From the NCBI RefSeq assembly GCF_033954835.1, contig NZ_CP121471.1, forward strand, positions 4,086,501-4,150,500: DNA of 64,000 nucleotides, written 5' to 3'. This DNA is from Thiorhodovibrio frisius (GTDB taxonomy: Bacteria; Pseudomonadota; Gammaproteobacteria; Chromatiales; Chromatiaceae). The notes under the pieces were generated by a model that saw nothing but the letters and a program-made list of their open reading frames with translations, was not told where the DNA came from and made no database searches. Positions 1-64,000 of the stretch are shown in pieces. Made by a program: the position numbers and the translations under genes. The stretch's first letter is position 1. Every line of letters starts with the position of its first letter.

Positions 1-350
1 TCGCCCTGGTAGCGCGGGATCACATGGATATGCAGGTGGTGAATGGACTGACCTGCCCAGTGACCGACGTTGATGCCGATGTTGTAGCCATCGGGATGGA
101 ATTTCGCCTCGACAATCTCCTTGCCGCGCGCCACCAGCCCCCAAAGATCAACAAGCTCCTGGTCGTTGATGTCGAAGTAGCTCGCGAAATGCCGAAACGG
201 GATCACCAGAAAATGCCCGGGGCTTGCCGGGTGGCGATCATAGGCAGCAAACCCATACTCGCTCTCGAGCATCAATTCCCTGCCAGGCTTGGAGACGCAA
301 AAGCGGCATTCTTCACCGCCGGCTTGTGCGTTTGAATCTGTATTACTCAT
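1..350 (-). CDS. HIT-family (histidine triad) hydrolase, C-terminus cut by window edge
   Basis: Reading the minus strand from the ATG at 350 gives about 116 residues before the window ends. An N-terminal CRFC pair resembles the zinc-type CxxC of some HIT proteins. Near residues 104-110 there is the histidine triad HHLHIHVIP, the nucleotide-binding signature of the family, which hydrolyses nucleotide phosphoramidates or dinucleoside polyphosphates. The reading frame is open to base 1, so only the last residues are missing. It is the most downstream gene of the minus-strand block after the FKBP gene. Family assignment is firm; the substrate is not deducible. Confidence 0.85.
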   Translation of the reverse strand, partial: MSNTDSNAQAGGEECRFCVSKPGRELMLESEYGFAAYDRHPASPGHFLVIPFRHFASYFDINDQELVDLWGLVARGKEIVEAKFHPDGYNIGINVGHWAGQSIHHLHIHVIPRYQG

Positions 351-474
351 GAGTTGCTAATGGTGGCTTGGTAAGAAATGGCCAGTTGTCGGTGATCAGC
401 AGCCCGCAAAGCTTTTGATCATTGGCATGTCATGGTAACAGCGGCGTTGACCAGGCTGCGGCTTGCCGCGACCA

Positions 475-984
475 TCAGATCGGCTTGGTTTCGAGCCCAC
501 CGAGGTCCGGTCCGCGTTCGAGCCTGCCTCCAGCAAGGACCTCTTCGTCGGTGGCATCGCGCACGCTCAGGACTTCCAGCTCAAAAATCACTTCCCGCTC
601 GCAAAGCGGATGGTTGCCGTCGATGGTCAGGGTCTCTTCATCCATGCGCGTGACAAGAAAGCTCTTGGCTTCGCCCTTGTCGTTTTCCATCATAATGCGG
701 GTGCCGATTTCCCGATACTCCTCGGGAACATTCTCGATCCGGTCGGTCACGACTAGGGACTCATCTCGGGTGCCATAGAGGTCCGTGCAATCAATGGGCA
801 CCGAGATGGTATCGCCCGGCCCCTTTCCCTCCAGTTCCGTCATCACGCGCGAATCCAGCACTTGATTGCTGCCATGCACATAGCCGATCGGGAATTCGAC
901 GGTAATCAGAGTCGCGCCGGTCTGTTGATCCACCACCCGGTAGGTCAGCTCGACAAACTTGTTGTGCTGGATGGTCTGTTTCAT
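475..984 (-). CDS. FKBP-type peptidyl-prolyl isomerase (SlyD-like)
   Basis: The 169-residue protein starts with an FKBP half-domain (GATLITVEFPIGYVHG, then ELEGKGPGD), has an inserted segment rich in acidic residues, and ends with the SlyD-type block DGNHPLCEREVIFELEVLSV. This order, an FKBP fold interrupted by an insert-in-flap region, is that of SlyD/FkpB proteins, which isomerise Xaa-Pro bonds and act as chaperones in the cytoplasm. No signal peptide is visible. The His-rich metal-binding tail of E. coli SlyD is absent. It sits between the HIT gene and a small unknown gene; a link with the neighbouring sulfur genes is not evident. Confidence 0.85.
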   Translation of the reverse strand: MKQTIQHNKFVELTYRVVDQQTGATLITVEFPIGYVHGSNQVLDSRVMTELEGKGPGDTISVPIDCTDLYGTRDESLVVTDRIENVPEEYREIGTRIMMENDKGEAKSFLVTRMDEETLTIDGNHPLCEREVIFELEVLSVRDATDEEVLAGGRLERGPDLGGLETKPI

Positions 985-1014
985 AGTCTTGAGGAGAAAA
1001 AACTCGCAGCTGGA

Positions 1015-1365
1015 TCAGAAAATGGACGCGGCGAAGATTTTCACTTCCCCTTTCTCAAAGCCAAGAACCATGCGCCCAAGCCATTCACCTTCACGCGTCT
1101 TGCTGCGCACCCGGTAGAGCGCCGTCACATGCTCCCCGCGACGGATGAGCCCGAGGAAGTCCCGTTCCTCAACCAGATTCCGTGCCAACTCACTGTGCGC
1201 GAACTGCTTGCCCACTTCGACCTCGTTTAACCCGAGGAGCAGGTTGTACGAGAAATGCCGGATGAACTTGCCGTATTGGCCCTTGTTCGAGTAATTAATC
1301 AGATCGTCCCACATGGGGTGGGCAAACTCGGTGATTTCTTCGTCGGTCAGATCGATAATGTTCAT
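1015..1365 (-). CDS. Conserved-looking hypothetical protein, 116 aa, downstream of aprA
   Basis: I do not recognise a named family. The 116-residue protein is soluble, without membrane segments or a signal peptide. It has an acidic N-terminus (DLTDEEITEF) followed by alternating helices and strands that could form a small alpha+beta barrel. It lies behind the terminator that follows aprA and in the same orientation, so it probably has its own promoter in the 1366-1534 gap. The codon pattern is like that of the core genes around it. The function is unknown. Confidence 0.65.
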   Translation of the reverse strand: MNIIDLTDEEITEFAHPMWDDLINYSNKGQYGKFIRHFSYNLLLGLNEVEVGKQFAHSELARNLVEERDFLGLIRRGEHVTALYRVRSKTREGEWLGRMVLGFEKGEVKIFAASIF

Positions 1366-1534
1366 GTCACATCGCCATCAATCGCGCGCCCAAGGCACCT
1401 TGCGCTAAGGCATCCAGGAGCAAAACCACAAGGTTAACCCGCGCCTGAAAGACCGACAAGCGCAGTCCAGCTTTTTGCATCTGCCGATCAAGCAGAAGCC
1501 TTTCGTTTTGGGCCAGAAAACCATGCCATCTTGG

Positions 1535-1573
1535 AAAAAAAAAACGGGGCTCCCGGCTTACCCGGGAGCCCCG
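1535..1573 (-). terminator. Rho-independent terminator after aprA
   Basis: Read on the minus strand, an almost uninterrupted 12-bp GC-rich stem (CGGGGCTCCCGG with its complement, 5-nt loop) is followed directly by ten T residues. It lies about 20 bases after the aprA stop codon and closes the sat-aprMBA transcript. Confidence 0.93.
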
Positions 1574-1594
1574 CCGTTTAAGACACCAGTGAGA

Positions 1595-3457
1595 CTAGGC
1601 CTCGACGAGGTGGTAGCAAGGTGCCTTTTCCATGGTGTACTCGCCGGTTTCGGGATCGCGACGAGAGACGGTCAGCACATGCCAGTTCTGGTCGTCCACC
1701 TTCATGGCATCGCCACGGTAGTAGTAGCCCGGCCAGCGGGTTTCCTTGCGGAACAATGTGTGCTGCATGACCGCTTCGGAGGTCAGATGGCGATGCTTCA
1801 ACTCCCAGGCGCGCAGTAGCTCGTGGATGTTTTCCGCAGCGATCTTCTCGAGGTCCTCCTCTAAGACCTTCATCTTCTTCAAGCCGATGTGCAGCAGCTT
1901 GTCGTTGGTCATGTAGCTGACGGTCACACCGCCGCAGTACTCGTCCATCAACTTTTGCAGGCGATCCAGGCCCTGACGCGGGTTGATGTAGTTGGGGTTG
2001 ACCGAACCGGCGGTGATCTCGTTGCGATAGACGCGGTAGTGCTCCATCGGCTTGTAGATCTCTGCGCGACGCTGCTCGATCTGCTCGTCGGAGATGCGAA
2101 TGCCCTCGGCCTTGCCATCGTCGATGTACTTGCAAGCCGCCTTGGCCGCCAGACGCCCCTCGGTGAAGGAACCGGATGAGAACGCATGCGGGGTGCCGCC
2201 AGCGGCGTCACCGGCACCGAACAGGCCCTCGACTGTGGTCATGCGGTTGTAGCCCCAGAAGTACTCGGGCGGGGAAATGTCCTCGGGGCCAGAGCACCAG
2301 GCACCGCAACCGGTGGCGTGCGAGCCCATGACATAAGGCTCGGAGGTGGTCAGCTCGGGGTTCTCGTTCTTCGGGTCGACATCGGTGGCCGCCCAAAGAA
2401 CAGCCTGGCCAACGGTCATGCCGAGGAAGTTGTGCCAGCCGATCTCTTCCAGGTGCGGGTCCTGGAAGGCTTCCATGGTGATCATGTGGATGGGGCCGCG
2501 ACCGGCATTGACCTCGTTGATCAGTGCGTGGTTGCGCAGACAGGTCGGGATGGGGCGATGGGTGAGGCTCGACGCCTCGGGGTCCAGATATTCCTTGCCG
2601 ACCATTTCCTGGAGCTGTGGCCACCAGTTGGACTCGTACTCCTCGCCGTTGCAGTTCTGGGTATAGGTCTTCAGGTGCAGGAAGTAAGCACCGACCGGAC
2701 CATAACCGTCCTTGAAGCGGGCCAGTACGATGCGGTTTTCCATCTGGGTCATCTTGGCGCCGGCGCCGATCAGCAGACCGTAGGCCGAGCCGGACGACCA
2801 AGGCGCATACCAGACACGACCGGCACCCTCACCCACCGAACGCGGCTTGTAGATATTGGAAGCACCGCCTGCGGCGACGATCACGGCCTTGGACTTAAAG
2901 ACGTGATAGTTGCCCGTGCGTACATTGAAGCCTACCGCGCCAGCGACGCGATTGGGCTTGCTCTCATCCATCAGCAGATGGGTGAGGCAGACGCGATTGA
3001 ACACTTTATCGGCTGATTTCTTCGCGGCCTCGGCGACGATCGGCTTGTAGGACTCGCCGTGAATCATGATCTGCCAGCGGCCTTCGCGCTGGTAGGCGCC
3101 GGTCTTGGGGTTGCGCATCAGCGGCAGGCCCCATTCCTCGAACTGATGCACGGTGGAGTCGACGTGGCGGGCCATGTCGAACAGCAGATCCTCGCGCACC
3201 ATGCCCATCAGGTCGATACGCGCATAGCGCACATGATCTTCGGGGTTGTTCTCGCCAAAGCGGGTGCCCATGTAGCAGTTGATCGCGTACAGACCCTGAG
3301 CCACAGCACCTGAGCGATCAATATTGGCCTTTTCGGCCACAACAATTTTCTTATCCTTACCCCAGTAGCGAGACTCGAAAGCCGCGCCCGTGCCACCTAA
3401 GCCGGCGCCGGCGACCAGGATGTCAATCCCGTCTTCGATGATTGTCTTGTAAGCCAT
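1595..3457 (-). CDS. aprA: Adenylylsulfate (APS) reductase, alpha subunit
   Basis: The 620-residue flavoprotein begins with a dinucleotide-binding motif (VAGAGLGGTGAAFE, residues about 15-28) that holds FAD, and its length is normal for AprA. In sulfur oxidisers it works in reverse of the sulfate-reducer direction: sulfite plus AMP is oxidised to APS in the cytoplasm. AprA carries the FAD active site and AprB the two iron-sulfur clusters. The start codon overlaps the aprB stop by one base (TGATG), so the two are translationally coupled, and AprM is encoded just upstream. A strong terminator follows. Assignment rests on the whole-length resemblance and on the aprB/aprM/sat context. Confidence 0.97.
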   Translation of the reverse strand: MAYKTIIEDGIDILVAGAGLGGTGAAFESRYWGKDKKIVVAEKANIDRSGAVAQGLYAINCYMGTRFGENNPEDHVRYARIDLMGMVREDLLFDMARHVDSTVHQFEEWGLPLMRNPKTGAYQREGRWQIMIHGESYKPIVAEAAKKSADKVFNRVCLTHLLMDESKPNRVAGAVGFNVRTGNYHVFKSKAVIVAAGGASNIYKPRSVGEGAGRVWYAPWSSGSAYGLLIGAGAKMTQMENRIVLARFKDGYGPVGAYFLHLKTYTQNCNGEEYESNWWPQLQEMVGKEYLDPEASSLTHRPIPTCLRNHALINEVNAGRGPIHMITMEAFQDPHLEEIGWHNFLGMTVGQAVLWAATDVDPKNENPELTTSEPYVMGSHATGCGAWCSGPEDISPPEYFWGYNRMTTVEGLFGAGDAAGGTPHAFSSGSFTEGRLAAKAACKYIDDGKAEGIRISDEQIEQRRAEIYKPMEHYRVYRNEITAGSVNPNYINPRQGLDRLQKLMDEYCGGVTVSYMTNDKLLHIGLKKMKVLEEDLEKIAAENIHELLRAWELKHRHLTSEAVMQHTLFRKETRWPGYYYRGDAMKVDDQNWHVLTVSRRDPETGEYTMEKAPCYHLVEA

Positions 3458-3939
3458 CAGTAGTACACCCCTGCTTTCAGTTTCAGGCCATTGGACTCAA
3501 GCGTGTGCAGACCACCATCATCGAGACGGATGTACTTGGGCTCGTTGAACAGGTGCTGGCTGTCGCGCATCTCCTGGCTAGGTTCGGACTCGTCGGCGAG
3601 TTGCGGAATCGCCTGGCCCCAAGGCTTGGTGGTGATGGGCGCGAGCAGGGTCATGTCTTTTTCGCCATTGCGGAAAATGATCCGCCAGGCAATCACGCCT
3701 TTCTCCTCGTCACGCTGCACCCGCACCGAGTGACCGAGCGGAGCGAAGTCGGCGTAGCCGCGCACGTCAATGGCGTTGTGCGGACAGGCCTTGACGCAGG
3801 AGTAGCACTCCCAGCACATGTTGGGTTCGATGTTGTAGGCACGACGGACAACGGAGTCCATGTGCATGATGTCTGATGGGCAGATATCAACGCACTGGCC
3901 GCAACCATCGCAGCGGGTCATATAAACAAAAGTTGGCAT
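3457..3939 (-). CDS. aprB: Adenylylsulfate (APS) reductase, beta (iron-sulfur) subunit
   Basis: The 160-residue protein has two four-cysteine ferredoxin motifs: CDGCGQCVDIC (residues about 10-20) and CWECYSCVKAC (about 42-52), which bind two [4Fe-4S] clusters. The remaining C-terminal part is the AprB tail that wraps around AprA. Its role is to carry electrons from the AprA flavin to the membrane partner. It lies 24 bases behind aprM and overlaps aprA by one base, so aprM-aprB-aprA are expected on one mRNA. Confidence 0.96.
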   Translation of the reverse strand: MPTFVYMTRCDGCGQCVDICPSDIMHMDSVVRRAYNIEPNMCWECYSCVKACPHNAIDVRGYADFAPLGHSVRVQRDEEKGVIAWRIIFRNGEKDMTLLAPITTKPWGQAIPQLADESEPSQEMRDSQHLFNEPKYIRLDDGGLHTLESNGLKLKAGVYY

Positions 3940-3963
3940 CTTTTCGTCCTCTTCGTGACTTGC

Positions 3964-4809
3964 TCAGTAGTGGCTCGGCGCTTCGCGCTTAATTCCCAGG
4001 CCCATGTACTCAGGCTTATCACCCATGTACTCGGGGATGTCCGGGAAGCGTTCCTTGACGACCGGGTCAGTCAACTCGGGCACTTCAGGCAGTTTGTCGA
4101 GCGAACCATCGGCCTTGGCCACTTTCTTTTGGAAGGCCGCTGCGGGCTTGAAAAACATGTGCGCAAACTTCGACCAAAGTACGGTGCTAAACAGCGTGGT
4201 GGCCGCAGCGATGAAGATGAAAAATGCCAGGCCGCCCAGCATGCTGCCCTGGAAGATCGACCACGCGAGGGCACCAGCGGCCATCAGAAACAGAGAGACG
4301 ACAAACAGATCCGATAAATGCACGTCGTACCACTCATGGCCCTCGGAGCGGACATCAGCACGGATTTTGAACCAGAACCAGTAAGCGCCAACGCAGACTG
4401 AGGCGGCGCTCAGGTGCCACAACAAGCCGGTGATGAAAGAAGCTTTCTCGCCTTCGGCCAGCGGCAGGCTGAAAATCATTGATGCAGTGGTGAGCACAAA
4501 GAAGATGAAACCGTACATCATCATCAGGTGGGACTTGCGCCGGTCCGGGTTCTCAAACTCGCCAGAAGCCAGCACTTCGTTGGCCAGGGTGCCAACCGCG
4601 AGGCTCATCTTCTCGCCACTGCTGACTTCGCGCTTGGCCAGCTTCTTCAGCGCCCGACCTTTCTCGAAGAAATACTCCGCGCTCCTTTTGTGCTTGATGT
4701 CGAGTATGACGCCACCGATAACCAGAAGGACCATGAGGACGACATAGGCCTTCATCGCACCGGGCGTGATGAGAGCTGGAAGCTCGGCGAAGGGATTGCT
4801 ACTAATCAT
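3964..4809 (-). CDS. aprM: APS reductase membrane anchor / electron acceptor subunit AprM
   Basis: The 281-residue protein has about five hydrophobic segments (roughly residues 18-36, 97-115, 126-148, 165-183 and 186-206) and a soluble proline- and charge-rich C-terminus. Position and topology match AprM, the membrane protein of purple sulfur bacteria proposed to take electrons from AprBA to the quinone pool (family knowledge, not seen directly). Histidines in the segments could ligate haem. The gene begins 128 bases after the sat stop, and that gap may hold an internal promoter. Confidence 0.88.
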   Translation of the reverse strand: MISSNPFAELPALITPGAMKAYVVLMVLLVIGGVILDIKHKRSAEYFFEKGRALKKLAKREVSSGEKMSLAVGTLANEVLASGEFENPDRRKSHLMMMYGFIFFVLTTASMIFSLPLAEGEKASFITGLLWHLSAASVCVGAYWFWFKIRADVRSEGHEWYDVHLSDLFVVSLFLMAAGALAWSIFQGSMLGGLAFFIFIAAATTLFSTVLWSKFAHMFFKPAAAFQKKVAKADGSLDKLPEVPELTDPVVKERFPDIPEYMGDKPEYMGLGIKREAPSHY

Positions 4810-4937
4810 GTTTGTGGGTCTCCGTTAGCTGCATGCGGTTGCCGCAACATTATTTTATTACGAAATAACGAAATGCCTATCGACCGAGATCAACTAAATG
4901 ACTCGCGGGAGTTGGCGTGGGTCAAATCGACGGCAGT

Positions 4938-6125
4938 TCAGGCCAGCGACTGATAGTAGTCCATCAGAATCTGGGCCACCTCAGGGCGCGAGAACTCCGG
5001 CGGCGGCGCCTCGCCCTTGCCCAGCATCTCGCGCACCCGGGTGCCGGACAGCAGGATGAAGTCCTCCTTGCTGTGATCCGGGGCGTCACGCATCATCACC
5101 ACGCGGTTGAGCTTCTTGGAGTAGGCGGTGTGATCGGCGCGGAAAATATCGATGGCCAGCGCGCCGGCTGGCACTTCCTCATCGAAAATGCTCTGGGCAT
5201 CGAAGGGACCGTAGTAATCACCAACGCCAGCATGGTCGCGCCCGATAATGAAATGGGTCGCGCCCATGTTCTGGCGGAAATAGGCATGCAGCACCGCCTC
5301 GCGCGGGCCGGCGTAGAGCATGTCGAAGCCGTAACCAGTGATCATCACAGTGTTGGCCGGGAAGTACAGCTCCGCCATCTTGCGAATGGAGGCATCACGC
5401 ACCGGCGCCGGAATATCACCGGGCTTGAGCTTGCCGAGCAGCATGTGAATCACCACGCCGTCAGCCTTGACCGCTTCCATCGCCATCTTGCACAGCTCCT
5501 CGTGGGCGCGATGCATCGGATTGCGGGTCTGGAAGGCGACGACCTTCTCCCAGCCATGCTCCTGGATCTCGTTGCGAATCTCGACCGCAGTGCGGAAGGT
5601 ATCCGGGAAATCGCTCTGGAAGTAAGAGAAATTCAGCACCCGGATGGCCCCGGAAACCGCCAAGCGACCCTGGTTGTTGAAGGTCTTCACCCCCGGATGC
5701 TCGGGATCAGCAGTGCGATAGACCTTATCGGTCATGAGCGCCATCTGGGCGTCCGAAACCTCTTCGATCGCGGCAACGTCCATAATCGCCAGGACGGGGT
5801 TACCCTGGACATTGGGATCACGGAGCGCGATGCGGTCTGCTCCGGCAATACCCTCGGTCGTTTCGAGCAGACAGATGATGGGCACAGGGAAGAAACGCCC
5901 ATCGGTCATGGTCATGGTCTCGGCGACACTCAGAGCATCGGCCAGGTTCATAAAGCCCTCAAGCGGGCTAAAGTAACCAGCGCCCAGCATCACCGCATTG
6001 CCGGCAGTCTGGGAACTCACGATCACCGAGGGCAGCGACTCGGCCTCAAGGGCGAGGCGGTGGTGCTCGTCGGGGTCATAGACAAAACGCGGCTTAAGTT
6101 CATCGGAGCCGATGGGTTTGATCAT
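4938..6125 (-). CDS. sat: Sulfate adenylyltransferase (ATP sulfurylase), dissimilatory
   Basis: The 395-residue protein contains the two ATP-sulfurylase signatures: QTRNPMHRAH (about residue 200) and GRDHAG (about residue 295). It converts APS and pyrophosphate to ATP and sulfate, the last step of sulfite oxidation through APS. The open frame extends 72 codons further upstream, but I choose the ATG at 6125 because GGGAGG lies 6-7 bases before it and the protein then begins MIKPIGSDEL, as in other Sat proteins. It is the first gene of sat-aprMBA. No APS kinase domain is fused. Confidence 0.96.
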   Translation of the reverse strand: MIKPIGSDELKPRFVYDPDEHHRLALEAESLPSVIVSSQTAGNAVMLGAGYFSPLEGFMNLADALSVAETMTMTDGRFFPVPIICLLETTEGIAGADRIALRDPNVQGNPVLAIMDVAAIEEVSDAQMALMTDKVYRTADPEHPGVKTFNNQGRLAVSGAIRVLNFSYFQSDFPDTFRTAVEIRNEIQEHGWEKVVAFQTRNPMHRAHEELCKMAMEAVKADGVVIHMLLGKLKPGDIPAPVRDASIRKMAELYFPANTVMITGYGFDMLYAGPREAVLHAYFRQNMGATHFIIGRDHAGVGDYYGPFDAQSIFDEEVPAGALAIDIFRADHTAYSKKLNRVVMMRDAPDHSKEDFILLSGTRVREMLGKGEAPPPEFSRPEVAQILMDYYQSLA

Positions 6126-6357
6126 GCATGGCCTCCCGGGGCGATGGGGTTGGAAACGCCAACCGGCGGGTCGCCTGCGTCCGCACTGACGAACGCCCGA
6201 AAACCCAGGTTCAGCGCTGTTTAAAACCAATCTGCCCGGGGCCAGGCGCAAAGGCCAGGTCCGGGCCACCCGGAAAAATACCAGAAAATGCAGGTTGACA
6301 TAGGCGGGATTTTTTTGACCGAATCGATGCGACTCACTCATCTCGGCCGACGGCGCG

Positions 6358-6790
6358 TTATGAAAGGGCGTGCGGATGGCGGTGGCCGTGCTGCCTTCTT
6401 GCGAGCGATGGGGCCTCGTCGATCAGAAAGGCCACCCGTAAATCCTTGAGCCCTTCGTCGTTGGCGATCTTGTCGAGGATGTAGTGAATCCTGTTTGGGT
6501 GCCTGGACGAGGTCGAAGGCAAGGGCTTCCAGCAGGCTGTCCCTGGAAAGCACCCGGAGTTATCGTAGACCCGCCAGCCCGCCAGCACCAACTCGGCCTC
6601 GCAAAAAGGAAATACCCGTTCCCGCCAGCGTCGCGGGACGCGCCAGGAGATCACGATATTCATGGACCAGTTCTTGATGAACAACAAAGGGCGACTCACC
6701 AAGCACGGAATAACGAAAGAGGGCGTGACTTGCCCCGCCCCGGGAACGAAAAGCGGCGACCAGAACATCGGTGTCCAGCAGGTAGCGCAT
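6358..6790 (-). pseudogene. Degraded PIN-domain toxin gene joined to unrelated (zeta-toxin-like) remnant
   Basis: From the ATG at 6790 about 58 residues read as the N-terminus of a PIN nuclease (MRYLLDTDVLVAAF, then HQELVHEYRDLLARP), after which the frame loses similarity. A second minus-strand frame, beginning around residue 90 of the ORF at 6768-6358, contains LVLAGWRVYDNSG, which recalls the VYDNSG segment of zeta-toxin-type kinases. A third frame continues behind it. No antitoxin gene is adjacent. I read this as debris of one or two toxin genes left between sat and valS. The PIN part is fairly clear; the zeta part is a guess. Confidence 0.5.
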
Positions 6791-6945
6791 TAGTAGAATG
6801 ATATCAACAATGATCCTACTTGAATGTGATTGCTTGAGGGCGTTTTCCCGCCCGACTCAAGCTCGGGACGGGTCGGTTATACTCTGCCCCCTTCACCGGT
6901 TTCAGCCTCCAGCCCGTTTTCCAACTACGCAGTTTTCCACTCAAA

Positions 6946-9834
6946 ATGCTTGACAAGAACTACAACCCCCAGCAGATCGAACAGTCTTGGTACCAACGCT
7001 GGGAGTCCGCCGGCTATTTCGCGCCCCAATCCAGCCCCGGTTCAGCGCCCGATCCGGCGCGCGACGGCGCGTCCGAACAGCCCTACTGCATCATGATCCC
7101 GCCGCCCAATGTGACGGGCAGTCTGCACATGGGGCATGGGTTTAACAATACCGTGATGGATACGCTGATCCGCTATCGGCGGATGACGGGCGAGCAGACA
7201 TTGTGGCAGCCGGGGACGGATCATGCCGGCATCGCCACCCAGATGGTGGTTGAGCGGCAGCTCGGGGCCGAGGGCAAGACCCGTCATGATCTGGGCCGCG
7301 AGGCCTTTATTGAGCGCGTGTGGGACTGGAAGGCCGAATCGGGCGGGCAGATCACTCAGCAGTTGCGCCGGCTTGGCTCCTCGCTCGACTGGGTGCATGA
7401 GCGCTTTACCATGGACGAGGGGCTATCGACTGCGGTGCGCGAGGTCTTCGTGCGTCTGTTCGAGGAAGGCTTGATCTATCGCGGCAAGCGGCTGGTGAAC
7501 TGGGATCCCATCCTGCACACCGCCGTGTCAGATCTCGAAGTGCTGTCGGAGGAAGAATCCGGCCATATGTGGGACATCCGTTACCCGCTGACCAATGGCA
7601 CCGGCCATCTGACCGTTTCCACCACCCGCCCTGAGACCCTGCTTGGCGACTGCGCGGTGGCGGTCAACCCAGAGGACGAGCGTTACAAGCATCTGATCGG
7701 CGAGTTCGTTGAACTGCCGCTGACCGGGCGGCGTATTCCGGTCATCGCCGACCCCCATGCCGACCCGGAGCTTGGCACCGGCTGCGTGAAGATTACCCCG
7801 GCGCATGACTTCAACGACCACGAGGTCTGGCTGCGCCATCGCGACGAGACCGCGATAGCCGATCAGCCCCATGGCGGCTTGATCAATGTGCTGACCGCGA
7901 GCGCCGCGATTCGCGAGAACAACCCGGAGGAAGGCACGCTGATTCCGCCGAACTATGTCGGCCTTGACCGCTATGAGGCGCGCAAGCGGATTCTCGCCGA
8001 TCTCGACGCCGCCGGTCTGCTAGCCGCCACCCGCGACCACCGGCTGATGGTGCCGCGCGGCGACCGCTCCAGCGCGGTGATCGAGCCTTTCCTAACCGAC
8101 CAATGGTATGTGCGCGTCGCCCCGCTGGCCGAGCCGGCCATTCGTGCGGTCGAGGACGGGCGCATTCGCTTTTATCCGGACAACTGGAAGAACACCTATT
8201 TTGAATGGATGCGCAACATCCAGGACTGGTGCATCAGCCGCCAGATCTGGTGGGGCCATCGCATCCCGGCCTGGTACGATGCCGATGGCAACATCTACGT
8301 CGGTCGCAACGAGGCCGAGGTGCGCGAACGCCACAGCCTGGCTGCCGAGCTTGAGCTAATCCAGGACCCGGACGTGCTCGACACCTGGTTCAGCTCCGCG
8401 CTCTGGCCCTTCTCGACGCTGGGCTGGCCGGAACAGACCGAACGCCTGCAAACCTTCTACCCCACCGCGGTGCTGATTACCGGCTTCGACATCATCTTCT
8501 TCTGGGTCGCACGGATGATCATGATGGGCATGAAGTTCATGGACGCCGTGCCCTTCCGCGACGTTTATATCCATGGCCTGGTGCGCGATGCCCAGGGCAA
8601 CAAGATGTCCAAGTCCAAGGGCAATGTGCTTGACCCCATTGACCTGATTGACGGCATCGAACTCGAACCCCTGGTCGAGAAGCGCACCTGCGGGCTGATG
8701 CAGACCCACATCGCCGAGAAGATCGCCAAGCAGACCCGCAAGGACTACCCCGAAGGCATCCCCAGCTTCGGCACCGACCCGTTGCGCTTTACTTTCGCCG
8801 CACTCGCCTCCACCGGGCGCGACATTAAATTCGACCTCGGGCGCATCGAGGGCTATCGCAACTTCTGCAATAAGCTCTGGAACGCGGCGCGCTTCATTCT
8901 GATGAATACCGAGGGGCAGGACTGCGGTACCCCAGCCCAACCCGGCAAGCCGAACGAGCCAGTCGAACTGACCGCCGCCGACCGCTGGATTCGCACGCGG
9001 CTGAACGCCACCACCGTGCAAGTGCGCGGCGCACTGGAGAACTACCGCCTCGACCTCGCCGCCCAGGCGCTGTATGAATTCACCTGGAGCCACTTTTGCG
9101 ATTGGTATCTGGAGTTGTGCAAACCGGTGCTGAACAATCCGGAGGCGAGCGATGCGACCAAGCGCGGCTCCCGCCAGACCCTGGTGCGCACGCTCGAGGC
9201 CCTGTTGCGCCTCATGCACCCCATCATGCCCTTCATCACCGAGGAAATCTGGCAGAAGGTGCATGAACTGGCCGGCCAGCCGGGCGAGACCATCATGCTC
9301 GCGCCCTACCCCGCCGCTGATTCAAAACTGGCCGACTCCGAAGCCGATATCGGGGCCAGCGCCGAAATCGAATGGGTGCAGGCTTTTATCCTTGGCGTGC
9401 GCCGCATCAAGGGCGAGATGAACATCCCGCCGGGCAAACCACTGCCGGTGCTGATTGCTAACGCGAGCGCGACAGATCGCGCGCGGCTGGAATCGGCCCG
9501 CGCCTATCTGGACTTTCTCTCCCGGGTCGAGTCCATTACCTTGCTTGATGACGAACAACTTGCCCCCGAAGCCGCCATGGCGCTCGTCGGCGAGATGAAA
9601 ATCCTCATCCCCATGGCCGGCCTGATCGACAAGGACGCCGAGTTGGCGCGGCTGGATAAGGACATCGCCCGGCTGGAGGCTGATCTCAAACGCATCGGCG
9701 GCAAGCTGGAGAATCCTAACTTCCGCGACAAAGCGCCAGCGCCGGTGGTGGAGAAAGAACGCCAGCGTTTCGCCGAGCAGCAAGCCGCGTTAGAGCAGCT
9801 CAGCGCCCAGCGTGAGCGGATCAGTCGGCTTTAG
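6946..9834 (+). CDS. valS: Valyl-tRNA synthetase
   Basis: The 962-residue class I synthetase has the HIGH-type motif HMGH (residues 61-64) in [14 protein letters not shown] and the KMSKS motif at about residues 553-557. The long CP1 editing domain, the anticodon-binding domain and the C-terminal coiled-coil arm (from about residue 890, rich in Arg, Glu and Leu) are all present. It charges tRNA-Val with valine and edits threonine mischarging. The length is close to the usual 950 residues. It has its own promoter region in the 155-base gap behind the toxin debris. Confidence 0.98.
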
Positions 9835-9909
9835 CAAGTTGCGGCACGGAAAGCCTACACTCATTCTTAGCCAATCAGTCCTCTCGAACAAAAACCATCA
9901 GGACCAATC

Positions 9910-10992
9910 GTGGATCTGCCCAAACGCCAGGCCAGCTCGAAAGGCTCGCGCCCCATCTCGACCATTACCATCGTCGACTCGCTCGCCGAGATCACCCGCC
10001 ACCAGGACCGGGAACTGCTCGAACGCAGCCTGGCCATCACCCTGTCCGAGCTTTTCCCGGCGGAAACCTTTCGCCTGTTTCAGATCGTCATGTCCGAGGA
10101 CAGAATCAAGGCGGCTCTGGCGGCCTACTCCCGAGATGGCGTCATTATCTCCGAGCTAAATCAGGAGCAGCGCCAACTCTCCGAGCCCCTGCTCGAAGCA
10201 GTTGCCGAGGCCATCGACAGCCGCAACGTGGTCGAAACGCCAGACCAACGCGCTGGCATGACCCACATTGTTTATCCACTCTACGACAAAAACGATGACG
10301 TCTACGGCGTTTTGCTGCAACTCACAGCCGAACCAGGCTTCAACAACCAGCGCCTCACCTACGGGCTGTTGCGTATCTACTCGAACTATCTCGCGCTGCT
10401 CGACGACAGCCACCGCGACCGCCTGACCCACCTGCTAAACCGCGAGACACTCGACACCGAAATTACCAAGCGCATCATTGCTCATGCCCAGGTTGACGAG
10501 CAAACCTACGCTCAGCGGCGCAACGCCGATAGGACAGGGGCCTGGCTCGCGCTGGTGGATATCGATTTCTTCAAGCGCATCAACGACGGCTGGGGCCATC
10601 TCTACGGCGACGAGGTGCTGATTCTGCTCGCGCGCCTACTCGAAAAGATTTTCCGCCAGGAGGATTTAATCTTCCGCTATGGCGGCGAGGAATTTGTCGT
10701 GCTCTTTCAGGCACCCGGTCCAGAAACCGCCGATCACGTCTGCGAACGCGCGCGCGAGACCATCGCCAATCACAGTTTCCCCGCTGTCGGCTCGGTCACC
10801 GTCAGCATCGGCGTCACTGAAATCTGCAACCAGGAAGGCGTATCGATGGTGATCGACGAAGCCGACAAGGCGCTGTATTACGCCAAGGAGAATGGCCGTA
10901 ACCAGGTGCGCTTCTACTCCGACCTGATCAGCGCAGGACTGATCAAGGACGCCCAAGCGCACGCCGACGGCGGCGGGGTGGATTTTTTCTAG
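9910..10992 (+). CDS. Diguanylate cyclase with N-terminal GAF-like sensor domain
   Basis: The 360-residue protein starts with GTG at 9910, preceded by AGGA. Residues about 20-165 look like a GAF-type sensor. Residues about 170-340 form a GGDEF domain with an intact GGEEF active site (258-262), so it should make cyclic di-GMP. An RQED inhibitory I-site lies five residues before it, which predicts product feedback inhibition. There is no signal peptide or membrane segment, so the signal is likely cytoplasmic. It is separated from valS by 75 bases and could be cotranscribed or independent. Confidence 0.93.
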   Translation: MDLPKRQASSKGSRPISTITIVDSLAEITRHQDRELLERSLAITLSELFPAETFRLFQIVMSEDRIKAALAAYSRDGVIISELNQEQRQLSEPLLEAVAEAIDSRNVVETPDQRAGMTHIVYPLYDKNDDVYGVLLQLTAEPGFNNQRLTYGLLRIYSNYLALLDDSHRDRLTHLLNRETLDTEITKRIIAHAQVDEQTYAQRRNADRTGAWLALVDIDFFKRINDGWGHLYGDEVLILLARLLEKIFRQEDLIFRYGGEEFVVLFQAPGPETADHVCERARETIANHSFPAVGSVTVSIGVTEICNQEGVSMVIDEADKALYYAKENGRNQVRFYSDLISAGLIKDAQAHADGGGVDFF

Positions 10993-11035
10993 CCGCCATC
11001 GGCGCACAGGCGCCATGGAGAAAGATCAGGCGTCA

Positions 11036-12016
11036 TCAGGAAACGCGCTGATAGTAGAGATTCTGCGGATGCTGCGCCTCGGCAAAAAAGTACCAGCGCT
11101 CGGCGACCAGGCCAAGGTATTGGATCAGGAAGGCGAGAATCGGCAGGTTGGGCGATTTGGTGACATAGGCCAGGCCAATCAGCAACACGGGCACAGGGAA
11201 GACCAGCACCATGAAGAGCACGCGGATCACTTTCAGGGTGTCCGGTCCTCGGTGATGAAAAAACTCGCGCGTATTAAAGGAACCCGCCGAGAACCCCTGG
11301 GATGTCTGCGCAATGCCTTGATGACGCACGCCGATGGCGGTTTTGATATTGCTGCGGTATTTGATGCGGTGATTGCGCAGCAGTGAGGCGCCGCGCGACA
11401 GGAAGGCAACGGCGGTGAAAATAACCGCCCAGGTACCAAAAAAGGTGACCAGATCGTTGCCGAGGAAGGCGGAGTAAGCAGCCGCCAGCATGAAGCCGGA
11501 CGCCAAGCCAAAGAAGGTGAAGTTAAACACCGTCAGCGGCGAGGACCACTCCTGCAAGAACTTCACACTCGCGTAGATCATCGCCGTGGCGACAAAGAGC
11601 GCAAATGCCACCACGGCACCCAGCACCCCAACCACCAGGCTGGCATCGACCGGCAGGGCATTGTCGCCCGCAACAACAAAGGGCGTGGTCCAGCCCATCC
11701 ATTGAATCAGACCAAAGGTCGCCACTAATACCATCAGCAGTGGCAGCACAATGACCTCGCGCGACAGCCAGGAGGTGCGCCATTTACTGGCTGTCCGCCA
11801 AGCTCGCTCGGGTCGCCCGAGATGGAAGAAGGACGCGACCAACCCGAACAGCAGCAGCGCGAGCGCGATCAGGCTGCCGAACAGGTAATAGTCGGAACTC
11901 TGCGCATCAATCAGGTGAATGCGCGAATACACCTGGCCGGTCACCAGCGCCAGAAACAGCCCCTGGCCGGCACCGAGCAGGGTGGTGAGAAAAATCACGG
12001 AAAAGGCAGGATGCAT
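11036..12016 (-). CDS. soeC: Sulfite-oxidising enzyme membrane subunit SoeC (DmsC/NrfD-like)
   Basis: The 326-residue protein has about eight hydrophobic segments and begins MHPAFSVIFLTTLLGAGQG, a DmsC-type start in which the conserved histidine and glutamine face the quinol site. In the SoeABC complex of purple sulfur bacteria it anchors the cytoplasmic molybdoenzyme and passes electrons from sulfite to the quinone pool (family knowledge). It is the last gene of soeA-soeB-soeC, 141 bases behind soeB. This gap is larger than usual for an operon, but no terminator is visible in it. Confidence 0.9.
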   Translation of the reverse strand: MHPAFSVIFLTTLLGAGQGLFLALVTGQVYSRIHLIDAQSSDYYLFGSLIALALLLFGLVASFFHLGRPERAWRTASKWRTSWLSREVIVLPLLMVLVATFGLIQWMGWTTPFVVAGDNALPVDASLVVGVLGAVVAFALFVATAMIYASVKFLQEWSSPLTVFNFTFFGLASGFMLAAAYSAFLGNDLVTFFGTWAVIFTAVAFLSRGASLLRNHRIKYRSNIKTAIGVRHQGIAQTSQGFSAGSFNTREFFHHRGPDTLKVIRVLFMVLVFPVPVLLIGLAYVTKSPNLPILAFLIQYLGLVAERWYFFAEAQHPQNLYYQRVS

Positions 12017-12157
12017 GGTCTTGGCCCTGGCTCTTGGAAGCTTGTTTAAGAAGAAAGCTCGAAACGAATCGCCTGAAAAACAGAAAACGACGAGAAGGAA
12101 AGGGCGGCGGGAAGCTGGTGAAGTCCAATCCCCGGCGCGCCGGCAGTAGCATTGGCC

Positions 12158-12880
12158 TTACCAGGTCACATCCTCGAGCGTTTCCTCGCCGTGGTAAACC
12201 GTCAGGTCTTCCTTCTTCAGCGGATTATCGACGCGCTGCAAATCTTCCTCGGTGATGTGCATGCGGTTCTTCTGTCGCGGCAGATAGTGATTTGCCGGTT
12301 GGGTGCCCCACTCAGGCATCAGCGCATAGCCGCCGCGCTCGCGGATAGCAACCGAGACCTCCGAATCCGGATCATGCACGTCGCCATACAGGCGCGCACT
12401 GGTCGGACAGGCGAGCACACAGGCCGGCTTGCGCTCAGCCTCCGGCAGGGACTGGTCGGTGATGCGATCAATGCACAGTGTGCATTTTTTCATCACCTTT
12501 TGCTGGGCGTCGAGTTCGCGCACGCCATAGGGGCAGGCCCAGGAGCAGTATTTGCAGCCGATACATTTGTCGTAATCGACCAGCACCACGCCGTTGTCCT
12601 CGCGCTTGTAGGAGGCGCCAGTTGGGCACACAGGAACGCAGGGCGGGTCCTCGCAGTGCAGGCAGCTCTTGGGGAAATGAACGGTCTCGGTGTTCGGATA
12701 GCTGCCCACCTCGAAGGTCTGCACCCGATTAAAGAAAGTGCCGGTGGGATCCGCATCATAGGGATTCTCGTCCACCATCGGACCCGCCCAGCCCGAGGTG
12801 TTCCATTGCTTGCACGAGGTCACGCAGGCATGACAGCCCACGCAGACGTTTAGATCGATTACCAGGGCGAGTTGAGTCAT
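12158..12880 (-). CDS. soeB: Sulfite-oxidising enzyme iron-sulfur subunit SoeB
   Basis: The 240-residue protein has the four cysteine clusters of DmsB-like electron-transfer subunits: CVGCHACVTSC near the start, CLHCEDPPCVPVC at about 73-85, CIGCKYCSWAC at about 106-116, and a fourth split cluster (CTLC and CVLAC). It should bind four [4Fe-4S] clusters and wire SoeA to SoeC. There is no Tat signal on this subunit or on SoeA, in keeping with the cytoplasmic location of SoeABC. It follows soeA by 122 bases. Confidence 0.93.
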   Translation of the reverse strand: MTQLALVIDLNVCVGCHACVTSCKQWNTSGWAGPMVDENPYDADPTGTFFNRVQTFEVGSYPNTETVHFPKSCLHCEDPPCVPVCPTGASYKREDNGVVLVDYDKCIGCKYCSWACPYGVRELDAQQKVMKKCTLCIDRITDQSLPEAERKPACVLACPTSARLYGDVHDPDSEVSVAIRERGGYALMPEWGTQPANHYLPRQKNRMHITEEDLQRVDNPLKKEDLTVYHGEETLEDVTW

Positions 12881-13002
12881 CGCTGTACCTACTCAGTGCA
12901 CCCGGATCGGGGCACCTGTCATGGGAAGCACCAGGCCGGTTGCCCCAAGTGCAATATCAATAAGCGCAAAATCAAGACCAAATGGCATGTCGCCGCGCCG
13001 CG

Positions 13003-15909
13003 CTATTTCTTGCCAAACACGCCGGCCACATAGGCTTGCCAGCGGCTGCGTGGACGGGTCAATTGCCCGGGCAGCGCCTTCATCGGCGTAAACTGCGGCT
13101 CGGTGATTTTCTTGCTGTCAGGCTCAGCAGGATAGATGCGCACCCGCACGTCGAACCAGGCCGCCTGCCCGGTTAGCGGATCGGAGTTTGAAAGCACCTG
13201 ACCGCCGTCGCGTGATACCACCGGCAGTTCCTCGCCAATCACATGATTGAGCAGGAAGCCTTTCTTGGATTCATCGGCATTGGCGCTCAGTCCCCAGGCG
13301 CCAGCGCCCTTGCCGATGGCGTTCCAGGTCCAGACAGTGCCAGGCTCGACCGCCTCGGAATAGCGGCACATGCATTTGACCCGATTGAGATGGGATTCGA
13401 CCCAAATCCAGTCGCCGTCTTTAATCCCCTGAGCGATGGCGACCTTCGGGTTCACAAAGAGATAATTGTGGCTGTGAATCTGCCGCAGCCAGGCGTTCTG
13501 GCTGTCCCAACTGTGATACATGGCCATCGGCCGCTGGGTCAGGGCCGTGAGCGGATAGTGGTTTTTATCAACCCGCTGGGCTTCGAGTGGTTCGTAGTAG
13601 AAGGGCAGCGGATCAAAGAAGGTCTCGATACGCTCGCGGTAGCGCTCGGGCGGGCGCCGGCCGGGCCGTTTGCCCTGGGCTGCGGCACGGAAGCGTTGCA
13701 GCACCTCGGAATGGATATGAATCAGGATGGGCTCGGCCCATTTGGTCATGCCATGCGCGCGCGCCCAGTGCAGGTAGCCCTTGTTCCAGTTGCGCATAAA
13801 CTGGTAACTGCGCGGCAACTCATAGTGGAAGAAACAGTGATTGGCCGCGTACTGCTCCCACTGGTTGGGGTTCGGCTCGCCCTTCATTGCCTTGTCGCCG
13901 AACTTGCCGCGAAAACCCGCCAAAAAGCCAATGCCTGAGCCAGGCGAGGTCTCATAATTGACCACAAAGTCGGGGTAGTTGCGAAACTTGGCAGTACCGT
14001 CCTCGTTGATGAAGGCTGGCAGGCCAAGGCGCGCGCCGAGTTCGATCAGCACATCTTGGAAGGGCCGGCACTCGCCCTTGGGCGGCAGAATGGGCAGACG
14101 CACAGCATCGACCGGGCCGTCGAATTCGGAGATCGGCCGGTCGAGCATGGAGAGCACATCATGGCGCTCCAGATAGGTGGTGTCCGGCAAGACCAGATCG
14201 GCAAAGGCGACTGTTTCTGAGGCATAGGTGTCGCACACCACCAGAAAAGGGATTTTGTACTCGCCATTCTCGTGCTGGTCGACCAGCATTTTGCGCGCTT
14301 CGACGGTGTTCATCGACGAGTTCCAAGCCATGTTGGCCATGAAGAGGAACAGGGTATCGATAGGATAGGGATCACCGCGCCAAGCGTTGGTAATGACATT
14401 GTGCATGAGCCCATGGGCCGCGAGCGGATATTCCCAGGAGAAGGCCTTGTCAAGACGCACCGGCTCGCCGTCGGCATCGACGAACAGATCCTCGGGCTGC
14501 GCCGGCCAGCCAAGCGGCAGCCCATCGAGCGGGGTGTTGGGCTGCACCGCATCCGGGCTGTTAGGCGGCTTGGGACAGGGCGGAATCGGCTTGGGAAAAG
14601 GTGCCTTGTGGCGAAAACCGCCGGGCCGGTCAATCGTGCCGAGCACCGTCATCAGGATGCTCAGCGCGCGAATGGTCTGGAAACCATTGGAATGCGCCGC
14701 CAGACCGCGCATAGCGTGGAAAGCCACCGGATTGCCGGTCACCGAGGCATGTTCGTTGTCCCAGGCATCGGTCCAACTGATGGGCAATTCAATTTTATGG
14801 TCGCGCGCCATGATGCCCATCTCATGGGCCAGACGGCGAATGGTCTCAGCCGGAATACCCGTAATGCCAGCGGCCCACTCCACCGTGTGCGGCTCGACCC
14901 GCTCTTTGAGTAACTGAAAAGAGGTCTTGACCGGGGTGCCGTCCTTCATGGTGTAGGCGCCAAGCAGGCGCGGATCGGCGCCCTTGGTATGCGACAACAC
15001 CTCACCGGTGTTGCGATCCCACCAGAACTTGTCCTGCGGATCGGTACAGCCGCGAGTCACATCAATGGAGGTATCGCGGTAGAACATGGCGTGATCGTCG
15101 CGCTCCGGATCATCAATCACCAGCTCGGCGGCATTGGTGTACTGAACCAGAAAATCGCGGTCGAACAGGCCAGTCTTGAGAATCTCGTTGATCAGCGCCA
15201 GGAACAGCGCCCCGTCGGTGCCGGGCTTGATCGGCACCCACTCATCGGCAATGGCCGCATAGCCGGAGCGCACCGGATTAATGGCGATAAAGCGCCCACC
15301 CTGGCGCTTGAATTGGGACAGGGCTTTCTTGAGCGGGTTGGAGTGATGATCCTCCGCCGTGCCGATCATCACAAAGAGCTTGGCGTGGTCGAGATCCGGC
15401 CCGCCGAACTCCCAGAAGGAACCGCCGATGGAGTAGATCATGCCGGTGGCCATGTTGACCGAGCAGAATCCGCCATGGGCAGCGTAATTTGGCGTGCCAA
15501 ACTGCTTGGCGAACATACCGGTCAGCGCCTGCATCTGGTCACGACCAGTGAAGAGCGCGAACTTTTTCGGGTCTTCGGCACGCAGCCGCCCGAGACGCTC
15601 GGCCAGCATGGTCATGGCCTCATCCCAGGAGATTTCCTCGAATTGGGACTCGCCGCGTTTGGCATTGGCCTTGCGCCGCAGCGGCTTGCTCAAGCGCGCC
15701 GGAGAGACCTGCTTCATGATGCCCGAGGAGCCCTTGGCGCAAAGAATGCCCTTGTTCAGCGGATGATCGGGGTTGCCCTCAATGTAGCGCACCTCGCCGT
15801 CGCGCAGATGCACGCGAATGCCGCAGCGGCAGGCGCACATGTAGCAGGTGGTTTCCTTGACTTCATGATGGCCGATGGACTGATCGGAACGGGAGGCCGG
15901 GTCTTGCAT
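13003..15909 (-). CDS. soeA: Sulfite-oxidising enzyme molybdopterin subunit SoeA
   Basis: The protein is about 968 residues from the ATG at 15909; an in-frame TTG at 15948 would add 13 residues but has weaker support. An N-terminal [4Fe-4S] motif C-x2-C-x3-C-x27-C occupies residues 22, 25, 29 and 57. It is followed by the molybdopterin oxidoreductase core and a C-terminal dinucleotide-binding domain. No twin-arginine leader is present. With SoeB and SoeC it oxidises sulfite directly to sulfate in the cytoplasm, in parallel with the Apr/Sat route encoded in this same window. Carrying both routes fits a purple sulfur bacterium. Confidence 0.93.
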   Translation of the reverse strand: MQDPASRSDQSIGHHEVKETTCYMCACRCGIRVHLRDGEVRYIEGNPDHPLNKGILCAKGSSGIMKQVSPARLSKPLRRKANAKRGESQFEEISWDEAMTMLAERLGRLRAEDPKKFALFTGRDQMQALTGMFAKQFGTPNYAAHGGFCSVNMATGMIYSIGGSFWEFGGPDLDHAKLFVMIGTAEDHHSNPLKKALSQFKRQGGRFIAINPVRSGYAAIADEWVPIKPGTDGALFLALINEILKTGLFDRDFLVQYTNAAELVIDDPERDDHAMFYRDTSIDVTRGCTDPQDKFWWDRNTGEVLSHTKGADPRLLGAYTMKDGTPVKTSFQLLKERVEPHTVEWAAGITGIPAETIRRLAHEMGIMARDHKIELPISWTDAWDNEHASVTGNPVAFHAMRGLAAHSNGFQTIRALSILMTVLGTIDRPGGFRHKAPFPKPIPPCPKPPNSPDAVQPNTPLDGLPLGWPAQPEDLFVDADGEPVRLDKAFSWEYPLAAHGLMHNVITNAWRGDPYPIDTLFLFMANMAWNSSMNTVEARKMLVDQHENGEYKIPFLVVCDTYASETVAFADLVLPDTTYLERHDVLSMLDRPISEFDGPVDAVRLPILPPKGECRPFQDVLIELGARLGLPAFINEDGTAKFRNYPDFVVNYETSPGSGIGFLAGFRGKFGDKAMKGEPNPNQWEQYAANHCFFHYELPRSYQFMRNWNKGYLHWARAHGMTKWAEPILIHIHSEVLQRFRAAAQGKRPGRRPPERYRERIETFFDPLPFYYEPLEAQRVDKNHYPLTALTQRPMAMYHSWDSQNAWLRQIHSHNYLFVNPKVAIAQGIKDGDWIWVESHLNRVKCMCRYSEAVEPGTVWTWNAIGKGAGAWGLSANADESKKGFLLNHVIGEELPVVSRDGGQVLSNSDPLTGQAAWFDVRVRIYPAEPDSKKITEPQFTPMKALPGQLTRPRSRWQAYVAGVFGKK

Positions 15910-16020
15910 GGAGGGAACCCCTAGAGGCAGCGCCAAGTAATTAAGCAAAGCCCGCTATTCTACTTGGCCAGAGCGACTGGTGACAAACCGCATTCAAACC
16001 AGGTTTTCAGTCGGCATTGT

Positions 16021-16062
16021 GTTGTCAGGCGAGTGTTGTCAGGCGGGCGTTGTCGGGCGAGA
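16021..16062. repeat. Three tandem 14-bp repeats upstream of soeA
   Basis: Three head-to-tail units of the form GTTGTCAGGCGAGT lie between the kinase gene and soeA; the third has a G for an A and a changed end. The stretch is noncoding. It is about 110 bases before the soeA start and could be part of its control region, or chance slippage. Confidence 0.7.
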
Positions 16063-16082
16063 GGTTGGCCCCAGGACCAAAC

Positions 16083-17237
16083 TCAGGAATTGAGCCAGAC
16101 AAACAGTCCCAAAGCCGCCAGCAGGATGGCAACCAGCCCCACCGCGAGCAACATGGCCAAGCGCGAAACCTGGCGCGGTTGTCTTGCATCCATCAAGCCC
16201 GATGATGCAACCGCCGACTGATCTGACTTCGCGCCCATCGGCTCGCCTTCGCCAGGATCAATGTCACCACCGAGTTGCGTGATGGCTTCTGTATCCATGC
16301 CCCAGGTGGGGTTCGCACGTGGCTTGATATCGACCGGCTTGGCGGGACGCAACCCGGCGGCAACCGGAGAACTCGGCGCAACGCCAAAGAGTGCCAGCCA
16401 GGCGGTGATGCTCTGCGGGCGCCCCCCGGACTCCAATGCCAGCCCAGCGTCAATGGCATCAAGAAAGCGCTCGCTACAGCGCTCCAGATAGGGCGTTTGC
16501 CAATCATCAGGTAGCGGGCGCTGCATGGGTGGTCGACCGGTCAGGGCGTAATACCAGGTCGCCGCCATGCCGTAGATGTCGGTCCAGGGGCCAAGCTCAC
16601 CGTGCAGAACCTGCTCAGGTGCGGCGAACTGGGGCGTCATCTGGCGGATCAGGGTCTTTTCGCTGTCGGGATGCACCCAGCGGGCGGCACCGAAGTCAAT
16701 CAGCAGGGGGCTGCCATCGTCACGCAGCAGAATGTTGCTCGGCTTGATATCGCGATGCCAGATAGAGCGCGCGTGAGCATGGGCGAGACCGTCAAGCAGC
16801 GGAAACAGCCAGGCGCTGATCCGTTCTTCATCGAGTTTGGGCTTGCCAGCCAGAAAATCCCCCAGGGTGTTGGATGCCTCATGGACCATGCACAGATAGA
16901 CGGTGCCATTCTCCTGAAAGGCATCGGCAATGATGACCAGATTGGGATGTGGACGCGGCCGAGCAAGTTCCTGCAACATGCGGCTTTCCTGCAGGAACTT
17001 CTTGCGCAAATGCTCGAACTGCTCCTCCTTGCCTGGCAGGGGCGCGACCTGACCATCGCTCGCGCGGGTGGCGAGATCGCGCGGCAGAAACTCCTTGACC
17101 ACATAGGTAGCACCCAGCAGGCTGTGGTCGGCCAGATAGACCAGACCAGAACCGCCGCCGCCAAGGTGCTCACGAATGCGCAACTCACGCAATTGCGTAC
17201 CCGGTGGCAGTGCACTCGCAGAGGCTTGTCGACCCAT
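16083..17237 (-). CDS. Serine/threonine protein kinase with C-terminal membrane anchor
   Basis: This is a Hanks-type kinase of about 384 residues. It has a glycine-rich loop (LGGGGSGLVY, about residues 25-34), the VVKEF lysine, the catalytic loop HRDIKPSNILL (about 160-170), DFGAA and APE motifs. A linker of about 80 residues rich in Pro and Gly leads to a single C-terminal membrane helix (LAMLLAVGLVAILLAALGLF), so the kinase domain is cytoplasmic and tail-anchored. I use the ATG at 17237; a GTG three codons earlier is possible. Substrates are unknown. It neighbours soeA but is separated from it by repeats. Confidence 0.9.
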   Translation of the reverse strand: MGRQASASALPPGTQLRELRIREHLGGGGSGLVYLADHSLLGATYVVKEFLPRDLATRASDGQVAPLPGKEEQFEHLRKKFLQESRMLQELARPRPHPNLVIIADAFQENGTVYLCMVHEASNTLGDFLAGKPKLDEERISAWLFPLLDGLAHAHARSIWHRDIKPSNILLRDDGSPLLIDFGAARWVHPDSEKTLIRQMTPQFAAPEQVLHGELGPWTDIYGMAATWYYALTGRPPMQRPLPDDWQTPYLERCSERFLDAIDAGLALESGGRPQSITAWLALFGVAPSSPVAAGLRPAKPVDIKPRANPTWGMDTEAITQLGGDIDPGEGEPMGAKSDQSAVASSGLMDARQPRQVSRLAMLLAVGLVAILLAALGLFVWLNS

Positions 17238-17452
17238 CGCCTTCACCCGTTTTGCTTAACGCTCATGGTCCCAGCCACGTCCCAGCGACCCCGGAGAATG
17301 AAGCGGCTGTTTCACCGTAACGCTCACATGGCCCGGTCACCCCGGACAATAAATCTACTGTTTTACGGCAAAGAATCCGGGCGCGACAATAGCATGAAAC
17401 GCCCACACTGGCGCACAGGAAAGCCAGCACGCCATTGACACCGCCAATATGC

Positions 17453-18754
17453 TCAGCATCGCACCAGCACCGGCCCGGTGCGCAGTCGCACGGCCAGGCA
17501 GGCGAGAAATAGCACAATGTTAATGGCGCCCACCACCACGAAGGGCGCGCGCGGGTCGACTTTGTCGAACAAATAGCCGCCGACCAGAGTGATGAGCAAA
17601 ATCCCGATGGCACCCGAGATATTAAAGGCACCCAACACCGACCCGCGTTTCTCGCGCGGGGCTTCCTGGCCAATCAGCGACTGACCACCCAAAAACACAC
17701 TGATCTGACCGATGCCGAGCAGGATGTAAAAAATCAGACCATATTTGCCCAGCGGATCATCAAGCAGCAACAGGGACAGATTGCCGACAGCCGCCAGCAC
17801 CATGCACACGGCCAGCGCGGTGACGCGATCAATCCGATCCATCAGCGGCCCCAAAATGGGCGCCCAGACCAGCGCCGAGATCTGCGCAATAACAAAAATC
17901 AGGGTACCATTTTTCACCGCCTCGCCAGCATCCATGCCCGCTGCCTTGCCAGCCAGGGTGCCCCAGAGAATCAGAAATGTCGCATTGACGGATTGGTCAC
18001 CGCGCGCGATGAAGGCCGCTGAGTAGGCCAGAGCAACCCGCGGATTGCGCGCCGCCGCGAAGCCGCTCTTGAACAGCGTCCCCACGCTCGGACGCGCCTC
18101 CCGCTGGATGGGAATACCGGGCTTGAGCCCCAGCATCACCAGCACGGCAGCGAACACACAAAGCCCGGCCACCATAAAGTGGGTCCACTGCCCAGCCTGC
18201 TCGCCGCTGTAACCGGCCGACACCAGCGCCTCGGGCACAGAGCCAAAGCCTTGGTTAGTGAACACAATACCAAGACCACTCAAGACCCCGATGATGGCCA
18301 CCAGTTTGCCGCGCGACTGCTCGGCCGGGTAATCCACCATCACGGTCGACAAGGCACCAGCCACAGTCACCACGCCGAGCCCGTAAATAACGCGGTAGTA
18401 ATACAGATCCCCAACCGATTGCGCCAGCGGATACAAAATGTAAGTTAGCGCCAGCAGCAGAAAACCGACCGCGTAAATCGACCGCCGCCCGAGCCGGTCG
18501 ATCAGAATACCCGCCGGCAAAAAACACAGCAGGGTGACAATCTCAGTCAAAAATACCAGTTTGCCGCTAATACCGCCCTGCTCGGACTCAGGGATGCCCA
18601 GATGCTCGTTCAGAATGTAAGTCTGGCCGATAGCGATAAAGGTCATCAGGCCGATAGACAAAAAGCCGACCGCCAGGAAACTCCAGCCATGGCGCGGCAG
18701 AATGCCGGGGGCGAGCTGAATCGGGCCAATGTGGTAGTTGTTAATATCATTCAT
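17453..18754 (-). CDS. Major facilitator superfamily transporter
   Basis: The 433-residue protein (ATG at 18754; the open frame runs 28 codons further upstream without a good start) has about 12 hydrophobic segments. Between the second and third segments is the MFS motif A-like stretch GILIDRLGRRSIYAVG. It begins MNDINNYHIGPIQLAPGILP. The substrate cannot be deduced. It is a lone gene between the kinase and the tRNA, and a 206-base gap without clear features separates it from the kinase gene. Confidence 0.85.
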   Translation of the reverse strand: MNDINNYHIGPIQLAPGILPRHGWSFLAVGFLSIGLMTFIAIGQTYILNEHLGIPESEQGGISGKLVFLTEIVTLLCFLPAGILIDRLGRRSIYAVGFLLLALTYILYPLAQSVGDLYYYRVIYGLGVVTVAGALSTVMVDYPAEQSRGKLVAIIGVLSGLGIVFTNQGFGSVPEALVSAGYSGEQAGQWTHFMVAGLCVFAAVLVMLGLKPGIPIQREARPSVGTLFKSGFAAARNPRVALAYSAAFIARGDQSVNATFLILWGTLAGKAAGMDAGEAVKNGTLIFVIAQISALVWAPILGPLMDRIDRVTALAVCMVLAAVGNLSLLLLDDPLGKYGLIFYILLGIGQISVFLGGQSLIGQEAPREKRGSVLGAFNISGAIGILLITLVGGYLFDKVDPRAPFVVVGAINIVLFLACLAVRLRTGPVLVRC

Positions 18755-18911
18755 GGTCTGGAAGGACTGATCATGGGTGTTGCATGGAGGTGTTGCAGGG
18801 CGAGAGTGACCAATAAAGGCGCTACACCACCTGACCAACGAGAAAAAAAGTTCGCCGGCGCGTTAAGCAGCTGATTGCTGCCTCACAATATTTTCTTGCA
18901 ACAGGCGGGTT

Positions 18912-18988
18912 TGGCGCCCTCGACAGGATTCGAACCTGTGACCTGCCGCTTAGGAGGCGGCCGCTCTATCCTACTGAGCTACGAGGGC
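18912..18988 (-). tRNA. tRNA-Arg (anticodon CCT)
   Basis: The minus strand folds into a complete cloverleaf: acceptor stem GCCCTCG/CGAGGGC, D stem GCTC/GAGC, anticodon stem GCCGC/GCGGC with loop CTCCTAA (anticodon CCT), T stem ACAGG/CCTGT with TTCGAAT, discriminator G, and an encoded CCA. It reads the arginine codon AGG. Confidence 0.97.
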
Positions 18989-19171
18989 AAGTGGGGATAA
19001 CCTCGGAATCCTAACAAAGAGTGGCGCCGGCGTCTTGCCGGATTGAGCGGGGTGCCCCGCCCGAACTCCGCCGATGCGCGGCTGTGGGGACAGGACTGAT
19101 GCGCTGGGCTGAGGGGCTGGAGACAAGCCCAAACTGAAACAGCAGAGGATGATCCTGGCCGCAGGGTCTTG

Positions 19172-19249
19172 TCACTTGCGCTTGGGGCAGTCCTTGCAAC
19201 GCTTGCCTTTCTTGTAGCTCTTGCAGCATTTGTCCTTTTTCTTGCTCAT
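19172..19249 (-). CDS. 25-residue Lys/Cys-rich small protein
   Basis: A 26-codon frame on the minus strand starts with ATG at 19249, with AGGAG about ten bases upstream, and stops at 19172. The product is MSKKKDKCCKSYKKGKRCKD followed by CPKRK, with four cysteines and many lysines. The cysteine spacing (CC, then C-x2-C) could bind a metal or nucleic acid. Short proteins with this KKxDKCCxxYKKGKRCKxCP look occur in gammaproteobacteria as far as I recall, but I cannot name a family. It is too short for standard ORF calling. Confidence 0.6.
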   Translation of the reverse strand: MSKKKDKCCKSYKKGKRCKDCPKRK

Positions 19250-19303
19250 CAGGTCAGCGCTCCTTTGGTGGATTTTTTGCCATGGCCGCTTTGGTGCTCG
19301 GTT

Positions 19304-19381
19304 GAAAACTAATTCGAACACGGCCCCTTTAATTCATTGCCCAGGTGGCTCGAAATTAATTCGAACACGGCCCCTTTAATT
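19304..19381. repeat. Interspersed repeat, two tandem type-A copies
   Basis: Two copies (19304-19334 and 19352-19381) share the core AATTCGAACACGGCCCCTTT. They sit directly behind a truncated Rpn-type gene. Related copies occur at 19977, 20098, 20627, 20885, 21995, 37256 and 42025. Confidence 0.8.
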
Positions 19382-19428
19382 ATTCCCTTAATTGATTGCC
19401 GCTTGATTCTGCTAGCAGTGCCCGAACC

Positions 19429-19976
19429 TCAGTGGAAGATGGTCTCGGGCGTCTCGGCGGTGAGGATGCGTTTGGACCATTGCAGGAGTTCTTCGGGGTC
19501 GGCTGCCACGATGCGCTCGCGGTGCGCTTCGAGCGAAGCTGAGCCGAATTTTTCTTCCAGCAGCATCATTAAGATCGTGGCTTCGCCCTGCTGCATGCCC
19601 TGCTGCTTGCCCTGCTCAATAAACCGATCGGCAAACGCGCTCATGGTCTTGATCTCCTCGGCATAGTCTTGCTGGTAACGCTGGCGTTCATTCTCGTTAA
19701 GGTTGGCATAGATGTCGACAAAGTCCAGATATTTGATCTGGCGTTCGCGGTCGGGTTCCAGGGTGCGCAGGCCGCGCACGGCTTGGGCATAGACGTCGAC
19801 CTTCTCCTCGGGCGCATACCGCATGTTGGGCAGATTCAGCCGAGCAACCAGGTTGGGGCTGTCGAAATAGTCGCGCGCTTTCAGCCCGAACAACGGCCAG
19901 GCCAGATAGCTGAACTGGAGATACACCCGCGTGTCGCTGCCCAGGCTGAGCGTCTCGCGGAACTGCCCAGGTGGCT
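19429..19976 (-). pseudogene. Rpn/DUF4351-type gene, 5' end lost
   Basis: The minus strand encodes the C-terminal two-thirds of the family seen complete in outline at 20959-21793: GQFRETLSLGSDTR, then LQFSYLAWPLFGLKARDYFD, the DRERQIKYLDFVDIYANL region, repeated GKQQGMQQGEA, and the DUF4351-like end ILTAETPETIFH. Similarity to the paralogue starts abruptly at about 19976, exactly at an interspersed repeat, so the nuclease-bearing N-terminus is missing. Such proteins belong to the Rpn/YhgA group (PD-(D/E)XK nucleases, once annotated as transposases). A GTG at 19926 could still start a 165-residue product. Confidence 0.8.
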
Positions 19977-20010
19977 CGAAAATTTATTCGAGCATTCGAG
20001 CACGGCTCCT
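19977..20010. repeat. Interspersed repeat, diverged copy at gene truncation point
   Basis: A diverged copy (GGCTCGAAAATTTATTCGAG, then GCACGGCTCC) lies exactly where similarity of the adjacent Rpn-type gene ends. Confidence 0.65.
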
Positions 20011-20025
20011 AGGAGCCCGTAGAAA

Positions 20026-20059
20026 AGAAAAACCCCGCCTCCTTGCGAGAAGCGGGGTT
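20026..20059 (-). terminator. Hairpin terminator
   Basis: On the minus strand AACCCCGC pairs with GCGGGGTT (13-nt loop) and is followed by a run of T. The same hairpin with near-identical flanks recurs at 21925-21956 and 43257-43289. Confidence 0.8.
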
Positions 20060-20097
20060 CGCTGGGGTTACCTCTTGTGGAGGTTAGGGCTTGAGCT

Positions 20098-20160
20098 GAA
20101 AACCAATTCGAGCCTGGCCCGTTTGGTTGCCCGTTTGGTTGTGGCCCGTTTGGTCGCGTC
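20098..20160. repeat. Interspersed repeat, type B, with reiterated end
   Basis: The copy reads GAAAACCAATTCGAGCCTGG and then CCCGTTTGGTTG, with the last block repeated three times (20117-20155). It carries an intact version of the site into which the group II introns are inserted elsewhere. Confidence 0.75.
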
Positions 20161-20185
20161 GCTCCGGGCCCAGAGCCGCGGTCAC

Positions 20186-20329
20186 TCAGTTTGGATCGAA
20201 TGGGGACCTGACCGTTTCGACCTGTGCGACTTGCGGATGGTCATTTTCAGCGGCGTCATCCTCAGAGACAATCAGCACGGCTTGGCTACCGCCGATCAAC
20301 AGGGCAACGAGTGCGAGTGGAGCCAACAT
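20186..20329 (-). CDS. 47-residue exported or membrane small protein
   Basis: The ATG at 20329 is preceded at six bases by a perfect AGGAGG ribosome-binding site. The product starts MLAPLALVALLIGGSQAVLI, a membrane helix or signal peptide, followed by an acidic tail of about 27 residues (SEDDAAENDHPQVAQVE) and ends at 20186. A near-consensus promoter and palindrome lie upstream (20370-20399). I do not recognise a family. The strong expression signals suggest a real gene despite its size. Confidence 0.65.
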   Translation of the reverse strand: MLAPLALVALLIGGSQAVLIVSEDDAAENDHPQVAQVETVRSPFDPN

Positions 20330-20369
20330 ATCTAGCCTCCTGACGAAGTGTGGATGTGGTTGATGATTG

Positions 20370-20399
20370 TTAGTATATAAGCGAATACTAATTTGTCAA
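20370..20399 (-). promoter_or_regulatory. Promoter with overlapping palindromic operator
   Basis: On the minus strand TTGACA (20399-20394) and TATACT (20377-20372) are separated by 16 bases. The inverted repeat TTAGTAT / ATACTAA (20370-20391) lies across the spacer and the -10 box. It is well placed for a repressor; its AT-rich form recalls ArsR/SmtB-family sites, which is only an inference. Confidence 0.7.
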
Positions 20400-20626
20400 G
20401 CCGCATTCACGCGGAACTCTTGCCCTCGTCCCCGCTGCTGTTCTTTCTACCTCGCAGGCTTTGGCAGACGCCCGACGCTACACTGTCGGTTCGGTACGGG
20501 CTGATGGACAGCGCTCGGCCCTGCCCTGAGCCAGCGGCGCTCCCTTGGTGGTGTCATCAAGGTAGATCGCCAATTGCCCCGTGGTTTTTTCTATCCTAGG
20601 ATCAATCCGAAGCTGACGCAGGATAA
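20400..20626. other. Intergenic stretch without recognised genes
   Basis: Between the promoter of the 47-residue gene and the next repeat I see no convincing coding frame, RNA or terminator on either strand. Confidence 0.4.
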
Positions 20627-20659
20627 GAAAATTAATTCGACCCTGGCCCGTTTGGTTGC
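20627..20659. repeat. Interspersed repeat, type B, at gene truncation point
   Basis: The copy reads GAAAATTAATTCGACCCTGG followed by CCCGTTTGGTTG. On the minus strand it directly follows codon 20 of an Rpn-type gene start and ends that gene. Confidence 0.8.
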
Positions 20660-20719
20660 TTTCCAGGGGCTGTCGTAGTCGCTGACCGCGGTGTCGGTGG
20701 CTTGGGTGTCGGCCGTCAT
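20660..20719 (-). pseudogene. Rpn-type gene start, cut after about 20 codons
   Basis: From the ATG at 20719 the sequence encodes MTADTQATDTAVSDYDSPWK, closely matching the start of the intact gene at 22549-23514 (MTADTQ, then DYDSPWK). The similarity stops at 20660, where an interspersed repeat begins. Confidence 0.8.
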
Positions 20720-20738
20720 GCCGGGAGTTTAGCTGATC
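20717..20738 (-). promoter_or_regulatory. Conserved start module of Rpn-type genes (copy 1)
   Basis: Read on the minus strand the module is GATCAGCTAAACTCCCGGC ending at the ATG. The same 22-base block precedes four other genes or gene starts in the window (21844, 23512, 37086, 43085). Confidence 0.65.
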
Positions 20739-20787
20739 GTCTGCGTTCCGGCGATCCTCACCGCCGCTCGCGGCGCCGAGGCCGACA

Positions 20788-20820
20788 CAAAAAAGCCCCC
20801 GAGGGCGAACCCCGGGGGCT
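20788..20820 (-). terminator. Hairpin terminator
   Basis: AGCCCCCG pairs with CGGGGGCT and is followed on the minus strand by six T. A weaker relative lies at about 43155-43186. Confidence 0.8.
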
Positions 20821-20884
20821 GGATGGTGAAACCTGAGATCAGGTGCAATCGGTTACGGGGCTGGGCGTCCTTGCCCGGCGGGCT

Positions 20885-20917
20885 CGAAAACTAATTCGAA
20901 CACGGCCCCTTTAATTG
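20885..20917. repeat. Interspersed repeat, type A
   Basis: The copy reads GAAAACTAATTCGAACACGG followed by CCCCTTTAATTG, immediately behind the frameshifted Rpn-type gene. Confidence 0.8.
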
Positions 20918-20958
20918 AAAGGGGCGAGATGAGGTTACCAGCTCGGCCCGCGCCTTCG

Positions 20959-21793
20959 TTAGTGGAAAATCGTCTCCGGCGTCTCTGCGGTGAGGATGCG
21001 CCCCAGCCAAGTGTCGAGTTGCTCAAGCTCCCCCTGCTCAATGCGCTCGCGGTGCGTTTGCACCACCTCGGGGCCGAATTTTTGATCAAGTTGGCGAAGC
21101 AGCGTCCTGGCCTCGCCCTGCTGCACTCCCTGCTGCACTCCCTGGTCAATAAAGCGATCAGCAAACGCGCTCATGGTTTCAGTCTCCTCGGCATAGTGTT
21201 GTTGGTAGCGCTGGCGTTCAGTCTCATCCAGGTCGGCATAGATGTCGACAAAGTCGAGGTATTTGATTTGGCGCTCGCGGTCGGGTTCCAGGGTGCGCAG
21301 TCCGCGCACCGCTTGGGCGTAGACTTCAACCTTCTCCTCGGGCGCATAGCGCATGTTGGGCAAGTTCAAGCGCGCGACCAGGTTGGAGCTGTCGAAATAA
21401 TCCCGGGCCTTGAGCCCAAATAACGGCCAGGCGAGATAGCTGAACTGAAGATAGTCGCGCGTGTCGCTGCCCAGGGTGAGTGTTTCATCGAACTTGCCGG
21501 GGTGAAGAAAGATCACCACCGGCACCACGCGCTCGGTGTGGTAGAGCTCGGCCAAGTCCAGGCAATAATGCGCCAGGCGATGGATTGAGAAGCGCTTGGG
21601 CTCGGTTTCTTCCTCAAAGACAAACAGCAGCGCCTGGCGGCGTCCATCAGGCCATTCGAGCAGCAGCGGCACATCCAGCTCGCGAAAGCGATCACCCAAG
21701 CGTTCCTTGAGTTGCTCCTCGCGCGGCGGCAAACTCAATGGCCTGGCGTGGGTAGTCGAGAATAAGGTTCTTGAAGTTTTGATCGTGGTTCAT
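20959..21793 (-). pseudogene. Rpn/DUF4351-type gene with frameshift near its start
   Basis: The ATG at 21793 opens MNHDQNFKNLILDYPRQAIE, the usual start of this family. Around 21725-21735 the frame is lost and similarity continues in another frame as REEQLKERLGDRFRELDVPL and then through to the family end ETPETIFH. In relatives the two parts are joined by a short extra segment, so a small deletion with frameshift is likely. The C-terminal frame (21738-20959) alone could give 259 residues. It includes the QQGVQQGEA repeat and DUF4351-like tail. The family is Rpn-like (putative recombination-promoting nuclease). Confidence 0.8.
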
Positions 21794-21843
21794 GGTTGCC
21801 TCTGGCAGCGCGCGCCGGTATCGGGCATTTGGGTAGCGGCTGT

Positions 21844-21865
21844 CATGCCGGAAGTTTAGCCGATT
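21844..21865 (-). promoter_or_regulatory. Conserved start module of Rpn-type genes (copy 2)
   Basis: Minus strand AATCGGCTAAACTTCCGGC followed by an ATG that opens only a short frame (MTAATQMPDT, then stop). The real gene start (MNHDQ) follows 51 bases later, so the module has been placed in front of a different subfamily member. Confidence 0.6.
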
Positions 21866-21924
21866 CGATGCCGTGGGTGGGCGCGGCTTTGGCCGCGAGC
21901 GGTGCGCCCGCCAACCCAAACACG

Positions 21925-21956
21925 AAAAACCCCGCCTCCTTGTGAGAAGCGGGGTT
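21925..21956 (-). terminator. Hairpin terminator
   Basis: AACCCCGC/GCGGGGTT hairpin with T-run on the minus strand, directly behind the hypothetical gene that ends at 21965. Confidence 0.8.
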
Positions 21957-21964
21957 CGATGGGG

Positions 21965-22447
21965 TTACCTCTTGTGGAGGTTAGGGCTTGGGCTGGAAAT
22001 TAATTCGACCCTGGCCCGTTTGGTTGGCCCGTTTGGTTGCGACTGGTACTCCCGCATCGCTTGCAAATAGGCGTCGAAGTCATCCAAAAAACACCTGCAA
22101 AAATGCGATGTAACGGTTGCGTTAATTTCTTCAAGATCCGTCGCAAACAGTTTCCACGATCCGACCGCCGCGCGGAGCACATCGGCAAGATCCTTCGTGA
22201 TGACACATTCATCCTCCAAGATCGTGAAACAATCCTGAGAATTGGCCATTAACGACCCGACCCGCGAGGCGGCAACCGTGATGCCGATCCGCCAGGAAAG
22301 ACGAACGACATGCGTCAGATCCCGCTTAATGACATCTAATTCCTGGTCATTTTCCGGTTGATCCACCTTCAATGGCTGTTTTTCCCGGACGGCGGTCAAG
22401 TATCGATGCAAGCAGTCAAGATCAACCTGGACGGATGGCATTCTCAT
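21965..22447 (-). CDS. Hypothetical protein whose C-terminus is encoded by an interspersed repeat
   Basis: The ATG at 22447 gives about 160 residues (MRMPSVQVDLDCLHRYLTAV at the start); the frame extends 32 codons upstream without support. I do not recognise the family. It is soluble, helical and acidic in the middle. The last about 24 residues (from QPNGPTKRARVELISS) are read from the interspersed repeat at 21995-22040, so the natural C-terminus was probably lost and replaced. It follows the intact Rpn-type gene by about 100 bases and is closed by the terminator at 21925. Confidence 0.5.
   Translation of the reverse strand: MRMPSVQVDLDCLHRYLTAVREKQPLKVDQPENDQELDVIKRDLTHVVRLSWRIGITVAASRVGSLMANSQDCFTILEDECVITKDLADVLRAAVGSWKLFATDLEEINATVTSHFCRCFLDDFDAYLQAMREYQSQPNGPTKRARVELISSPSPNLHKR
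21995..22040. repeat. Interspersed repeat, type B, inside a gene end
   Basis: The copy reads GAAATTAATTCGACCCTGGC followed by two CCGTTTGGTTG blocks. On the minus strand it forms the 3' end of the coding frame 22447-21965. Confidence 0.8.
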
Positions 22448-22548
22448 TAAAGGTAGCCCTATTCCACTGAATAAAGTTCCGGTGCGACTTGGTAGAGAGG
22501 TTTGACGAAAGAGCTCGGCCGCTGGTGGCGGCATCGCCCGCACCGAGA

Positions 22549-23514
22549 TCAGTGGAAGATAGTCTCCGGGGTCTCGGCGGTGAGAACCCGGTCCAACCAG
22601 GCATCCAATTGCTCAAGCTCGGCGGTTTCAATGCGCTCGCGGTGCGCTTGCACCACCTCGGGGCCAAATTTTTGATCAAGCAAGCGAAGGATTGTCCGGG
22701 CTTCGCCCTGCTGCAAACCCTGCTGCAAACCCTTCTCAATCCCGGCTTGCTCAAACGTGGTGACATAAGGCATCTGTTGTTGCTCCTCGTAACCATAAAG
22801 TTCCTGGCGAAACTCCGCCTCCAGTGCCGCGGGAAGGCGGATCATCCAGTCGATGAGGCGTAACACCTCTTCAATCATCGCGCGCTCGTGGCCACGATCA
22901 TACATCAGGCGCATCAGGCGAAATTTCCAGCGTTTCAGTGTCTCAGCATCGTCGGTGAGCTTGGCGCGGATTTGGGCCATCACGACCAGGGCAAAGACGT
23001 TGTCGCTGGCTTCCAGCTCCGCCCAGCGCTCGGGCTCGGCGTAGTCGAGCAGTTTGACCATCGGGAAGTCGAATTGCACCCGACAGTCCCATAGCGCGGC
23101 GCTGTAGGACTCGGGACGGAAACAGCGATTGGTATCGGCCAGCACCGCCAGGCTCGCGACCGGCACCTGGTAGGCATCGCGGATTTTATCGTTGTAGGTG
23201 AACATCCGCTCGGCAAAGTCGCTTTCCGGATCACCTTGCACTTCCACATGGGCCAGCACCCACACGGGCGTCTCATCGCGGCGCGTGACGCCGACGAGCT
23301 TGTCGGCATAGCGCCGGGTGGTCTTGGCCTCGCGCACAATCTGTTGGAATTCCTTGTCGAGAAACTGCACGCCCTTTGACCAGTCGATCTCGGCATGGAT
23401 GGCCGGGAACAGCAGCGCCAGAAACTCCGGGAAGAACTGCTCCAGGGCTTCTTTCCAGGGGCTGTCGTAGTCGGGTTTCTCCCTGCGGTCAGCAGGTTGG
23501 GTGTCGGCTGTCAT
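22549..23514 (-). CDS. Rpn/DUF4351-type putative recombination-promoting nuclease
   Basis: This 321-residue protein is the only clearly intact Rpn-type member here. The N-terminal half contains the PD-(D/E)XK-like region with YADKLVGVTRRDETPVWVLA followed by HVEVQGDPESDF (about residues 69-102). The middle is helical, then come QQGLQQGEA repeats and the DUF4351-like tail ending ETPETIFH. Members of this group cleave DNA and were once annotated as transposases (Rpn/YhgA). The start at 23514 is fixed by the conserved start module directly before it. The two related copies to the left are damaged, so this one may be the surviving source. Confidence 0.85.
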   Translation of the reverse strand: MTADTQPADRREKPDYDSPWKEALEQFFPEFLALLFPAIHAEIDWSKGVQFLDKEFQQIVREAKTTRRYADKLVGVTRRDETPVWVLAHVEVQGDPESDFAERMFTYNDKIRDAYQVPVASLAVLADTNRCFRPESYSAALWDCRVQFDFPMVKLLDYAEPERWAELEASDNVFALVVMAQIRAKLTDDAETLKRWKFRLMRLMYDRGHERAMIEEVLRLIDWMIRLPAALEAEFRQELYGYEEQQQMPYVTTFEQAGIEKGLQQGLQQGEARTILRLLDQKFGPEVVQAHRERIETAELEQLDAWLDRVLTAETPETIFH

Positions 23515-23533
23515 GCGAGGAGTTTAGCCGATT
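23512..23533 (-). promoter_or_regulatory. Conserved start module of Rpn-type genes (copy 3)
   Basis: Minus strand AATCGGCTAAACTCCTCGC followed by the ATG of the intact Rpn-type gene. Confidence 0.65.
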
Positions 23534-23706
23534 CGGGGGTGGGAGTGGGAGGACTCGGCGCTGGCTGCTCAGAATTAAGTATACGGAGAGTAAGCCGGGA
23601 ACTTGTCCGCGTTTAGGTCAAGGTTTGTTTTCTCTGTTTCCGCCTGGTTTCCCGGCGGTGCCACAATATTATGACCGTGCGCAGCTTCGTTACCCGGCTC
23701 CTCGCA

Positions 23707-23739
23707 GAACCGGACTTGGAGTGTTACACCATCCGGCTC
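23707..23739 (-). ncRNA. Group II intron domain V (copy 1)
   Basis: On the minus strand a 33-nt hairpin starts GAGCCGGATGG and ends AAGTCCGGTTC, with the AGC catalytic triad in the lower stem and the bulge position typical of domain V. Confidence 0.88.
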
Positions 23740-24213
23740 CCAGTTCAGGTCATTCACCAAGGAATGGGCTGTCTCAACCCATCAACACAGAAAGCCCTCC
23801 TTCCATCAGACCACCCATGTTTCTCGCGCTTGGCTCCATTGGTGTGAATCGCATCGGCTCTCGTTTTCACGCGCAGAGTCCTCTCGGTGTAGGGGCGTGT
23901 TAGACCAATGCAATCTCCCAAACCGCCACTCCTTTGCTCGACCCGCATTACCGGGCGTCATCGCTCATACGAGTGGCTCCGACTTCCAGCAACCACCGCC
24001 GATGTCCTCGTTGATTAGACTTGTTCATCGGTGCCCACCTCCCGCAGACCGGCTGTTGGATCTCCCTGGTTACCACGTGCTCTCAATGTAAGGCTCGATA
24101 CGGCCTCGGACCCCGGGGAGTCTCCATGCCACTGACCTTGACGCGACATGGAGTGTTGCCTGCCGGGGGGACAAACCCGTCGGCACTCTCCGACAAATTC
24201 TTTTCGGGGCTCT

Positions 24214-24223
24214 ACACCTTCAG
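24214..24223 (+). other. attL core
   Basis: ACACCTTCAG, identical to the copy at 35960-35969 and to the single copy at the same point in the intact intron 43343-44143. Confidence 0.85.
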
Positions 24224-24354
24224 TACTGAAAAGGTGACTTTGCAACCGCTTGTGTTTACAAGAAAAATTGCCTAGGCGCCTGTTTTTTCGTTGTTTTTCG
24301 GTTTATCAAGCGTTATCATTGAGTCTCAATCGGTCGCAGGTATTTGCACAATTC

Positions 24355-24375
24355 TGTAGCCTAGGAGTAGCCTAG
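24355..24375 (+). other. Probable integrase arm-type sites, left
   Basis: Two direct GTAGCCTA units 11 bases apart. The right end has the same arrangement and orientation (35892-35912). Paired arms at both ends are typical for tyrosine integrases. Confidence 0.65.
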
Positions 24376-24460
24376 AAACTCGCGACCGAAAAAGCGAAGC
24401 CGAGCGGTGCTGCCAACACCTGCCCAGCTTCTGTCACAACCGCCGACAGGAGGCAAAGCC

Positions 24461-25780
24461 GTGACTGACTCAAAGATACCCCATCCGCCGTTCAAATTCA
24501 CCGACGCGCGTCTGAAGGAGCTCAAGCCAGCGGCCGCGCGCTATCAGGTTCGCGACACCGAGCAGCGCGGTCTAGTCTGTGTCGTTCATCCATCTGGCCA
24601 GCGCTACCCCAACGGCCGCCGCGTCCTGCAAGTCTACGCCCGCGCCAAGGGCATCGCCGCGCCCGTGCGCGTGAATATCTGCGAAGTGGGCGAATTACCC
24701 ATGACCGCGCTCAAGGGCGATGCAAGCGTTCGTGCGCGCGCTGCTGAAATCCTTGGCCAGCTGCGCCAGGGCATCAACCCCAACGAGCACCGCCGCGAGC
24801 AGCAAGCCGAGCAGCGCCGCCAGGCCGAGCAGGATCGCATCTCGAATGTCACCCTTGGCGAAGCGTTCGAGCTTTATCTGGCCACCAAACCAATCGGCCC
24901 CAGGACGCTCGAGTATTACCGGCTTTCTATCAATCGCGACTTAGCCGACTGGAAGGACAAGCCGCTCGCCTCGATCACCGGGCAAATGGCCGTGAGCAGG
25001 TTCGCGGAGCTTGCCAAACGCTCGAGCAACACGGCCGCGACCGTGGTCAAGGTCTTTCGCGCGATTCACCGGTTCGCCTCGGAATACTACGGCGACGACG
25101 ACAACGAGTTGCCGTTCGGCCGCTGCCCGGTTGCCAAGGTCAATAAAATCTTCACCGGCTGGGCCAAGACCGAGGCCAGGACGCGGCGACTGACGACCGA
25201 TGATCTTGCCCCTTGGCTGGCAGCGGTGCGCGACCTGCCGAACCATCAGCGCCGATGCAGCGGCGAATATGCCCGCGTGGCCGTTTATATGGAGATGATG
25301 TTACTAACCGGACTGCGCCGCCGGGAAGCGGCATTTATCCGCTGGGCAGACGTGGACCTGGCGCGCGGAACCATGATCGCGCGCGATACCAAAAACGGCA
25401 GCGACCACACCTTGCCCATTACCGCGCGCGTGCGCCAACTGCTGGAGTTGCGCCGCCAAGCGGACCCGAACAGCCCGTTCATCATCGGTAGCACCAAGGT
25501 CAATCGGAACGTGGATCTGATCGAGAAGCAGACCGGCATCCGCATCAGCCCGCACGACCTGCGCCGCACATGGGCCAGCATGGCGGACAAGTGCGGAACC
25601 GGCAGTTACGGCATCAAGGCCGCGCTCAATCACAAGTCAGGCGATGACGTGACCGGCAAGCATTACGCGCAAGTCTCGACTGAGGATCTGCGCCCCATCA
25701 TGCAGCGCGTGGAGGATTTTATTCTGCGCCATGCCGAGCAGCGTGACGATAACGTGGTCAGTCTGCGAGGTGCAGCATGA
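24461..25780 (+). CDS. int: Tyrosine integrase of the satellite-like element
   Basis: The protein is about 439 residues from the GTG at 24461, chosen because ACAGGAGG lies eight bases upstream; the frame is open for 18 more codons. It has an N-terminal arm-binding region, a core-binding domain (about 140-260) and a catalytic domain with Arg in TGLRRREA (about 286), Lys in TKNGSDH, the HDLRR box (about 365-369), His in NHKSG and the nucleophile Tyr in KHYAQ (about 403). All catalytic residues are present. It should recombine the ACACCTTCAG cores. It overlaps the next gene by four bases. Confidence 0.95.
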   Translation: MTDSKIPHPPFKFTDARLKELKPAAARYQVRDTEQRGLVCVVHPSGQRYPNGRRVLQVYARAKGIAAPVRVNICEVGELPMTALKGDASVRARAAEILGQLRQGINPNEHRREQQAEQRRQAEQDRISNVTLGEAFELYLATKPIGPRTLEYYRLSINRDLADWKDKPLASITGQMAVSRFAELAKRSSNTAATVVKVFRAIHRFASEYYGDDDNELPFGRCPVAKVNKIFTGWAKTEARTRRLTTDDLAPWLAAVRDLPNHQRRCSGEYARVAVYMEMMLLTGLRRREAAFIRWADVDLARGTMIARDTKNGSDHTLPITARVRQLLELRRQADPNSPFIIGSTKVNRNVDLIEKQTGIRISPHDLRRTWASMADKCGTGSYGIKAALNHKSGDDVTGKHYAQVSTEDLRPIMQRVEDFILRHAEQRDDNVVSLRGAA

Positions 25781-26355
25781 TCCAGCTGCCGCCCGCGCTC
25801 GCGAATCCGCCCGACGGACGCTATAGCCTCGACCAAGCGGTAACGGTCTGGCTGGCGATCTATCACGGTTATCAGCCTGGTTCGCCTGATAGCCTCGACT
25901 TTCGCCGCGCACGCCAGCGGGCAGCGCGGGAGTTGGAGCCAATCATTCAGCATGAAACCCCATCCGCTCCAACCGGACCGCGAATTGTGCGCCGCCAATC
26001 AACATGGTTCGACCATGCCCGCAACACACCGCGCGAGTCATCAAGGCGAGTCATCAAGCGAACCATCGCCTCGGTCACAAAATCCGACATGATCGAGCTC
26101 GCACGCCAGCATGGTATCGAGATGGAGCCCCAGGTACAGCGGGAGCCGATGGAGCGGCAAGCCGAGCAGGTTAGGCGCAAGTCGCCCGGTCGACCGGCTA
26201 AGATACCGCCTGAAGCGCTCGACGAATACGACCGCCTTCGCAGTCAAAACATCATCATTGAAGCGGCAACGAAAGAAGTGGCCGAGAAGTTCTGCATTGA
26301 TAAGCCTGACAGCATCCGCACAGCATCAGACCGACGAAAGCGCGAACGCGAATAA
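25777..26355 (+). CDS. Hypothetical protein coupled to the integrase
   Basis: The 192-residue frame begins with ATGA overlap on the integrase stop. I do not recognise a family. The N-terminus is neutral and helical; the C-terminal half is strongly charged (SPGRPAKIPPEALDEYDRLR) and ends in RRKRERE, suggesting nucleic-acid binding. A short RSPGRPAK-like hook could contact the minor groove. A hairpin terminator follows, so integrase and this gene form one unit. Confidence 0.7.
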   Translation: MIQLPPALANPPDGRYSLDQAVTVWLAIYHGYQPGSPDSLDFRRARQRAARELEPIIQHETPSAPTGPRIVRRQSTWFDHARNTPRESSRRVIKRTIASVTKSDMIELARQHGIEMEPQVQREPMERQAEQVRRKSPGRPAKIPPEALDEYDRLRSQNIIIEAATKEVAEKFCIDKPDSIRTASDRRKRERE

Positions 26356-26380
26356 GCGACGCAAAAGCTAACCAACACCA

Positions 26381-26405
26381 AACCGCCGCCATGGCGGTTT
26401 TTTAT
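26381..26405 (+). terminator. Rho-independent terminator of the integrase unit
   Basis: AACCGCC pairs with GGCGGTT around a short loop and is followed by six T on the plus strand. Confidence 0.88.
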
Positions 26406-26415
26406 TGCCTGCCGT

Positions 26416-26445
26416 TCGGACAAATTCGGACAAATTGTTTTGTCC
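26416..26445 (+). promoter_or_regulatory. Operator-like repeats before the replication operon
   Basis: TCGGACAAAT occurs twice head to tail (26416-26435), followed by the inverted GTTTTGTCC (26437-26445). They lie about 110 bases before the AlpA-like gene and may bind the element's regulator. Confidence 0.5.
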
Positions 26446-26556
26446 ATATTATCCAGTTTTATCCGAATCAGAACAGGGATTTACTTCAACCATCGCCACC
26501 GGCAAACAAGCGCTAACAACCGTTAGCACCGGATAAGGCGATGGAGATTGAAGCGA

Positions 26557-26769
26557 ATGAAGACCCACCTACGAAACGCAATGCCTGATGCTAAGCCTAC
26601 AGCATCAAGCGTCAAATCCTTTTGCCAGCGCTACGACATCAGCGAACCGACCTTTTATCGGCATCGCGCGTCAATGCCCGCATGCATCCGCATTGGTGGC
26701 CAGTTGCGCATCACCCAGGCAGCCGAGCAGCAATGGCTCGAGCAGGCAGCGCAAGGGAGGGCAGCGTAA
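26557..26769 (+). CDS. AlpA-like / excisionase-type HTH protein
   Basis: A 70-residue protein with a helix-turn-helix VKSFCQRYDISEPTFYRHRA and the following strand RIGGQLRIT is typical of AlpA/excisionase-like winged helices, in which a tail then ends QWLEQA. Such proteins act as transcription activators or recombination directionality factors in P4-like and PICI satellites. I start at the ATG 26557, with GGAG about ten bases upstream; a TTG three codons earlier is less likely. It is the first gene of a tightly overlapped operon. Confidence 0.75.
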   Translation: MKTHLRNAMPDAKPTASSVKSFCQRYDISEPTFYRHRASMPACIRIGGQLRITQAAEQQWLEQAAQGRAA

Positions 26770-27278
26770 TGGATGCAATGGAGCGAATTGATAACGCTGT
26801 TCGCGACGACATCGCGCGAATTGAAGCGGCTGGCTATCCAACTGCGGTAATTCGCAACAGAGATGACGTCGACTCGGCTTATATCGACTGGTGGACCGAT
26901 CCTCGGTCAGACCTGTTCGCTGAATTGACCGACGGCATTCGGGAAGGGCACATCAAGATGAGTGACGCGAGCTGGCATCGCGAGCTTGATGAGGTTATCG
27001 CGCATCAAAACGCGCTGGTCGATCAGACGCTCGAAGTTCTGCGCAAGACCGGCAACGTCGACGATCTTTGTCAGTTGATCGATGACACCGCCGAGATTGA
27101 TTCGGCTGATTCGCCGATGACTGGCGCGGGCTCTTTTCTGCGCACCATAGCCGAGCTGGCGATGGAGCGGATTCAGCAAATGGAAAGCGCTCGACCGGCC
27201 GGCACCGGTACGAGCGCAGAGCAGAACGATCTTTTCGGTTCTGATTATAGCAGCCAGGGAGGGGCGGGCAATGCGTAG
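26769..27278 (+). CDS. Hypothetical acidic protein of the element
   Basis: The 169-residue frame starts at the ATG that overlaps the previous stop by one base (TAATG) and overlaps the next gene by eight bases. I do not recognise it. It is acidic, predicted helical and soluble, with a middle section suggesting a helical bundle. Its place among replication genes suggests an early function. Confidence 0.65.
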   Translation: MDAMERIDNAVRDDIARIEAAGYPTAVIRNRDDVDSAYIDWWTDPRSDLFAELTDGIREGHIKMSDASWHRELDEVIAHQNALVDQTLEVLRKTGNVDDLCQLIDDTAEIDSADSPMTGAGSFLRTIAELAMERIQQMESARPAGTGTSAEQNDLFGSDYSSQGGAGNA

Positions 27279-27831
27279 TTACGCAACCATCGATCCGGCC
27301 CGCTGGATGAAGGATTACCGAACCGCAATCCGCCTCGGAAGCGTGGAGTTCAAAACGCTGATTTTTTGTGAGACAGCGCCAGAGTCGCATCCAAGCGGGC
27401 TGTATTTCATCACCAGCGCAGCGGTCGCGAGCATGATCGAGGAGCCGACTGATCTGGTTGACCTGGCGTTCGACAATCTCGACCGTGCTGGCCTTCTTTT
27501 GCGCGACCCGGAGTGGCAGTTGGTCTATCTCCCAGGCTACTGCGCTCGCCAGTTCGGTAAATGGAGGGACACAGAACGCGCATCAAGAGACTGGAAGACA
27601 GTTTCCATCAAGCGGCATATTGCAAGCCTTCCGCCTTCACACTTGGTCGGCTTGTTTCTCGAATCGTGGCCTATCTTCACGCCCGAGGAAAGCCCCTTAC
27701 AAGCCCCTTACCAAGCCCCTACCCAAGCCCCAAGTACTAAATCTAAAGCCGACAGGGGCATTGGACAGGGCAAAACGGCCCAAGTCGCGACCATCCACAA
27801 TCTGGCGAACCGGCTGGGAGGTGGATCGTGA
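27271..27831 (+). CDS. Putative phage-type replication protein (winged-helix N-terminus)
   Basis: The 186-residue protein starts with a region like the N-terminal winged-helix domains of phage replication organisers (SGLYFITSAAVASMIEE, then DNLDRAGLLLRDPEWQLVYL). It is followed by a Pro/Gln-rich linker containing APYQAPTQAP repeats and a basic tail. The linker is encoded by repeated CCCCTTACCAAGC-type units. It lies directly before the primase gene and overlaps it by four bases. The assignment rests on architecture and context. Confidence 0.5.
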   Translation: MRSYATIDPARWMKDYRTAIRLGSVEFKTLIFCETAPESHPSGLYFITSAAVASMIEEPTDLVDLAFDNLDRAGLLLRDPEWQLVYLPGYCARQFGKWRDTERASRDWKTVSIKRHIASLPPSHLVGLFLESWPIFTPEESPLQAPYQAPTQAPSTKSKADRGIGQGKTAQVATIHNLANRLGGGS

Positions 27832-28850
27832 ACGACTACCTTTCCCGCTTGCTCACCGACAATGGCGCGGTCGAGATCCGGCATCAAGCCGATGGGCGCT
27901 GGAGATCCGGCTGGTTCGACGCGATCGAGCCCATGGTTCGCGAGATTCAGCGCCTTGGTTCGCGCGGAAATCTCTACACCAGCCTGAACGCACCTAAGCC
28001 TCGCCGCTGCCCGAACGCCATGGCCGGAGATCCGGTTCGGAATGATGACATCGGCTGGCTGACCCGAATCCCGTTCGACTTCGATCCGGTTCGCCCGGTC
28101 GGAGTCTGTTCGACCCAGACCGAGCTAGATTCAGCACTCCAGCGCCGTGACGCCCTGGTGGCGATGCTGCGCAAGTCTGGATGGCCGAGGCCCCTGGTCG
28201 CTTGCTCAGGCAATGGAGCCCATGCGCAGTTCCGATGCCGGCTTCCAAGCAGCGCGGAGACAGCCGAGCAGTTCCGCGCGATCTACACCGGCCTTGCGCT
28301 CGAGTTCGGCGACGATGAAGTCGGATTCGACAAGACGGTTCGCAATCCCGGCCGAATCTTTCGACTTTACGGCACCTGCAACCGCAAGGGACCGCATACA
28401 GCCGAACGGCCGCATCGGCTGGCGACTTGCGACATTCCCAGGCCATGGAGCCAAGTCAACCACCGGCTGATTGACCGCCTCGCGAATCGGTTCGCACGGT
28501 CGCAGACGCCAGCGCAAACGCCGCTAAATCGCCCTGAAAGCCGCCCGCGAGTCTCAGGGCATGGTGACTATGCCACCTTGGACGTGGTGGCTCTGACGCG
28601 CTCACACGGGCTCTACAGGCATGAGCTCGGCAGCGGCACCCATGCCATTGTTTGCCCATGGGAGTCAGAGCACAGCACCCCGCGCGGCCGCTCGGATACC
28701 GTCATTTTTGAGAACGGCCCGGGCAAGTGGCCAGGTTTTCACTGTCATCATGGACATTGCCAGGGCCGCAGCATCCGAGACCTGATCGAAGTGCTCGGAG
28801 ATGCGGACGCATTTTGCTCGGCACCGTGGACTGGGAGGGCAAGCGCATGA
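27828..28850 (+). CDS. AEP-superfamily primase (prim-pol) of the element
   Basis: The 340-residue protein has the archaeo-eukaryotic primase motifs in order: IPFDFDPV with the two metal-binding aspartates (about residues 81-88), ACSGNGAHAQF (about 124-134, the SxH motif), and RIFRLYGTCNRKG (motif III). A C-terminal zinc-binding region (CPWESEH, then FHCHHGHCQG) follows. It should synthesise primers for replication of the element. Start and stop overlap both neighbours by four bases (ATGA). Confidence 0.88.
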   Translation: MNDYLSRLLTDNGAVEIRHQADGRWRSGWFDAIEPMVREIQRLGSRGNLYTSLNAPKPRRCPNAMAGDPVRNDDIGWLTRIPFDFDPVRPVGVCSTQTELDSALQRRDALVAMLRKSGWPRPLVACSGNGAHAQFRCRLPSSAETAEQFRAIYTGLALEFGDDEVGFDKTVRNPGRIFRLYGTCNRKGPHTAERPHRLATCDIPRPWSQVNHRLIDRLANRFARSQTPAQTPLNRPESRPRVSGHGDYATLDVVALTRSHGLYRHELGSGTHAIVCPWESEHSTPRGRSDTVIFENGPGKWPGFHCHHGHCQGRSIRDLIEVLGDADAFCSAPWTGRASA

Positions 28851-30319
28851 AATTCGCCCTTCATACATTCCAAAAAGACATTTTGAACGAACTGCGCCAA
28901 GGGCACGCCAAGGGCCATCGTCGACAACTTTGTGGACTCGCGACTGGTGGAGGCAAAACCGTGGTGGCATCGCATGCAATCCACAGCGCCGCGCAAAAAG
29001 GAAGGACATCGCTGTTCATCGTCGACCGCATCGAGTTGGTCGGTCAGGCCGCACGGACACTTACCGAGATCGGGCTTCAAGTAGGAGTACTTCAGGGCGA
29101 CAACACGCGCCTTCACCCAGACGACGAATGCATCGTCGCCAGCATTCAGACCATCCGCGCAAGGGAAGCGCCGCCGGCTGGGTTCGTGGTTATCGACGAA
29201 GCGCACATCTTGCACCGAGCACACGTCGACCTGATGCGCAGATGGGATCGGGTTCCATTCATCGGCTTATCGGCAACACCGCTGCGCCCTGATCTCGGCC
29301 AGCACTTCAGCAACTTGGTAAGAGGCCCAACGGTCGCATGGCTGACTGAAAATGGATTCTTGACTCCGGTCAAAGCCTACTGCCCGATGCAAGAAAAGAT
29401 CGACGCAGCGCTGGAGTCGGTCAAGGTGCGCGCTGGCGACTTTGTGGAGTCTGAGTTATCTGAGGCATTCAGGCGCAAAGAGCTTGTCGGCGACGTCATC
29501 TCGGAGTGGAAGGCCAGAGCATCTGACCGTCCGACGCTGGTGTTCGCAGTCGACATCGCTCACTCGAAAGCCATCATCGGCGACTTTCTGGACGAAGGAA
29601 TCGCCGCCCAACACCTGGACGCATACACCAAGCCCGAGGAACGAAGGGACATCATCGCGCGATTCAAAGCCGGCGAGATCCGCGTTCTTAGCTCTGTGAA
29701 CGTGCTCGGCATTGGCTTTGATTATCCTGGCGCATCGTGCGGCATTCTGGCACGCCCGACGCTGAGTGAAGCGCTCCACATGCAGCAACTCGGACGCGTC
29801 ATCCGCACCGCACCCGGCAAGCAGGACGCCATCATCCTCGACCATGCAGGCAATACGATTCGGTTCGGACTCCCCGAGCACTTTGTCATCCCGGACCTTG
29901 GACAAGGCGAGCACCAAAGCGCCAAGACAAAGCGCAAGCAAAAGACCATGGCCACCTGCAAAAGCTGCCATGCGGTGATCGAGCCCGGCTCCGAGACCTG
30001 CCCGCATTGCGGCATCGACCGGCCGCTGCGGTCTGCTGACGTGGTTTACATCGATGGGCGCCTCGGAGAGTACGGCAAGCCGACCACCGGCACCGAGGAT
30101 CAAGCTGACCGGAGATCCTGGTATCAGGCATTTTTGTGGGAAGCAGAATCCCGAGGCATCAAACGCGGCTGGGCATTTTTCGCCTTTCAAGCCAAGTTCA
30201 ACGCCAAGCCCGCCTGGTCATGGCAAAACCTGCCGCCGCTCGAGCCGACATGGGAGCAGTCGCGATGGATTCGGCATCACCGCATCAAGCAGGCCAAGGC
30301 ATTCAGAGCGGCATCCTGA
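28847..30319 (+). CDS. DEAD/DEAH-box (SF2) helicase with zinc ribbon
   Basis: The 490-residue protein starts at the ATG 28847, which overlaps the primase stop. Motif I is ATGGGKT (32-38), motif II DEAH (118-121), motif III SATP, and motif VI QQLGRVIRTA. After the two helicase domains comes a CKSC/CPHC zinc ribbon (about 370-390) and a C-terminal region seen in phage UvsW/RadD-like helicases. It probably opens DNA for the primase beside it. Confidence 0.9.
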   Translation: MKFALHTFQKDILNELRQGHAKGHRRQLCGLATGGGKTVVASHAIHSAAQKGRTSLFIVDRIELVGQAARTLTEIGLQVGVLQGDNTRLHPDDECIVASIQTIRAREAPPAGFVVIDEAHILHRAHVDLMRRWDRVPFIGLSATPLRPDLGQHFSNLVRGPTVAWLTENGFLTPVKAYCPMQEKIDAALESVKVRAGDFVESELSEAFRRKELVGDVISEWKARASDRPTLVFAVDIAHSKAIIGDFLDEGIAAQHLDAYTKPEERRDIIARFKAGEIRVLSSVNVLGIGFDYPGASCGILARPTLSEALHMQQLGRVIRTAPGKQDAIILDHAGNTIRFGLPEHFVIPDLGQGEHQSAKTKRKQKTMATCKSCHAVIEPGSETCPHCGIDRPLRSADVVYIDGRLGEYGKPTTGTEDQADRRSWYQAFLWEAESRGIKRGWAFFAFQAKFNAKPAWSWQNLPPLEPTWEQSRWIRHHRIKQAKAFRAAS

Positions 30320-30549
30320 TGACGGAGTTCCAGACCGATGATGCCAGGGAGGGCATGACCTGCGAGCAAGTCGCGCGCGAGCTCGGCATCTCGCCCAGCC
30401 GCGTGGCTGCAATCGAGCGGCAGGCCATCGCCAAGTTAAGGCGCATGATCCACAGCGGCAAGGTGGCCGCGCCAGAGCTTCCAGAGCGCCCCGACCTGCA
30501 AGGCGAGCATCGGCTGTTGCTGGCGCTCGGTTCCCCCCTGGACACCTAG
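30319..30549 (+). CDS. Sigma-70 region-4-like HTH regulator
   Basis: The 76-residue protein begins at an ATG overlapping the helicase stop by one base. Its centre, MTCEQVARELGISPSRVAAI followed by ERQAIAKLRRM, matches the sigma factor region 4 helix-turn-helix. It lies at the boundary between the replication genes and the head genes, so I infer that it switches on the head operon. A small late activator is a usual satellite component; this is inference. Confidence 0.7.
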   Translation: MTEFQTDDAREGMTCEQVARELGISPSRVAAIERQAIAKLRRMIHSGKVAAPELPERPDLQGEHRLLLALGSPLDT

Positions 30550-30631
30550 CCAGAGGGTTGTTCGGGGCTCGCCGTTCACATTCTGCGTGGCTCGCGAAAT
30601 CGAGTTGTAGTATTACCTATCGAGCACCACC

Positions 30632-31012
30632 ATGACCCCAGCGCGCATCGACTTTTTCAGCCTGATAGAGCATCTGGTGACGGCGCCCAACGCGCCATTG
30701 CCGCCCGATCTGCGCCTGTATCTGCTGGCCGCCATCGCCTCACACCTGAAGGACGGCGAAAGCATGGACGTGGCCCTTGGCGTGCGTGAGCCATCCCGCC
30801 CCACCGCCGGACGGCAGTGGCGCGTTGCACAGCGCAATGAACACCTGCGCGCGACTGGCATGGACGCAAGCACGCTAAAACTGGCCATCAGTCGCTATCG
30901 CCGCCGGGCCCCAGGGCGCCGCACCAGCGAAGTCGACCGCCACCTTGCCGAGGCTGAGCGATGGGCCAGCTTGCCCGAGTCGGTTCCCCAGCTGCGCCGC
31001 ATCCTCGGCTGA
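30632..31012 (+). CDS. Hypothetical protein at the start of the head gene group
   Basis: The 126-residue protein is unrecognised. It has a hydrophobic N-terminal third (PDLRLYLLAAIASHL) and an Arg-rich C-terminal half (LAISRYRRRAPGRRTSEVDR). An 82-base gap before it is the likely site of a promoter for the head genes. It could be a packaging or regulatory factor. Confidence 0.6.
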   Translation: MTPARIDFFSLIEHLVTAPNAPLPPDLRLYLLAAIASHLKDGESMDVALGVREPSRPTAGRQWRVAQRNEHLRATGMDASTLKLAISRYRRRAPGRRTSEVDRHLAEAERWASLPESVPQLRRILG

Positions 31013-31053
31013 GATCAAAACCCCCATGGTGGTTATGATCCGCACCCTAACCC

Positions 31054-31512
31054 ATGCTTGTGGCATCGCAGCCCAACAACAAACTGAGCATGGCCAAACA
31101 ACCCACCGACATCCCCGGCGCCATCGAGCGTCTGACCGCCCGCATCGAATCCGCCAAGTGCGAACGCGATGACCTGCGCCGCGTGCGCCGTTCGCGTGAT
31201 GACGTTATCGCCGCTGCCGATGCCGCAGTCGATGTCGTTGCCGCCCGCTGCCCCGAACGGCTCAAGGGCAAGCTCACCAGTCTGAGCGCACCGCACGCGC
31301 CGCCGCTGCGCCTGTTCACCGGCCCCGATGCCGAGCTGCTGACCTTTCTACTCCGCGACCGGATGAAGGACGCCATCCGCCGCTCCGCGCCCAATCTCCC
31401 CGATCCGCCAGCCGACCGCGAGCCCCGCCTGGCTGCGCTCGAGGCCGAAATTGCCAGCCTGCAAGCCGAGCTGGCCGCTATCCACTCCCGCATTGAGGCC
31501 CATCGCTCATGA
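31054..31512 (+). CDS. Hypothetical coiled-coil protein
   Basis: The frame gives 152 residues from 31054 or 140 from the ATG at 31090; neither has a clear ribosome-binding site. Residues 20-45 and the last 35 residues are heptad-like (LAALEAEIASLQAELAAIHS), so a coiled coil is likely. It overlaps the gpD-like gene by four bases, which suggests a head-related role such as scaffold or completion. No family was recognised. Confidence 0.6.
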   Translation: MLVASQPNNKLSMAKQPTDIPGAIERLTARIESAKCERDDLRRVRRSRDDVIAAADAAVDVVAARCPERLKGKLTSLSAPHAPPLRLFTGPDAELLTFLLRDRMKDAIRRSAPNLPDPPADREPRLAALEAEIASLQAELAAIHSRIEAHRS

Positions 31513-31895
31513 CCATTCATGTTTCCCAAACATCCGATGCCTACGCCCCGCAAGAGCTGGTGCATGGCAACACCCACATGTTGCTTGCCGAAAAGGTCAC
31601 TGTCGCCAGTGGCCAGACCTTGACCGCCGGCGCCATCCTCGGCAAGGGCGCCGCAAGCAAGTATTACACCGCATCCTTAAACGACCTGGCTGGCGATCCG
31701 GTAGCCGATGGCCGCGATGATCCGGTAGGCATCCTCGCCCACGATGTCGATGCCAGCACCGCCGATCAAAGCGCGCTGATGTATACCCGTGGCGACTTTA
31801 TCGAGGGCGCCTGTGCCGCTGATAGCAGCCTGAATGCCGCCACCGTCAAGGCCGCGCTCCGCGCCTTGAATATCTACCTGATCGCCGCTGAATAA
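31509..31895 (+). CDS. Lambda gpD-like head decoration protein
   Basis: The 128-residue protein has the look of the gpD family: a Thr/Ser-rich extended start, GQTLTAGAILGKGAASK, a Gly/Asp loop, and an ending with ALRALNIYLIAAE. In lambda, gpD trimers clamp the expanded capsid. It is followed by the gpE-like gene after 11 bases, the same D-E order as in lambda. Confidence 0.85.
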   Translation: MTIHVSQTSDAYAPQELVHGNTHMLLAEKVTVASGQTLTAGAILGKGAASKYYTASLNDLAGDPVADGRDDPVGILAHDVDASTADQSALMYTRGDFIEGACAADSSLNAATVKAALRALNIYLIAAE

Positions 31896-31906
31896 GGACA
31901 CCCGCC

Positions 31907-32935
31907 ATGTATGACACGACATCGCTCGCTCGCCTGATTGAGAACATCCCAACGCCCTCGAGCGCGCTGCTGGACCTGTTTTTCCCCAACGTCCAAACCA
32001 GCCCGAGTGAGGAAATTGCTTTCGATATTCGCGACGGCTCGCGCCGCATCGCGCCCTTTGTCTCGCCGCTGGTCGCTGGCAAGGTCATGACCGATCGCGG
32101 TTACACCACCAAGAAATTCGCACCGGCGTACATCAAGACAAAATCCGTGGTCGACAACACCCGCCCGCTCAAGCGCCAAGCCGGCGAGACCATCGGCGGT
32201 TCCGTTCACCCCGCTGAACGCGAGCAAGCGCTGGTCGCCATGTTGGCCAAGGATCACGTCGACATGATCCATCGGCGCCTGGAGCTCATGGCCGCCGAGG
32301 CCCTGGTGTCAGGCCAAGTCACCGTGAGCGGCGATCAATACCCGACGCACGTGGTGGACTTCGGGCGCAAAGCCGAGCACACCGTCAATATCGCCACCGG
32401 CGCCGGCGACTGGGCAGAGCCCGCCACCAGCACCCCGGCAAACGACCTGCAAGACTGGTCAATGCTGATCCTCCAGGCGTGCGGACAACGCCCCAGCGCC
32501 GCCGTCATGGGCTTGGGCGCCTATCAGGCCATGATTGAGCATGCGGACGTGCAAGAGCGCCTGGAGACCCGGCGCCTGCTCGGCACCGAGCTGCGTGGTG
32601 GCCCGATCCTCGAGGCCCCTGGCTTGTCCTACATGGGCGAACTCGACGGACTGCCGATCTACGTGCATGTTGACTGGTACATCGACCCCGACACCGGCGA
32701 CGAATCGCTGATTGTCCCGACCAACAAAGTCATCATGGCCGCGCCAGCGCTCGAGGGCACCCGCGCCTTTGGTGCGATCCGCGACCATGACCTTGGGTTT
32801 ATCGCGCAACCTTTCGCGAGCAAGAGCTGGACCGACGAAGACCCAAGTGTCAGGTATCTGCTGACCCAATCGGCGCCGCTCATCATCCCGGTTCAGCCCA
32901 ACGCATCGCTATGCGCGAAGGTCATTGACGACTAA
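31907..32935 (+). CDS. Lambda gpE-like major capsid protein
   Basis: The 342-residue protein has the length and layout of the gpE family: an N-terminal segment LFFPNVQTSPSEEIAFDIRD, the region RGYTTKKFAPAYIKTKSVVD, and a C-terminal domain with TNKVIMAAPALEGTRAFGAI and SVRYLLTQSAPLIIPVQPNA. It forms the icosahedral shell of siphovirus heads. The frame is complete, without stops, and close in codon use to its neighbours, so it may be functional. Confidence 0.93.
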   Translation: MYDTTSLARLIENIPTPSSALLDLFFPNVQTSPSEEIAFDIRDGSRRIAPFVSPLVAGKVMTDRGYTTKKFAPAYIKTKSVVDNTRPLKRQAGETIGGSVHPAEREQALVAMLAKDHVDMIHRRLELMAAEALVSGQVTVSGDQYPTHVVDFGRKAEHTVNIATGAGDWAEPATSTPANDLQDWSMLILQACGQRPSAAVMGLGAYQAMIEHADVQERLETRRLLGTELRGGPILEAPGLSYMGELDGLPIYVHVDWYIDPDTGDESLIVPTNKVIMAAPALEGTRAFGAIRDHDLGFIAQPFASKSWTDEDPSVRYLLTQSAPLIIPVQPNASLCAKVIDD

Positions 32936-32982
32936 TCGCCCTGGACGGCTCAATTTTGAGCCGTCCAACCCGGAGACACCCC

Positions 32983-33900
32983 ATGGCAAAGAAAGTATTG
33001 ATTGAAGGCGTCATTGGCGCGGACACCACCGCCTCGGGCATCCGTGCCGCGCTGGAGGGCGCCACCGACATCGAGCTCCGCATAAACTCCCCAGGCGGCG
33101 ATGCCTACGAGGGCATCGCCCTGCATAACCTGCTGGCCGAACATCGCCGCGCTGGGCATCGCATCGAGGCTGTTGTCGATGGCATTTGCGCCTCGGCAGC
33201 TACCTACATCGCCGCCGCCGCGCATCATGTGAGCGTGCCAGAGAACGCCGTCTGGATGGTACATGAGCCGCATAGCTCCGCCATCGGCACAGCGGCCGAC
33301 TTCGCTAGCGCCAGCAAGCAGCTGGCCGCATTGGCCGAGATCATGGTCGACGGCTACGCCGCACGCACCAAGCGCACGCGCGGCGAGATCGCCAACGAGC
33401 TGAAGGCGGAAACCTTCTACTACGGCCCCGAGATTATTGCCGCCGGTTATGCCGACGCCGCCTTGCCCGCCCTGGCACAGCACAGCGGCGAGCGCGTCCA
33501 GGCTGTTGCGCTCGCACGTGGCGCCGTGGCCAACGCCATGGCCAAGCTACAGGCCACCCCCGTGAGCGCGCGTGCACCAGCACCACCAGAGGCTGTCGCG
33601 CCCGAGCCATCGGCCGTCGCCGAGCGCGAGCGCATCCTGGCCATTATCCGCGCCTTAGGCTTGACCGACGCACGCGGCCAGACTGCGATGGAGCTCGCCA
33701 GCGACCCACATATCACCGCTGAAAGCGCCGAGCGCATTCTGGCCACTATGGCAACCCCAGGCCGCACGCCCGAGGCACAAGCCCGGCTGGAGGATGAATG
33801 GGTAAAGCGCGGCGGTCCCGAGATTCGCGGCCATCACAGCGCCGGGCTTGGGGAGGGCGGCAAGCCCGACTGGCAACGCCTGCTAGAGCGCATCGCCTAA
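32983..33900 (+). CDS. ClpP-like head maturation protease
   Basis: The 305-residue protein starts at the ATG 32983 behind GGAGA. It has the ClpP/S49-type core: RINSPGGDAYEGIALHN (oxyanion region), nucleophile Ser about 71 in GICASAATY, and His about 94 in WMVHEP. A long C-terminal tail rich in Ala and Pro (from about residue 185) may be a scaffold-like extension, as in lambda gpC. It stands behind the capsid gene, whereas in lambda-type heads the protease gene precedes it. Confidence 0.9.
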   Translation: MAKKVLIEGVIGADTTASGIRAALEGATDIELRINSPGGDAYEGIALHNLLAEHRRAGHRIEAVVDGICASAATYIAAAAHHVSVPENAVWMVHEPHSSAIGTAADFASASKQLAALAEIMVDGYAARTKRTRGEIANELKAETFYYGPEIIAAGYADAALPALAQHSGERVQAVALARGAVANAMAKLQATPVSARAPAPPEAVAPEPSAVAERERILAIIRALGLTDARGQTAMELASDPHITAESAERILATMATPGRTPEAQARLEDEWVKRGGPEIRGHHSAGLGEGGKPDWQRLLERIA

Positions 33901-34099
33901 TCGAATTGGCATGGCGTCCAATGCCCTATCCGATGCGCAATCTCTGGACGCGCATTGGTAGCAGACGCGCCGCCGGTCGCGTGGGCGATACCGGCAACTG
34001 ATTTTTGTCCGTGGTTCCCCCTTGGCGCCTTTTTACTTGCGGGTTTTCCGGCCGCGATGGTTCACCAGCCACAGACCCGCCTAAGCTCCACCACAACCG

Positions 34100-34558
34100 A
34101 TGCAAGTTTCAATCAATCAACTGAGCGAATGGACCGGGCTCGACCGCAGAACCGTCAAGCGTCGGCTGGCTGACCTGCCCCACAAGCCCGGCCCCAACCG
34201 CGCGCACGAATACGAAAGCGCTGTCGCCTTGCGCCTGATCTTCGGAAGCGGCAACCCGGACGGCGACCGCCTTGACGGACAGCAAGAGAAGGCCCGGCTC
34301 GACAAGGTGCGCGCGGATATTGCCGAAGTTGAGCTCGAGCGCAAGCGCGGCGATCTGATCGACGTGGATGCAGTGACTCAGACTTGGGAACGCCTGGTAT
34401 CCGTCGCCAAAGGCCGGTTCATGGCACTGCCGACGCGCCTGAGCTATGACCTGGCCGGGCTCAGTGAGCCTCGCGAAGCCGAGCGGCTGCTGAAGAACGC
34501 GATATGGGAAGTGCTGACTGAGTTGGCCGACGGCGATCCGCTACCGGCTGGTGAGTGA
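34100..34558 (+). CDS. Nu1-like terminase small subunit
   Basis: The 152-residue protein has an N-terminal winged HTH (ISQLSE-type: SINQLSEWTGLDRRTVKRRL), a charged helix KARLDKVRADIAEVELERKR, and a C-terminal helical domain (ARFMALPTRLSYDLAGL-like). This is the Nu1/DUF1441 small terminase layout. It should bind a cos or pac site. No large terminase is encoded, so it would have to work with that of a helper phage. A 199-base gap without a clear gene lies before it. The tandem hairpin element begins about 115 bases behind it. Confidence 0.8.
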   Translation: MQVSINQLSEWTGLDRRTVKRRLADLPHKPGPNRAHEYESAVALRLIFGSGNPDGDRLDGQQEKARLDKVRADIAEVELERKRGDLIDVDAVTQTWERLVSVAKGRFMALPTRLSYDLAGLSEPREAERLLKNAIWEVLTELADGDPLPAGE

Positions 34559-34673
34559 CACCTCTGCAACGATCATTGCACCGCCTTCAACCCCACCGGC
34601 AAGCCGCTGCTTCTGGTGGCTGGTTCGCGCATGAACACCCGGCAGGCCGGGCGCCCCAGGGGAACCTAGCCCC

Positions 34674-34702
34674 GTGTAATCCGGGAAAATCCCACATTAC
34701 AC
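34674..34702 (+). other. Long imperfect hairpin behind terS
   Basis: GTGTAAT and ATTACAC flank an inner GGGA/TCCC stem with an AAA loop; only two positions do not pair. No T-run follows, so it is not a typical terminator. Confidence 0.6.
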
Positions 34703-34712
34703 GCGACAGCAC

Positions 34713-34790
34713 CACCATCGGCATGGATTTTCCTTGTTTGCTCAAGTAGTTAGAGGGCCGAAAATTCGGCTCTCTAAATCCTTGAGAACA
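34713..34790 (+). ncRNA. Covarying hairpin element, copy 1
   Basis: A 78-bp unit: conserved 5' block CACCATCGGCATGGATTTTC, an outer stem TCAAG/CTTGA, an inner perfect 12-bp stem (TTAGAGGGCCGA with its partner; one G-T pair), AAAT loop, end GAGAACA. Compared with copy 2 the inner stem changes at six positions, yet every pair is kept. It could be a structured RNA or a folded DNA site. Confidence 0.7.
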
Positions 34791-34872
34791 GTCGGAATGC
34801 TGACCTGATCCATGGTCGGTTCGGACCGATGCTATCCGATTGCACCGACCGATGGACAGATTCGACCATCGT

Positions 34873-34950
34873 CACCATCGGCATGGATTTTCCTTGGCTG
34901 TTCAAGTAGTTGGACAAGCCAAAATTGGCTTGTCTAAACTCTTGAGAACA
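34873..34950 (+). ncRNA. Covarying hairpin element, copy 2
   Basis: Same 78-bp layout as copy 1, with inner stem TTGGACAAGCCA and its full complement (one G-T pair). Four stem positions show double compensatory changes relative to copy 1, while the 5' block, outer stem and AAAT loop are conserved. Confidence 0.7.
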
Positions 34951-34961
34951 TCCGCCTCGGT

Positions 34962-34977
34962 ACATCCCCCAGTGGGG
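34962..34977. repeat. Short repeat ACATCCCCCAGTGGGG, copy 1
   Basis: The 16-bp sequence contains a CCCC-AGT-GGGG hairpin and recurs exactly at 35759-35774, where it encodes the end of the RHH gene. The two copies bracket that gene and its operators. Confidence 0.6.
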
Positions 34978-35148
34978 AAAGTACGGCCGCCCGGCGCCGC
35001 GCTCATTGCGCCAGCCATCCCCAGGCTGAAACCGCCCCAGCGGGCAAGCTGTGCGGTCGTTTTTGCCAGATTCGGCGAAAAGGCCATGGGCGCCGATCTA
35101 ATTACGCAAATCTGCGCAGTTCCCCCGCGCGCGTGGGCGCAGCTGCCC

Positions 35149-35209
35149 GTTACTGAATAACGCTTGACCGTTACTGAGTAACAGACTATCCTCACTGTTA
35201 CTGAGTAAC
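35149..35209 (+). promoter_or_regulatory. Promoter with three palindromic operators of the RHH gene
   Basis: GTTACTGAATAAC (35149-35161) and GTTACTGAGTAAC (35170-35182 and 35197-35209) are 13-bp palindromes. The second fills the spacer between a TTGACC -35 (35164-35169) and a TATCCT -10 (35187-35192), so a bound protein would block transcription. Confidence 0.8.
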
Positions 35210-35225
35210 AAAAGAGGGTAAGCAG

Positions 35226-35777
35226 ATGGGCATGACCAACGCAGAACGCCAGCGCCGCTATCGCGAGCGGCACCTGAAAGACGTCGACGCCCAAGGTGAG
35301 CGCATCGCCCTGGTGGTCACTGTGCAAGCCAAGGCTGCGCTTAACCGGCTGGCAAGCTGGCATGGCACAACCCAGCGCCAAGCACTCGAGCAAGCGCTGA
35401 TCGAGTCTCAGGCACGCATTATCAACACCCTTACCGGCGAGCAGCAAAACGCCTTCCATGATGGCAAGCTGACAGCTAGCGCGTTACCGAGTAACGGACA
35501 CCCCGAGCCGTTACAGGGTAACGACACCCTGCCGCATGATGCCAAGGTTAAGCGTTTGCGCAGCACTGTTTCCGGGTTGCTCCAAACCGAGGAAGCGCTC
35601 CATAAAGAAGCTCGCGAGCTCCGCGCGCATCTGAAAAACCGGGATGCTCAGATTGAGCATCAAAAGACAATGCGCGCAGCGGTCGAACGCGAGCGCGATA
35701 TGGCAAAGGCTGAAGTCTCCCGGCTGAAAAGCGCAGCACGTGGGCCAACCTGCCCAGCACATCCCCCAGTGGGGTAA
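35226..35777 (+). CDS. Ribbon-helix-helix DNA-binding protein with coiled coil (autorepressor or partition-like)
   Basis: The 183-residue protein has an N-terminal basic region (AERQRRYRERHLKD), a ribbon-helix-helix-like segment (RIALVVTVQAKAALNRLASW, then QALEQALIE, about residues 25-60) and a long charged coiled coil (about 100-170), an architecture like KfrA-type or centromere-binding proteins. Five copies of GTTACnnnGTAAC lie upstream of and inside the gene, which makes autoregulation likely. The last codons lie in the short repeat at 35759-35774. It is the last gene of the element. Confidence 0.75.
   Translation: MGMTNAERQRRYRERHLKDVDAQGERIALVVTVQAKAALNRLASWHGTTQRQALEQALIESQARIINTLTGEQQNAFHDGKLTASALPSNGHPEPLQGNDTLPHDAKVKRLRSTVSGLLQTEEALHKEARELRAHLKNRDAQIEHQKTMRAAVERERDMAKAEVSRLKSAARGPTCPAHPPVG
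35483..35522. promoter_or_regulatory. Two further GTTACnnnGTAAC palindromes inside the RHH gene
   Basis: GTTACCGAGTAAC (35483-35495) and GTTACAGGGTAAC (35510-35522) lie 27 bases apart, the same spacing as the second and third upstream copies. Confidence 0.75.
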
Positions 35778-35891
35778 GTGTCCCCAGGCCAACGCATCTT
35801 TGCACTGGCGCCGGTGCACTTCCGATTGCACTGCCCGGTAGAAAATTACCGGCTGACGCGGCCATCATCGTCGCACTACACTATTCGTGAG

Positions 35892-35912
35892 TGTAGCCCA
35901 AGCGTAGCCCCA
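35892..35912 (+). other. Probable integrase arm-type sites, right
   Basis: Two direct GTAGCCC units 11 bases apart, matching the pair at 24355-24375. The 35778-35959 end region holds no gene. Confidence 0.6.
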
Positions 35913-35959
35913 CCGCGAAAGATAACGACTAACCGTTTGCGCTGAAAGCAGTTTTTCTA

Positions 35960-35969
35960 ACACCTTCAG
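35960..35969 (+). other. attR core
   Basis: Second copy of ACACCTTCAG; right of it the group II intron sequence resumes. Confidence 0.85.
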
Positions 35970-36131
35970 GGGCGGCTTCACCCGCTACCTTTGCACCTCG
36001 CCTGTTTTCATGCCTACGCACCGACGCGTCAGTTACCCTTCGCGCCGTAAGGCTTGATACCGGGCTCGCGGCTCACGATTACCCGGGCGGGACTCTAACC
36101 CGCTAGAGCACGCGGCCTTGCCAGGCCGCAC
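35960..36131 (-). mobile_element. RT-less group II intron copy 1, 5' part
   Basis: The minus strand begins at 36131 with the intron 5' consensus-like GTGCGG and runs through domain I sequence matching 43972-44143 with one visible difference. It ends at the satellite attachment site. Confidence 0.85.
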
Positions 36132-36419
36132 TGTCCCCGGAATTCCGGAATTCCCAACTCTATGATTGAAGGCACATCAAGCGCCAAATCATAGCCAACC
36201 CCGCGCCACTCGGGTAGAGCCAGGGCCAGAAAGCAGCCATTCACCACATGGACCGCGCGGCGCTGGAACTCGGCGGCTACCACCGCAAGTTCTTCATCAG
36301 CCACAACCCGGAGGCCTAGGCGCTGGCGGATGTGGTGTTGGAGATGGCGGGGTTGGGGGTGGCGGGTTGATGAGAATGGAGCTTAAAGCGTTGCTTGCCA
36401 ACGCAGCAGAACAACACAA
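36132..36419. other. Remnant region between intron and vapC
   Basis: The first about 20 bases are the GGAATTCCGGGGACA-type repeat into which the intron is inserted. A plus-strand stretch (about 36250-36370) reads MDRAALELGGYHRKFFISHN and on to GVAG with one internal stop, which looks like the end of a broken gene I cannot name. No other feature is visible. Confidence 0.4.
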
Positions 36420-36821
36420 TCAGCGCCAAACAGGAACTCTCATGGTGTCGAAGTGGTGATCATAAGTCCACACCGGCAAGCTCAACCGTAACGCCACAGT
36501 CGCAAGGGTCGCATCAAACAACGTGATAGTCTGATCTTGATAACGACCGACAACCACGGTGGCGTCGCGATAATCCTGAGGGCTTGGATTCATCCAAGCA
36601 CTACCTGCTCGCACATCATCGAGCCAGGCGGATGCACTTGGAAAACCTAGTCGATACAGGATCAGGGAATAGGCCTCCGAGAGGATCGGGTAGACGATCA
36701 CGACCGACACGCCCGCATCGGCCAGGTTCGTCATCTGCTCCTGGGCACGATCATGGTATTGGTCGTCTGGATCAACCGCCGCATAGAGCGGCCCCGTATC
36801 GGCAAGGACGGTCCGGATCAT
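36420..36821 (-). CDS. VapC-like PIN-domain toxin
   Basis: The 133-residue protein has the PIN pattern: VLADTGPLYAAVDPDD with the first acidic residue at about 8, an acidic residue in ILSEAYSL, then TLFDATLATVA (about 99-109) and TYDHHFD near the end. It should be an RNase toxin. Its start overlaps the antitoxin stop by four bases, as usual in vapBC pairs. Confidence 0.85.
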   Translation of the reverse strand: MIRTVLADTGPLYAAVDPDDQYHDRAQEQMTNLADAGVSVVIVYPILSEAYSLILYRLGFPSASAWLDDVRAGSAWMNPSPQDYRDATVVVGRYQDQTITLFDATLATVALRLSLPVWTYDHHFDTMRVPVWR

Positions 36822-37054
36822 GCGCCAGACAAATACCGGTCGTGCAAAACGCTGACATCGTCATGGCCACTACCTTGCTGAGACGGTCGGATGCGTAAGG
36901 CCGCCGAGCTTGGCAGATAACCGCGCTCGCCGAGGAACTCCCGCACGGCCGACTGAACAACCGTGCTGAGTTGGACTGGCTCCGGCTGCTCAGCAACAAA
37001 TTGCACAAGCGCCTGGTCAATATCATCCGGAAGGGTAATGGTTGCGCGTCTCAT
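36818..37054 (-). CDS. VapB-like ribbon-helix-helix antitoxin
   Basis: The 78-residue protein begins RRATITLPDDIDQALVQFVA, a classic ribbon-helix-helix start, followed by a helix with SAVREFLGERGYL and a flexible toxin-binding tail. Its ATG lies at 37054, right behind a truncated Rpn-type start (MTADTQATESPDE in another frame), so it is probably expressed from the Rpn start module at 37086. Confidence 0.8.
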   Translation of the reverse strand: MRRATITLPDDIDQALVQFVAEQPEPVQLSTVVQSAVREFLGERGYLPSSAALRIRPSQQGSGHDDVSVLHDRYLSGA

Positions 37055-37085
37055 CGGGCGACTCGGTGGCTTGGGTGTCGGCTGT

Positions 37086-37107
37086 CATGGGCCGAGTTTA
37101 GCCGATT
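37086..37107 (-). promoter_or_regulatory. Conserved start module of Rpn-type genes (copy 4), now in front of vapBC
   Basis: Minus strand AATCGGCTAAACTCGGCCC followed by an ATG that opens MTADTQATESPDE; after about 11 codons the antitoxin start follows in another frame. Confidence 0.65.
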
Positions 37108-37171
37108 TGGGGGTGGGAAGGGGAGGGTTTGAGCGTGAGCAGCGCGCCCTGCCTTGCCGACCAAACACGAA

Positions 37172-37202
37172 AATCCCCGCCCCGAATGAACGGGAGCGGG
37201 GT
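37172..37202 (-). terminator. Hairpin, possible terminator
   Basis: TCCCCGC and GCGGGGTT flank a loop with an inner CCCG/CGGG pair; a short T-run follows on the minus strand. Confidence 0.55.
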
Positions 37203-37255
37203 TGGTAAGGGTGCGGGCGTCCTTGACCGTGGGGTTAGGGTTTCAAAGGAGAGGC

Positions 37256-37274
37256 TGGAAAATTAATTCGAACC
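37256..37274. repeat. Interspersed repeat, 3' half, flanking the RT-bearing intron
   Basis: GAAAATTAATTCGAACC directly abuts the intron 3' end. Together with 42025-42060 it makes one type-B repeat. Confidence 0.75.
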
Positions 37275-37395
37275 GGAGAGTAAGCCGGGGTCTCACCGTG
37301 TTTAGGTCAACGTTTGTTTTCTCTGTTTTCCGCCTAGTTTCCCGGCGGTGCCACAATATCTTGACCATGCGCAGCTTGACTCCCGGCTCCTCGCA

Positions 37396-37428
37396 GAACC
37401 GGACTTGGAGTGTTACACCATCCGGCTC
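37396..37428 (-). ncRNA. Group II intron domain V (RT-bearing copy)
   Basis: Same 33-nt hairpin as the other two copies (starts GAGCCGGATGG, ends AAGTCCGGTTC). The RT stop codon at 37413 lies inside it, so the coding frame runs into the catalytic domain. Confidence 0.88.
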
Positions 37429-38813
37429 CCAGTCTGAGGCATCCACCAACGGACGGGATAAAGGTTATGGAGTATTCGAGCCTTGGGCAGCATGCGGCGG
37501 ATGTACGCCGCGAATTGCTTCCAATTGAGCGAGCGCTTTTGACTTCGCCGGTTGAGCCACTTAAAGAGCAGCCGTTGGGCAAAGTAGACGTAGCTCGACA
37601 GCCCGCGACTGTTGCCACTCACACCGTAGTACTGAATGTGTCCTTGCAGATGCCGCGCAAGGAATGCCACCATGGCGTTCCCTCCCTCCCCACGCAACTC
37701 CCGCAGGCGTGCGTTGAGGGCCTTGAGCTTTTTGCGCAGGCGCTTGCCGTCGGTTTTTCGGCCAACGACAAAACGCCCCGTCCGGCTCCGCCCTACGTAG
37801 TGAGTGAAGCCGAGGAAGCTGAAGGTGCGCGCTCCCTGGCCTTGCGCCCGCTGGCGTCCGAGCCCTCTTGGGGTCAACAGGGCGCTGCCGAATTCCAACA
37901 ACGCCGTCTTGCTCGGCTCGATCTCCAGGTCGAACTCGGCCAACCGCTCGCGCATCTCGCTGAGAAAGGCGCGGGCGTCGGCTTCGCGCTCGAAACAGGC
38001 CACAAAGTCATCGGCGTAGCGGATCAGGTAGGCCTTGCCCGCACATTGTCGTGCAAAACGCTTCTCAAACCAGAGGTCAAGGGCGTAGTGCAGGTAGATA
38101 TTACTCAGCACGGGTGAGACCAATCCGCCCTGTGGCGTCCCTTCGACGCTGGCTGCGAACACGCCATCTTCCATGATGCCTGCCTTCAGAAACCGCTGGA
38201 TGATCCGCAGTAGGTTTGGATCGCCGATGCGGTGCTCCAGAAAGCGCAGCAGGTGGGCATGGGAGACGTGGTCGAAGAAGCCTTTGATGTCGGCCTCGAC
38301 CACCCATTGCGTCCGTTCGTTGGTGATGACCTCCGCCACACGACGCAGCGCATCGTGCGCACTGCGCCCAGGGCGGAAGCCATAGGAGCACTCCAAGAAC
38401 TCCGGCTCCCAGATGGCCTGCAAGATTTGGCTGAGGCGATCTTGCACCAGACGATCCTCGAAACTCGGAACGCCCAATGGACGCATGCGTCCATCCCCTT
38501 TCGGAATGTAAGTCCGCCGTGCCGGTTGCGGCCGATAGCCCAGTCGGCGTATCCGTGCCGATAAGTCCTCTAGGCGCGCTTGCACACCCTGGGCATAGTC
38601 CTCTTTCTTTATCCCATCAATTCCAGCCGCCTTGCGTCCGTCTTGGCGTCCGAAACTTTCGCGCAATCCGTCAGGATCGAATAATAGACCCATCAGGGAG
38701 GTGAACCGCGTTCGCGGCTCTTCGCGCGCCTTCAGTGTGTGTTCAGTGACAATTAACTTGGCCGGTCGATGACAACTATCTTGGCCGCTTCCCAAAGCTA
38801 AGGTAGCCGACAT
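37413..38813 (-). CDS. Group II intron reverse transcriptase/maturase, N-terminus replaced by IS sequence
   Basis: Homology starts at about residue 23 (TEHTLKAREEPRTRFTSLMG). The RT blocks follow: AGIDGIKKEDY, RPLGVPSFEDRLVQ, GFRPGRSAHDAL, VVEADIKGFFD, EGTPQGGLVSPVLSN and the catalytic YADD in LIRYADDFVA (about 265). A maturase domain (HLQGHIQYYGVSGN, then FKWLNRRSQKRS) closes it; no HNH endonuclease domain follows. The first about 22 residues are encoded by the IS21 end, so the native start is lost and the protein probably is not properly expressed. Previously it would have mobilised the RT-less copies in trans. Confidence 0.9.
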   Translation of the reverse strand: MSATLALGSGQDSCHRPAKLIVTEHTLKAREEPRTRFTSLMGLLFDPDGLRESFGRQDGRKAAGIDGIKKEDYAQGVQARLEDLSARIRRLGYRPQPARRTYIPKGDGRMRPLGVPSFEDRLVQDRLSQILQAIWEPEFLECSYGFRPGRSAHDALRRVAEVITNERTQWVVEADIKGFFDHVSHAHLLRFLEHRIGDPNLLRIIQRFLKAGIMEDGVFAASVEGTPQGGLVSPVLSNIYLHYALDLWFEKRFARQCAGKAYLIRYADDFVACFEREADARAFLSEMRERLAEFDLEIEPSKTALLEFGSALLTPRGLGRQRAQGQGARTFSFLGFTHYVGRSRTGRFVVGRKTDGKRLRKKLKALNARLRELRGEGGNAMVAFLARHLQGHIQYYGVSGNSRGLSSYVYFAQRLLFKWLNRRSQKRSLNWKQFAAYIRRMLPKARILHNLYPVRWWMPQTGSRMV

Positions 38814-38836
38814 TTTCGCAACCCAAAGGCGGGCGA

Positions 38837-40366
38837 ATGTCGGGCAAACGACTCACAGCAGAGCAGGTCAGGTTATACATGAGCAGCAGAACGCAAGGTC
38901 GCACACAGATTCAGGCGAGTGCCAAAGTTGGCATCTCCGAGCGCAGCGGACGTCGCATTGATGGCGCCGGGACGCGCGTCACAGAGCGCAAGGAGCGGCA
39001 CTGGCGAACCCGCAAGGATCCATTTGCCGAGGTATGGGACAGCGACATTGTGCCGTTGCTGGAGCAGCAACCGCGTCTGGACGCCACCACCCTGTTTGAG
39101 GATCTCCAAGAGCGGTATCCACAGCGGTTTGGCAATGGCAAAAAGCGCACCTTTCAGCGCCGGGTCAAAGCTTGGAAAGCGCTGCACGGCCCGGACAAGG
39201 AAGTCATGTTCCGCCAAGTGCAGGAACCGGGTCGGCAAGGCTTCTCGGACTTCACCGAACTCAAGGACATCACCGTCACCATTGCCGGGGAGGTGCTCGC
39301 GCACCGTCTCTACCACTTCCGCCTGCCTTTCAGTGGTTGGAGCCACGTCAGCGTCGTATTGGGCGGGGAATCGTTCAGCGCCCTGGCCGAAGGATTACAA
39401 GCGGCCCTCTGGCGTCTGGGCGGAGCGCCCTTGGAGCACCGCACCGACAGCTTATCGGCCGCGTTCAAGAACCTCTCGCAGGACGCACGCGCCGACCTCA
39501 CTGAGCGCTACGATGCCTTGTGCCGGCACTACGGCATGACGGCCACGCGCAACAACCGCGGTGTCAGTCACGAGAACGGCGCTGTGGAATCGCCTCACGG
39601 GCACCTCAAGCGGCGCATGGCCCAAGCCTTGTTGCTGCGCGCATCGAGCGACTTCCCCACCCTGGAGGACTATCGCCAGTGGCTCGACGCGCTGGTGGGT
39701 CGTTTCAACCGGCGGTGCGCCGACGCCCTGGCCATCGAGCGTGCGCAGCTTCAGGCCTTACCGGCGCGGCGCACCACCGACTACAGCGAGCAGGTGGTGT
39801 CGGTGACGACCTCCAGCACCATTGAGGTCAAGCGGGTGCTCTACAGCGTCCCGGCGCGCCTGATCGGCGAGCGATTGCGTCTGCACATTTTTGATGATCG
39901 CATTGAGGGCTATCTCGGTGCCACCCCAGCGGTGAGCCTCACGCGCGTCTACAGCGTCAAGCACGAGCGGGCGCGTTGTATCGACTACCGCCACCTCATC
40001 GCCACCCTGGTGCGTAAACCCCAGGCCTTCCGCTACTCGCAACTGCGCGATGACTTGCTGCCGAACGCCACCTACCGCGCGATCTGGCAGTATCTCGACG
40101 CCCACCTGGAGGCGCGCGCGGCGTGCAAAGCCATCGTCGGCATCCTCGCCTTGGCCGCTCGCGCCGAGTGCGAGCAGGCCCTGGGTGAGTATCTGCGCGG
40201 ATGCATTGAGGCCGGGCGCCTCCCTAGCCTGCACGAACTGGAGCAGCGCTTTGATCCTGCCCAGCGCGGCGAGGCCGAGGCCTTTCTCCCAAGCGGGGTT
40301 CAACACCCGCTCTCGGCCTATGACGCACTTCTGCCCTCCCAGCGCCCAGCGATGGAGGTGTGCTGA
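38837..40366 (+). CDS. istA: IS21 transposase IstA
   Basis: The 509-residue protein has an N-terminal helix-turn-helix (SAKVGISERSGRRI, about residues 28-41), a DDE integrase core (FSDFTELKDITVTIAGEVLA, then HRTDSLSAAFKN, and NNRGVSHENGAVES with the last glutamate), and the Mu-transposase-like C-terminal beta-barrel region (about 310-400). The length is normal. It ends two bases before the istB start. Confidence 0.95.
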   Translation: MSGKRLTAEQVRLYMSSRTQGRTQIQASAKVGISERSGRRIDGAGTRVTERKERHWRTRKDPFAEVWDSDIVPLLEQQPRLDATTLFEDLQERYPQRFGNGKKRTFQRRVKAWKALHGPDKEVMFRQVQEPGRQGFSDFTELKDITVTIAGEVLAHRLYHFRLPFSGWSHVSVVLGGESFSALAEGLQAALWRLGGAPLEHRTDSLSAAFKNLSQDARADLTERYDALCRHYGMTATRNNRGVSHENGAVESPHGHLKRRMAQALLLRASSDFPTLEDYRQWLDALVGRFNRRCADALAIERAQLQALPARRTTDYSEQVVSVTTSSTIEVKRVLYSVPARLIGERLRLHIFDDRIEGYLGATPAVSLTRVYSVKHERARCIDYRHLIATLVRKPQAFRYSQLRDDLLPNATYRAIWQYLDAHLEARAACKAIVGILALAARAECEQALGEYLRGCIEAGRLPSLHELEQRFDPAQRGEAEAFLPSGVQHPLSAYDALLPSQRPAMEVC

Positions 40367-40367
40367 G

Positions 40368-41231
40368 ATGGTTCAAACCGCCACCTTACCCCTGATGCTC
40401 AAGCAGCTGCGCCTCTCGAGCATCGCGCAGCATTGGCAGGGCTTCCTCGACCACGCCCAGCGCCACGGTTGGGACAGCGCCCAATACCTGAGCGCCTTAT
40501 GCGAGCAGGAACTGGCTGATCGCGACAGCCGGCGCATCGCCCGCTACAGCAAAGACGCCCGCCTGCCGGTCGGCAAGAGCCTGGCCAGCTTCGACTTCGC
40601 CCAAGTCCCTGGCCTGGCCCGCGAACAGATCGAGGCGCTGGCCGGCAGCGCGGATTGGACGCGCCAGGCGCGCAACCTGCTGCTGTTTGGCCCCAGCGGT
40701 GTGGGCAAAACCCATCTGGCCGCCGCCATCGGTCACGGACTCACCGTGCAGGGGGTGCGCGTGCGCTACCTCGCCACCACCGCCCTGGTGCAGCAGTTGC
40801 AGCTGGCCCGCACGCAGCTGCACCTGGAGGATGCCTTGCACAAGCTCGAGCGCTACGCCGTACTGATCCTGGATGATTTCGGCTACGTGAAAAAATCCGA
40901 GACGGAAACCCAGGTGCTGTTTGAGCTCATCGCCCATCGCTATGAGACCGCCAGCCTGATCATCACCTCCAACCAACCGTTCGCCGAATGGGATCGCATC
41001 TTCCCGGATCAGATGATGACCGTCGCCGCCGTCGATCGCTTGGTGCATCACGCGACAATTATCGACCTCAGTAGCGACAGTTACCGGCGCAAGCAGGCCC
41101 TGGGGCAGATCGCCGCTGAGCCCGGGAGCCTGACACCAACGCCAGCGCCAACGATCACGTTACCCTCGCCATCGACGACAACCTCGGTGGGTTGTCGCGA
41201 TGATGACTCTGAGTCCGCGCCCTCGGGATGA
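40368..41231 (+). CDS. istB: IS21 ATP-binding helper protein IstB
   Basis: The 287-residue AAA+ protein starts at the ATG 40368 (GGAGG upstream in the istA end). It has Walker A GPSGVGKTHLA, Walker B LILDDFGYV, sensor I ITSNQPFAEW and the conserved end MMTVAAVDRLVHHATII. The last about 45 residues are Pro/Thr/Ser-rich and unusual for IstB, probably read into the noncoding end. The stretch 41232-41440 holds no gene. Confidence 0.95.
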   Translation: MVQTATLPLMLKQLRLSSIAQHWQGFLDHAQRHGWDSAQYLSALCEQELADRDSRRIARYSKDARLPVGKSLASFDFAQVPGLAREQIEALAGSADWTRQARNLLLFGPSGVGKTHLAAAIGHGLTVQGVRVRYLATTALVQQLQLARTQLHLEDALHKLERYAVLILDDFGYVKKSETETQVLFELIAHRYETASLIITSNQPFAEWDRIFPDQMMTVAAVDRLVHHATIIDLSSDSYRRKQALGQIAAEPGSLTPTPAPTITLPSPSTTTSVGCRDDDSESAPSG

Positions 41232-42024
41232 CAAACCGCCAGGGCAATTGTCGCTCTCTTGCAGGCGCGAATGCCCGCGACAACTATTCTGGCGCACGCG
41301 CCGCCGCGCCGCTGGCGGGGCCGAGCACTCCCAGTCGCCCTACGGGCTCCTTCCCGTACTCGGCCCCGCCAGATCCACCCGCAACCACCCTGTAAATTAG
41401 GAGATACCGCATCTAAAGCACAACGACATTAACCGGCCAAGATAATTGACGCTGACCGGCCAAGATAGTTGACATTGGATAAGTGTGAAACGTTCAAGTC
41501 GTGTTGTCACGCTCTTCAGTCCTCTCTGGGTAGGGGCGTGTCTCCCTCTTACGTTATCTCAAAACCGCCACCCCTTTGCTCCACCGGAATTACCCAGCTT
41601 CATCGCTACTATGGATGGCTCCGACTTCCGTACACCACCACCCGCGTCCTCGCTTTTACACTTGTTTGCAGGTGCCTGCCTCCAGCAGACCAGCGCACGG
41701 ATCTCCCTGGTTACCACGTGCTCTCAATATAAGGCTCGACACGGCCTCGGACCCCGGGGAGTATCCATGCCACTGACCATGACGCGACATGCATTGTTGC
41801 CTGCCGGGGGGCCAAACCCGTCGGCACTCTCCAACGTAATTTTCGGGGCTCTACGCCTTCAGGGTCGGCTTCACCCGTTACCTTTGCACCTCGCCTGTTT
41901 TCGTGCCTACGCACCGACGCGTCAGTTGCCCTTCGCGCCGTAAGGCTCGATACCGGGCTCGCGGCTCACGATTACCCAGGCGGGACTCTAACCCGCTAGA
42001 ACACGCGGCCTTGCCAGGCCGCAC

Positions 42025-42060
42025 TGACCCGTTTGATTTCGAGCCTGGCCCGTTAGATTT
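42025..42060. repeat. Interspersed repeat, 5' half plus tandem copy, flanking the RT-bearing intron
   Basis: TGACCCGTTTGATTTCGAG followed by CCTGGCCCGTTAGATTT. The intron 5' end abuts it at 42024. Confidence 0.75.
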
Positions 42061-42085
42061 CTAACAGCCTGGAGCAAGGTTTAGC

Positions 42086-43087
42086 TCAGTGATCGCGGCG
42101 CACCTTGGCCAGCCAGGCTTCGATGGTGGCTAGATCAAGACCCCGGAGCCGCTCCTCCGCATCAAGCCCCTTCAGCCGATCCTCCGGATCGTAGCGCTTG
42201 AGCACCTCGTCTGTGTCAAGCCCCTTCAACCGATCCTCGGGATCAAGCCCCTTCAACCGATCCTCGGGATCAAGCCCCTTCAACCGATCCTCAGGGGCGT
42301 AACATTGCAGAACCTCTTCTGGGTCAAGCTCGCTCAGCGCGTGCTTGAGCCATTCCCGGGCATCGCGGTGCATGTCGTCTTGCGTGTAGGCCATTTGTCC
42401 TTCTCCCAGGCGAAAATAACCAATGAGGTTGTGCAGGTGAATGCCGATGTCGCTGTGCGAGCGATAGCTGGCATAGGCCGCGCGCCAGTGGGCTTCATCG
42501 GTGGCGAACAGGCCCCAGGGCGCATTGCGCGGGTGGGGTTCGAGTTGGTTGATGACGACCAAGCGCATATCGCGGGTGCCAAAGCGCAAGCGATAGATTC
42601 CCGCTTTCTTGGTCTTTTGACAACTGCCGGGTCGCAGTTGTTTGACCAATTGGCGCGGAAAGCGGGTGGCGATGGCGTAGCAGCGAAAGTCTTCGGCGGG
42701 TAACAGCCGGTAGTGCTCCTTGGGCTCCTCCAGCGGTTGCTCCTTGTCTGACTGACGCGCGCGCAGGGCGCGCAGGGAGGCGACTTTGCGGTAGGTGACG
42801 GAATGACTGAGCAATTCTTCGGCAGACCAGGCGCTGAAGGGCTCATCGGCGGCTTTGAAGCTCAGCAGGTTGTGCTTGGTCAGGTCTTCCAGGCCATCCG
42901 GGCGATCTTCGGCGGGTCGGCCTGTTGTATTAGGTGATTCGCCCTGCTCGATAATCAGCACATCCAGGCGTTGACTGCGCAGGGCCAGTTCTTCTTCGGT
43001 GCTAACCTGATAGGGCAGCCCGATCAGGGCGTCGGCCAGGGCTTGGCCCAAGAGTTTGTGCCAGGGAATGCGTTGCTCTTTGCTCAT
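42086..43087 (-). CDS. Hypothetical protein with C-terminal PEDRLKGLD repeats
   Basis: The 333-residue protein starts MSKEQRIPWHKLLGQALADA and continues with a PD-(D/E)XK-like look (STEEELALRSQRLDVLIIEQ). From about residue 262 it has decapeptide units DPEDRLKGLD, at least six with variants (KRYDPEDRLK, DAEERLRGLD), encoded by contiguous 30-bp repeats at about 42150-42300. The family is common in cyanobacteria and purple sulfur bacteria beside Rpn-type genes, as far as I recall; the function is unknown. It uses the shared start module (43085), tying it to the Rpn set. Confidence 0.75.
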   Translation of the reverse strand: MSKEQRIPWHKLLGQALADALIGLPYQVSTEEELALRSQRLDVLIIEQGESPNTTGRPAEDRPDGLEDLTKHNLLSFKAADEPFSAWSAEELLSHSVTYRKVASLRALRARQSDKEQPLEEPKEHYRLLPAEDFRCYAIATRFPRQLVKQLRPGSCQKTKKAGIYRLRFGTRDMRLVVINQLEPHPRNAPWGLFATDEAHWRAAYASYRSHSDIGIHLHNLIGYFRLGEGQMAYTQDDMHRDAREWLKHALSELDPEEVLQCYAPEDRLKGLDPEDRLKGLDPEDRLKGLDTDEVLKRYDPEDRLKGLDAEERLRGLDLATIEAWLAKVRRDH

Positions 43088-43106
43088 GCCCGGAGTCTAG
43101 CCGATT
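43085..43106 (-). promoter_or_regulatory. Conserved start module of Rpn-type genes (copy 5)
   Basis: Minus strand AATCGGCTAGACTCCGGGC followed by the ATG of the repeat-protein gene. Confidence 0.65.
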
Positions 43107-43256
43107 GGCCGGGGGTTCGGGTAGGGACGGCAGCGCTGGCTAAGACAGCCGCACAAAAACGCCCCCAAGGCGCGAACCCCGGGGACTGGACGGTGAAAGC
43201 CTGCGGTCAGGCAGGATCGGGAGAGCAATTCAGTAAGCTCTCCTCGGAACTCCAAA

Positions 43257-43289
43257 GAAAAACCCCGCCTCCTTGTGAGAAGCGGGGTT
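43257..43289 (-). terminator. Hairpin terminator
   Basis: Third copy of the AACCCCGC/GCGGGGTT hairpin with T-run on the minus strand; directly right of it the 860-bp duplicated intron block begins. Confidence 0.75.
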
Positions 43290-43342
43290 CGATGGGGTGG
43301 GAGTGGGAGGACTCGGCGCTGGCTGCTCAGAATTAAGTATAC

Positions 43343-44143
43343 GGAGAGTAAGCCGGGAACTTGTCCGCGTTTAGGTCAAGGTTTGTTTTCTCTGTTTCCG
43401 CCTGGTTTCCCGGCGGTGCCACAATATTATGACCGTGCGCAGCTTCGTTACCCGGCTCCTCGCAGAACCGGACTTGGAGTGTTACACCATCCGGCTCCCA
43501 GTTCAGGTCATTCACCAAGGAATGGGCTGTCTCAACCCATCAACACAGAAAGCCCTCCTTCCATCAGACCACCCATGTTTCTCGCGCTTGGCTCCATTGG
43601 TGTGAATCGCATCGGCTCTCGTTTTCACGCGCAGAGTCCTCTCGGTGTAGGGGCGTGTTAGACCAATGCAATCTCCCAAACCGCCACTCCTTTGCTCGAC
43701 CCGCATTACCGGGCGTCATCGCTCATACGAGTGGCTCCGACTTCCAGCAACCACCGCCGATGTCCTCGTTGATTAGACTTGTTCATCGGTGCCCACCTCC
43801 CGCAGACCGGCTGTTGGATCTCCCTGGTTACCACGTGCTCTCAATGTAAGGCTCGATACGGCCTCGGACCCCGGGGAGTCTCCATGCCACTGACCTTGAC
43901 GCGACATGGAGTGTTGCCTGCCGGGGGGACAAACCCGTCGGCACTCTCCGACAAATTCTTTTCGGGGCTCTACACCTTCAGGGGCGGCTTCACCCGCTAC
44001 CTTTGCACCTCGCCTGTTTTCATGCCTACGCACCGACGCGTCAGTTACCCTTCGCGCCGTAAGGCTTGATACCGGGCTCGCGGCTCACGATTACCCAGGC
44101 GGGACTCTAACCCGCTAGAGCACGCGGCCTTGCCAGGCCGCAC
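43343..44143 (-). mobile_element. RT-less group II intron copy 2, intact, 801 nt
   Basis: It begins GTGCGGCCTGGC (44143, minus strand), contains a domain V (43465-43497) and ends CGGCTTACTCTCC at 43343. It lacks any long coding frame. Its 5' exon is GGAATTCCGGGGACA and its 3' exon GTATACTTAATTCTG, identical to copy 1. It is the uninterrupted reference for the satellite attachment site (ACACCTTCAG at about 43972-43981). Confidence 0.87.
43465..43497 (-). ncRNA. Group II intron domain V (copy 2)
   Basis: 33-nt hairpin, minus strand, starts GAGCCGGATGG and ends AAGTCCGGTTC, with the AGC triad. Confidence 0.88.
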
Positions 44144-44240
44144 TGTCCCCGGAATTCCGAGTTTGTTTCTGTTTGGCTGGGTGACCATTCCAACCGGCGC
44201 CCTGCTCGGCTGGCTGATGATCCGCCGGTTGCCTCTCACG
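44144..44240. pseudogene. Repeat and C-terminal remnant of a membrane protein
   Basis: The first 16 bases are the GGAATTCCGGGGACA-type repeat. Behind it the plus strand reads FLFGWVTIPTGALLGWLMIR and a few more residues to a stop at about 44236, the end of a lost membrane protein. Confidence 0.45.
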
Positions 44241-44418
44241 GCGTGCTGAACAACCGAGAACCACTGATGCGTTCCTGGATCGGCACTGCACTATCCGCCA
44301 AAGTGCAATATCCTTCCGCAAACGGCCTTCTGAAACGCGACTTATCAATGCCTCCAATCCCGCCACCCCGGATAATCCCGACTAGATTGATCGGATACAG
44401 CGACCCGGAGGTTCTAGC

Positions 44419-44604
44419 ATGCCCCAGCAACAACGCCACAACATGGGAGCGGGCGGCGCCTGCATCTGCCCGAAGTGCGACTATCGCGGCGCGCATCGCG
44501 CGGGCATCCCCTGCCAGGATGAGCGCCGCCCCCAATGTGGCGCCAAGCTGCTGCGCGAGGGCTCTCACCACGACCAACTTTTGCAGCAAAAGCGTCAGCA
44601 TTAG
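44419..44604 (+). CDS. Small zinc-ribbon protein
   Basis: The 61-residue protein starts behind GGAGG (seven bases). It has CICPKC (residues 15-20), a single Cys in GIPCQDERR, and QCGAKLLREGSHHDQLLQQK. The pair CPKC and the later C-x-x-x-Q-C could bind zinc, although one expected cysteine (usually CPKCG or CPxCG) is replaced here. It lies 12 bases before the DUF89 gene and is probably coexpressed with it. The function is unknown. Confidence 0.7.
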   Translation: MPQQQRHNMGAGGACICPKCDYRGAHRAGIPCQDERRPQCGAKLLREGSHHDQLLQQKRQH

Positions 44605-44616
44605 GACCGGCGCGCC

Positions 44617-45489
44617 ATGCGAATCTATCTCGACTGCTGGCCCTGCTTCCTGCGCCAGGCGCTGAGCGCGGCCCGCCGCGCTGGCGCCTCGGCTGAATTG
44701 CAGCGCGCGATCTTGGAAGAGACCATGACCGCGCTGCGCGAACTTGGCGGCGACGCGACCCCACCGGAGATGGGCGAGCGCATTCATCGGCTAGTGCGCG
44801 AGCGCGCGCGGGCTCCAGACCCCTACCTGGAGGTGAAACGCGAGGCCACCAGGCAGGCTCTGGCCCTGCTGCCGACGCTACGGCAGAGGGTTGAAGCGTC
44901 CGATGATCCTCTCCACACCGCGGTGCGCATCGCCATCGCCGGCAACATCATCGACCATGGTGTCGCCGAGACCTTCGATCTGGAAGACACCCTCGGGCGG
45001 GTGCTTGACGCCACGCCGCCCATCAATGATCTGGCGGCGCTGCGCGGCGCGCTCGAGCGCGTTGATGAGGTGCTGTATCTGGCCGACAACGCCGGCGAGA
45101 CGGTCTTCGACCGCGTGCTGATCGAGACGCTATCCATTCCCGTGACCTATGCCGTCAAGGCAGGCCCGGTGCTGAACGACGCCACCCGCGAGGACGCCAT
45201 CGCCGCCGGGCTGGATCAGGTCGCGGACATCATCGATACCGGCTGCGATGCCATGGGCGCACCGCTACGGCTGTGCTCTCCGGCTTTCCGCGAGCGCTTC
45301 AACCGTGCCCGGCTGATCATCGCCAAGGGCCAGGCCAATTACGAAACGTTGAGCGGGGTCGATGCGCCCATCTGCTTTCTGCTGCAAGCCAAGTGCTCGG
45401 TGATTGCCGGGGATATTGGTGTTCCGACAGGGAGCGTCATTATTCAGGCCACCAACGCGCTGCGGGGAGCCCAGGAGCCCTTCGTATAA
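44617..45489 (+). CDS. DUF89-family (ARMT1-like) putative metal-dependent phosphatase
   Basis: The 290-residue protein has the DUF89 signs: an N-terminal CWPCFLRQ, the metal-site motif LADNAGETVFDRVLIE (about 157-172), GPVLNDATREDA, and KGQANYETLSG near the end. Relatives are metal-dependent damage-control phosphatases acting on sugar phosphates. The C-WPC-F type is the prokaryotic subfamily. It may form an operon with the zinc-ribbon gene. The substrate is not known. Confidence 0.88.
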   Translation: MRIYLDCWPCFLRQALSAARRAGASAELQRAILEETMTALRELGGDATPPEMGERIHRLVRERARAPDPYLEVKREATRQALALLPTLRQRVEASDDPLHTAVRIAIAGNIIDHGVAETFDLEDTLGRVLDATPPINDLAALRGALERVDEVLYLADNAGETVFDRVLIETLSIPVTYAVKAGPVLNDATREDAIAAGLDQVADIIDTGCDAMGAPLRLCSPAFRERFNRARLIIAKGQANYETLSGVDAPICFLLQAKCSVIAGDIGVPTGSVIIQATNALRGAQEPFV

Positions 45490-45519
45490 TTCGTCTTCTT
45501 GCTGTGGTTTTCTGGGGGG

Positions 45520-46488
45520 CTAGCTCGCCAGCGCATTGAAGCCCCAGCCGACCAGGATGAATGAAACGGCGAGCACAGCGACGTAGAGCGCCAGCGCCGG
45601 CCAGCGGATGACCTTGCGCAGAATGATCAGCTCGGGCAAAGAAAGCGCGGCGATGCTCATCATCAAGGCCAGCACGGTGCCGATGGCCACGCCCTTGCCG
45701 AGCAATGCCTCGGCGACCGGGATCACACCGGTGGCATTGGAGTAAAGCGGCACGCCCAGCACCACGGCGACAGGCACGCTGTACCAAGCACTGGCATCCA
45801 AAGGCGTCGCCACCCAGTCTTGCGGCACATAGCCGTGAAAAAGCGCGCCGACGCCGATGCCAAGCAACACCCATTTCCACAATTGGCGCAGAATCTCGCG
45901 CACCTCGCCGAGTGCATAGCGGTGGCGGCCGGCAAGTGAGGTATCCGGAGCCTGGGTCCGGGCCTCGCCGACGCGAATGGTCCAGACATAATCCTCCACC
46001 CAGCGTTCGGGTCGGAAGCTCTCCATGGCCAGACCGCCAAACCAGGCGACCAGGAGACCGGCGCCGACATAGAGCAGCGTCAGTTTCCAGCCGAGCAGCC
46101 CGAACAGGATCACCACCGCGACTTCATTGATCATCGGGCTCGCGATCAGGAAGGAGAAGGTGACGCCGAGCGGAATGCCGGCCTCGACAAAGCCAATGAA
46201 CAGCGGCACCGAGGAGCAGGAGCAGAAGGGCGTGACGGCGCCCAGTCCGATGGCGCTCGCCCGCGCCGCCCAGGCCGGCTTGCCACGCACATAGGCTCTG
46301 ACCTTCTCCGGCGACATGAGCGCGCGCAGCAGGCCCATCAGGTAGATCACCAGCACCAGTAGGGCAAAGATCTTGGCGGTGTCCATCACGAAGAACTGCG
46401 CCGCCGCGCCGAGATGGGAGTCGGGCGCCAATCCCAGGAGCCGATAGGCCACCGCGTCGCCGAGCAGGGCGAAAGGCCCGTCACACAT
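45520..46488 (-). CDS. Permease of the arsenic cluster (ArsP/UPF0718-like)
   Basis: The protein is 322 residues from the ATG at 46488, which overlaps the arsJ stop by eight bases. It has about eight membrane helices and the signature TPFCSCSSVPLFIGF with vicinal cysteines, followed by ASPMINEVAVVILFGLLGWK. This is the DUF318/ArsP permease family, some members of which export methylated or trivalent arsenicals. The CSCSS cysteines could bind the metalloid. The open frame extends upstream into arsJ but without a plausible start. Confidence 0.8.
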   Translation of the reverse strand: MCDGPFALLGDAVAYRLLGLAPDSHLGAAAQFFVMDTAKIFALLVLVIYLMGLLRALMSPEKVRAYVRGKPAWAARASAIGLGAVTPFCSCSSVPLFIGFVEAGIPLGVTFSFLIASPMINEVAVVILFGLLGWKLTLLYVGAGLLVAWFGGLAMESFRPERWVEDYVWTIRVGEARTQAPDTSLAGRHRYALGEVREILRQLWKWVLLGIGVGALFHGYVPQDWVATPLDASAWYSVPVAVVLGVPLYSNATGVIPVAEALLGKGVAIGTVLALMMSIAALSLPELIILRKVIRWPALALYVAVLAVSFILVGWGFNALAS

Positions 46489-47854
46489 GCGCGGGCGAGT
46501 CCTTGGGCAGGGGTTGCGGCGCCGGCTTGGACTCGGACTCGACCGTTGCAACCGCCGGCAGCGGAATGGACAACAGCAACGCCGCCAGCACAAAACCCGC
46601 CGACCACCACAAGCAGCCGACTAGCCCCTGGGTCTGGTAAATCAGCCCCGAAAGCACCGTGCCAATCAGCCGCCCGCCGGCATTGGCCATGTAATAGAAG
46701 CCCACGTTCATCGAGACTTTCTGAAAGTCCGAGTACGCCAAAATCAGATAGGAATGCAGCGCGGAGTTGATGGCGAAGACGATGCCAAACAGCAGCAGGC
46801 CGATGATCAGGATGTCTCCCTGAAGTTGCCCGGTGGTGAGGGAGGCAAGCCAGCTCAAATCCAGCCCCGAGCGCGCGGCCAGCGATTCGACCAAGGCGGG
46901 AAATCTCTCCGGTCCATAGATCATAGCCAACGCCATGCCCACCGGGATCAGGGCCAGCACCAGCGCCCAGCCGCGGACCGAGGCGCCGCCGGGGCTGGTA
47001 CGTGAGCGGTGTCCATCGGAATACTGAATCACACGCCCGCGCAACAGCGCCGGCGCGCCCGCCTGCACGAAGCCATAGCCGATCACCCAGAGCGCCAGAA
47101 AGGCGCCGACTTGGGTGTAGGACCAGCCGAGCACTTCATACAAAAACACCGGCAGGGCCACCACGAACCAGACATCGCGCGCGCCAAACAGAAAAAAGCG
47201 CGCCGCCGACAGCCAGTTGACCGCCGGGGTATTGGAAAAGACCTGGCTGAACTTGGCCTTCTCCTTGAGCTTGCCGACGCCCGCGGGTAGCAGCAAGGCG
47301 GTGACCACCAGCACCAGAAACAACACGCCCGCCAGCACCAGGAGCGCCCCGCGAAAGCCGATCTCTTGCAGCAGCGCCGCGCCGACGAAAAAGCCCGCCC
47401 CTTTGAGCGCGTTCTTCGAGCCGGTCAGCACCGCGACATACTTGAACAGCTTGGATTCCGCCCCCGCGCCCTGTCCGGTCAGGCTTTTGACCGAGGCCTT
47501 GGCGGACATCTTGTTCAAATCCTTGGCGATGCCTGACAGCGCCTGGGCGGCCATCACATAGGCCACCGACAGCCAGGGGTCGGGCACCGTCAGCATCAGC
47601 AGCGCGGCGACTTGCAGCGCCATGCCAATGTGCATGGTGAGATTCAGCCCAATGCGTGCCCCCAACCAGCCACCGACCAGGTTGGTGAGGATGCCGAAGA
47701 CCTCGTAGAAGAGGAACAGCATGGCGACTTCAAAGGGGGAATAGCCGAGCTGGTGGAAATACAGCACCACCAGCATGCGGATGGCACCATCGGTGATGGT
47801 GAAGGCCCAGTAGCCGGCGGTGACCGTGAGATAATTGCGAGTCGCGCTGTTCAT
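46481..47854 (-). CDS. arsJ: ArsJ, MFS exporter for 1-arseno-3-phosphoglycerate
   Basis: The 457-residue protein has about 12 membrane helices and begins MNSATRNYLTVTAGYWAFTI as ArsJ proteins do; the DGAIRMLVVLYFHQLGYSP segment is also typical. It lies 16 bases behind the GAPDH gene, the partner that forms 1-arseno-3-phosphoglycerate from arsenate. ArsJ exports this unstable product, which gives arsenate resistance without reduction. Confidence 0.93.
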   Translation of the reverse strand: MNSATRNYLTVTAGYWAFTITDGAIRMLVVLYFHQLGYSPFEVAMLFLFYEVFGILTNLVGGWLGARIGLNLTMHIGMALQVAALLMLTVPDPWLSVAYVMAAQALSGIAKDLNKMSAKASVKSLTGQGAGAESKLFKYVAVLTGSKNALKGAGFFVGAALLQEIGFRGALLVLAGVLFLVLVVTALLLPAGVGKLKEKAKFSQVFSNTPAVNWLSAARFFLFGARDVWFVVALPVFLYEVLGWSYTQVGAFLALWVIGYGFVQAGAPALLRGRVIQYSDGHRSRTSPGGASVRGWALVLALIPVGMALAMIYGPERFPALVESLAARSGLDLSWLASLTTGQLQGDILIIGLLLFGIVFAINSALHSYLILAYSDFQKVSMNVGFYYMANAGGRLIGTVLSGLIYQTQGLVGCLWWSAGFVLAALLLSIPLPAVATVESESKPAPQPLPKDSPAHV

Positions 47855-47870
47855 GAGGGTGCCAAGCGCA

Positions 47871-48890
47871 TCAAAGGGAGCGCGCGAGCATCAGGGCAAT
47901 GTCCACCATGCGATTGGCATAGCCCCATTCGTTGTCGTACCAGGCGTAGATCTTCACCTGGGTGTCATCGACCACCAGGGTCGAGAGGGCATCGACAATG
48001 GACGAGCGCGGGTCGTTCAGATAATCAACCGACACCAGCGGGCGTTCCTCGTAGCCGAGAATACCGGCCAATTCGCCCTCGGCGGCGGTTCTCAGCAATC
48101 GGTTGATGTCCTCCGCGCTCACCGCCCGCTCGGCCTCGAAGACAAAGTCCGTCAGCGAGGCATTGAGCAGCGGCACCCGCACCGCATGGCCATTCAGCTT
48201 GCCGGTCAATTCCGGGAAGATCTTGGTGATGGCTCGCGCGCTGCCGGTGGTGGTCGGGATCAGCGATTGCCCGCAAGCGCGCGCCCGGCGCAAATCCTTA
48301 TGGCCCAGATCGACAATGCGCTGGGTATTGGTGATGTTGTGCAGAGTGGTCATGCTGCCGTGGCGGATGCCGACCTGCTCGTGCATCACCTTGACCACCG
48401 GGGCCAGGCAATTGGTGGTGCAGGAGGCGGCGGTGACAAGACGATGCTGATCGGGGTCGTAGCGGTCGTGATTCACACCATAGACGATATCGAGGGCGCC
48501 GCCCTTGGTCGGCGCCGCGACCAGGACTTTCTTCACGCCCTGCTCGAAATAGCCCTCAAGCAGCTCCGGTTGCTTGTGGTGCTTGCCGGTCGCCTCGATG
48601 ACGATGTCACAGCCTGACCAGTCAGCATCCCGGATGGTCTTGGCCGAGCTGTAGGAAAAGGACTGGCCGTCGATCAGCAGGCGGTCATCCTCGCCACAGC
48701 AGTCATGGCCGAAGCGCCCGTGCACCGAGTCGAATTCCAGCAGATGGGCACTGCCGGCGGCGTCGCAGGCGATCTCATTGATGCGGGTAAAGGCCAGTGC
48801 CGGCTCGCCCTCGCTCCGCCGATCCCAGGCCGCGCGCAGAGCGAGCCGCCCCATGCGGCCGAAGCCGTTGATGCCGATGTGAATGGTCAT
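47871..48890 (-). CDS. Glyceraldehyde-3-phosphate dehydrogenase of the arsJ pair
   Basis: The 339-residue enzyme starts [20 protein letters not shown] (NAD-binding loop) and has the active-site [10 protein letters not shown] (about 150-159) with the catalytic cysteine, and the C-terminal [13 protein letters not shown] use the ATG at 48890 (AGGAAAACC before it); one four codons earlier is possible. Beside arsJ it most likely arsenylates glyceraldehyde 3-phosphate. It differs in sequence from the usual glycolytic enzyme of proteobacteria, but a housekeeping role is not excluded. Confidence 0.93.
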
Positions 48891-48903
48891 GGTTTTCCTC
48901 ATC

Positions 48904-49983
48904 CTAGCGGTCAGTGCCGCCTAGCCGATCAAGTTCCAACAAACTGGCCTTGCTCAAGGTCGTCGGCAGCGGCACGAAGCCGAGCCCATCGGCCTGCTCC
49001 TGCCCCTCGGTCAGTATCCAGTGCAGAAACTCATGTACCGCGCGGGTCTTGAAGGGTTCCGGGTACGCGGCCCGCACCAACGCCCAGGTAAGGGTGACGA
49101 TCAGATAGGAACGGGCGCCCGCGGGATCAGGCACGGTAACCGTGAGATTATCGGGCATGGCATCCGAGCCATCGACCAGGGCGCGCTGGCCAGTCTCGGC
49201 CGTGGGCGCGATCAGCCCGCCACTGCGGTTTTCCAACCACGCCAGCGGCAGGTGCAGGCGGCTGGCGAAGCCAGCCTCGACATAGCCGATGGCGCCATGG
49301 GTAATTTTGATGCGCTGGGCCACGCCCTCGTTGCCGGAGGCGAGAATGGTGCCCTCGGGCCAGCCGATTTGTTTGCCGGCACTGTACTTTGCCGCCCACT
49401 CGGGCGAAATGCTGGCGAGATGGTTGGTGAAAGCGAAGGTGGTGCCGCTGCTGTCGCGCCGCGCGACCACCTGAATTAGCTTGCTCGGCAGCTCCAGCCC
49501 AGGGTTGGCCGCCTGGATGCGCGGATCATCCCAACGGTGAATCTTGTTGAGGAAAATATCGGCATAGACGGCGCGCGGCAGGTTCAGCGGGCCGGCGACT
49601 CCCGGCAGATTGTAGGCCAGCGCGATCATCCCGCCGGTGATGGGGATTTGCGCAAAAGCCCCTTGAACTTGTGCGGCTTCCTCAGGCTTGAGCGGCGCAT
49701 CCGTGGTGCCGATGGCGACCTCTCCGGCGATGAAGCGCTTGATACCCTCGCCGCTGCCGACCGAGGCGTAGCTCAGGGCCAGATCGGGATGCTGTTCGCC
49801 GTAGGTCTTCATCCACTGGCTCATCAGCGGCGCGGCGAAGCTGGAACCCGCGGCGGTCAGGGCCGAGGCTGGCGTGGTGTCCGGGGCGGCGGATGGGGCA
49901 TCATCGGCAGGGCCGGATGGACCACAGCCGCTCAGGCTGGCGCCAAGCAGCAACGCGGCGGGCAAGTAAGGCATTCGTTTCAT
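48904..49983 (-). CDS. PstS-like phosphate (or arsenate) binding lipoprotein
   Basis: The 359-residue protein starts at 49983 and has a lipoprotein signal ([16 protein letters not shown], lipidated Cys at about 20). The PstS family motifs follow: [39 protein letters not shown] and [12 protein letters not shown]. Ligand loops for an oxyanion are intact. No pstC, pstA or pstB genes are near. It lies 43 bases behind arsC and 14 before the GAPDH gene, firmly inside the arsenic operon, so it may serve arsenate/phosphate discrimination. Confidence 0.88.
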
Positions 49984-50026
49984 CAGCGGAACCTCGATGA
50001 TCGGTAGGGATGTTCGGCAAGGTAAG

Positions 50027-50578
50027 TCAGATGTCAGCGGTGGTGATGCCCGGGAGCTCGTCGGCACTCGCCGGATCCTCGGCACTCAACCCGCCGATGC
50101 GATCCATTTCGCGCTGGAGCTTGAGCCGATCCAGGGAGGCGATGGGCAGTGCGGTGAAAATCTTGACGCGGTTGTCCAGTTCGCGAAACGCGGTCCGGAA
50201 AGCGGCCAGTCGAGTCAGGCGATCACCGGTGACTGCGGCGGGGTCGGTGATGCCCCAGTGGGCAGTCAGCGGCTGCCCAGGCCAGGTCGGGCAAAGCTCG
50301 GCGGCAGCGGCGTCGCACACTGTTATAACGAAGTCCATCTCGGGCGCGCCGGGTTGGCTGAACTCCGCCCAGTCCTTGCTGCGCAGATGATCGGTGGCAT
50401 GGTTGTACTTGCGCAGCACCTCAAGCGCGAGCGGATGCACCTCGCCACGCGCATGGCTGCCGGCGCTGAAGCCGCGAAACCGGCCCTGGCCCCAGCGTTG
50501 GATCAGGCACTCACCAAAGATGCTCCGCGCCGAGTTACCGGTGCAGAGGAAGAGGATGTTGTAGAGGGGGTCAGCCAT
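50027..50578 (-). CDS. arsC: Arsenate reductase, low-molecular-weight phosphatase type
   Basis: The 183-residue protein starts NILFLCTGNSARS, the phosphate-loop form of LMW-PTP-type arsenate reductases (ArsC of the Gram-positive/thioredoxin or related class). A WGITDPAAV segment with the conserved Asp-Pro follows. A typical second cysteine pair is at CDAAAAELC (about 88-96), fitting a disulfide relay. It reduces arsenate to arsenite for Acr3. It is the second gene of the operon behind arsR. Confidence 0.92.
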   Translation of the reverse strand: MADPLYNILFLCTGNSARSIFGECLIQRWGQGRFRGFSAGSHARGEVHPLALEVLRKYNHATDHLRSKDWAEFSQPGAPEMDFVITVCDAAAAELCPTWPGQPLTAHWGITDPAAVTGDRLTRLAAFRTAFRELDNRVKIFTALPIASLDRLKLQREMDRIGGLSAEDPASADELPGITTADI

Positions 50579-50717
50579 GAAACCTGTCCTCGCTCGAACC
50601 CATGGAAGCGAATTGGGATGTTCAATGCAGGACAGGATATATAGTTTTTGTTATATTTCAATGACAGCATGCAATCGCGCCAGCGGCATGGTTTAAGGTT
50701 CAAGCGCCTGAGCGCGT

Positions 50718-51116
50718 TCAGGTGGGGGCTGTGTCCCAGGCATCAGCCGCGACCAGACCACTTTGGCAACGTGGTGCATCCGGGCGATTCACCATGGTGG
50801 CCAGGTTGCTGGCGTCCGACCGAAACGGGTCCGTCGAAACAAGCGCGGTGGCCGTCTCGCGCAGGACGCGTCGCGCCCAGTCGGGCAGTTCGGGGTGAAT
50901 GCGATAGTAAATCCAAGTGCCGGCGCGACGGTCGGCAACCAGCGTCGACTCGCGTAACTGCGCGAGCTGGCGCGAAATGTGGGGCTGGGAGACGCCGATG
51001 GCCTGGGTCAATTCGCAGACGCAAAGTTCGCCTGCGTGAGCGAGCAGCACCAGAATGCGCAGCCTGGTTTGGTTGGCAAGCGCGGCGAAGAAGTTTCTAG
51101 GCGGGGTGTCAAGCAC
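50718..51116 (-). CDS. arsR: ArsR-type repressor of the arsenic operon
   Basis: The core starts FFAALANQTRLRILVLLAHA and has the arsenite-binding ELCVCEL in the first DNA-binding helix, then VSQPHISRQLAQLRE as recognition helix. The start is uncertain: the open frame reaches 51218, I take the GTG at 51116 (about 132 residues), which fits the family length of 100-120 best. It is divergent from the thioredoxin-fold and acr3 genes and likely controls both sides through the 51117-51247 gap. Confidence 0.9.
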   Translation of the reverse strand: MLDTPPRNFFAALANQTRLRILVLLAHAGELCVCELTQAIGVSQPHISRQLAQLRESTLVADRRAGTWIYYRIHPELPDWARRVLRETATALVSTDPFRSDASNLATMVNRPDAPRCQSGLVAADAWDTAPT

Positions 51117-51247
51117 GGGTGGTCTGTTTCCTGGAATCGAACGGTAACACGGATGGCCCCTAGATTGCCGCCATCGCACCATCTCGCCAACCGCCGCGCG
51201 GGTCAAGTCCCACGGCAAAACAATGTCTTGAACAGGAGAATGAGCAC

Positions 51248-51496
51248 ATGCATGAAATCAAAGTCCTCGGCTCCGGCTGCCGCAACTGCGAGATCACCGC
51301 GAAGCTGATCGCCACCGCCGCCGAACAGGCGGGCGTGGTGATCGACCTGACCAAGGTGACTGACATCACCGAGATCATGGGCTTCGGCGTCCTCGCCACG
51401 CCGGGCGTGGTGATCGATGGCCAGCTCGTCCATTCGGGCAGCGTGCCAGGGCCGGATCAGGTGCGCGGCTGGTTCCGCCAGGAGACAGTAGCGTGA
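51248..51496 (+). CDS. Thioredoxin-fold redox protein (MTH895/TM0996-like)
   Basis: The 82-residue protein begins MHEIKVLGSGCRNCEITAKL with the redox pair CRNC (residues 11-14) and ends in the cis-Pro region LATPGVVIDGQLVHSGSVPG. This is the small thioredoxin-like family found in many arsenic clusters. It may recycle ArsC or bind arsenite. AGGAG lies ten bases upstream. It overlaps the acr3 gene by four bases. Confidence 0.9.
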   Translation: MHEIKVLGSGCRNCEITAKLIATAAEQAGVVIDLTKVTDITEIMGFGVLATPGVVIDGQLVHSGSVPGPDQVRGWFRQETVA

Positions 51497-52590
51497 GCCT
51501 CCAATGCGCCACCACGGGACAACAGGCCACCGGGGCGCCGATGAGCCTGTTCGAACGCTACCTGAGCCTCTGGGTGTTTTTGTGCATCCTGGTTGGCATC
51601 GGGCTCGGGCAGCGCTTCCCCAGCGTCTTTCATCTCATCGGCGGGCTGGAAGTCGCCCAGATCAACCTGCCAGTGGCGGTGCTGATCTGGCTGATGATCA
51701 TTCCGATGCTGCTGAAAATCGACCTCAAGGCCCTCTCCGGTGTGCGCGCGCACTGGCGCGGGGTGGGCGTGACCCTGTTCGTCAACTGGGCGGTCAAGCC
51801 GTTTTCGATGGCGCTCTTGGCCTGGCTGTTCATCGGCGGGTGGTTCCGACCTTACTTACCAACGGAACAGATCGACAGCTACATTGCCGGGCTGATTATC
51901 CTGGCGGCCGCGCCCTGCACTGCCATGGTGTTCGTCTGGAGCAATCTCTCCCGCGGGGAGCCACATTTTACCCTGACCCAGGTCGCGCTGAACGATAGCA
52001 TCATGGTGGTCGCTTTTGCGCCCATCGTCGGGTTGTTGCTGGGGCTCTCGGCCATCAGCGTGCCCTGGGAGACGCTGCTACTGTCGGTGCTTCTTTACAT
52101 TGTGGTACCGCTGATCATGGCCCAAGTGCTGCGCACGCTCTTGCTGCGCGGCGCTCATGGGACTAAGCGACTGGAGGCTTTCATCGCCGCGCTAGGGCCT
52201 CTGTCCTTGGTCGCCTTATTGGTCACTCTGGTGCTGTTGTTCGGTTTTCAGGGCGAGCAGATCATCGCCCAGCCGCTGGTGATTGGGCTGCTTGCGGTGC
52301 CCATTCTGATTCAGGTGTTTTTCAATTCCGGACTCGCCTATCTGCTCAACTACATCGTACGCTCACCGCACTGCATCGCCGGTCCCTCGGCTCTGATTGG
52401 CGCCAGCAATTTCTTCGAGCTAGCGGTAGCGACGGCCATCGCGTTGTTTGGCTTTCAATCCGGCGCCGCGCTGGCGACCGTGGTTGGGGTACTGATCGAA
52501 GTCCCTGTCATGCTGGCAGCGGTGGCGGTGGTCAATCGCACCCGCGCTTGGTACGAAGGTCGCACTGGCCTGCCAACTCAGGCAGTTTGA
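51493..52590 (+). CDS. acr3: Acr3-family arsenite exporter
   Basis: The 365-residue protein has about ten membrane helices. Conserved features include the INLPVAVLIWLMIIPMLLKI stretch, the essential cysteine in LAAAPCTAMVFVWS and IGASNFFELAVATAIALFG. It exports arsenite using the proton gradient. The GTG start at 51493 overlaps the previous gene; an ATG 16 codons later (MSLFERYLS) is an alternative. Confidence 0.93.
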   Translation: MSLQCATTGQQATGAPMSLFERYLSLWVFLCILVGIGLGQRFPSVFHLIGGLEVAQINLPVAVLIWLMIIPMLLKIDLKALSGVRAHWRGVGVTLFVNWAVKPFSMALLAWLFIGGWFRPYLPTEQIDSYIAGLIILAAAPCTAMVFVWSNLSRGEPHFTLTQVALNDSIMVVAFAPIVGLLLGLSAISVPWETLLLSVLLYIVVPLIMAQVLRTLLLRGAHGTKRLEAFIAALGPLSLVALLVTLVLLFGFQGEQIIAQPLVIGLLAVPILIQVFFNSGLAYLLNYIVRSPHCIAGPSALIGASNFFELAVATAIALFGFQSGAALATVVGVLIEVPVMLAAVAVVNRTRAWYEGRTGLPTQAV

Positions 52591-53033
52591 ACCCTGTCCA
52601 GAGAGGATGTTGTTTTTCCCGTCATCGCGGCCGTCCTGGCTCTAGCCTGTCGGCGACCAACCCAGTAAGACCACTCCGACATCATGCGAAAAAGAAACCA
52701 TGGCTTCCGATTGACGATGCTCGCGCCCTTGCTGCTTTCCAGCGTGGTGTCAGCCGCCGACCATGACGCCGTTTTGCGCCTCGAACCCATCAGCGATGAC
52801 ATTGGCGCTGATCGCATCCGCACCCTTTGTAAGGATTTGGCAGTTCGAGGCAATGTCTCGGCCAGTACGCAAAGCCAAGCGTTGAATGATCGGTGCGGGC
52901 ACACCGAACCGGTGGCATGCGTGGAATCGCCCGATACGCCTGGTCGATGGTGCGACCATGACAATGGCTGACACGGAAGAGAACCAAGCCGTATCCAGCT
53001 CATGACTATGAGCCATCGCTTACCTTAGTGCCA
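52591..53033. other. Gap with a weak ORF (52684-52971, plus)
   Basis: A 95-residue plus frame starts MRKRNHGFRLTMLAPLLLSS, a believable signal peptide cut at SAADHD, but the rest has no recognisable family and four cysteines late. Its minus strand also has open frames. I would not call a gene with confidence. Otherwise the gap looks empty. Confidence 0.3.
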
Positions 53034-54698
53034 TCACGGCCTTGCCAGCATCTCCTCGGCATGGGCGCGGGTAGTGGCGGTGATGTCGGTGCCGCCGAGC
53101 ATGCGGGCAATTTCCTCAATGCGCTCAGCGGTGCCGAGGGCGGTGATTTCGGCGAAGGTCTGGCCGTCTTTGGTGTGCTTATGCACGCGCAGCTGCTGGT
53201 GGGCCTGGGCGGCGACCTGAGGCAGGTGGGTGACGCAGAGCACCTGGCGCTCTTCGCCGAGCTGGCGCAGTTGGCGCCCGACGATCTCGGCCACGCCACC
53301 GCCGATGCCGACGTCGACCTCATCGAACACCAGCACCGGGATGCTGATGCAGTTGGCGGTGGCGACCTGGATTGCAAGGCTGATGCGTGAAAGCTCGCCG
53401 CCTGATGCCACCTTGGCCAGCGGCTGCGCTGATTGGCCTGGGTTGGCGCTGACCAGAAAGCTGATCTGATCGAGCCCGTGCGCGGCTGCGGCGGCGCTGT
53501 CCTGGGTTTGAATATCGATAGCAAAGAGCCCCCCGGACATGCCAAGTTCCTGCATTGAGGTGGTGACCGTGGTGCTGAGACGCTCGGCGGCGGCGCGCCG
53601 CGAGGTGGTCAGATCCCCGGCTGCCTTGAGGTAGGCGGCGCGCGCCTGCTCGCGTTCGGCGGCCAGGCTGTCGAGGTCGGCATCGGCCTGTCCGAGCTGA
53701 TGGTATTCGCTTTGGATGTCGCGGTGCAGGTCCGGGAGCTGGGCCGGCAGCACCCGGTATTTGCGCGCCATCTCGTGAATACGGCTCAGACGGTCTTCAA
53801 TCTCTTGCAGCCGCGCCGGGTCCATCTCGAGCGTATCGAGATAGTGGCGCAGGTTGGAGGCGGCTTCTTCAATCTGCACGGCAGCGCCTTCAAGCAGCTC
53901 GACGCTTTGGCCGAGCCGGGCATCGAGGGCGCTCAGCTCGGCGAGTTCACCACCGGCGCGACTGAGCTGGTCGTGCAGCGCGGGTTCGCCGTCGTAGATG
54001 AGTTGTAAAATCCTGGCGCTGGTCTCTTGCAGCTTGCCCTGGTTGGCGAGGCGGCGCTGGTCAGTGTCGAGCTGTTCGAGTTCGTCTTCGCTCAGTGCCA
54101 GGTCGTCGAGTTCAGCCAGCTGGAAGCGCAGCAGGTCGAGTCGCGCGGCGCGCTGGTCGCGCTCGGCGGTCAGGCGCTGGCAGCGCTGATCGCAGTCACG
54201 AAAGTGGCGATAGACCTGGGCCACGGCAGCGCGCAATGGGCCATGATCGGCATAGCCGTCAAGCAGATCGCGCTGGGCGCTGGCGCGCAGCAGGGATTGA
54301 TGGGCATGCTGACCATGAATATCGACCAGGCGTTCGCCAAGGGCTTTGAGCTGGCTGCTGCTGACGGTGCGACCGTTGACGAAGGCGCGCGAACGGCCGC
54401 TGCTTTGCAGCACGCGGCGGATGGCGCAGTCGCCATCTTCGTCCAGCTCCTGCTCGGCAAGCCATTCGCGCGCCTGCGGGCAGGCGCTCAAGTCGAAATG
54501 GGCGCTGACCTCAGCCTTGTCGCGCCCGGCGCGGATCATGCCGGCATCGGCACGCTCGCCCAGAGTTAGCCCCAAGGCGTCGATCAGAATGGACTTTCCG
54601 GCGCCGGTCTCGCCGGTCAGGGCGGTCATGCCGGGGCCGAACTCTAGCTCCAGGCGACTGACAATGACCAGATCCTGAACCTGAATATCGGTTAACAC
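53034..54698 (-). CDS. recN: DNA repair ATPase RecN
   Basis: The 554-residue SMC-like protein has Walker A GETGAGKSILIDALG (about 29-43), long coiled coils around a central hinge (about 150-390), the signature VASGGELSRISLA and Walker B LVFDEVDVGIGG. It helps repair double-strand breaks. The GTG start at 54698 overlaps the nadK stop by seven bases, so the two genes are translationally coupled. Confidence 0.96.
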   Translation of the reverse strand: MLTDIQVQDLVIVSRLELEFGPGMTALTGETGAGKSILIDALGLTLGERADAGMIRAGRDKAEVSAHFDLSACPQAREWLAEQELDEDGDCAIRRVLQSSGRSRAFVNGRTVSSSQLKALGERLVDIHGQHAHQSLLRASAQRDLLDGYADHGPLRAAVAQVYRHFRDCDQRCQRLTAERDQRAARLDLLRFQLAELDDLALSEDELEQLDTDQRRLANQGKLQETSARILQLIYDGEPALHDQLSRAGGELAELSALDARLGQSVELLEGAAVQIEEAASNLRHYLDTLEMDPARLQEIEDRLSRIHEMARKYRVLPAQLPDLHRDIQSEYHQLGQADADLDSLAAEREQARAAYLKAAGDLTTSRRAAAERLSTTVTTSMQELGMSGGLFAIDIQTQDSAAAAAHGLDQISFLVSANPGQSAQPLAKVASGGELSRISLAIQVATANCISIPVLVFDEVDVGIGGGVAEIVGRQLRQLGEERQVLCVTHLPQVAAQAHQQLRVHKHTKDGQTFAEITALGTAERIEEIARMLGGTDITATTRAHAEEMLARP

Positions 54699-55741
54699 CT
54701 TGTACCTTCCTGGACTTGTCCGCCCCAGCCGAGTTTGGCGCGCAGCAGTTGGAAATGATCATGCCCGCGCGGATGCAGCAGCCGCAATCGCGTCGGGCTG
54801 CGGCGGATGCGAACGGACCTGGTGTTCGCCAGCCCAAAGGCAACCTGGCCGTCGCAGGTGAGGCGCGCTGTTTCAGGATGATGATGACACAGGCGGATTT
54901 CGATCTCGCTGTCCCCGCCAACGACGAGCGGCCGGTTGCTCAGCGTATGGGGGCAGATGGGCACCAGCAGCAGGTTATCGAGCCCCGGGTGCAGCAGCGG
55001 CCCCCCGCCTGAGAGGGCATAGGCGGTGGAGCCGGTGGGGGTGGCGACGATCAGACCATCGGAGCGCTGGGCATTGACGAACTGGCCGTCGATGTAAGTC
55101 TCGAATTCGATCATGCGCACCGTATCCCATTTGGCGATCACGGCTTCGTTTAGCGCCCGGCCCGGCCAGGCTGGCGCGCTGCCCGATGCGCCGCCGATCC
55201 CACCGTTGGTCGCACCCTCGGTCACACCCTCGCTCACGCCCTCGGTCATCCCCAGCAGACGGGTCTCGAGCAGGCTGCGATACTCGGTGTCGAACTGCCC
55301 CTCAAGCATGTCATTGAGGCGAGTCTCGATGCAGTCGGGCGAGAGATCAACCAGAAAGCCGAGGCGCCCGAGATTAATGCCAACCAGGGGCGTGCCGGTC
55401 GGGGCAATATCGCGCGCGGCATGCAGGAAGGTGCCATCACCGCCAATGACGATGACTAGGTCGCATTGGACGGCCAGCCGGGCGTAGGGACTCGCATGAG
55501 CATCGCGGTGGTCTGAATCATCAGGATCAATCCCGGATTGATGGATTGTTGCACTCGCTTGCGGTTGGACCGAGGGCGGGCACAGATCGGCACTGTCGCT
55601 GAGAAGCCTGGCTGTGGCCGGCTCCAGTAGCGCCTGATAACCGCACCGCTCGAGATGCGCGAGCAGTCGCCGCAGGGCCGCCGCGACGCGGGTGTCCGGC
55701 TCCTGTTTGCCGATAATGCCAATAGTCTGGAAAGCGCTCAT
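54692..55741 (-). CDS. nadK: NAD kinase with low-complexity insertions
   Basis: The 349-residue protein (ATG at 55741) has the kinase motif VIGGDGTFLHAARD (about 97-110), the NE/D region LNEAVIAKWD and TPTGSTAYALSGGGPLLHPG. It makes NADP from NAD. Two insertions make it about 50 residues longer than usual: one around residues 60-85 (QPQASATIHQSGIDPDDSD) and one around 170-195 with EGVSEGVTEGATNGG, coded by short DNA repeats at about 55200-55255. The catalytic motifs are intact. Confidence 0.95.
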   Translation of the reverse strand: MSAFQTIGIIGKQEPDTRVAAALRRLLAHLERCGYQALLEPATARLLSDSADLCPPSVQPQASATIHQSGIDPDDSDHRDAHASPYARLAVQCDLVIVIGGDGTFLHAARDIAPTGTPLVGINLGRLGFLVDLSPDCIETRLNDMLEGQFDTEYRSLLETRLLGMTEGVSEGVTEGATNGGIGGASGSAPAWPGRALNEAVIAKWDTVRMIEFETYIDGQFVNAQRSDGLIVATPTGSTAYALSGGGPLLHPGLDNLLLVPICPHTLSNRPLVVGGDSEIEIRLCHHHPETARLTCDGQVAFGLANTRSVRIRRSPTRLRLLHPRGHDHFQLLRAKLGWGGQVQEGTRC

Positions 55742-56041
55742 GCGGATGTTTCTGCCACGCCGGTGGTTGCGGCCCCAATAACCGAGCCGTCTGCGATTAT
55801 ACCGGTGGCGCGCCCCGGTGGCGCGCCAGGTAAGGCTTGTGCGGAATCGACCAAGAAGCAGCGGGCAACGGCAGGCCAACAGCGCCCGGCTTGACAGTCG
55901 GGAGCTATGTCCCTAAATTGGCAGGCCGTTAGCACTCTGGTCTTGTGAGTGCTAACAAGAGACTCTAGCTTGCCATGATCAGGCCGCCTCCGGGCGGCAT
56001 CGGACGGTTGTTCGTTCTCCAGGTTGACTTAAGAGGTTGCG
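55742..56041. other. Divergent control region between nadK and hrcA
   Basis: The 300-base gap holds the CIRCE operator (55929-55955) near its right side and, presumably, the heat-shock promoter around it. No gene is seen on either strand. Confidence 0.6.
55929..55955 (+). promoter_or_regulatory. CIRCE operator (HrcA binding site)
   Basis: TTAGCACTC-N9-GAGTGCTAA, a perfect match to the CIRCE inverted repeat, 86 bases before the hrcA start. HrcA bound here represses the hrcA-grpE-dnaK-dnaJ group. Confidence 0.97.
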
Positions 56042-57100
56042 ATGGCTGGGACGCGCAGCGACAAAGAAACAAAAGTCAGTGAGCGAGCGTCGCATTTTCT
56101 CAAGGCGCTGGTCGAGCACTATAGCCGCGACGGGCAGCCAGTCGGTTCACGCACACTGGCAAAGGAAACAGGACTGGACCTGAGCCCGGCGACTGTGCGC
56201 AATGTGATGTCCGACCTTGAGGACATGGGCTTGGTCTCCTCGCCCCACACCTCGGCTGGGCGGGTGCCGACTCTGCTTGGCTATCGTCTCTTTGTCGATA
56301 GTTTGTTGACCATTAAGCCACTCAATGAAATTGACGTGGCGGCGTTGCAGGCCGAGTTTGAGCCCTTAAACGATGCGGGAGCCCTGGTGGATACCGCCTC
56401 GCGTCTGCTCTCTGGCGTGACGCATCTGGCCGGCGTGGTGATGCTGCCCCGGCATGAGCGCGATGTCTTTCGCCAGATTGAGCTGCTGCCGCTCTCGGGT
56501 AAAAAAGTGTTGGCCATTTTGGTCACTGGGGAAGGAGAGGTTCACAACAGGATTATCCACACGGAGCGCCCCATCAGCCCGGCGCAACTGGTGCAAGCAT
56601 CCAACTTTCTGACCGAACTGTTTACCGGTCAGGACATGGGGGAGGTGCGCAAACGCTTGCTTGAGGATCTGCGGATCACGCACCAACAGATGGACGCCTT
56701 GTTGCGTCACGCCCTGGAAATGGCGCAGCGGGTGATGGAATCAGCCGAGCACAAGGATCAACTGCGGGTATCGGGTCAGACCAACCTGATGCAGTTTGAC
56801 GAACTAGCCAGCATGGACCGCTTGAAGGCCCTGTTTGAGGCCTTTAACGAAAAACGGGAGATCCTCTATCTGCTTGATCGCTGCATCCAGGCCGAGGGTG
56901 TGCAGATTTTTTTTGGTGGCGAGTCGGGCTATGAGGTGCTTGACGATTGCAGTCTGGTAACCACGCCTTACCGGGTGGATGGCGAGGTGCTCGGGGTGCT
57001 TGGGGTGATCGGCCCAACCCGTATGGATTATCAGCGGGTGATTCCGGTCGTCGATGTGACAGCGCGGCTGCTAGCAGCGGCGCTAAGACAACACAATTGA
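56042..57100 (+). CDS. hrcA: Heat-shock repressor HrcA
   Basis: The 352-residue protein has an N-terminal winged helix (FLKALVEHYSRDGQPVGSRT, then LDLSPATVRNVMSDLEDMG, SPHTSAGRVPT) and the HrcA inducer domain ending VTARLLAAALRQHN. It binds the CIRCE just upstream, so it represses its own operon until GroEL is titrated by unfolded proteins. This is normal gene order for hrcA-grpE-dnaK-dnaJ. Confidence 0.97.
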   Translation: MAGTRSDKETKVSERASHFLKALVEHYSRDGQPVGSRTLAKETGLDLSPATVRNVMSDLEDMGLVSSPHTSAGRVPTLLGYRLFVDSLLTIKPLNEIDVAALQAEFEPLNDAGALVDTASRLLSGVTHLAGVVMLPRHERDVFRQIELLPLSGKKVLAILVTGEGEVHNRIIHTERPISPAQLVQASNFLTELFTGQDMGEVRKRLLEDLRITHQQMDALLRHALEMAQRVMESAEHKDQLRVSGQTNLMQFDELASMDRLKALFEAFNEKREILYLLDRCIQAEGVQIFFGGESGYEVLDDCSLVTTPYRVDGEVLGVLGVIGPTRMDYQRVIPVVDVTARLLAAALRQHN

Positions 57101-57180
57101 TCAAGATGTGGTTCGCGCGTCTGCGGCGGCTCCTGTCAGGGAGAGTCGGAGGCGGTCGGACTACCGCGGAGGTAAAGGGC

Positions 57181-57813
57181 ATGACGATGGACCAGCAAGG
57201 TCAGGAACAACCACAGGGCGATGCGGAAGAATTCGCGGCCCAAACTGGCGAGGGGGCCGGCTTGAAAGCAGCGCAGGCGCCTGAGTCGGCGGAGGGCGGC
57301 GCCGAAGCAGCGGCATCACCCTGGCCGGAAGACCCGGGCGAATTGATCGCCATGATCGAGCAGGAGCGCGCGCGCAATGAGGCGTCACGCGATCAACTAC
57401 TACGCGCCCGGGCGGAGGTTGAAAACATCAGCCGGCGCAAGGCGAAGGAGCTTGAAAACGCGCACAAATTTGCGCTCGAGAACTTCGTGCGCGAGTTGCT
57501 TCAGGTGCGCGACAGCCTGGAACTCGGCCAGTCTGCGGCAAGCGAGTCCGATGCCGATGTGGTCAAGCTGCGCGAGGGCATGGACCTGACCGTTAAGCTG
57601 CTTGGCGATGTGATGACCAAGTTCGGTGTTGAGCGGGTCGATCCCATGCATCAGCCATTCAACCCGGAGTTTCATCAGGCCATGTCCATGCAGCCGCGTG
57701 CGGATGTCGCGCCCAATACGGTCGTAGCCGTGATTCAACGCGGCTACACCTTAAACGGCCGCTTGGTGCGCCCGGCGCTAGTGATGGTGTCGCAGGCGAT
57801 TGAGCAGGGTTGA
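57181..57813 (+). CDS. grpE: Nucleotide exchange factor GrpE
   Basis: The 210-residue protein starts at the ATG 57181 behind GGAGG. An acidic disordered N-terminus (about 60 residues) leads to the long coiled coil (DQLLRARAEVENISRRKAKE) and the beta domain with FNPEFHQAMSM and GYTLNGRLVRPALVMVS. It releases ADP from DnaK. The 249-base gap to dnaK holds no gene. Confidence 0.96.
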   Translation: MTMDQQGQEQPQGDAEEFAAQTGEGAGLKAAQAPESAEGGAEAAASPWPEDPGELIAMIEQERARNEASRDQLLRARAEVENISRRKAKELENAHKFALENFVRELLQVRDSLELGQSAASESDADVVKLREGMDLTVKLLGDVMTKFGVERVDPMHQPFNPEFHQAMSMQPRADVAPNTVVAVIQRGYTLNGRLVRPALVMVSQAIEQG

Positions 57814-58062
57814 ACGCAACCGCAGCCAACACCTCGGGCAGTGCTCGAGACGGCCGCGCGGGGCGATCAAGGCATCGGCGTTAAGGCTTGAACTTTGCAG
57901 GGTTTTGCCTCACTTGCGAGAACATGTCGGTCGGAGTCCACGGCCCGAAACAGACTGCGAATCTGGCTCGGATGCGGCGCCTGTCACCGCGCGGCATTGG
58001 ATCAGGTCTGCGCAAATCACGAATTAGACCCTTTTTAAATCGTTAAAATCGGAGAACTCAAC

Positions 58063-59985
58063 ATGGGAAAGATCATCGGTATCGATCTCGGCACCACCAA
58101 CTCCTGCGTGGCAGTGATGGATGGCGACAAGCCGAAAGTGATCGAGAATGCCGAAGGCGATCGCACCACGCCGAGTATCGTTGCTTATTCAAGCGACGGT
58201 GAGGTGCTGGTCGGCCAATCCGCCAAACGGCAGGCGGTTACCAATCCAAAAAACACCCTGTTTGCCATCAAGCGCCTGATTGGCCGGCGGCACGAGGACC
58301 ATGTCGTCTCCAAGGACAAGGACATGGTGCCTTACCAGATCGTCCGTGCTGACAACGGCGATGCCTGGGTTGAGGTGAACGGCAAGAAGATGGCCCCGCC
58401 CGAGATTTCGGCCAAAGTGCTGCAGAAGATGAAGAGCACCGCCGAGGACTACCTGGGCGAGAAAGTCTCGGAAGCTGTCATCACGGTCCCGGCTTATTTC
58501 AACGACTCCCAGCGCCAGGCCACCAAGGACGCGGGGCGCATCGCCGGGCTGGAAGTCAAGCGCATCATCAATGAGCCCACGGCTGCTGCCTTGGCCTACG
58601 GCATGGACAAGCAGCGCGGCGATCAGAAAGTCGCCGTCTATGACCTCGGCGGCGGTACCTTCGATATTTCCATCATTGAGATTGCCGAGATCGAGGGCGA
58701 GCACCAGTTCGAAGTGCTGTCTACCAATGGCGATACCTTCCTCGGTGGTGAGGACTTCGATCTGCGCATCATTGACTTCCTGGCCAATGAGTTCAAAAAG
58801 GACCAGGGCGTTGATCTGCACAATGATCCGCTCGCGCTGCAACGCCTGAAAGAAGCCGCCGAGAAGGCCAAGATCGAGCTCAGCTCCAGTCAGCAGACCG
58901 ACATCAATCTGCCCTATATCACGGCCGATCAGAACGGTCCTAAGCATCTGAATATCAAGCTGACCCGGTCCAAGCTGGAGTCTCTGGTTGACGACTTGGT
59001 GGATCGCACCCTCGGCCCATGCCGCACCGCGCTCAAGGATGCCGGCGTCACCGCTGGCGATATCGACGAGGTCATCCTGGTCGGCGGCCAGACCCGCATG
59101 CCCAAGGTACAGGCCAAGGTGCAGGAGTTCTTCGGCAAGGCGCCGCGTAAAGACGTGAACCCGGACGAAGCCGTCGCAATCGGCGCGGCCATCCAGGGCG
59201 GCGTGCTCGGCGGCGACGTGAAAGACGTGCTACTGCTCGACGTCACCCCGCTGTCGCTGGGCATCGAGACCCTCGGCGGCGTCATGACCAAGCTGATCGA
59301 GAAGAACACCACCATCCCGACCTCGGCCGAGCAGGTGTTCTCCACTGCCGACGACAACCAGACCGCCGTGACCGTGCATGTGCTCCAGGGCGAGCGCCAG
59401 CGTGCGGCCGATAATAAATCGCTGGGCCGCTTCGATCTGTCCGACATTCCGCCCGCACCGCGCGGCGTGCCTCAGATCGAGGTCAAGTTCGATCTCGACG
59501 CCAACGGCATTCTCAATGTCTCGGCCAAGGACAAGGCGACCGGCAAGGAGCAGTCCATCGTCATCAAGGCATCCTCTGGTCTGTCGGATTCGGAAATCGA
59601 CCGCATGGTCAAGGACGCCGAGGCCCATGCCGAGGACGACCGCCGCTTCCAGGAGCTGGTCGGCGTGCGCAACCAGGCCGACAGCATGATCCATGCGACG
59701 CGCAAGTCCATGGAGCAAATCGGCGAGGACAAGCTCGAGTCCGGCGAGAAGGACCGCATCGACTCCGCCATCAAGGACCTCGAAGAGGCCATGAAGGGCG
59801 AGGACAAGGACCGCATCGAGTCCCTGACCAAGGCATTGGGCGAGGCGTCTTCCAAGATGGCCGAGCGCCTCTATGCCAACCAGCAGGGTGGTGAGCCGGG
59901 TGATGGCGCTGGCGATACGGCCGATGCGACTGCCGATGACGTGGTCGATGCCGAATTCGAGGAAGTCAAGGACGACAAGAAATAA
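58063..59985 (+). CDS. dnaK: Chaperone DnaK (Hsp70)
   Basis: The 640-residue protein starts [20 protein letters not shown]. It has the ATPase motifs [13 protein letters not shown] and [12 protein letters not shown], the substrate-binding domain from about residue 390 and an acidic C-terminal tail ending [12 protein letters not shown] is seven bases before the start. It refolds proteins with DnaJ and GrpE encoded on both sides. The length is normal. Confidence 0.98.
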
Positions 59986-60004
59986 GGGATCTTGAGCTCA
60001 CACC

Positions 60005-61153
60005 ATGGCCAAACGCGACTACTACGAGGTCTTGGGCCTCAGCCGCAACGCGAGCGAGCAGGACATCAAAAAGGCGTTCCGACGCTTGGCGATGAAGCAC
60101 CACCCGGACCGCAATCCGGACGATTCCGAAGCCATTTCCAAGTTCAAGGAGGCCAAGGAAGCGCATGATGTTTTAACCGATGCGCGCAAACGCTCTGCTT
60201 ACGATCAGTTCGGGCACGCCGGGGTCGGTGGCGCTCAGGGCGGCTTTGGCGGCGGCGGGCCTGGCGACTTTGGCGGCGGCAGCTTCTCGGATATCTTCGG
60301 CGAAGTCTTCGGCGACATTTTCGGCGGTGGTCGCGCCCCCGGCGGCGGGCGGCGCGTGCATCGCGGAAGCGACCTGCGCTACGACCTGAGCCTGACGCTT
60401 GAAGAGGCCGTCTCTGGCAAGGATGTCAAAATCCGCATCCCCACCGCAGTGGAATGTCACCACTGCGGTGGTAGCGGTGCCAAGCCAGGCACCCAACCCA
60501 AGACCTGCCCGACCTGTCAGGGCCTTGGGCAAGTGCGCATGCAGCAGGGTTTTTTCTCCGTTCAGCAGACCTGCCCTCAGTGTCGCGGCTCAGGCAGTAT
60601 CATTGAGGATGCTTGCCACCATTGCCGGGGTTCTGGCCGGCTGCGCGAAGAAAAAACCCTCTCTGTCAAGGTGCCTGCTGGGGTCGACAACGGTGATCGC
60701 ATCCGCCTGGCGGGCGAGGGAGAAATCGGCGACAAGGGTGGCCCACCGGGCGATCTCTATGTGCAGATTCAGGTGCAAGAGCACCCGATCTTTACCCGCG
60801 ATGACAATAACCTCTACTGCGAGGTGCCGATCAGCTTCACCACCGCCGCCCTTGGCGGCGAGTTCCAGGTACCGACCCTCGACGGCAAGGTGATGCTCAA
60901 GGTGCCCCACGGGACCCAGAGCGGCAAGATGTTCCGCATGCGCAGCAAGGGCATCAAGCCGGTGCGAGGCGGTCCCGTCGGCGACCTGATCTGCCGGGTG
61001 ATGGTAGAGACGCCCATTAACCTCACCGAGCGGCAGAAGGAATTACTGCAGGAACTTGACGAGAGCTTCACGGCGGGAGGCGACCGCCACAGCCCGCATT
61101 CCACATCCTGGCTAGACCGAGCCAAGAGCTTTTTTGAGAAAATGGGCCTGTAA
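60005..61153 (+). CDS. dnaJ: Co-chaperone DnaJ (Hsp40)
   Basis: The 382-residue protein has the J domain with HHPDRN (about 33-38), a Gly/Phe-rich segment (about 75-120), four CxxCxGxG zinc-binding units ([32 protein letters not shown]; about 151-220) and the C-terminal substrate domains. It stimulates DnaK. It starts 19 bases behind dnaK. The 102 bases after it hold a weak ACCAAT/ATTGGT hairpin but no clear terminator. Confidence 0.97.
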
Positions 61154-61255
61154 TAAGCATCGACTGGTCATTGCGTACTGGCCGCCGGCTATACCAATCG
61201 CAAATTGGTTGTCGGTTTTGGGCCGGGTGATGGGCACCCCGAAGAATGACCACAG

Positions 61256-62173
61256 TCAGACTGTCACGCACTCCACCCGGTTGCGGCCCGCTCGCTTGGC
61301 TTGGTAGAGCGCCTCATCAGCCGCTTTAAGCAAGCGTTCGGGTTGTCGTTCGGGTTGGTCTGGGTCGACTTCAGTCGCGGCCACGCCCAAGCTGATGGTG
61401 ACGCGATCCGCGCTGTCGGAATGGGCGTGCGGCAGATTTTTTGCAAACAAGGCTTCGCGCACCCGCTCGGCTGTGGCGCAAGCGCCTGAGCGATCAGTAT
61501 TAGGCAACAGCAGGACGAACTCTTCCCCACCATAACGGGCCACGCTGTCGGCCGGGCGTTGCAAACTGGCTTTGAGAGCGTTTGCCACCTGGCGCAGGCA
61601 GTCGTCGCCGGCGCCATGTCCGTAATTGTCGTTGTAGGCCTTGAAATGATCCACGTCGATCATGGCCAATGCCAGCCATTGCCCTTCGCGGCGCGCGCGC
61701 TCCCATTCTGTAACGAGCGATTGGTCGAAGCGGCGCCGGTTGGGGATATAGGTCAGACCGTCGATCAGGGCCAGCTCCTCGAGCAGGTCGGTTTTGAGCT
61801 TGAGGTTGATGTGGGTCTTGACCCGTGCGCGCACCACCGGCAAGTGAAAGGGCTTGGGGATGTAGTCCACCGCGCCCAGATCGAGCCCGTACGCCTCGTC
61901 ATCGACACTGGTCTTGGCAGTGACGAAAATGATGGGGATAGCGCTGGTGGTGGGGTCAGCCTTCAGCTGTTGGCACACCTCGTAGCCGTCCATGCCAGGC
62001 ATCATGATGTCGAGCAGGATGAGATCGGGCGGTGTCTCGGAGCGCGCGACCTCAAGCGCCTTGGCGCCCTGATTGGCCACTCTGATGCGATACTCGGATT
62101 TTAGCGCTTCGGCCAGAAGCTGGATGTTCGCCGGCACGTCGTCGACGATTAATACAGAAGCTTGGTGCATCAT
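61256..62173 (-). CDS. PleD-like response regulator with GGDEF domain
   Basis: The 305-residue protein has a receiver domain (VLIVDDVPAN, phosphoacceptor Asp about 55 in LILLDIMMPGMDG, Lys in YIPKPF) and a GGDEF domain with GGEEF at about 218-222. An RPAD inhibitory site lies five residues before it. Phosphorylation should switch on cyclic di-GMP synthesis. It lies 37 bases behind the hybrid kinase gene in the same orientation, so the kinase is its likely partner. Confidence 0.95.
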   Translation of the reverse strand: MMHQASVLIVDDVPANIQLLAEALKSEYRIRVANQGAKALEVARSETPPDLILLDIMMPGMDGYEVCQQLKADPTTSAIPIIFVTAKTSVDDEAYGLDLGAVDYIPKPFHLPVVRARVKTHINLKLKTDLLEELALIDGLTYIPNRRRFDQSLVTEWERARREGQWLALAMIDVDHFKAYNDNYGHGAGDDCLRQVANALKASLQRPADSVARYGGEEFVLLLPNTDRSGACATAERVREALFAKNLPHAHSDSADRVTISLGVAATEVDPDQPERQPERLLKAADEALYQAKRAGRNRVECVTV

Positions 62174-62210
62174 AAATCGTTGTTGGTCGTTCGGGGCAAA
62201 TCGGTATGCT

Positions 62211-64000
62211 CTAGGTCCGCTGCCTGCGTCGGCTTGTTGGGGTCAGGGCGGCTAGTGTATCAGCTGCGCTCTCGTAGTCGAATGCATCCAGTGCCTGCTC
62301 GACACGGGTAAGGATGCGCAGCGCGGCGGGGCTGGCATTCTGGCGCAGGACGCCGAGCAATTCCGGGGAGACGTACTCGCTGTCGGCAAGCAACTGCCGC
62401 AGCCTGGTGAGTTGTTCCGGGTCGATGCCGAGCGCAACATCCTGCTCCGCCAAGGGGGGTTGCGTTGTTTCATCGCGTGCCGCTTCTGCTGTCGCCTGCT
62501 TGCCCGTCTTAAGCTTGCCAGTGGTGTTGGCAAGCTTGATCCAGCGCGTCATGACCTCAATCAGGTGGGCTGGGATGACGGGCTTGCTCAGGTGATCGTT
62601 CATGCCGGCGGCCAGGCAGCGCTCGCGGTCGGTCTCCAGGGCGGCGGCGGTGAGTGCGATGATGGGCACATCCGGATTGTGGGCGCGAATGGCCTCGGTG
62701 GCCGCATAGCCGTCCATCAGCGGCATTTGCAGGTCCATCAGCACAACGTCGAAGTCCTGCTGCAGTGCCAGGTCTGCCGCTTCCCGCCCATTGGTGGCGA
62801 GGGTCACGGAAGCGCCGATCTGGCACAGAATGCCCTCGACCACCATCTGGTTGATGCGATTGTCCTCGGCGACCAGAACGCGAACCCCTTGCAAGGGAGA
62901 GAGGCTCCCCGGATTGGCTTCCGCTGCGTAAGCGCGCACTGGGCGCTGAGCCTGGGTCACATTGGCAATGGCATCGAAGAGTGCCGAGGGAGTGACCGGC
63001 TTGGCGAGCAGGCGCGGCAGCTCCGAGCTGTCGCCACGCGCAAGGAGCTGGGCCTGCTCAATGCTGCTCACCATCAGGACCACGGGCGTGGGTGGATCGC
63101 CAAGGGCGCGCGGCGGCAGGCCTTCGGCCGGCGCCGGCGGCGCGGCGACCGGACAAAAGCGACAGTCCAGACACTGTTTGGCTTCTAGCAGCACCAAATC
63201 CACCGGCTGACCGGCAGCTGCGGCCTGGGCAATGGCCTGACGAGCGCCGGGGCAGCTGCTCGCTTCGAGCAGTGTCATGCGCCAGGATTGCAGAATCTCA
63301 GCAAGCAACTGGCGCGCGGCCGGGCGTTTGTCGACGATCAAGATGCGGCTTTGGCCGATTGCGTGCGGCGGCGCACCAATGCGCGCAGCGGCGCGTTCGG
63401 GCAGTTTAAACTCGGCATGAAAACAAAAGGTGCTGCCTTGCTCGGGAGCGCTGCGCGCCTTGATGGTACCGCCCATCAGCCGCACCAGACGCTGGCTGAT
63501 GGTCAGCCCGAGCCCGGTGCCACCATAGCGGCGGGTGATGGAGCCGTCGGCCTGGGTGAAGGCCTGAAACAGCCGCTCGATGGTGTCCGCAGCCATGCCG
63601 ATGCCGCTGTCCCGAACGCTAAAGCTGAGTTCAATGCGCTCATCACGCTCGCTCACCACCCGAATGGCCAGTTCCACCTGGCCCTGTTCGGTAAACTTGA
63701 CCGCGTTGCCGACCAGATTATTGAGCACCTGCCCAAGGCGCATGGGGTCGCCAATCAACTGACGCGGTACCTGAGGGGCGATGCGATAAAAAAGGTCCAG
63801 CCCTTTGGCCTCGGCCGCAGCCTGAAACAGCGCCGTGAGCTGCTCAAGCAGGTCCTCGAGCCGGAACTGGGTCTGCTCGAGCATGACCCGACCGGCCTCG
63901 ATTTTTGAGTAGTCAAGAATGTCGTTCAAAATACCGAGCAGCGCGCGTGAGCTGTGGCGGACTTTATCGAGGTAGTCGCGCTGGCGGGCATCGAGTTCGG
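62211..64000 (-). CDS. Hybrid sensor histidine kinase, N-terminus beyond the window
   Basis: The frame is open to the window end, where ILNDILDYSKIEAG of the dimerisation domain is read; the phosphoaccepting His lies outside. The ATPase domain has GQVLNNLVGNAVKFTEQG, DSGIGM and YGGTGLGLTISQRL. A first receiver (ILIVDKRPAARQLLAEILQS) has no acidic acceptor (LVLLEAKQ), so it looks degenerate. A second one (VLVAEDNRINQMVV, Asp in VLMDLQMPLMDG) is complete. A C-terminal segment of about 100 residues may be an Hpt remnant without clear His motif. Confidence 0.92.
   Translation of the reverse strand, partial: ELDARQRDYLDKVRHSSRALLGILNDILDYSKIEAGRVMLEQTQFRLEDLLEQLTALFQAAAEAKGLDLFYRIAPQVPRQLIGDPMRLGQVLNNLVGNAVKFTEQGQVELAIRVVSERDERIELSFSVRDSGIGMAADTIERLFQAFTQADGSITRRYGGTGLGLTISQRLVRLMGGTIKARSAPEQGSTFCFHAEFKLPERAAARIGAPPHAIGQSRILIVDKRPAARQLLAEILQSWRMTLLEASSCPGARQAIAQAAAAGQPVDLVLLEAKQCLDCRFCPVAAPPAPAEGLPPRALGDPPTPVVLMVSSIEQAQLLARGDSSELPRLLAKPVTPSALFDAIANVTQAQRPVRAYAAEANPGSLSPLQGVRVLVAEDNRINQMVVEGILCQIGASVTLATNGREAADLALQQDFDVVLMDLQMPLMDGYAATEAIRAHNPDVPIIALTAAALETDRERCLAAGMNDHLSKPVIPAHLIEVMTRWIKLANTTGKLKTGKQATAEAARDETTQPPLAEQDVALGIDPEQLTRLRQLLADSEYVSPELLGVLRQNASPAALRILTRVEQALDAFDYESAADTLAALTPTSRRRQRT

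Follow-up and report, generated by a model that had tools for sequence, protein, structure and literature searches.

The element at positions 24214 to 35969 of the window (the whole 64,000-nucleotide stretch of Thiorhodovibrio frisius DNA analyzed here) is probably a PICI-like phage satellite. On the strength of its sequence, it is predicted to make its own heads, alone or together with helper gpE, on a portal supplied by a helper phage, and to use its own small terminase subunit (TerS) to recruit the helper's large subunit (TerL). It spans 11.76 kb (about 11.8 kb), all of its genes point in the same direction, and it carries a set of shell genes with no match to portal, TerL, or tail profiles.

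An island integrated at a group II intron

The element is bounded by exact 10-bp repeats (Table 1) and is flanked on either side by the group II intron RF02005 (Rfam). A 108-base query joining both flanks, corresponding to the empty site, was searched against the host's own genome. Of the 18 rows returned, 11 were full-length copies at 100% identity, 1 was a partial copy, 4 were copies at 89 to 92%, and the remaining 2 were half-sites at the element's own ends. The repeats and the 11 exact empty copies bear out the exact ends claimed in an earlier note on this DNA and give the element a specific attachment site, as in Gram-negative PICIs (GN-PICIs), here within a group II intron. The element is thus a site-specifically integrated island that is predicted to be mobile. 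Its frames, described earlier as intact, are indeed all open, with tight overlaps.

Table 1. Features of the element (window coordinates)
Feature	Position	Strand	Evidence or remark
Left attachment repeat, 10 bp, ACACCTTCAG	24214..24223	+	In domain I of group II intron
Tyrosine integrase, 457 aa	24407..25780	+	Phage_integrase 9.5e-15
192-aa protein	25777..26355	+	No significant profile match; homologues in related islands L060, L063
AlpA-like HTH protein	26548..26769	+	HTH_17 0.0035, below Pfam cut-off
169-aa protein	26769..27278	+	Function not assigned by profile searches
186-aa protein	27271..27831	+	DnaD-like helicase loader, weak match (0.012)
AEP-like primase, 340 aa	27828..28850	+	Motifs by eye
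SF2 helicase with zinc ribbon	28847..30319	+	ResIII 1.5e-16; phrog_16 5e-82
Sigma-70 region 4-like HTH protein	30319..30549	+	Profile match 6.6e-8
o126, 126 aa	30632..31012	+	Common to seven satellites clearly, two weakly
o152, 152 aa	31054..31512	+	Directly 5′ of gpD; coiled-coil-like by eye
gpD head decoration protein (HDPD)	31509..31895	+	3.1e-15
gpE major capsid protein (MCP), full length	31907..32935	+	Phage_cap_E 9.2e-71, profile positions 1-329/329
ClpP-type head maturation protease, 305 aa, C-terminal extension	32983..33900	+	CLP_protease 2.4e-17; phrog_133 4.5e-40
Nu1-like TerS	34100..34558	+	phrog_57 1.9e-22; DUF1441 1.9e-7, below Pfam cut-off
Two long hairpins (34735-34790, 34895-34950)	34735..34950	+	Candidate origin or packaging region
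Five GTTACNNNGTAAC palindromes, one mismatched	35149..35522	+	Within and 5′ of o183
o183, putative repressor	35226..35777	+	Plasmid RepA-type regulators, weak match (0.0084)
Right attachment repeat, 10 bp, ACACCTTCAG	35960..35969	+	Exact repeat

The backbone of the element matches islands L058 to L060, where no capsid gene was detected, and three relatives of the integrase (55 to 57% identity) are located in tRNA-Met islands. Among the gene assignments proposed in the earlier note, the integrase, the helicase, and the sigma-like HTH protein were upheld by profile matches, while the AlpA-like regulator gave a weak one. The AEP primase stays a reading of motifs seen by eye (FDFDP, SGNGxH, and FRLYGTxNRKG), for which profile searches gave no confirmation. 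Full-length primase relatives occur in 14 other genomes of the host's family, and a larger relative at locus L048 carries a RepB_primase domain. Locus L048 also has a CRISPR-like array of 61-bp repeats; its variable parts seem self-complementary by eye, but only one of three folded units beat its shuffles.

Near the 3′ end of the element, the inner stems of the two hairpins differ in sequence while keeping their pairing. GTTACNNNGTAAC has a sixth match elsewhere in the window, against a chance mean of 0.25.

A shell set lacking portal and TerL

Residues 1 to 335 of gpE align to the 341-aa capsid structure 7vi9, which we take to be that of lambda, and residues 20 to 331 align to 3bqw, titled prophage capsid protein; gpE is thus complete. 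The protease retains the conserved ASAA and VH motifs, presumably catalytic. The similarity of TerS lies mostly past residue 49 and is to the TerS of eight loci, all eight with portal and TerL matches.

Six-frame profile searches (E ≤ 0.01) found no match in the element to portal, TerL, gpW, sheath, tape-measure, or major-tail families, and lysis families were absent from the Pfam matches of its proteins. The earlier description of a shell set without portal, TerL, or tail therefore stands. As a control, portal and TerL profiles were both recovered in 104 of 176 loci, a figure that is partly circular because 4 of the 104 are profile-source phages and the profiles were retrained on matches among the same loci. 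Of the genes that define capsid-forming PICIs (cf-PICIs), the element has its own MCP and head protease and lacks its own portal and large terminase; it also lacks the TerL, portal, tail, and lysis genes of a lambda-like prophage. The markers of P4-like satellites (psu, delta, sid, and P4 alpha) have no Pfam match among the 17 proteins scanned.

The earlier note had named portal or TerL homology in the two unknown proteins at 30632-31512 as a finding that would refute its reading. Profile searches revealed neither: o126 and o152 are too short and have no significant Pfam, PHROGs, or NCBIfam match, and a PDB profile search with o126 likewise returned no portal or TerL. Neither protein had a single-sequence tblastn match among 50,697 phage records, and neither has a PICI counterpart known to us.

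A lambda-like helper prophage, which the earlier note had proposed to look for, was not found with lambda-type models. PF05136, PF05876, and PF05119 had no match in the 5.4-Mb host genome, and therefore no helper prophage of this type is resident; the search covered lambda-type portal families, so that a non-lambda helper prophage would fall outside it. Three partial matches to phrog_2 (1e-6 to 1e-4) were rejected since the surrounding ORFs read as non-TerL proteins.

The cassette and its marker genes elsewhere

Searching for the same gene set elsewhere uncovered an island of equal size in Halochromatium glycolicum that has the cassette o126-o152-gpD-gpE-protease-o183 in common with the element, while its integration and replication genes differ. 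Identities are 77% for gpE, 67% for gpD, 47% for the protease, 46% for o152, 37% for o126, and 54% for o183, the last with the same palindromes present. The two gpE proteins form a 100/100 clade (stem 0.89) in an 83-row tree, and dN/dS (NG86) is 0.19/0.94 for gpE and 0.28/0.93 for gpD, with dS near saturation. This island, the closest cassette relative found, likewise lacks portal and TerL; relatives with a full phage module, which the earlier note had named as the sign of a decayed prophage, did not appear. No TerS was found in the Halochromatium element, and thus TerS is not invariably part of the set.

Seven satellites are clearly marked by o126; in two more, o152 is accompanied by a weaker o126. 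Portal and TerL profiles have no match in any of these nine signature elements. A capsid gene is present in eight, and two have late cassettes 97% identical on different backbones. Matches to o126 were found in at least 5 of 369, 2 of 398, and 2 of 85 genomes (the window's or the centre genome included each time), lower bounds because candidates in each genome were scored in part. One candidate, in G540 (L266), was a chance match within a host region and was dropped. For o152, 8 of 210 genomes matched, with strong scores in the window and Halochromatium and E values of 0.003 to 0.007 in the other six. An o152 scan of viral sequences gave no match; it is insensitive because L182, which has an o152 relative, went unfound. 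Viral scans with two-row gpE and protease alignments matched five loci. The G849 element (L272) combines a helicase, a weak o126, o152, a Phage_capsid_4 protein, and TerS; att ends were looked for there and none was found.

The 176 loci scanned comprised 104 with portal and TerL, 31 with portal only, 2 with TerL only, and 39 with neither. Among this last group are the window, L048 and L073 (one place twice), and L049 (no gpE). L182, a 7.5-kb contig, carries TerS, gpE, and an o152-like gene and is unmatched by portal and TerL profiles. Five loci with long flanks (L081, L151, L054, L055, and L149) were judged by eye to resemble phages that use other portal types. The other 29 are mostly short or cut near gpE.

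Comparison with known satellites

The element has the GN-PICI layout: int, an AlpA-type regulator (weak, 0.0035), replication genes, and late genes in the same direction, with no full head-tail module. EcCICFT073, an experimentally studied Gram-negative PICI (PMC6092414), is similar in size (about 10.7 kb from int to the last gene) and in its order of int, AlpA, primase, and late zone. Its sequence, which we checked, has a gpD-type gene and no portal or TerL, and its gpE-family MCP is 26% identical to the window gpE (3.8e-31). Its h145 protein, which we take to be RppA, matches the TerS profile (1.3e-5). EcCICFT073 differs in that gpE precedes gpD, the protease has no match, a TerS-mimic Rpp replaces TerS, and integration is between roxA and phoQ. 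The primases are unrelated: that of EcCICFT073 has no match to the window primase at 1e-4, and the window element lacks a PICI-type primase (Pri). The EcCICFT073 primase is 26.9% identical over 368 aa (2e-25) to an 899-aa protein of the Halochromatium element.

Of 29 reference GN-PICIs, 21 are reported to carry capsid genes (PMC10111431). In PICIs that have captured late-gene clusters, the late zone likewise consists of a selection of phage late genes, with CLP_protease in one genotype; these PICIs differ in being mostly Enterobacterial and in having other early modules (PMC10111431). The Vibrio crassostreae satellite-plasmid TG93 (PISP; 11.1 kb) also has Capsid protein E, a head maturation protease, and a small terminase; it is described without tail genes, and the text names no portal or large terminase (PMC13230959). 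TG93 is likened here by description, not sequence, and is a plasmid with maintenance genes and no integrase detected, whereas the window element is integrated and has primase, helicase, and gpD. cf-PICIs, by the definition quoted in PMC10690885, share with the element a capsid protein and protease of their own but in addition encode a portal, connectors, HNH, and the two terminase subunits. Of these, portal and TerL are missing from the element, and no connector turned up in it. The proper comparison is therefore with ordinary PICIs rather than cf-PICIs. The suggestion of an undescribed type of satellite is not supported, since the literature already has PICIs that combine a gpE-type capsid with the lack of portal and TerL (PMC6092414), as well as the Vibrio satellite-plasmid (PMC13230959). 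What is new is the unusual replication module, the fuller shell set, and the intron site.

A proposed satellite shell on a helper portal

Upon helper infection or induction, the element would excise and replicate with its own primase and helicase. gpE, gpD, and the protease would assemble a head on the helper portal, alone or mixed with helper gpE, and the satellite TerS would direct helper TerL to satellite DNA, the helper providing tail and lysis. Head size would be set by the satellite's capsid genes, and the larger helper genome would thereby be kept out. A precedent is SaPIbov5 Ccm, a satellite MCP homologue that is present in procapsids alongside helper capsid protein and portal (PMC8569155) and works with the helper portal (PMC8569155, PMC6893505); it is a single protein 23% identical to the helper MCP, whereas the window element encodes MCP, decoration protein, and protease. 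Besides this precedent, we count for the satellite model the exact ends, empty copies, complete gpE, kept protease motifs, recurring cassette, dN/dS, TerS likeness, and the nine signature elements. Against it we count the lack of a resident lambda-type helper, the non-PICI replication module, dS near saturation, and the Halochromatium island without TerS. The Halochromatium cassette and the nine elements support the earlier choice of satellite over prophage, and the idea of a borrowed portal, TerL, and tail appears right, although we infer the borrowing step itself.

A rather unlikely alternative is interference, in which satellite capsid proteins become part of the helper's heads and ruin them or reduce their size, or else are mere leftovers; in either case, heads made by the helper would carry the satellite DNA. 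EcCICFT073 was transferred equally well when either its capsid gene or its decoration gene was missing (PMC6092414), disruption of head assembly has been proposed for the Vibrio element, which encodes Capsid protein E, a protease, and a small terminase (PMC13230959), and Ccm acts through co-assembly (PMC8569155). A decoration protein and a protease nevertheless exceed the needs of a poison subunit, and the shell set is kept under purifying selection in two islands.

Decay of a prophage or cf-PICI that lost portal and TerL would account for the absence of both genes and for late genes that make up part of a lambda-like head module. We consider it very unlikely because Halochromatium repeats the portal- and TerL-less cassette and 0 of the 9 signature elements match the profiles. 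Moreover, the open, tightly overlapping frames, the match of the backbone to the capsid-less L058 to L060 islands, and the order gpD-gpE-protease-TerS, which deletion alone would not produce from the phage arrangement TerS-TerL-W-portal-protease-D-E, speak against it. An encapsulin-type storage compartment, with a shell not meant for DNA transfer, would fit the lack of a portal and the general kinship of the gpE fold with encapsulins, but is extremely improbable given the decoration protein, maturation protease, TerS, integrase, and replication genes, which point to a DNA-filled head, and the lack of an obvious adjoining cargo gene.

Returning to the helper-portal model, we tentatively propose a wider reading that we hold as possible rather than probable: o126 and o152 may mark a mainly Gammaproteobacterial satellite lineage that swaps ready-made late cassettes, with portal and TerL discarded as a rule. 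The cassettes are gpD-gpE-protease; a protease-MCP fusion with a neck protein; gpE with a tape measure; and TerS with tail fibre J. Satellite shells, and sometimes tail length or host range, would be imposed on a hijacked helper portal-motor, and o126 could be a late regulator tying the cassettes to the helper programme.

PICI-like satellites with capsid genes now extend to a probable purple sulfur bacterium, and satellites whose replication modules differ carry the shell cassette as a unit. The cassette is small enough for stand-alone expression, and it poses a testable question: can a shell encoded by a satellite, protease and decoration protein included, form on the portal of another phage and receive DNA from that phage's motor, or is the role of PICI capsid genes limited to disturbing the helper?

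An intron-borne island with capsid genes but no portal or large terminase

The exact ends claimed in the earlier note for the window element, an island of ~11.8 kb at 24214-35969, were confirmed as the repeat ACACCTTCAG at 24214-24223 and 35960-35969. The element has inserted into a group II intron (domain I) that exists in multiple copies sharing a stretch of ~800 bases. A search with the joined flanks returned 18 rows in total. Of these, 11 were identical full-length matches in the element's own 5.417-Mb genome, that is, empty sites, so the intact target occurs there at least 11 times without a change; the other rows included partial matches, copies at 89-92% and the two half-sites of the element itself. 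Three integrase relatives (L058, L059 and L060; 55-57% identity) lie in islands at tRNA-Met genes that are marked by long att repeats, which makes an intron look like an unusual target for this integrase group. By eye, a group II intron-type reverse transcriptase gene lies at window 37413-38813 (minus strand), and two overlapping small genes beside the right end (36420-37054, minus strand) resemble a toxin-antitoxin pair with a VapC-type PIN toxin.

All reading frames of the element are open, with tight overlaps. Profile searches recognized an integrase, an HTH protein, a helicase, the head decoration protein gpD, the major capsid protein gpE, a ClpP-type protease and a small terminase (TerS); gpE aligns with Phage_cap_E over the full length and also matches solved capsids. 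No portal, large terminase (TerL), gpW, sheath, tape-measure or major-tail match was found in the element at E ≤ 0.01, using profiles from at most four annotated phages retrained on matches among gpE loci. With these profiles, portal and TerL were detected together in 104 of 176 loci, the four source phages among them, and in phage relatives with other capsid types (L273, L274, L277 and L278). Family and profile searches thus bear out the gene combination without portal or TerL described earlier. The lambda-like helper prophage suggested as a further lead did not materialize: a profile search of the organism's own genome found neither a PF05136 portal nor a PF05876 TerL.

The capsid cassette and its backbone are separable

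A search for the same gene set in related genomes, as the earlier note had proposed, recovered the cassette in Halochromatium glycolicum DSM 11080, which belongs to the same family. Its island (L048) has the gene order of the window element: o126 (37% identity), o152 (46%), gpD (67%), gpE (77%), protease (47%) and the putative repressor o183 (54%). No TerS was found there by profile search, and the integrase and primase resemble those of the window element only remotely (27% and 26%). At the right end of the island (L048 15111-16024), 61-bp units that contain variable parts form an array with CRISPR-like spacing.

Conversely, the window primase was matched in 22 of 210 family genomes, at full length in 15, its own included. 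No gpE, gpD, protease, portal or TerL was found at E ≤ 0.01 in 15 islands or fragments (L058 to L072; several contigs are short), and among them TerS of the window type occurs in L060 only. Primase-bearing islands without capsid genes indicate that cassette and backbone are separable.

o126 and o152 occur in a wider set of satellites

Searching 369 Gammaproteobacterial genomes with the late gene o126 yielded at least four genomes besides its own, three of them with islands bounded by exact att repeats at tRNA genes (L263, L264 and L265). Together, nine elements carry o126 or o152, the gene upstream of gpD: o126 is clear in seven, and the other two have o152 and a weaker o126 (in L182, a remote match with hhalign probability 93%). 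A capsid gene is present in 8/9, TerS in 6/9 and mapped ends in 6/9; none of the nine gave a portal or TerL profile match, L275 and L182 being incomplete contigs. Neither o126 (two versions) nor o152 had a single-sequence tblastn match among 50,697 phage records.

Positions of features in the window and in compared loci
Feature	Locus	Position	Content
Group II intron RF02005 flanking the element (Rfam)	window	24101-24241; 35953-36096	
Uninterrupted RF02005 copies downstream of the element (Rfam)	window	41742-41989; 43859-44108	
Halochromatium island, ~11.8 kb	L048	4394-16261	tRNA-Gly to 50-bp copy of tRNA end
Satellite in tRNA-Leu	L263	5301-7823	TerS, 840-aa J-type central tail fibre
Satellite	L264		TerS, fused protease-capsid protein, neck protein
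Satellite	L265	2815-5310	gpE-type capsid protein, S49 protease, gpD, 831-aa tape measure protein
Satellite	L299	12678-15191	capsid protein 76% and tape measure 53% identical to those of L265
Element in genome G849	L272	6638-14540	helicase, weak o126, o152 (1.7e-19), Phage_capsid_4 protein (3.9e-55), TerS (1.7e-16)
7.5-kb viral contig	L182	888-6580	full-length gpE (1.4e-74), two TerS-like genes, o152 (8e-12)

A capsid gene was looked for in L263 and none was found. L265 and L299 have their own capsid and tape measure proteins, and no portal, TerL or further tail gene was found in either; L299, with a 58-bp att repeat at tRNA-Leu, yielded neither protease nor gpD. No att repeat was found for L272. 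Positions 6841-10370 of L264 and 5616-9145 of the viral contig L275 share 3,530 bases at 97.3% DNA identity, from the gene before o126 through the neck gene and including o126 and the protease-capsid fusion, whereas L275 has a different integrase, replication genes and TerS. So similar a late cassette on two different backbones indicates recent cassette exchange.

Substitution patterns and probable origin of the capsids

Between the window and Halochromatium islands, dN/dS values (NG86, with synonymous sites near saturation) were 0.19/0.94 for gpE, 0.28/0.93 for gpD, 0.48/0.87 for the protease, 0.39/1.08 for the N-terminal part of o183, 0.50/1.05 for o152 and 0.64/1.14 for o126. The shell-gene patterns fit purifying selection. 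A gpE tree of 83 rows combined four satellite gpEs (L182 was left out) with phage rows taken only from loci with portal and TerL, for which 12 of 33 eligible viral loci were chosen at random. The window and Halochromatium gpEs form a single clade (100/100, stem 0.89), and the capsids of L265 and of the studied Gram-negative PICI (GN-PICI) EcCICFT073 are placed elsewhere. The satellite label requires three changes on this tree, so these capsids were probably acquired independently.

Proposed mechanism

Upon helper activity, the element would excise and be replicated by its own primase and helicase. Its gpE, gpD and protease would assemble a head on the helper portal, either by themselves or together with helper gpE; its TerS would steer the helper's TerL to satellite DNA, and the helper would provide tail and lysis. 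On balance, we lean towards this portal-borrowing route. Two of four reference phages (L235 and L236) carry an unnamed small gene directly ahead of gpD, the place taken here by o152, which is therefore a candidate scaffold.

Palindromes of the form GTTACNNNGTAAC cluster in and around o183 in both islands, many of them 21-30 bp apart. The window element has five (35149-35522), with a sixth match elsewhere in the window (chance mean, 0.25), and L048 has nine (14435-15350; chance, 0.04). Two near-repeat hairpins at 34735-34790 and 34895-34950 (z of -6.5 and -5.1 versus shuffles) retain pairing in inner stems of different sequence, and a search of the organism's own genome with one of them returned just these two copies. 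An origin or packaging site may lie in these hairpins or in the palindromes next to TerS.

Relation to published satellites

The satellite interpretation of the window element is supported; the proposal that it is an undescribed type is not. EcCICFT073 encodes capsid and head decoration genes, and deleting either neither relieved interference nor changed transfer (PMC6092414). In the locus that we checked, its MCP matches the gpE profile at 1.7e-71 and h145 the TerS profile at 1.3e-5, with no portal or TerL profile match. Capsid genes are reported for 21 of 29 reference GN-PICIs, whose late zones were captured from phages, with a CLP_protease gene in one genotype (PMC10111431). Published PICI capsids of type PF03864 number 356, and the Vibrio satellite-plasmid TG93 has Capsid protein E, a protease and a small terminase (PMC13230959). 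Given these precedents, the combination of gpE, protease and TerS in a satellite that lacks portal and TerL does not amount to a new kind. Elsewhere, capsid-forming PICIs (cf-PICIs) are described as encoding portal and both terminases (PMC10690885), the SaPIbov5 capsid homologue Ccm as co-assembling with the helper capsid protein (PMC8569155, PMC6893505), helper TerS as redirected by Rpp (PMC6739421), and PLE-like and cf-PICI satellites as having putative tape measure genes (PMC12987554; for further satellite context, PMC12409344, PMC11389934 and PMC11364771). Among the matches listed for a host-genus search of the open-access literature, no paper names Thiorhodovibrio or Halochromatium; we do not claim that the islands are unpublished.

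We conclude with high confidence that the window element is a variant of the PICI-like satellites, from which it differs in its replication module, its fuller, gpD-containing gene set, its intron site and its host group. The o126 satellites differ from published ones in that whole late cassettes are exchanged among them.
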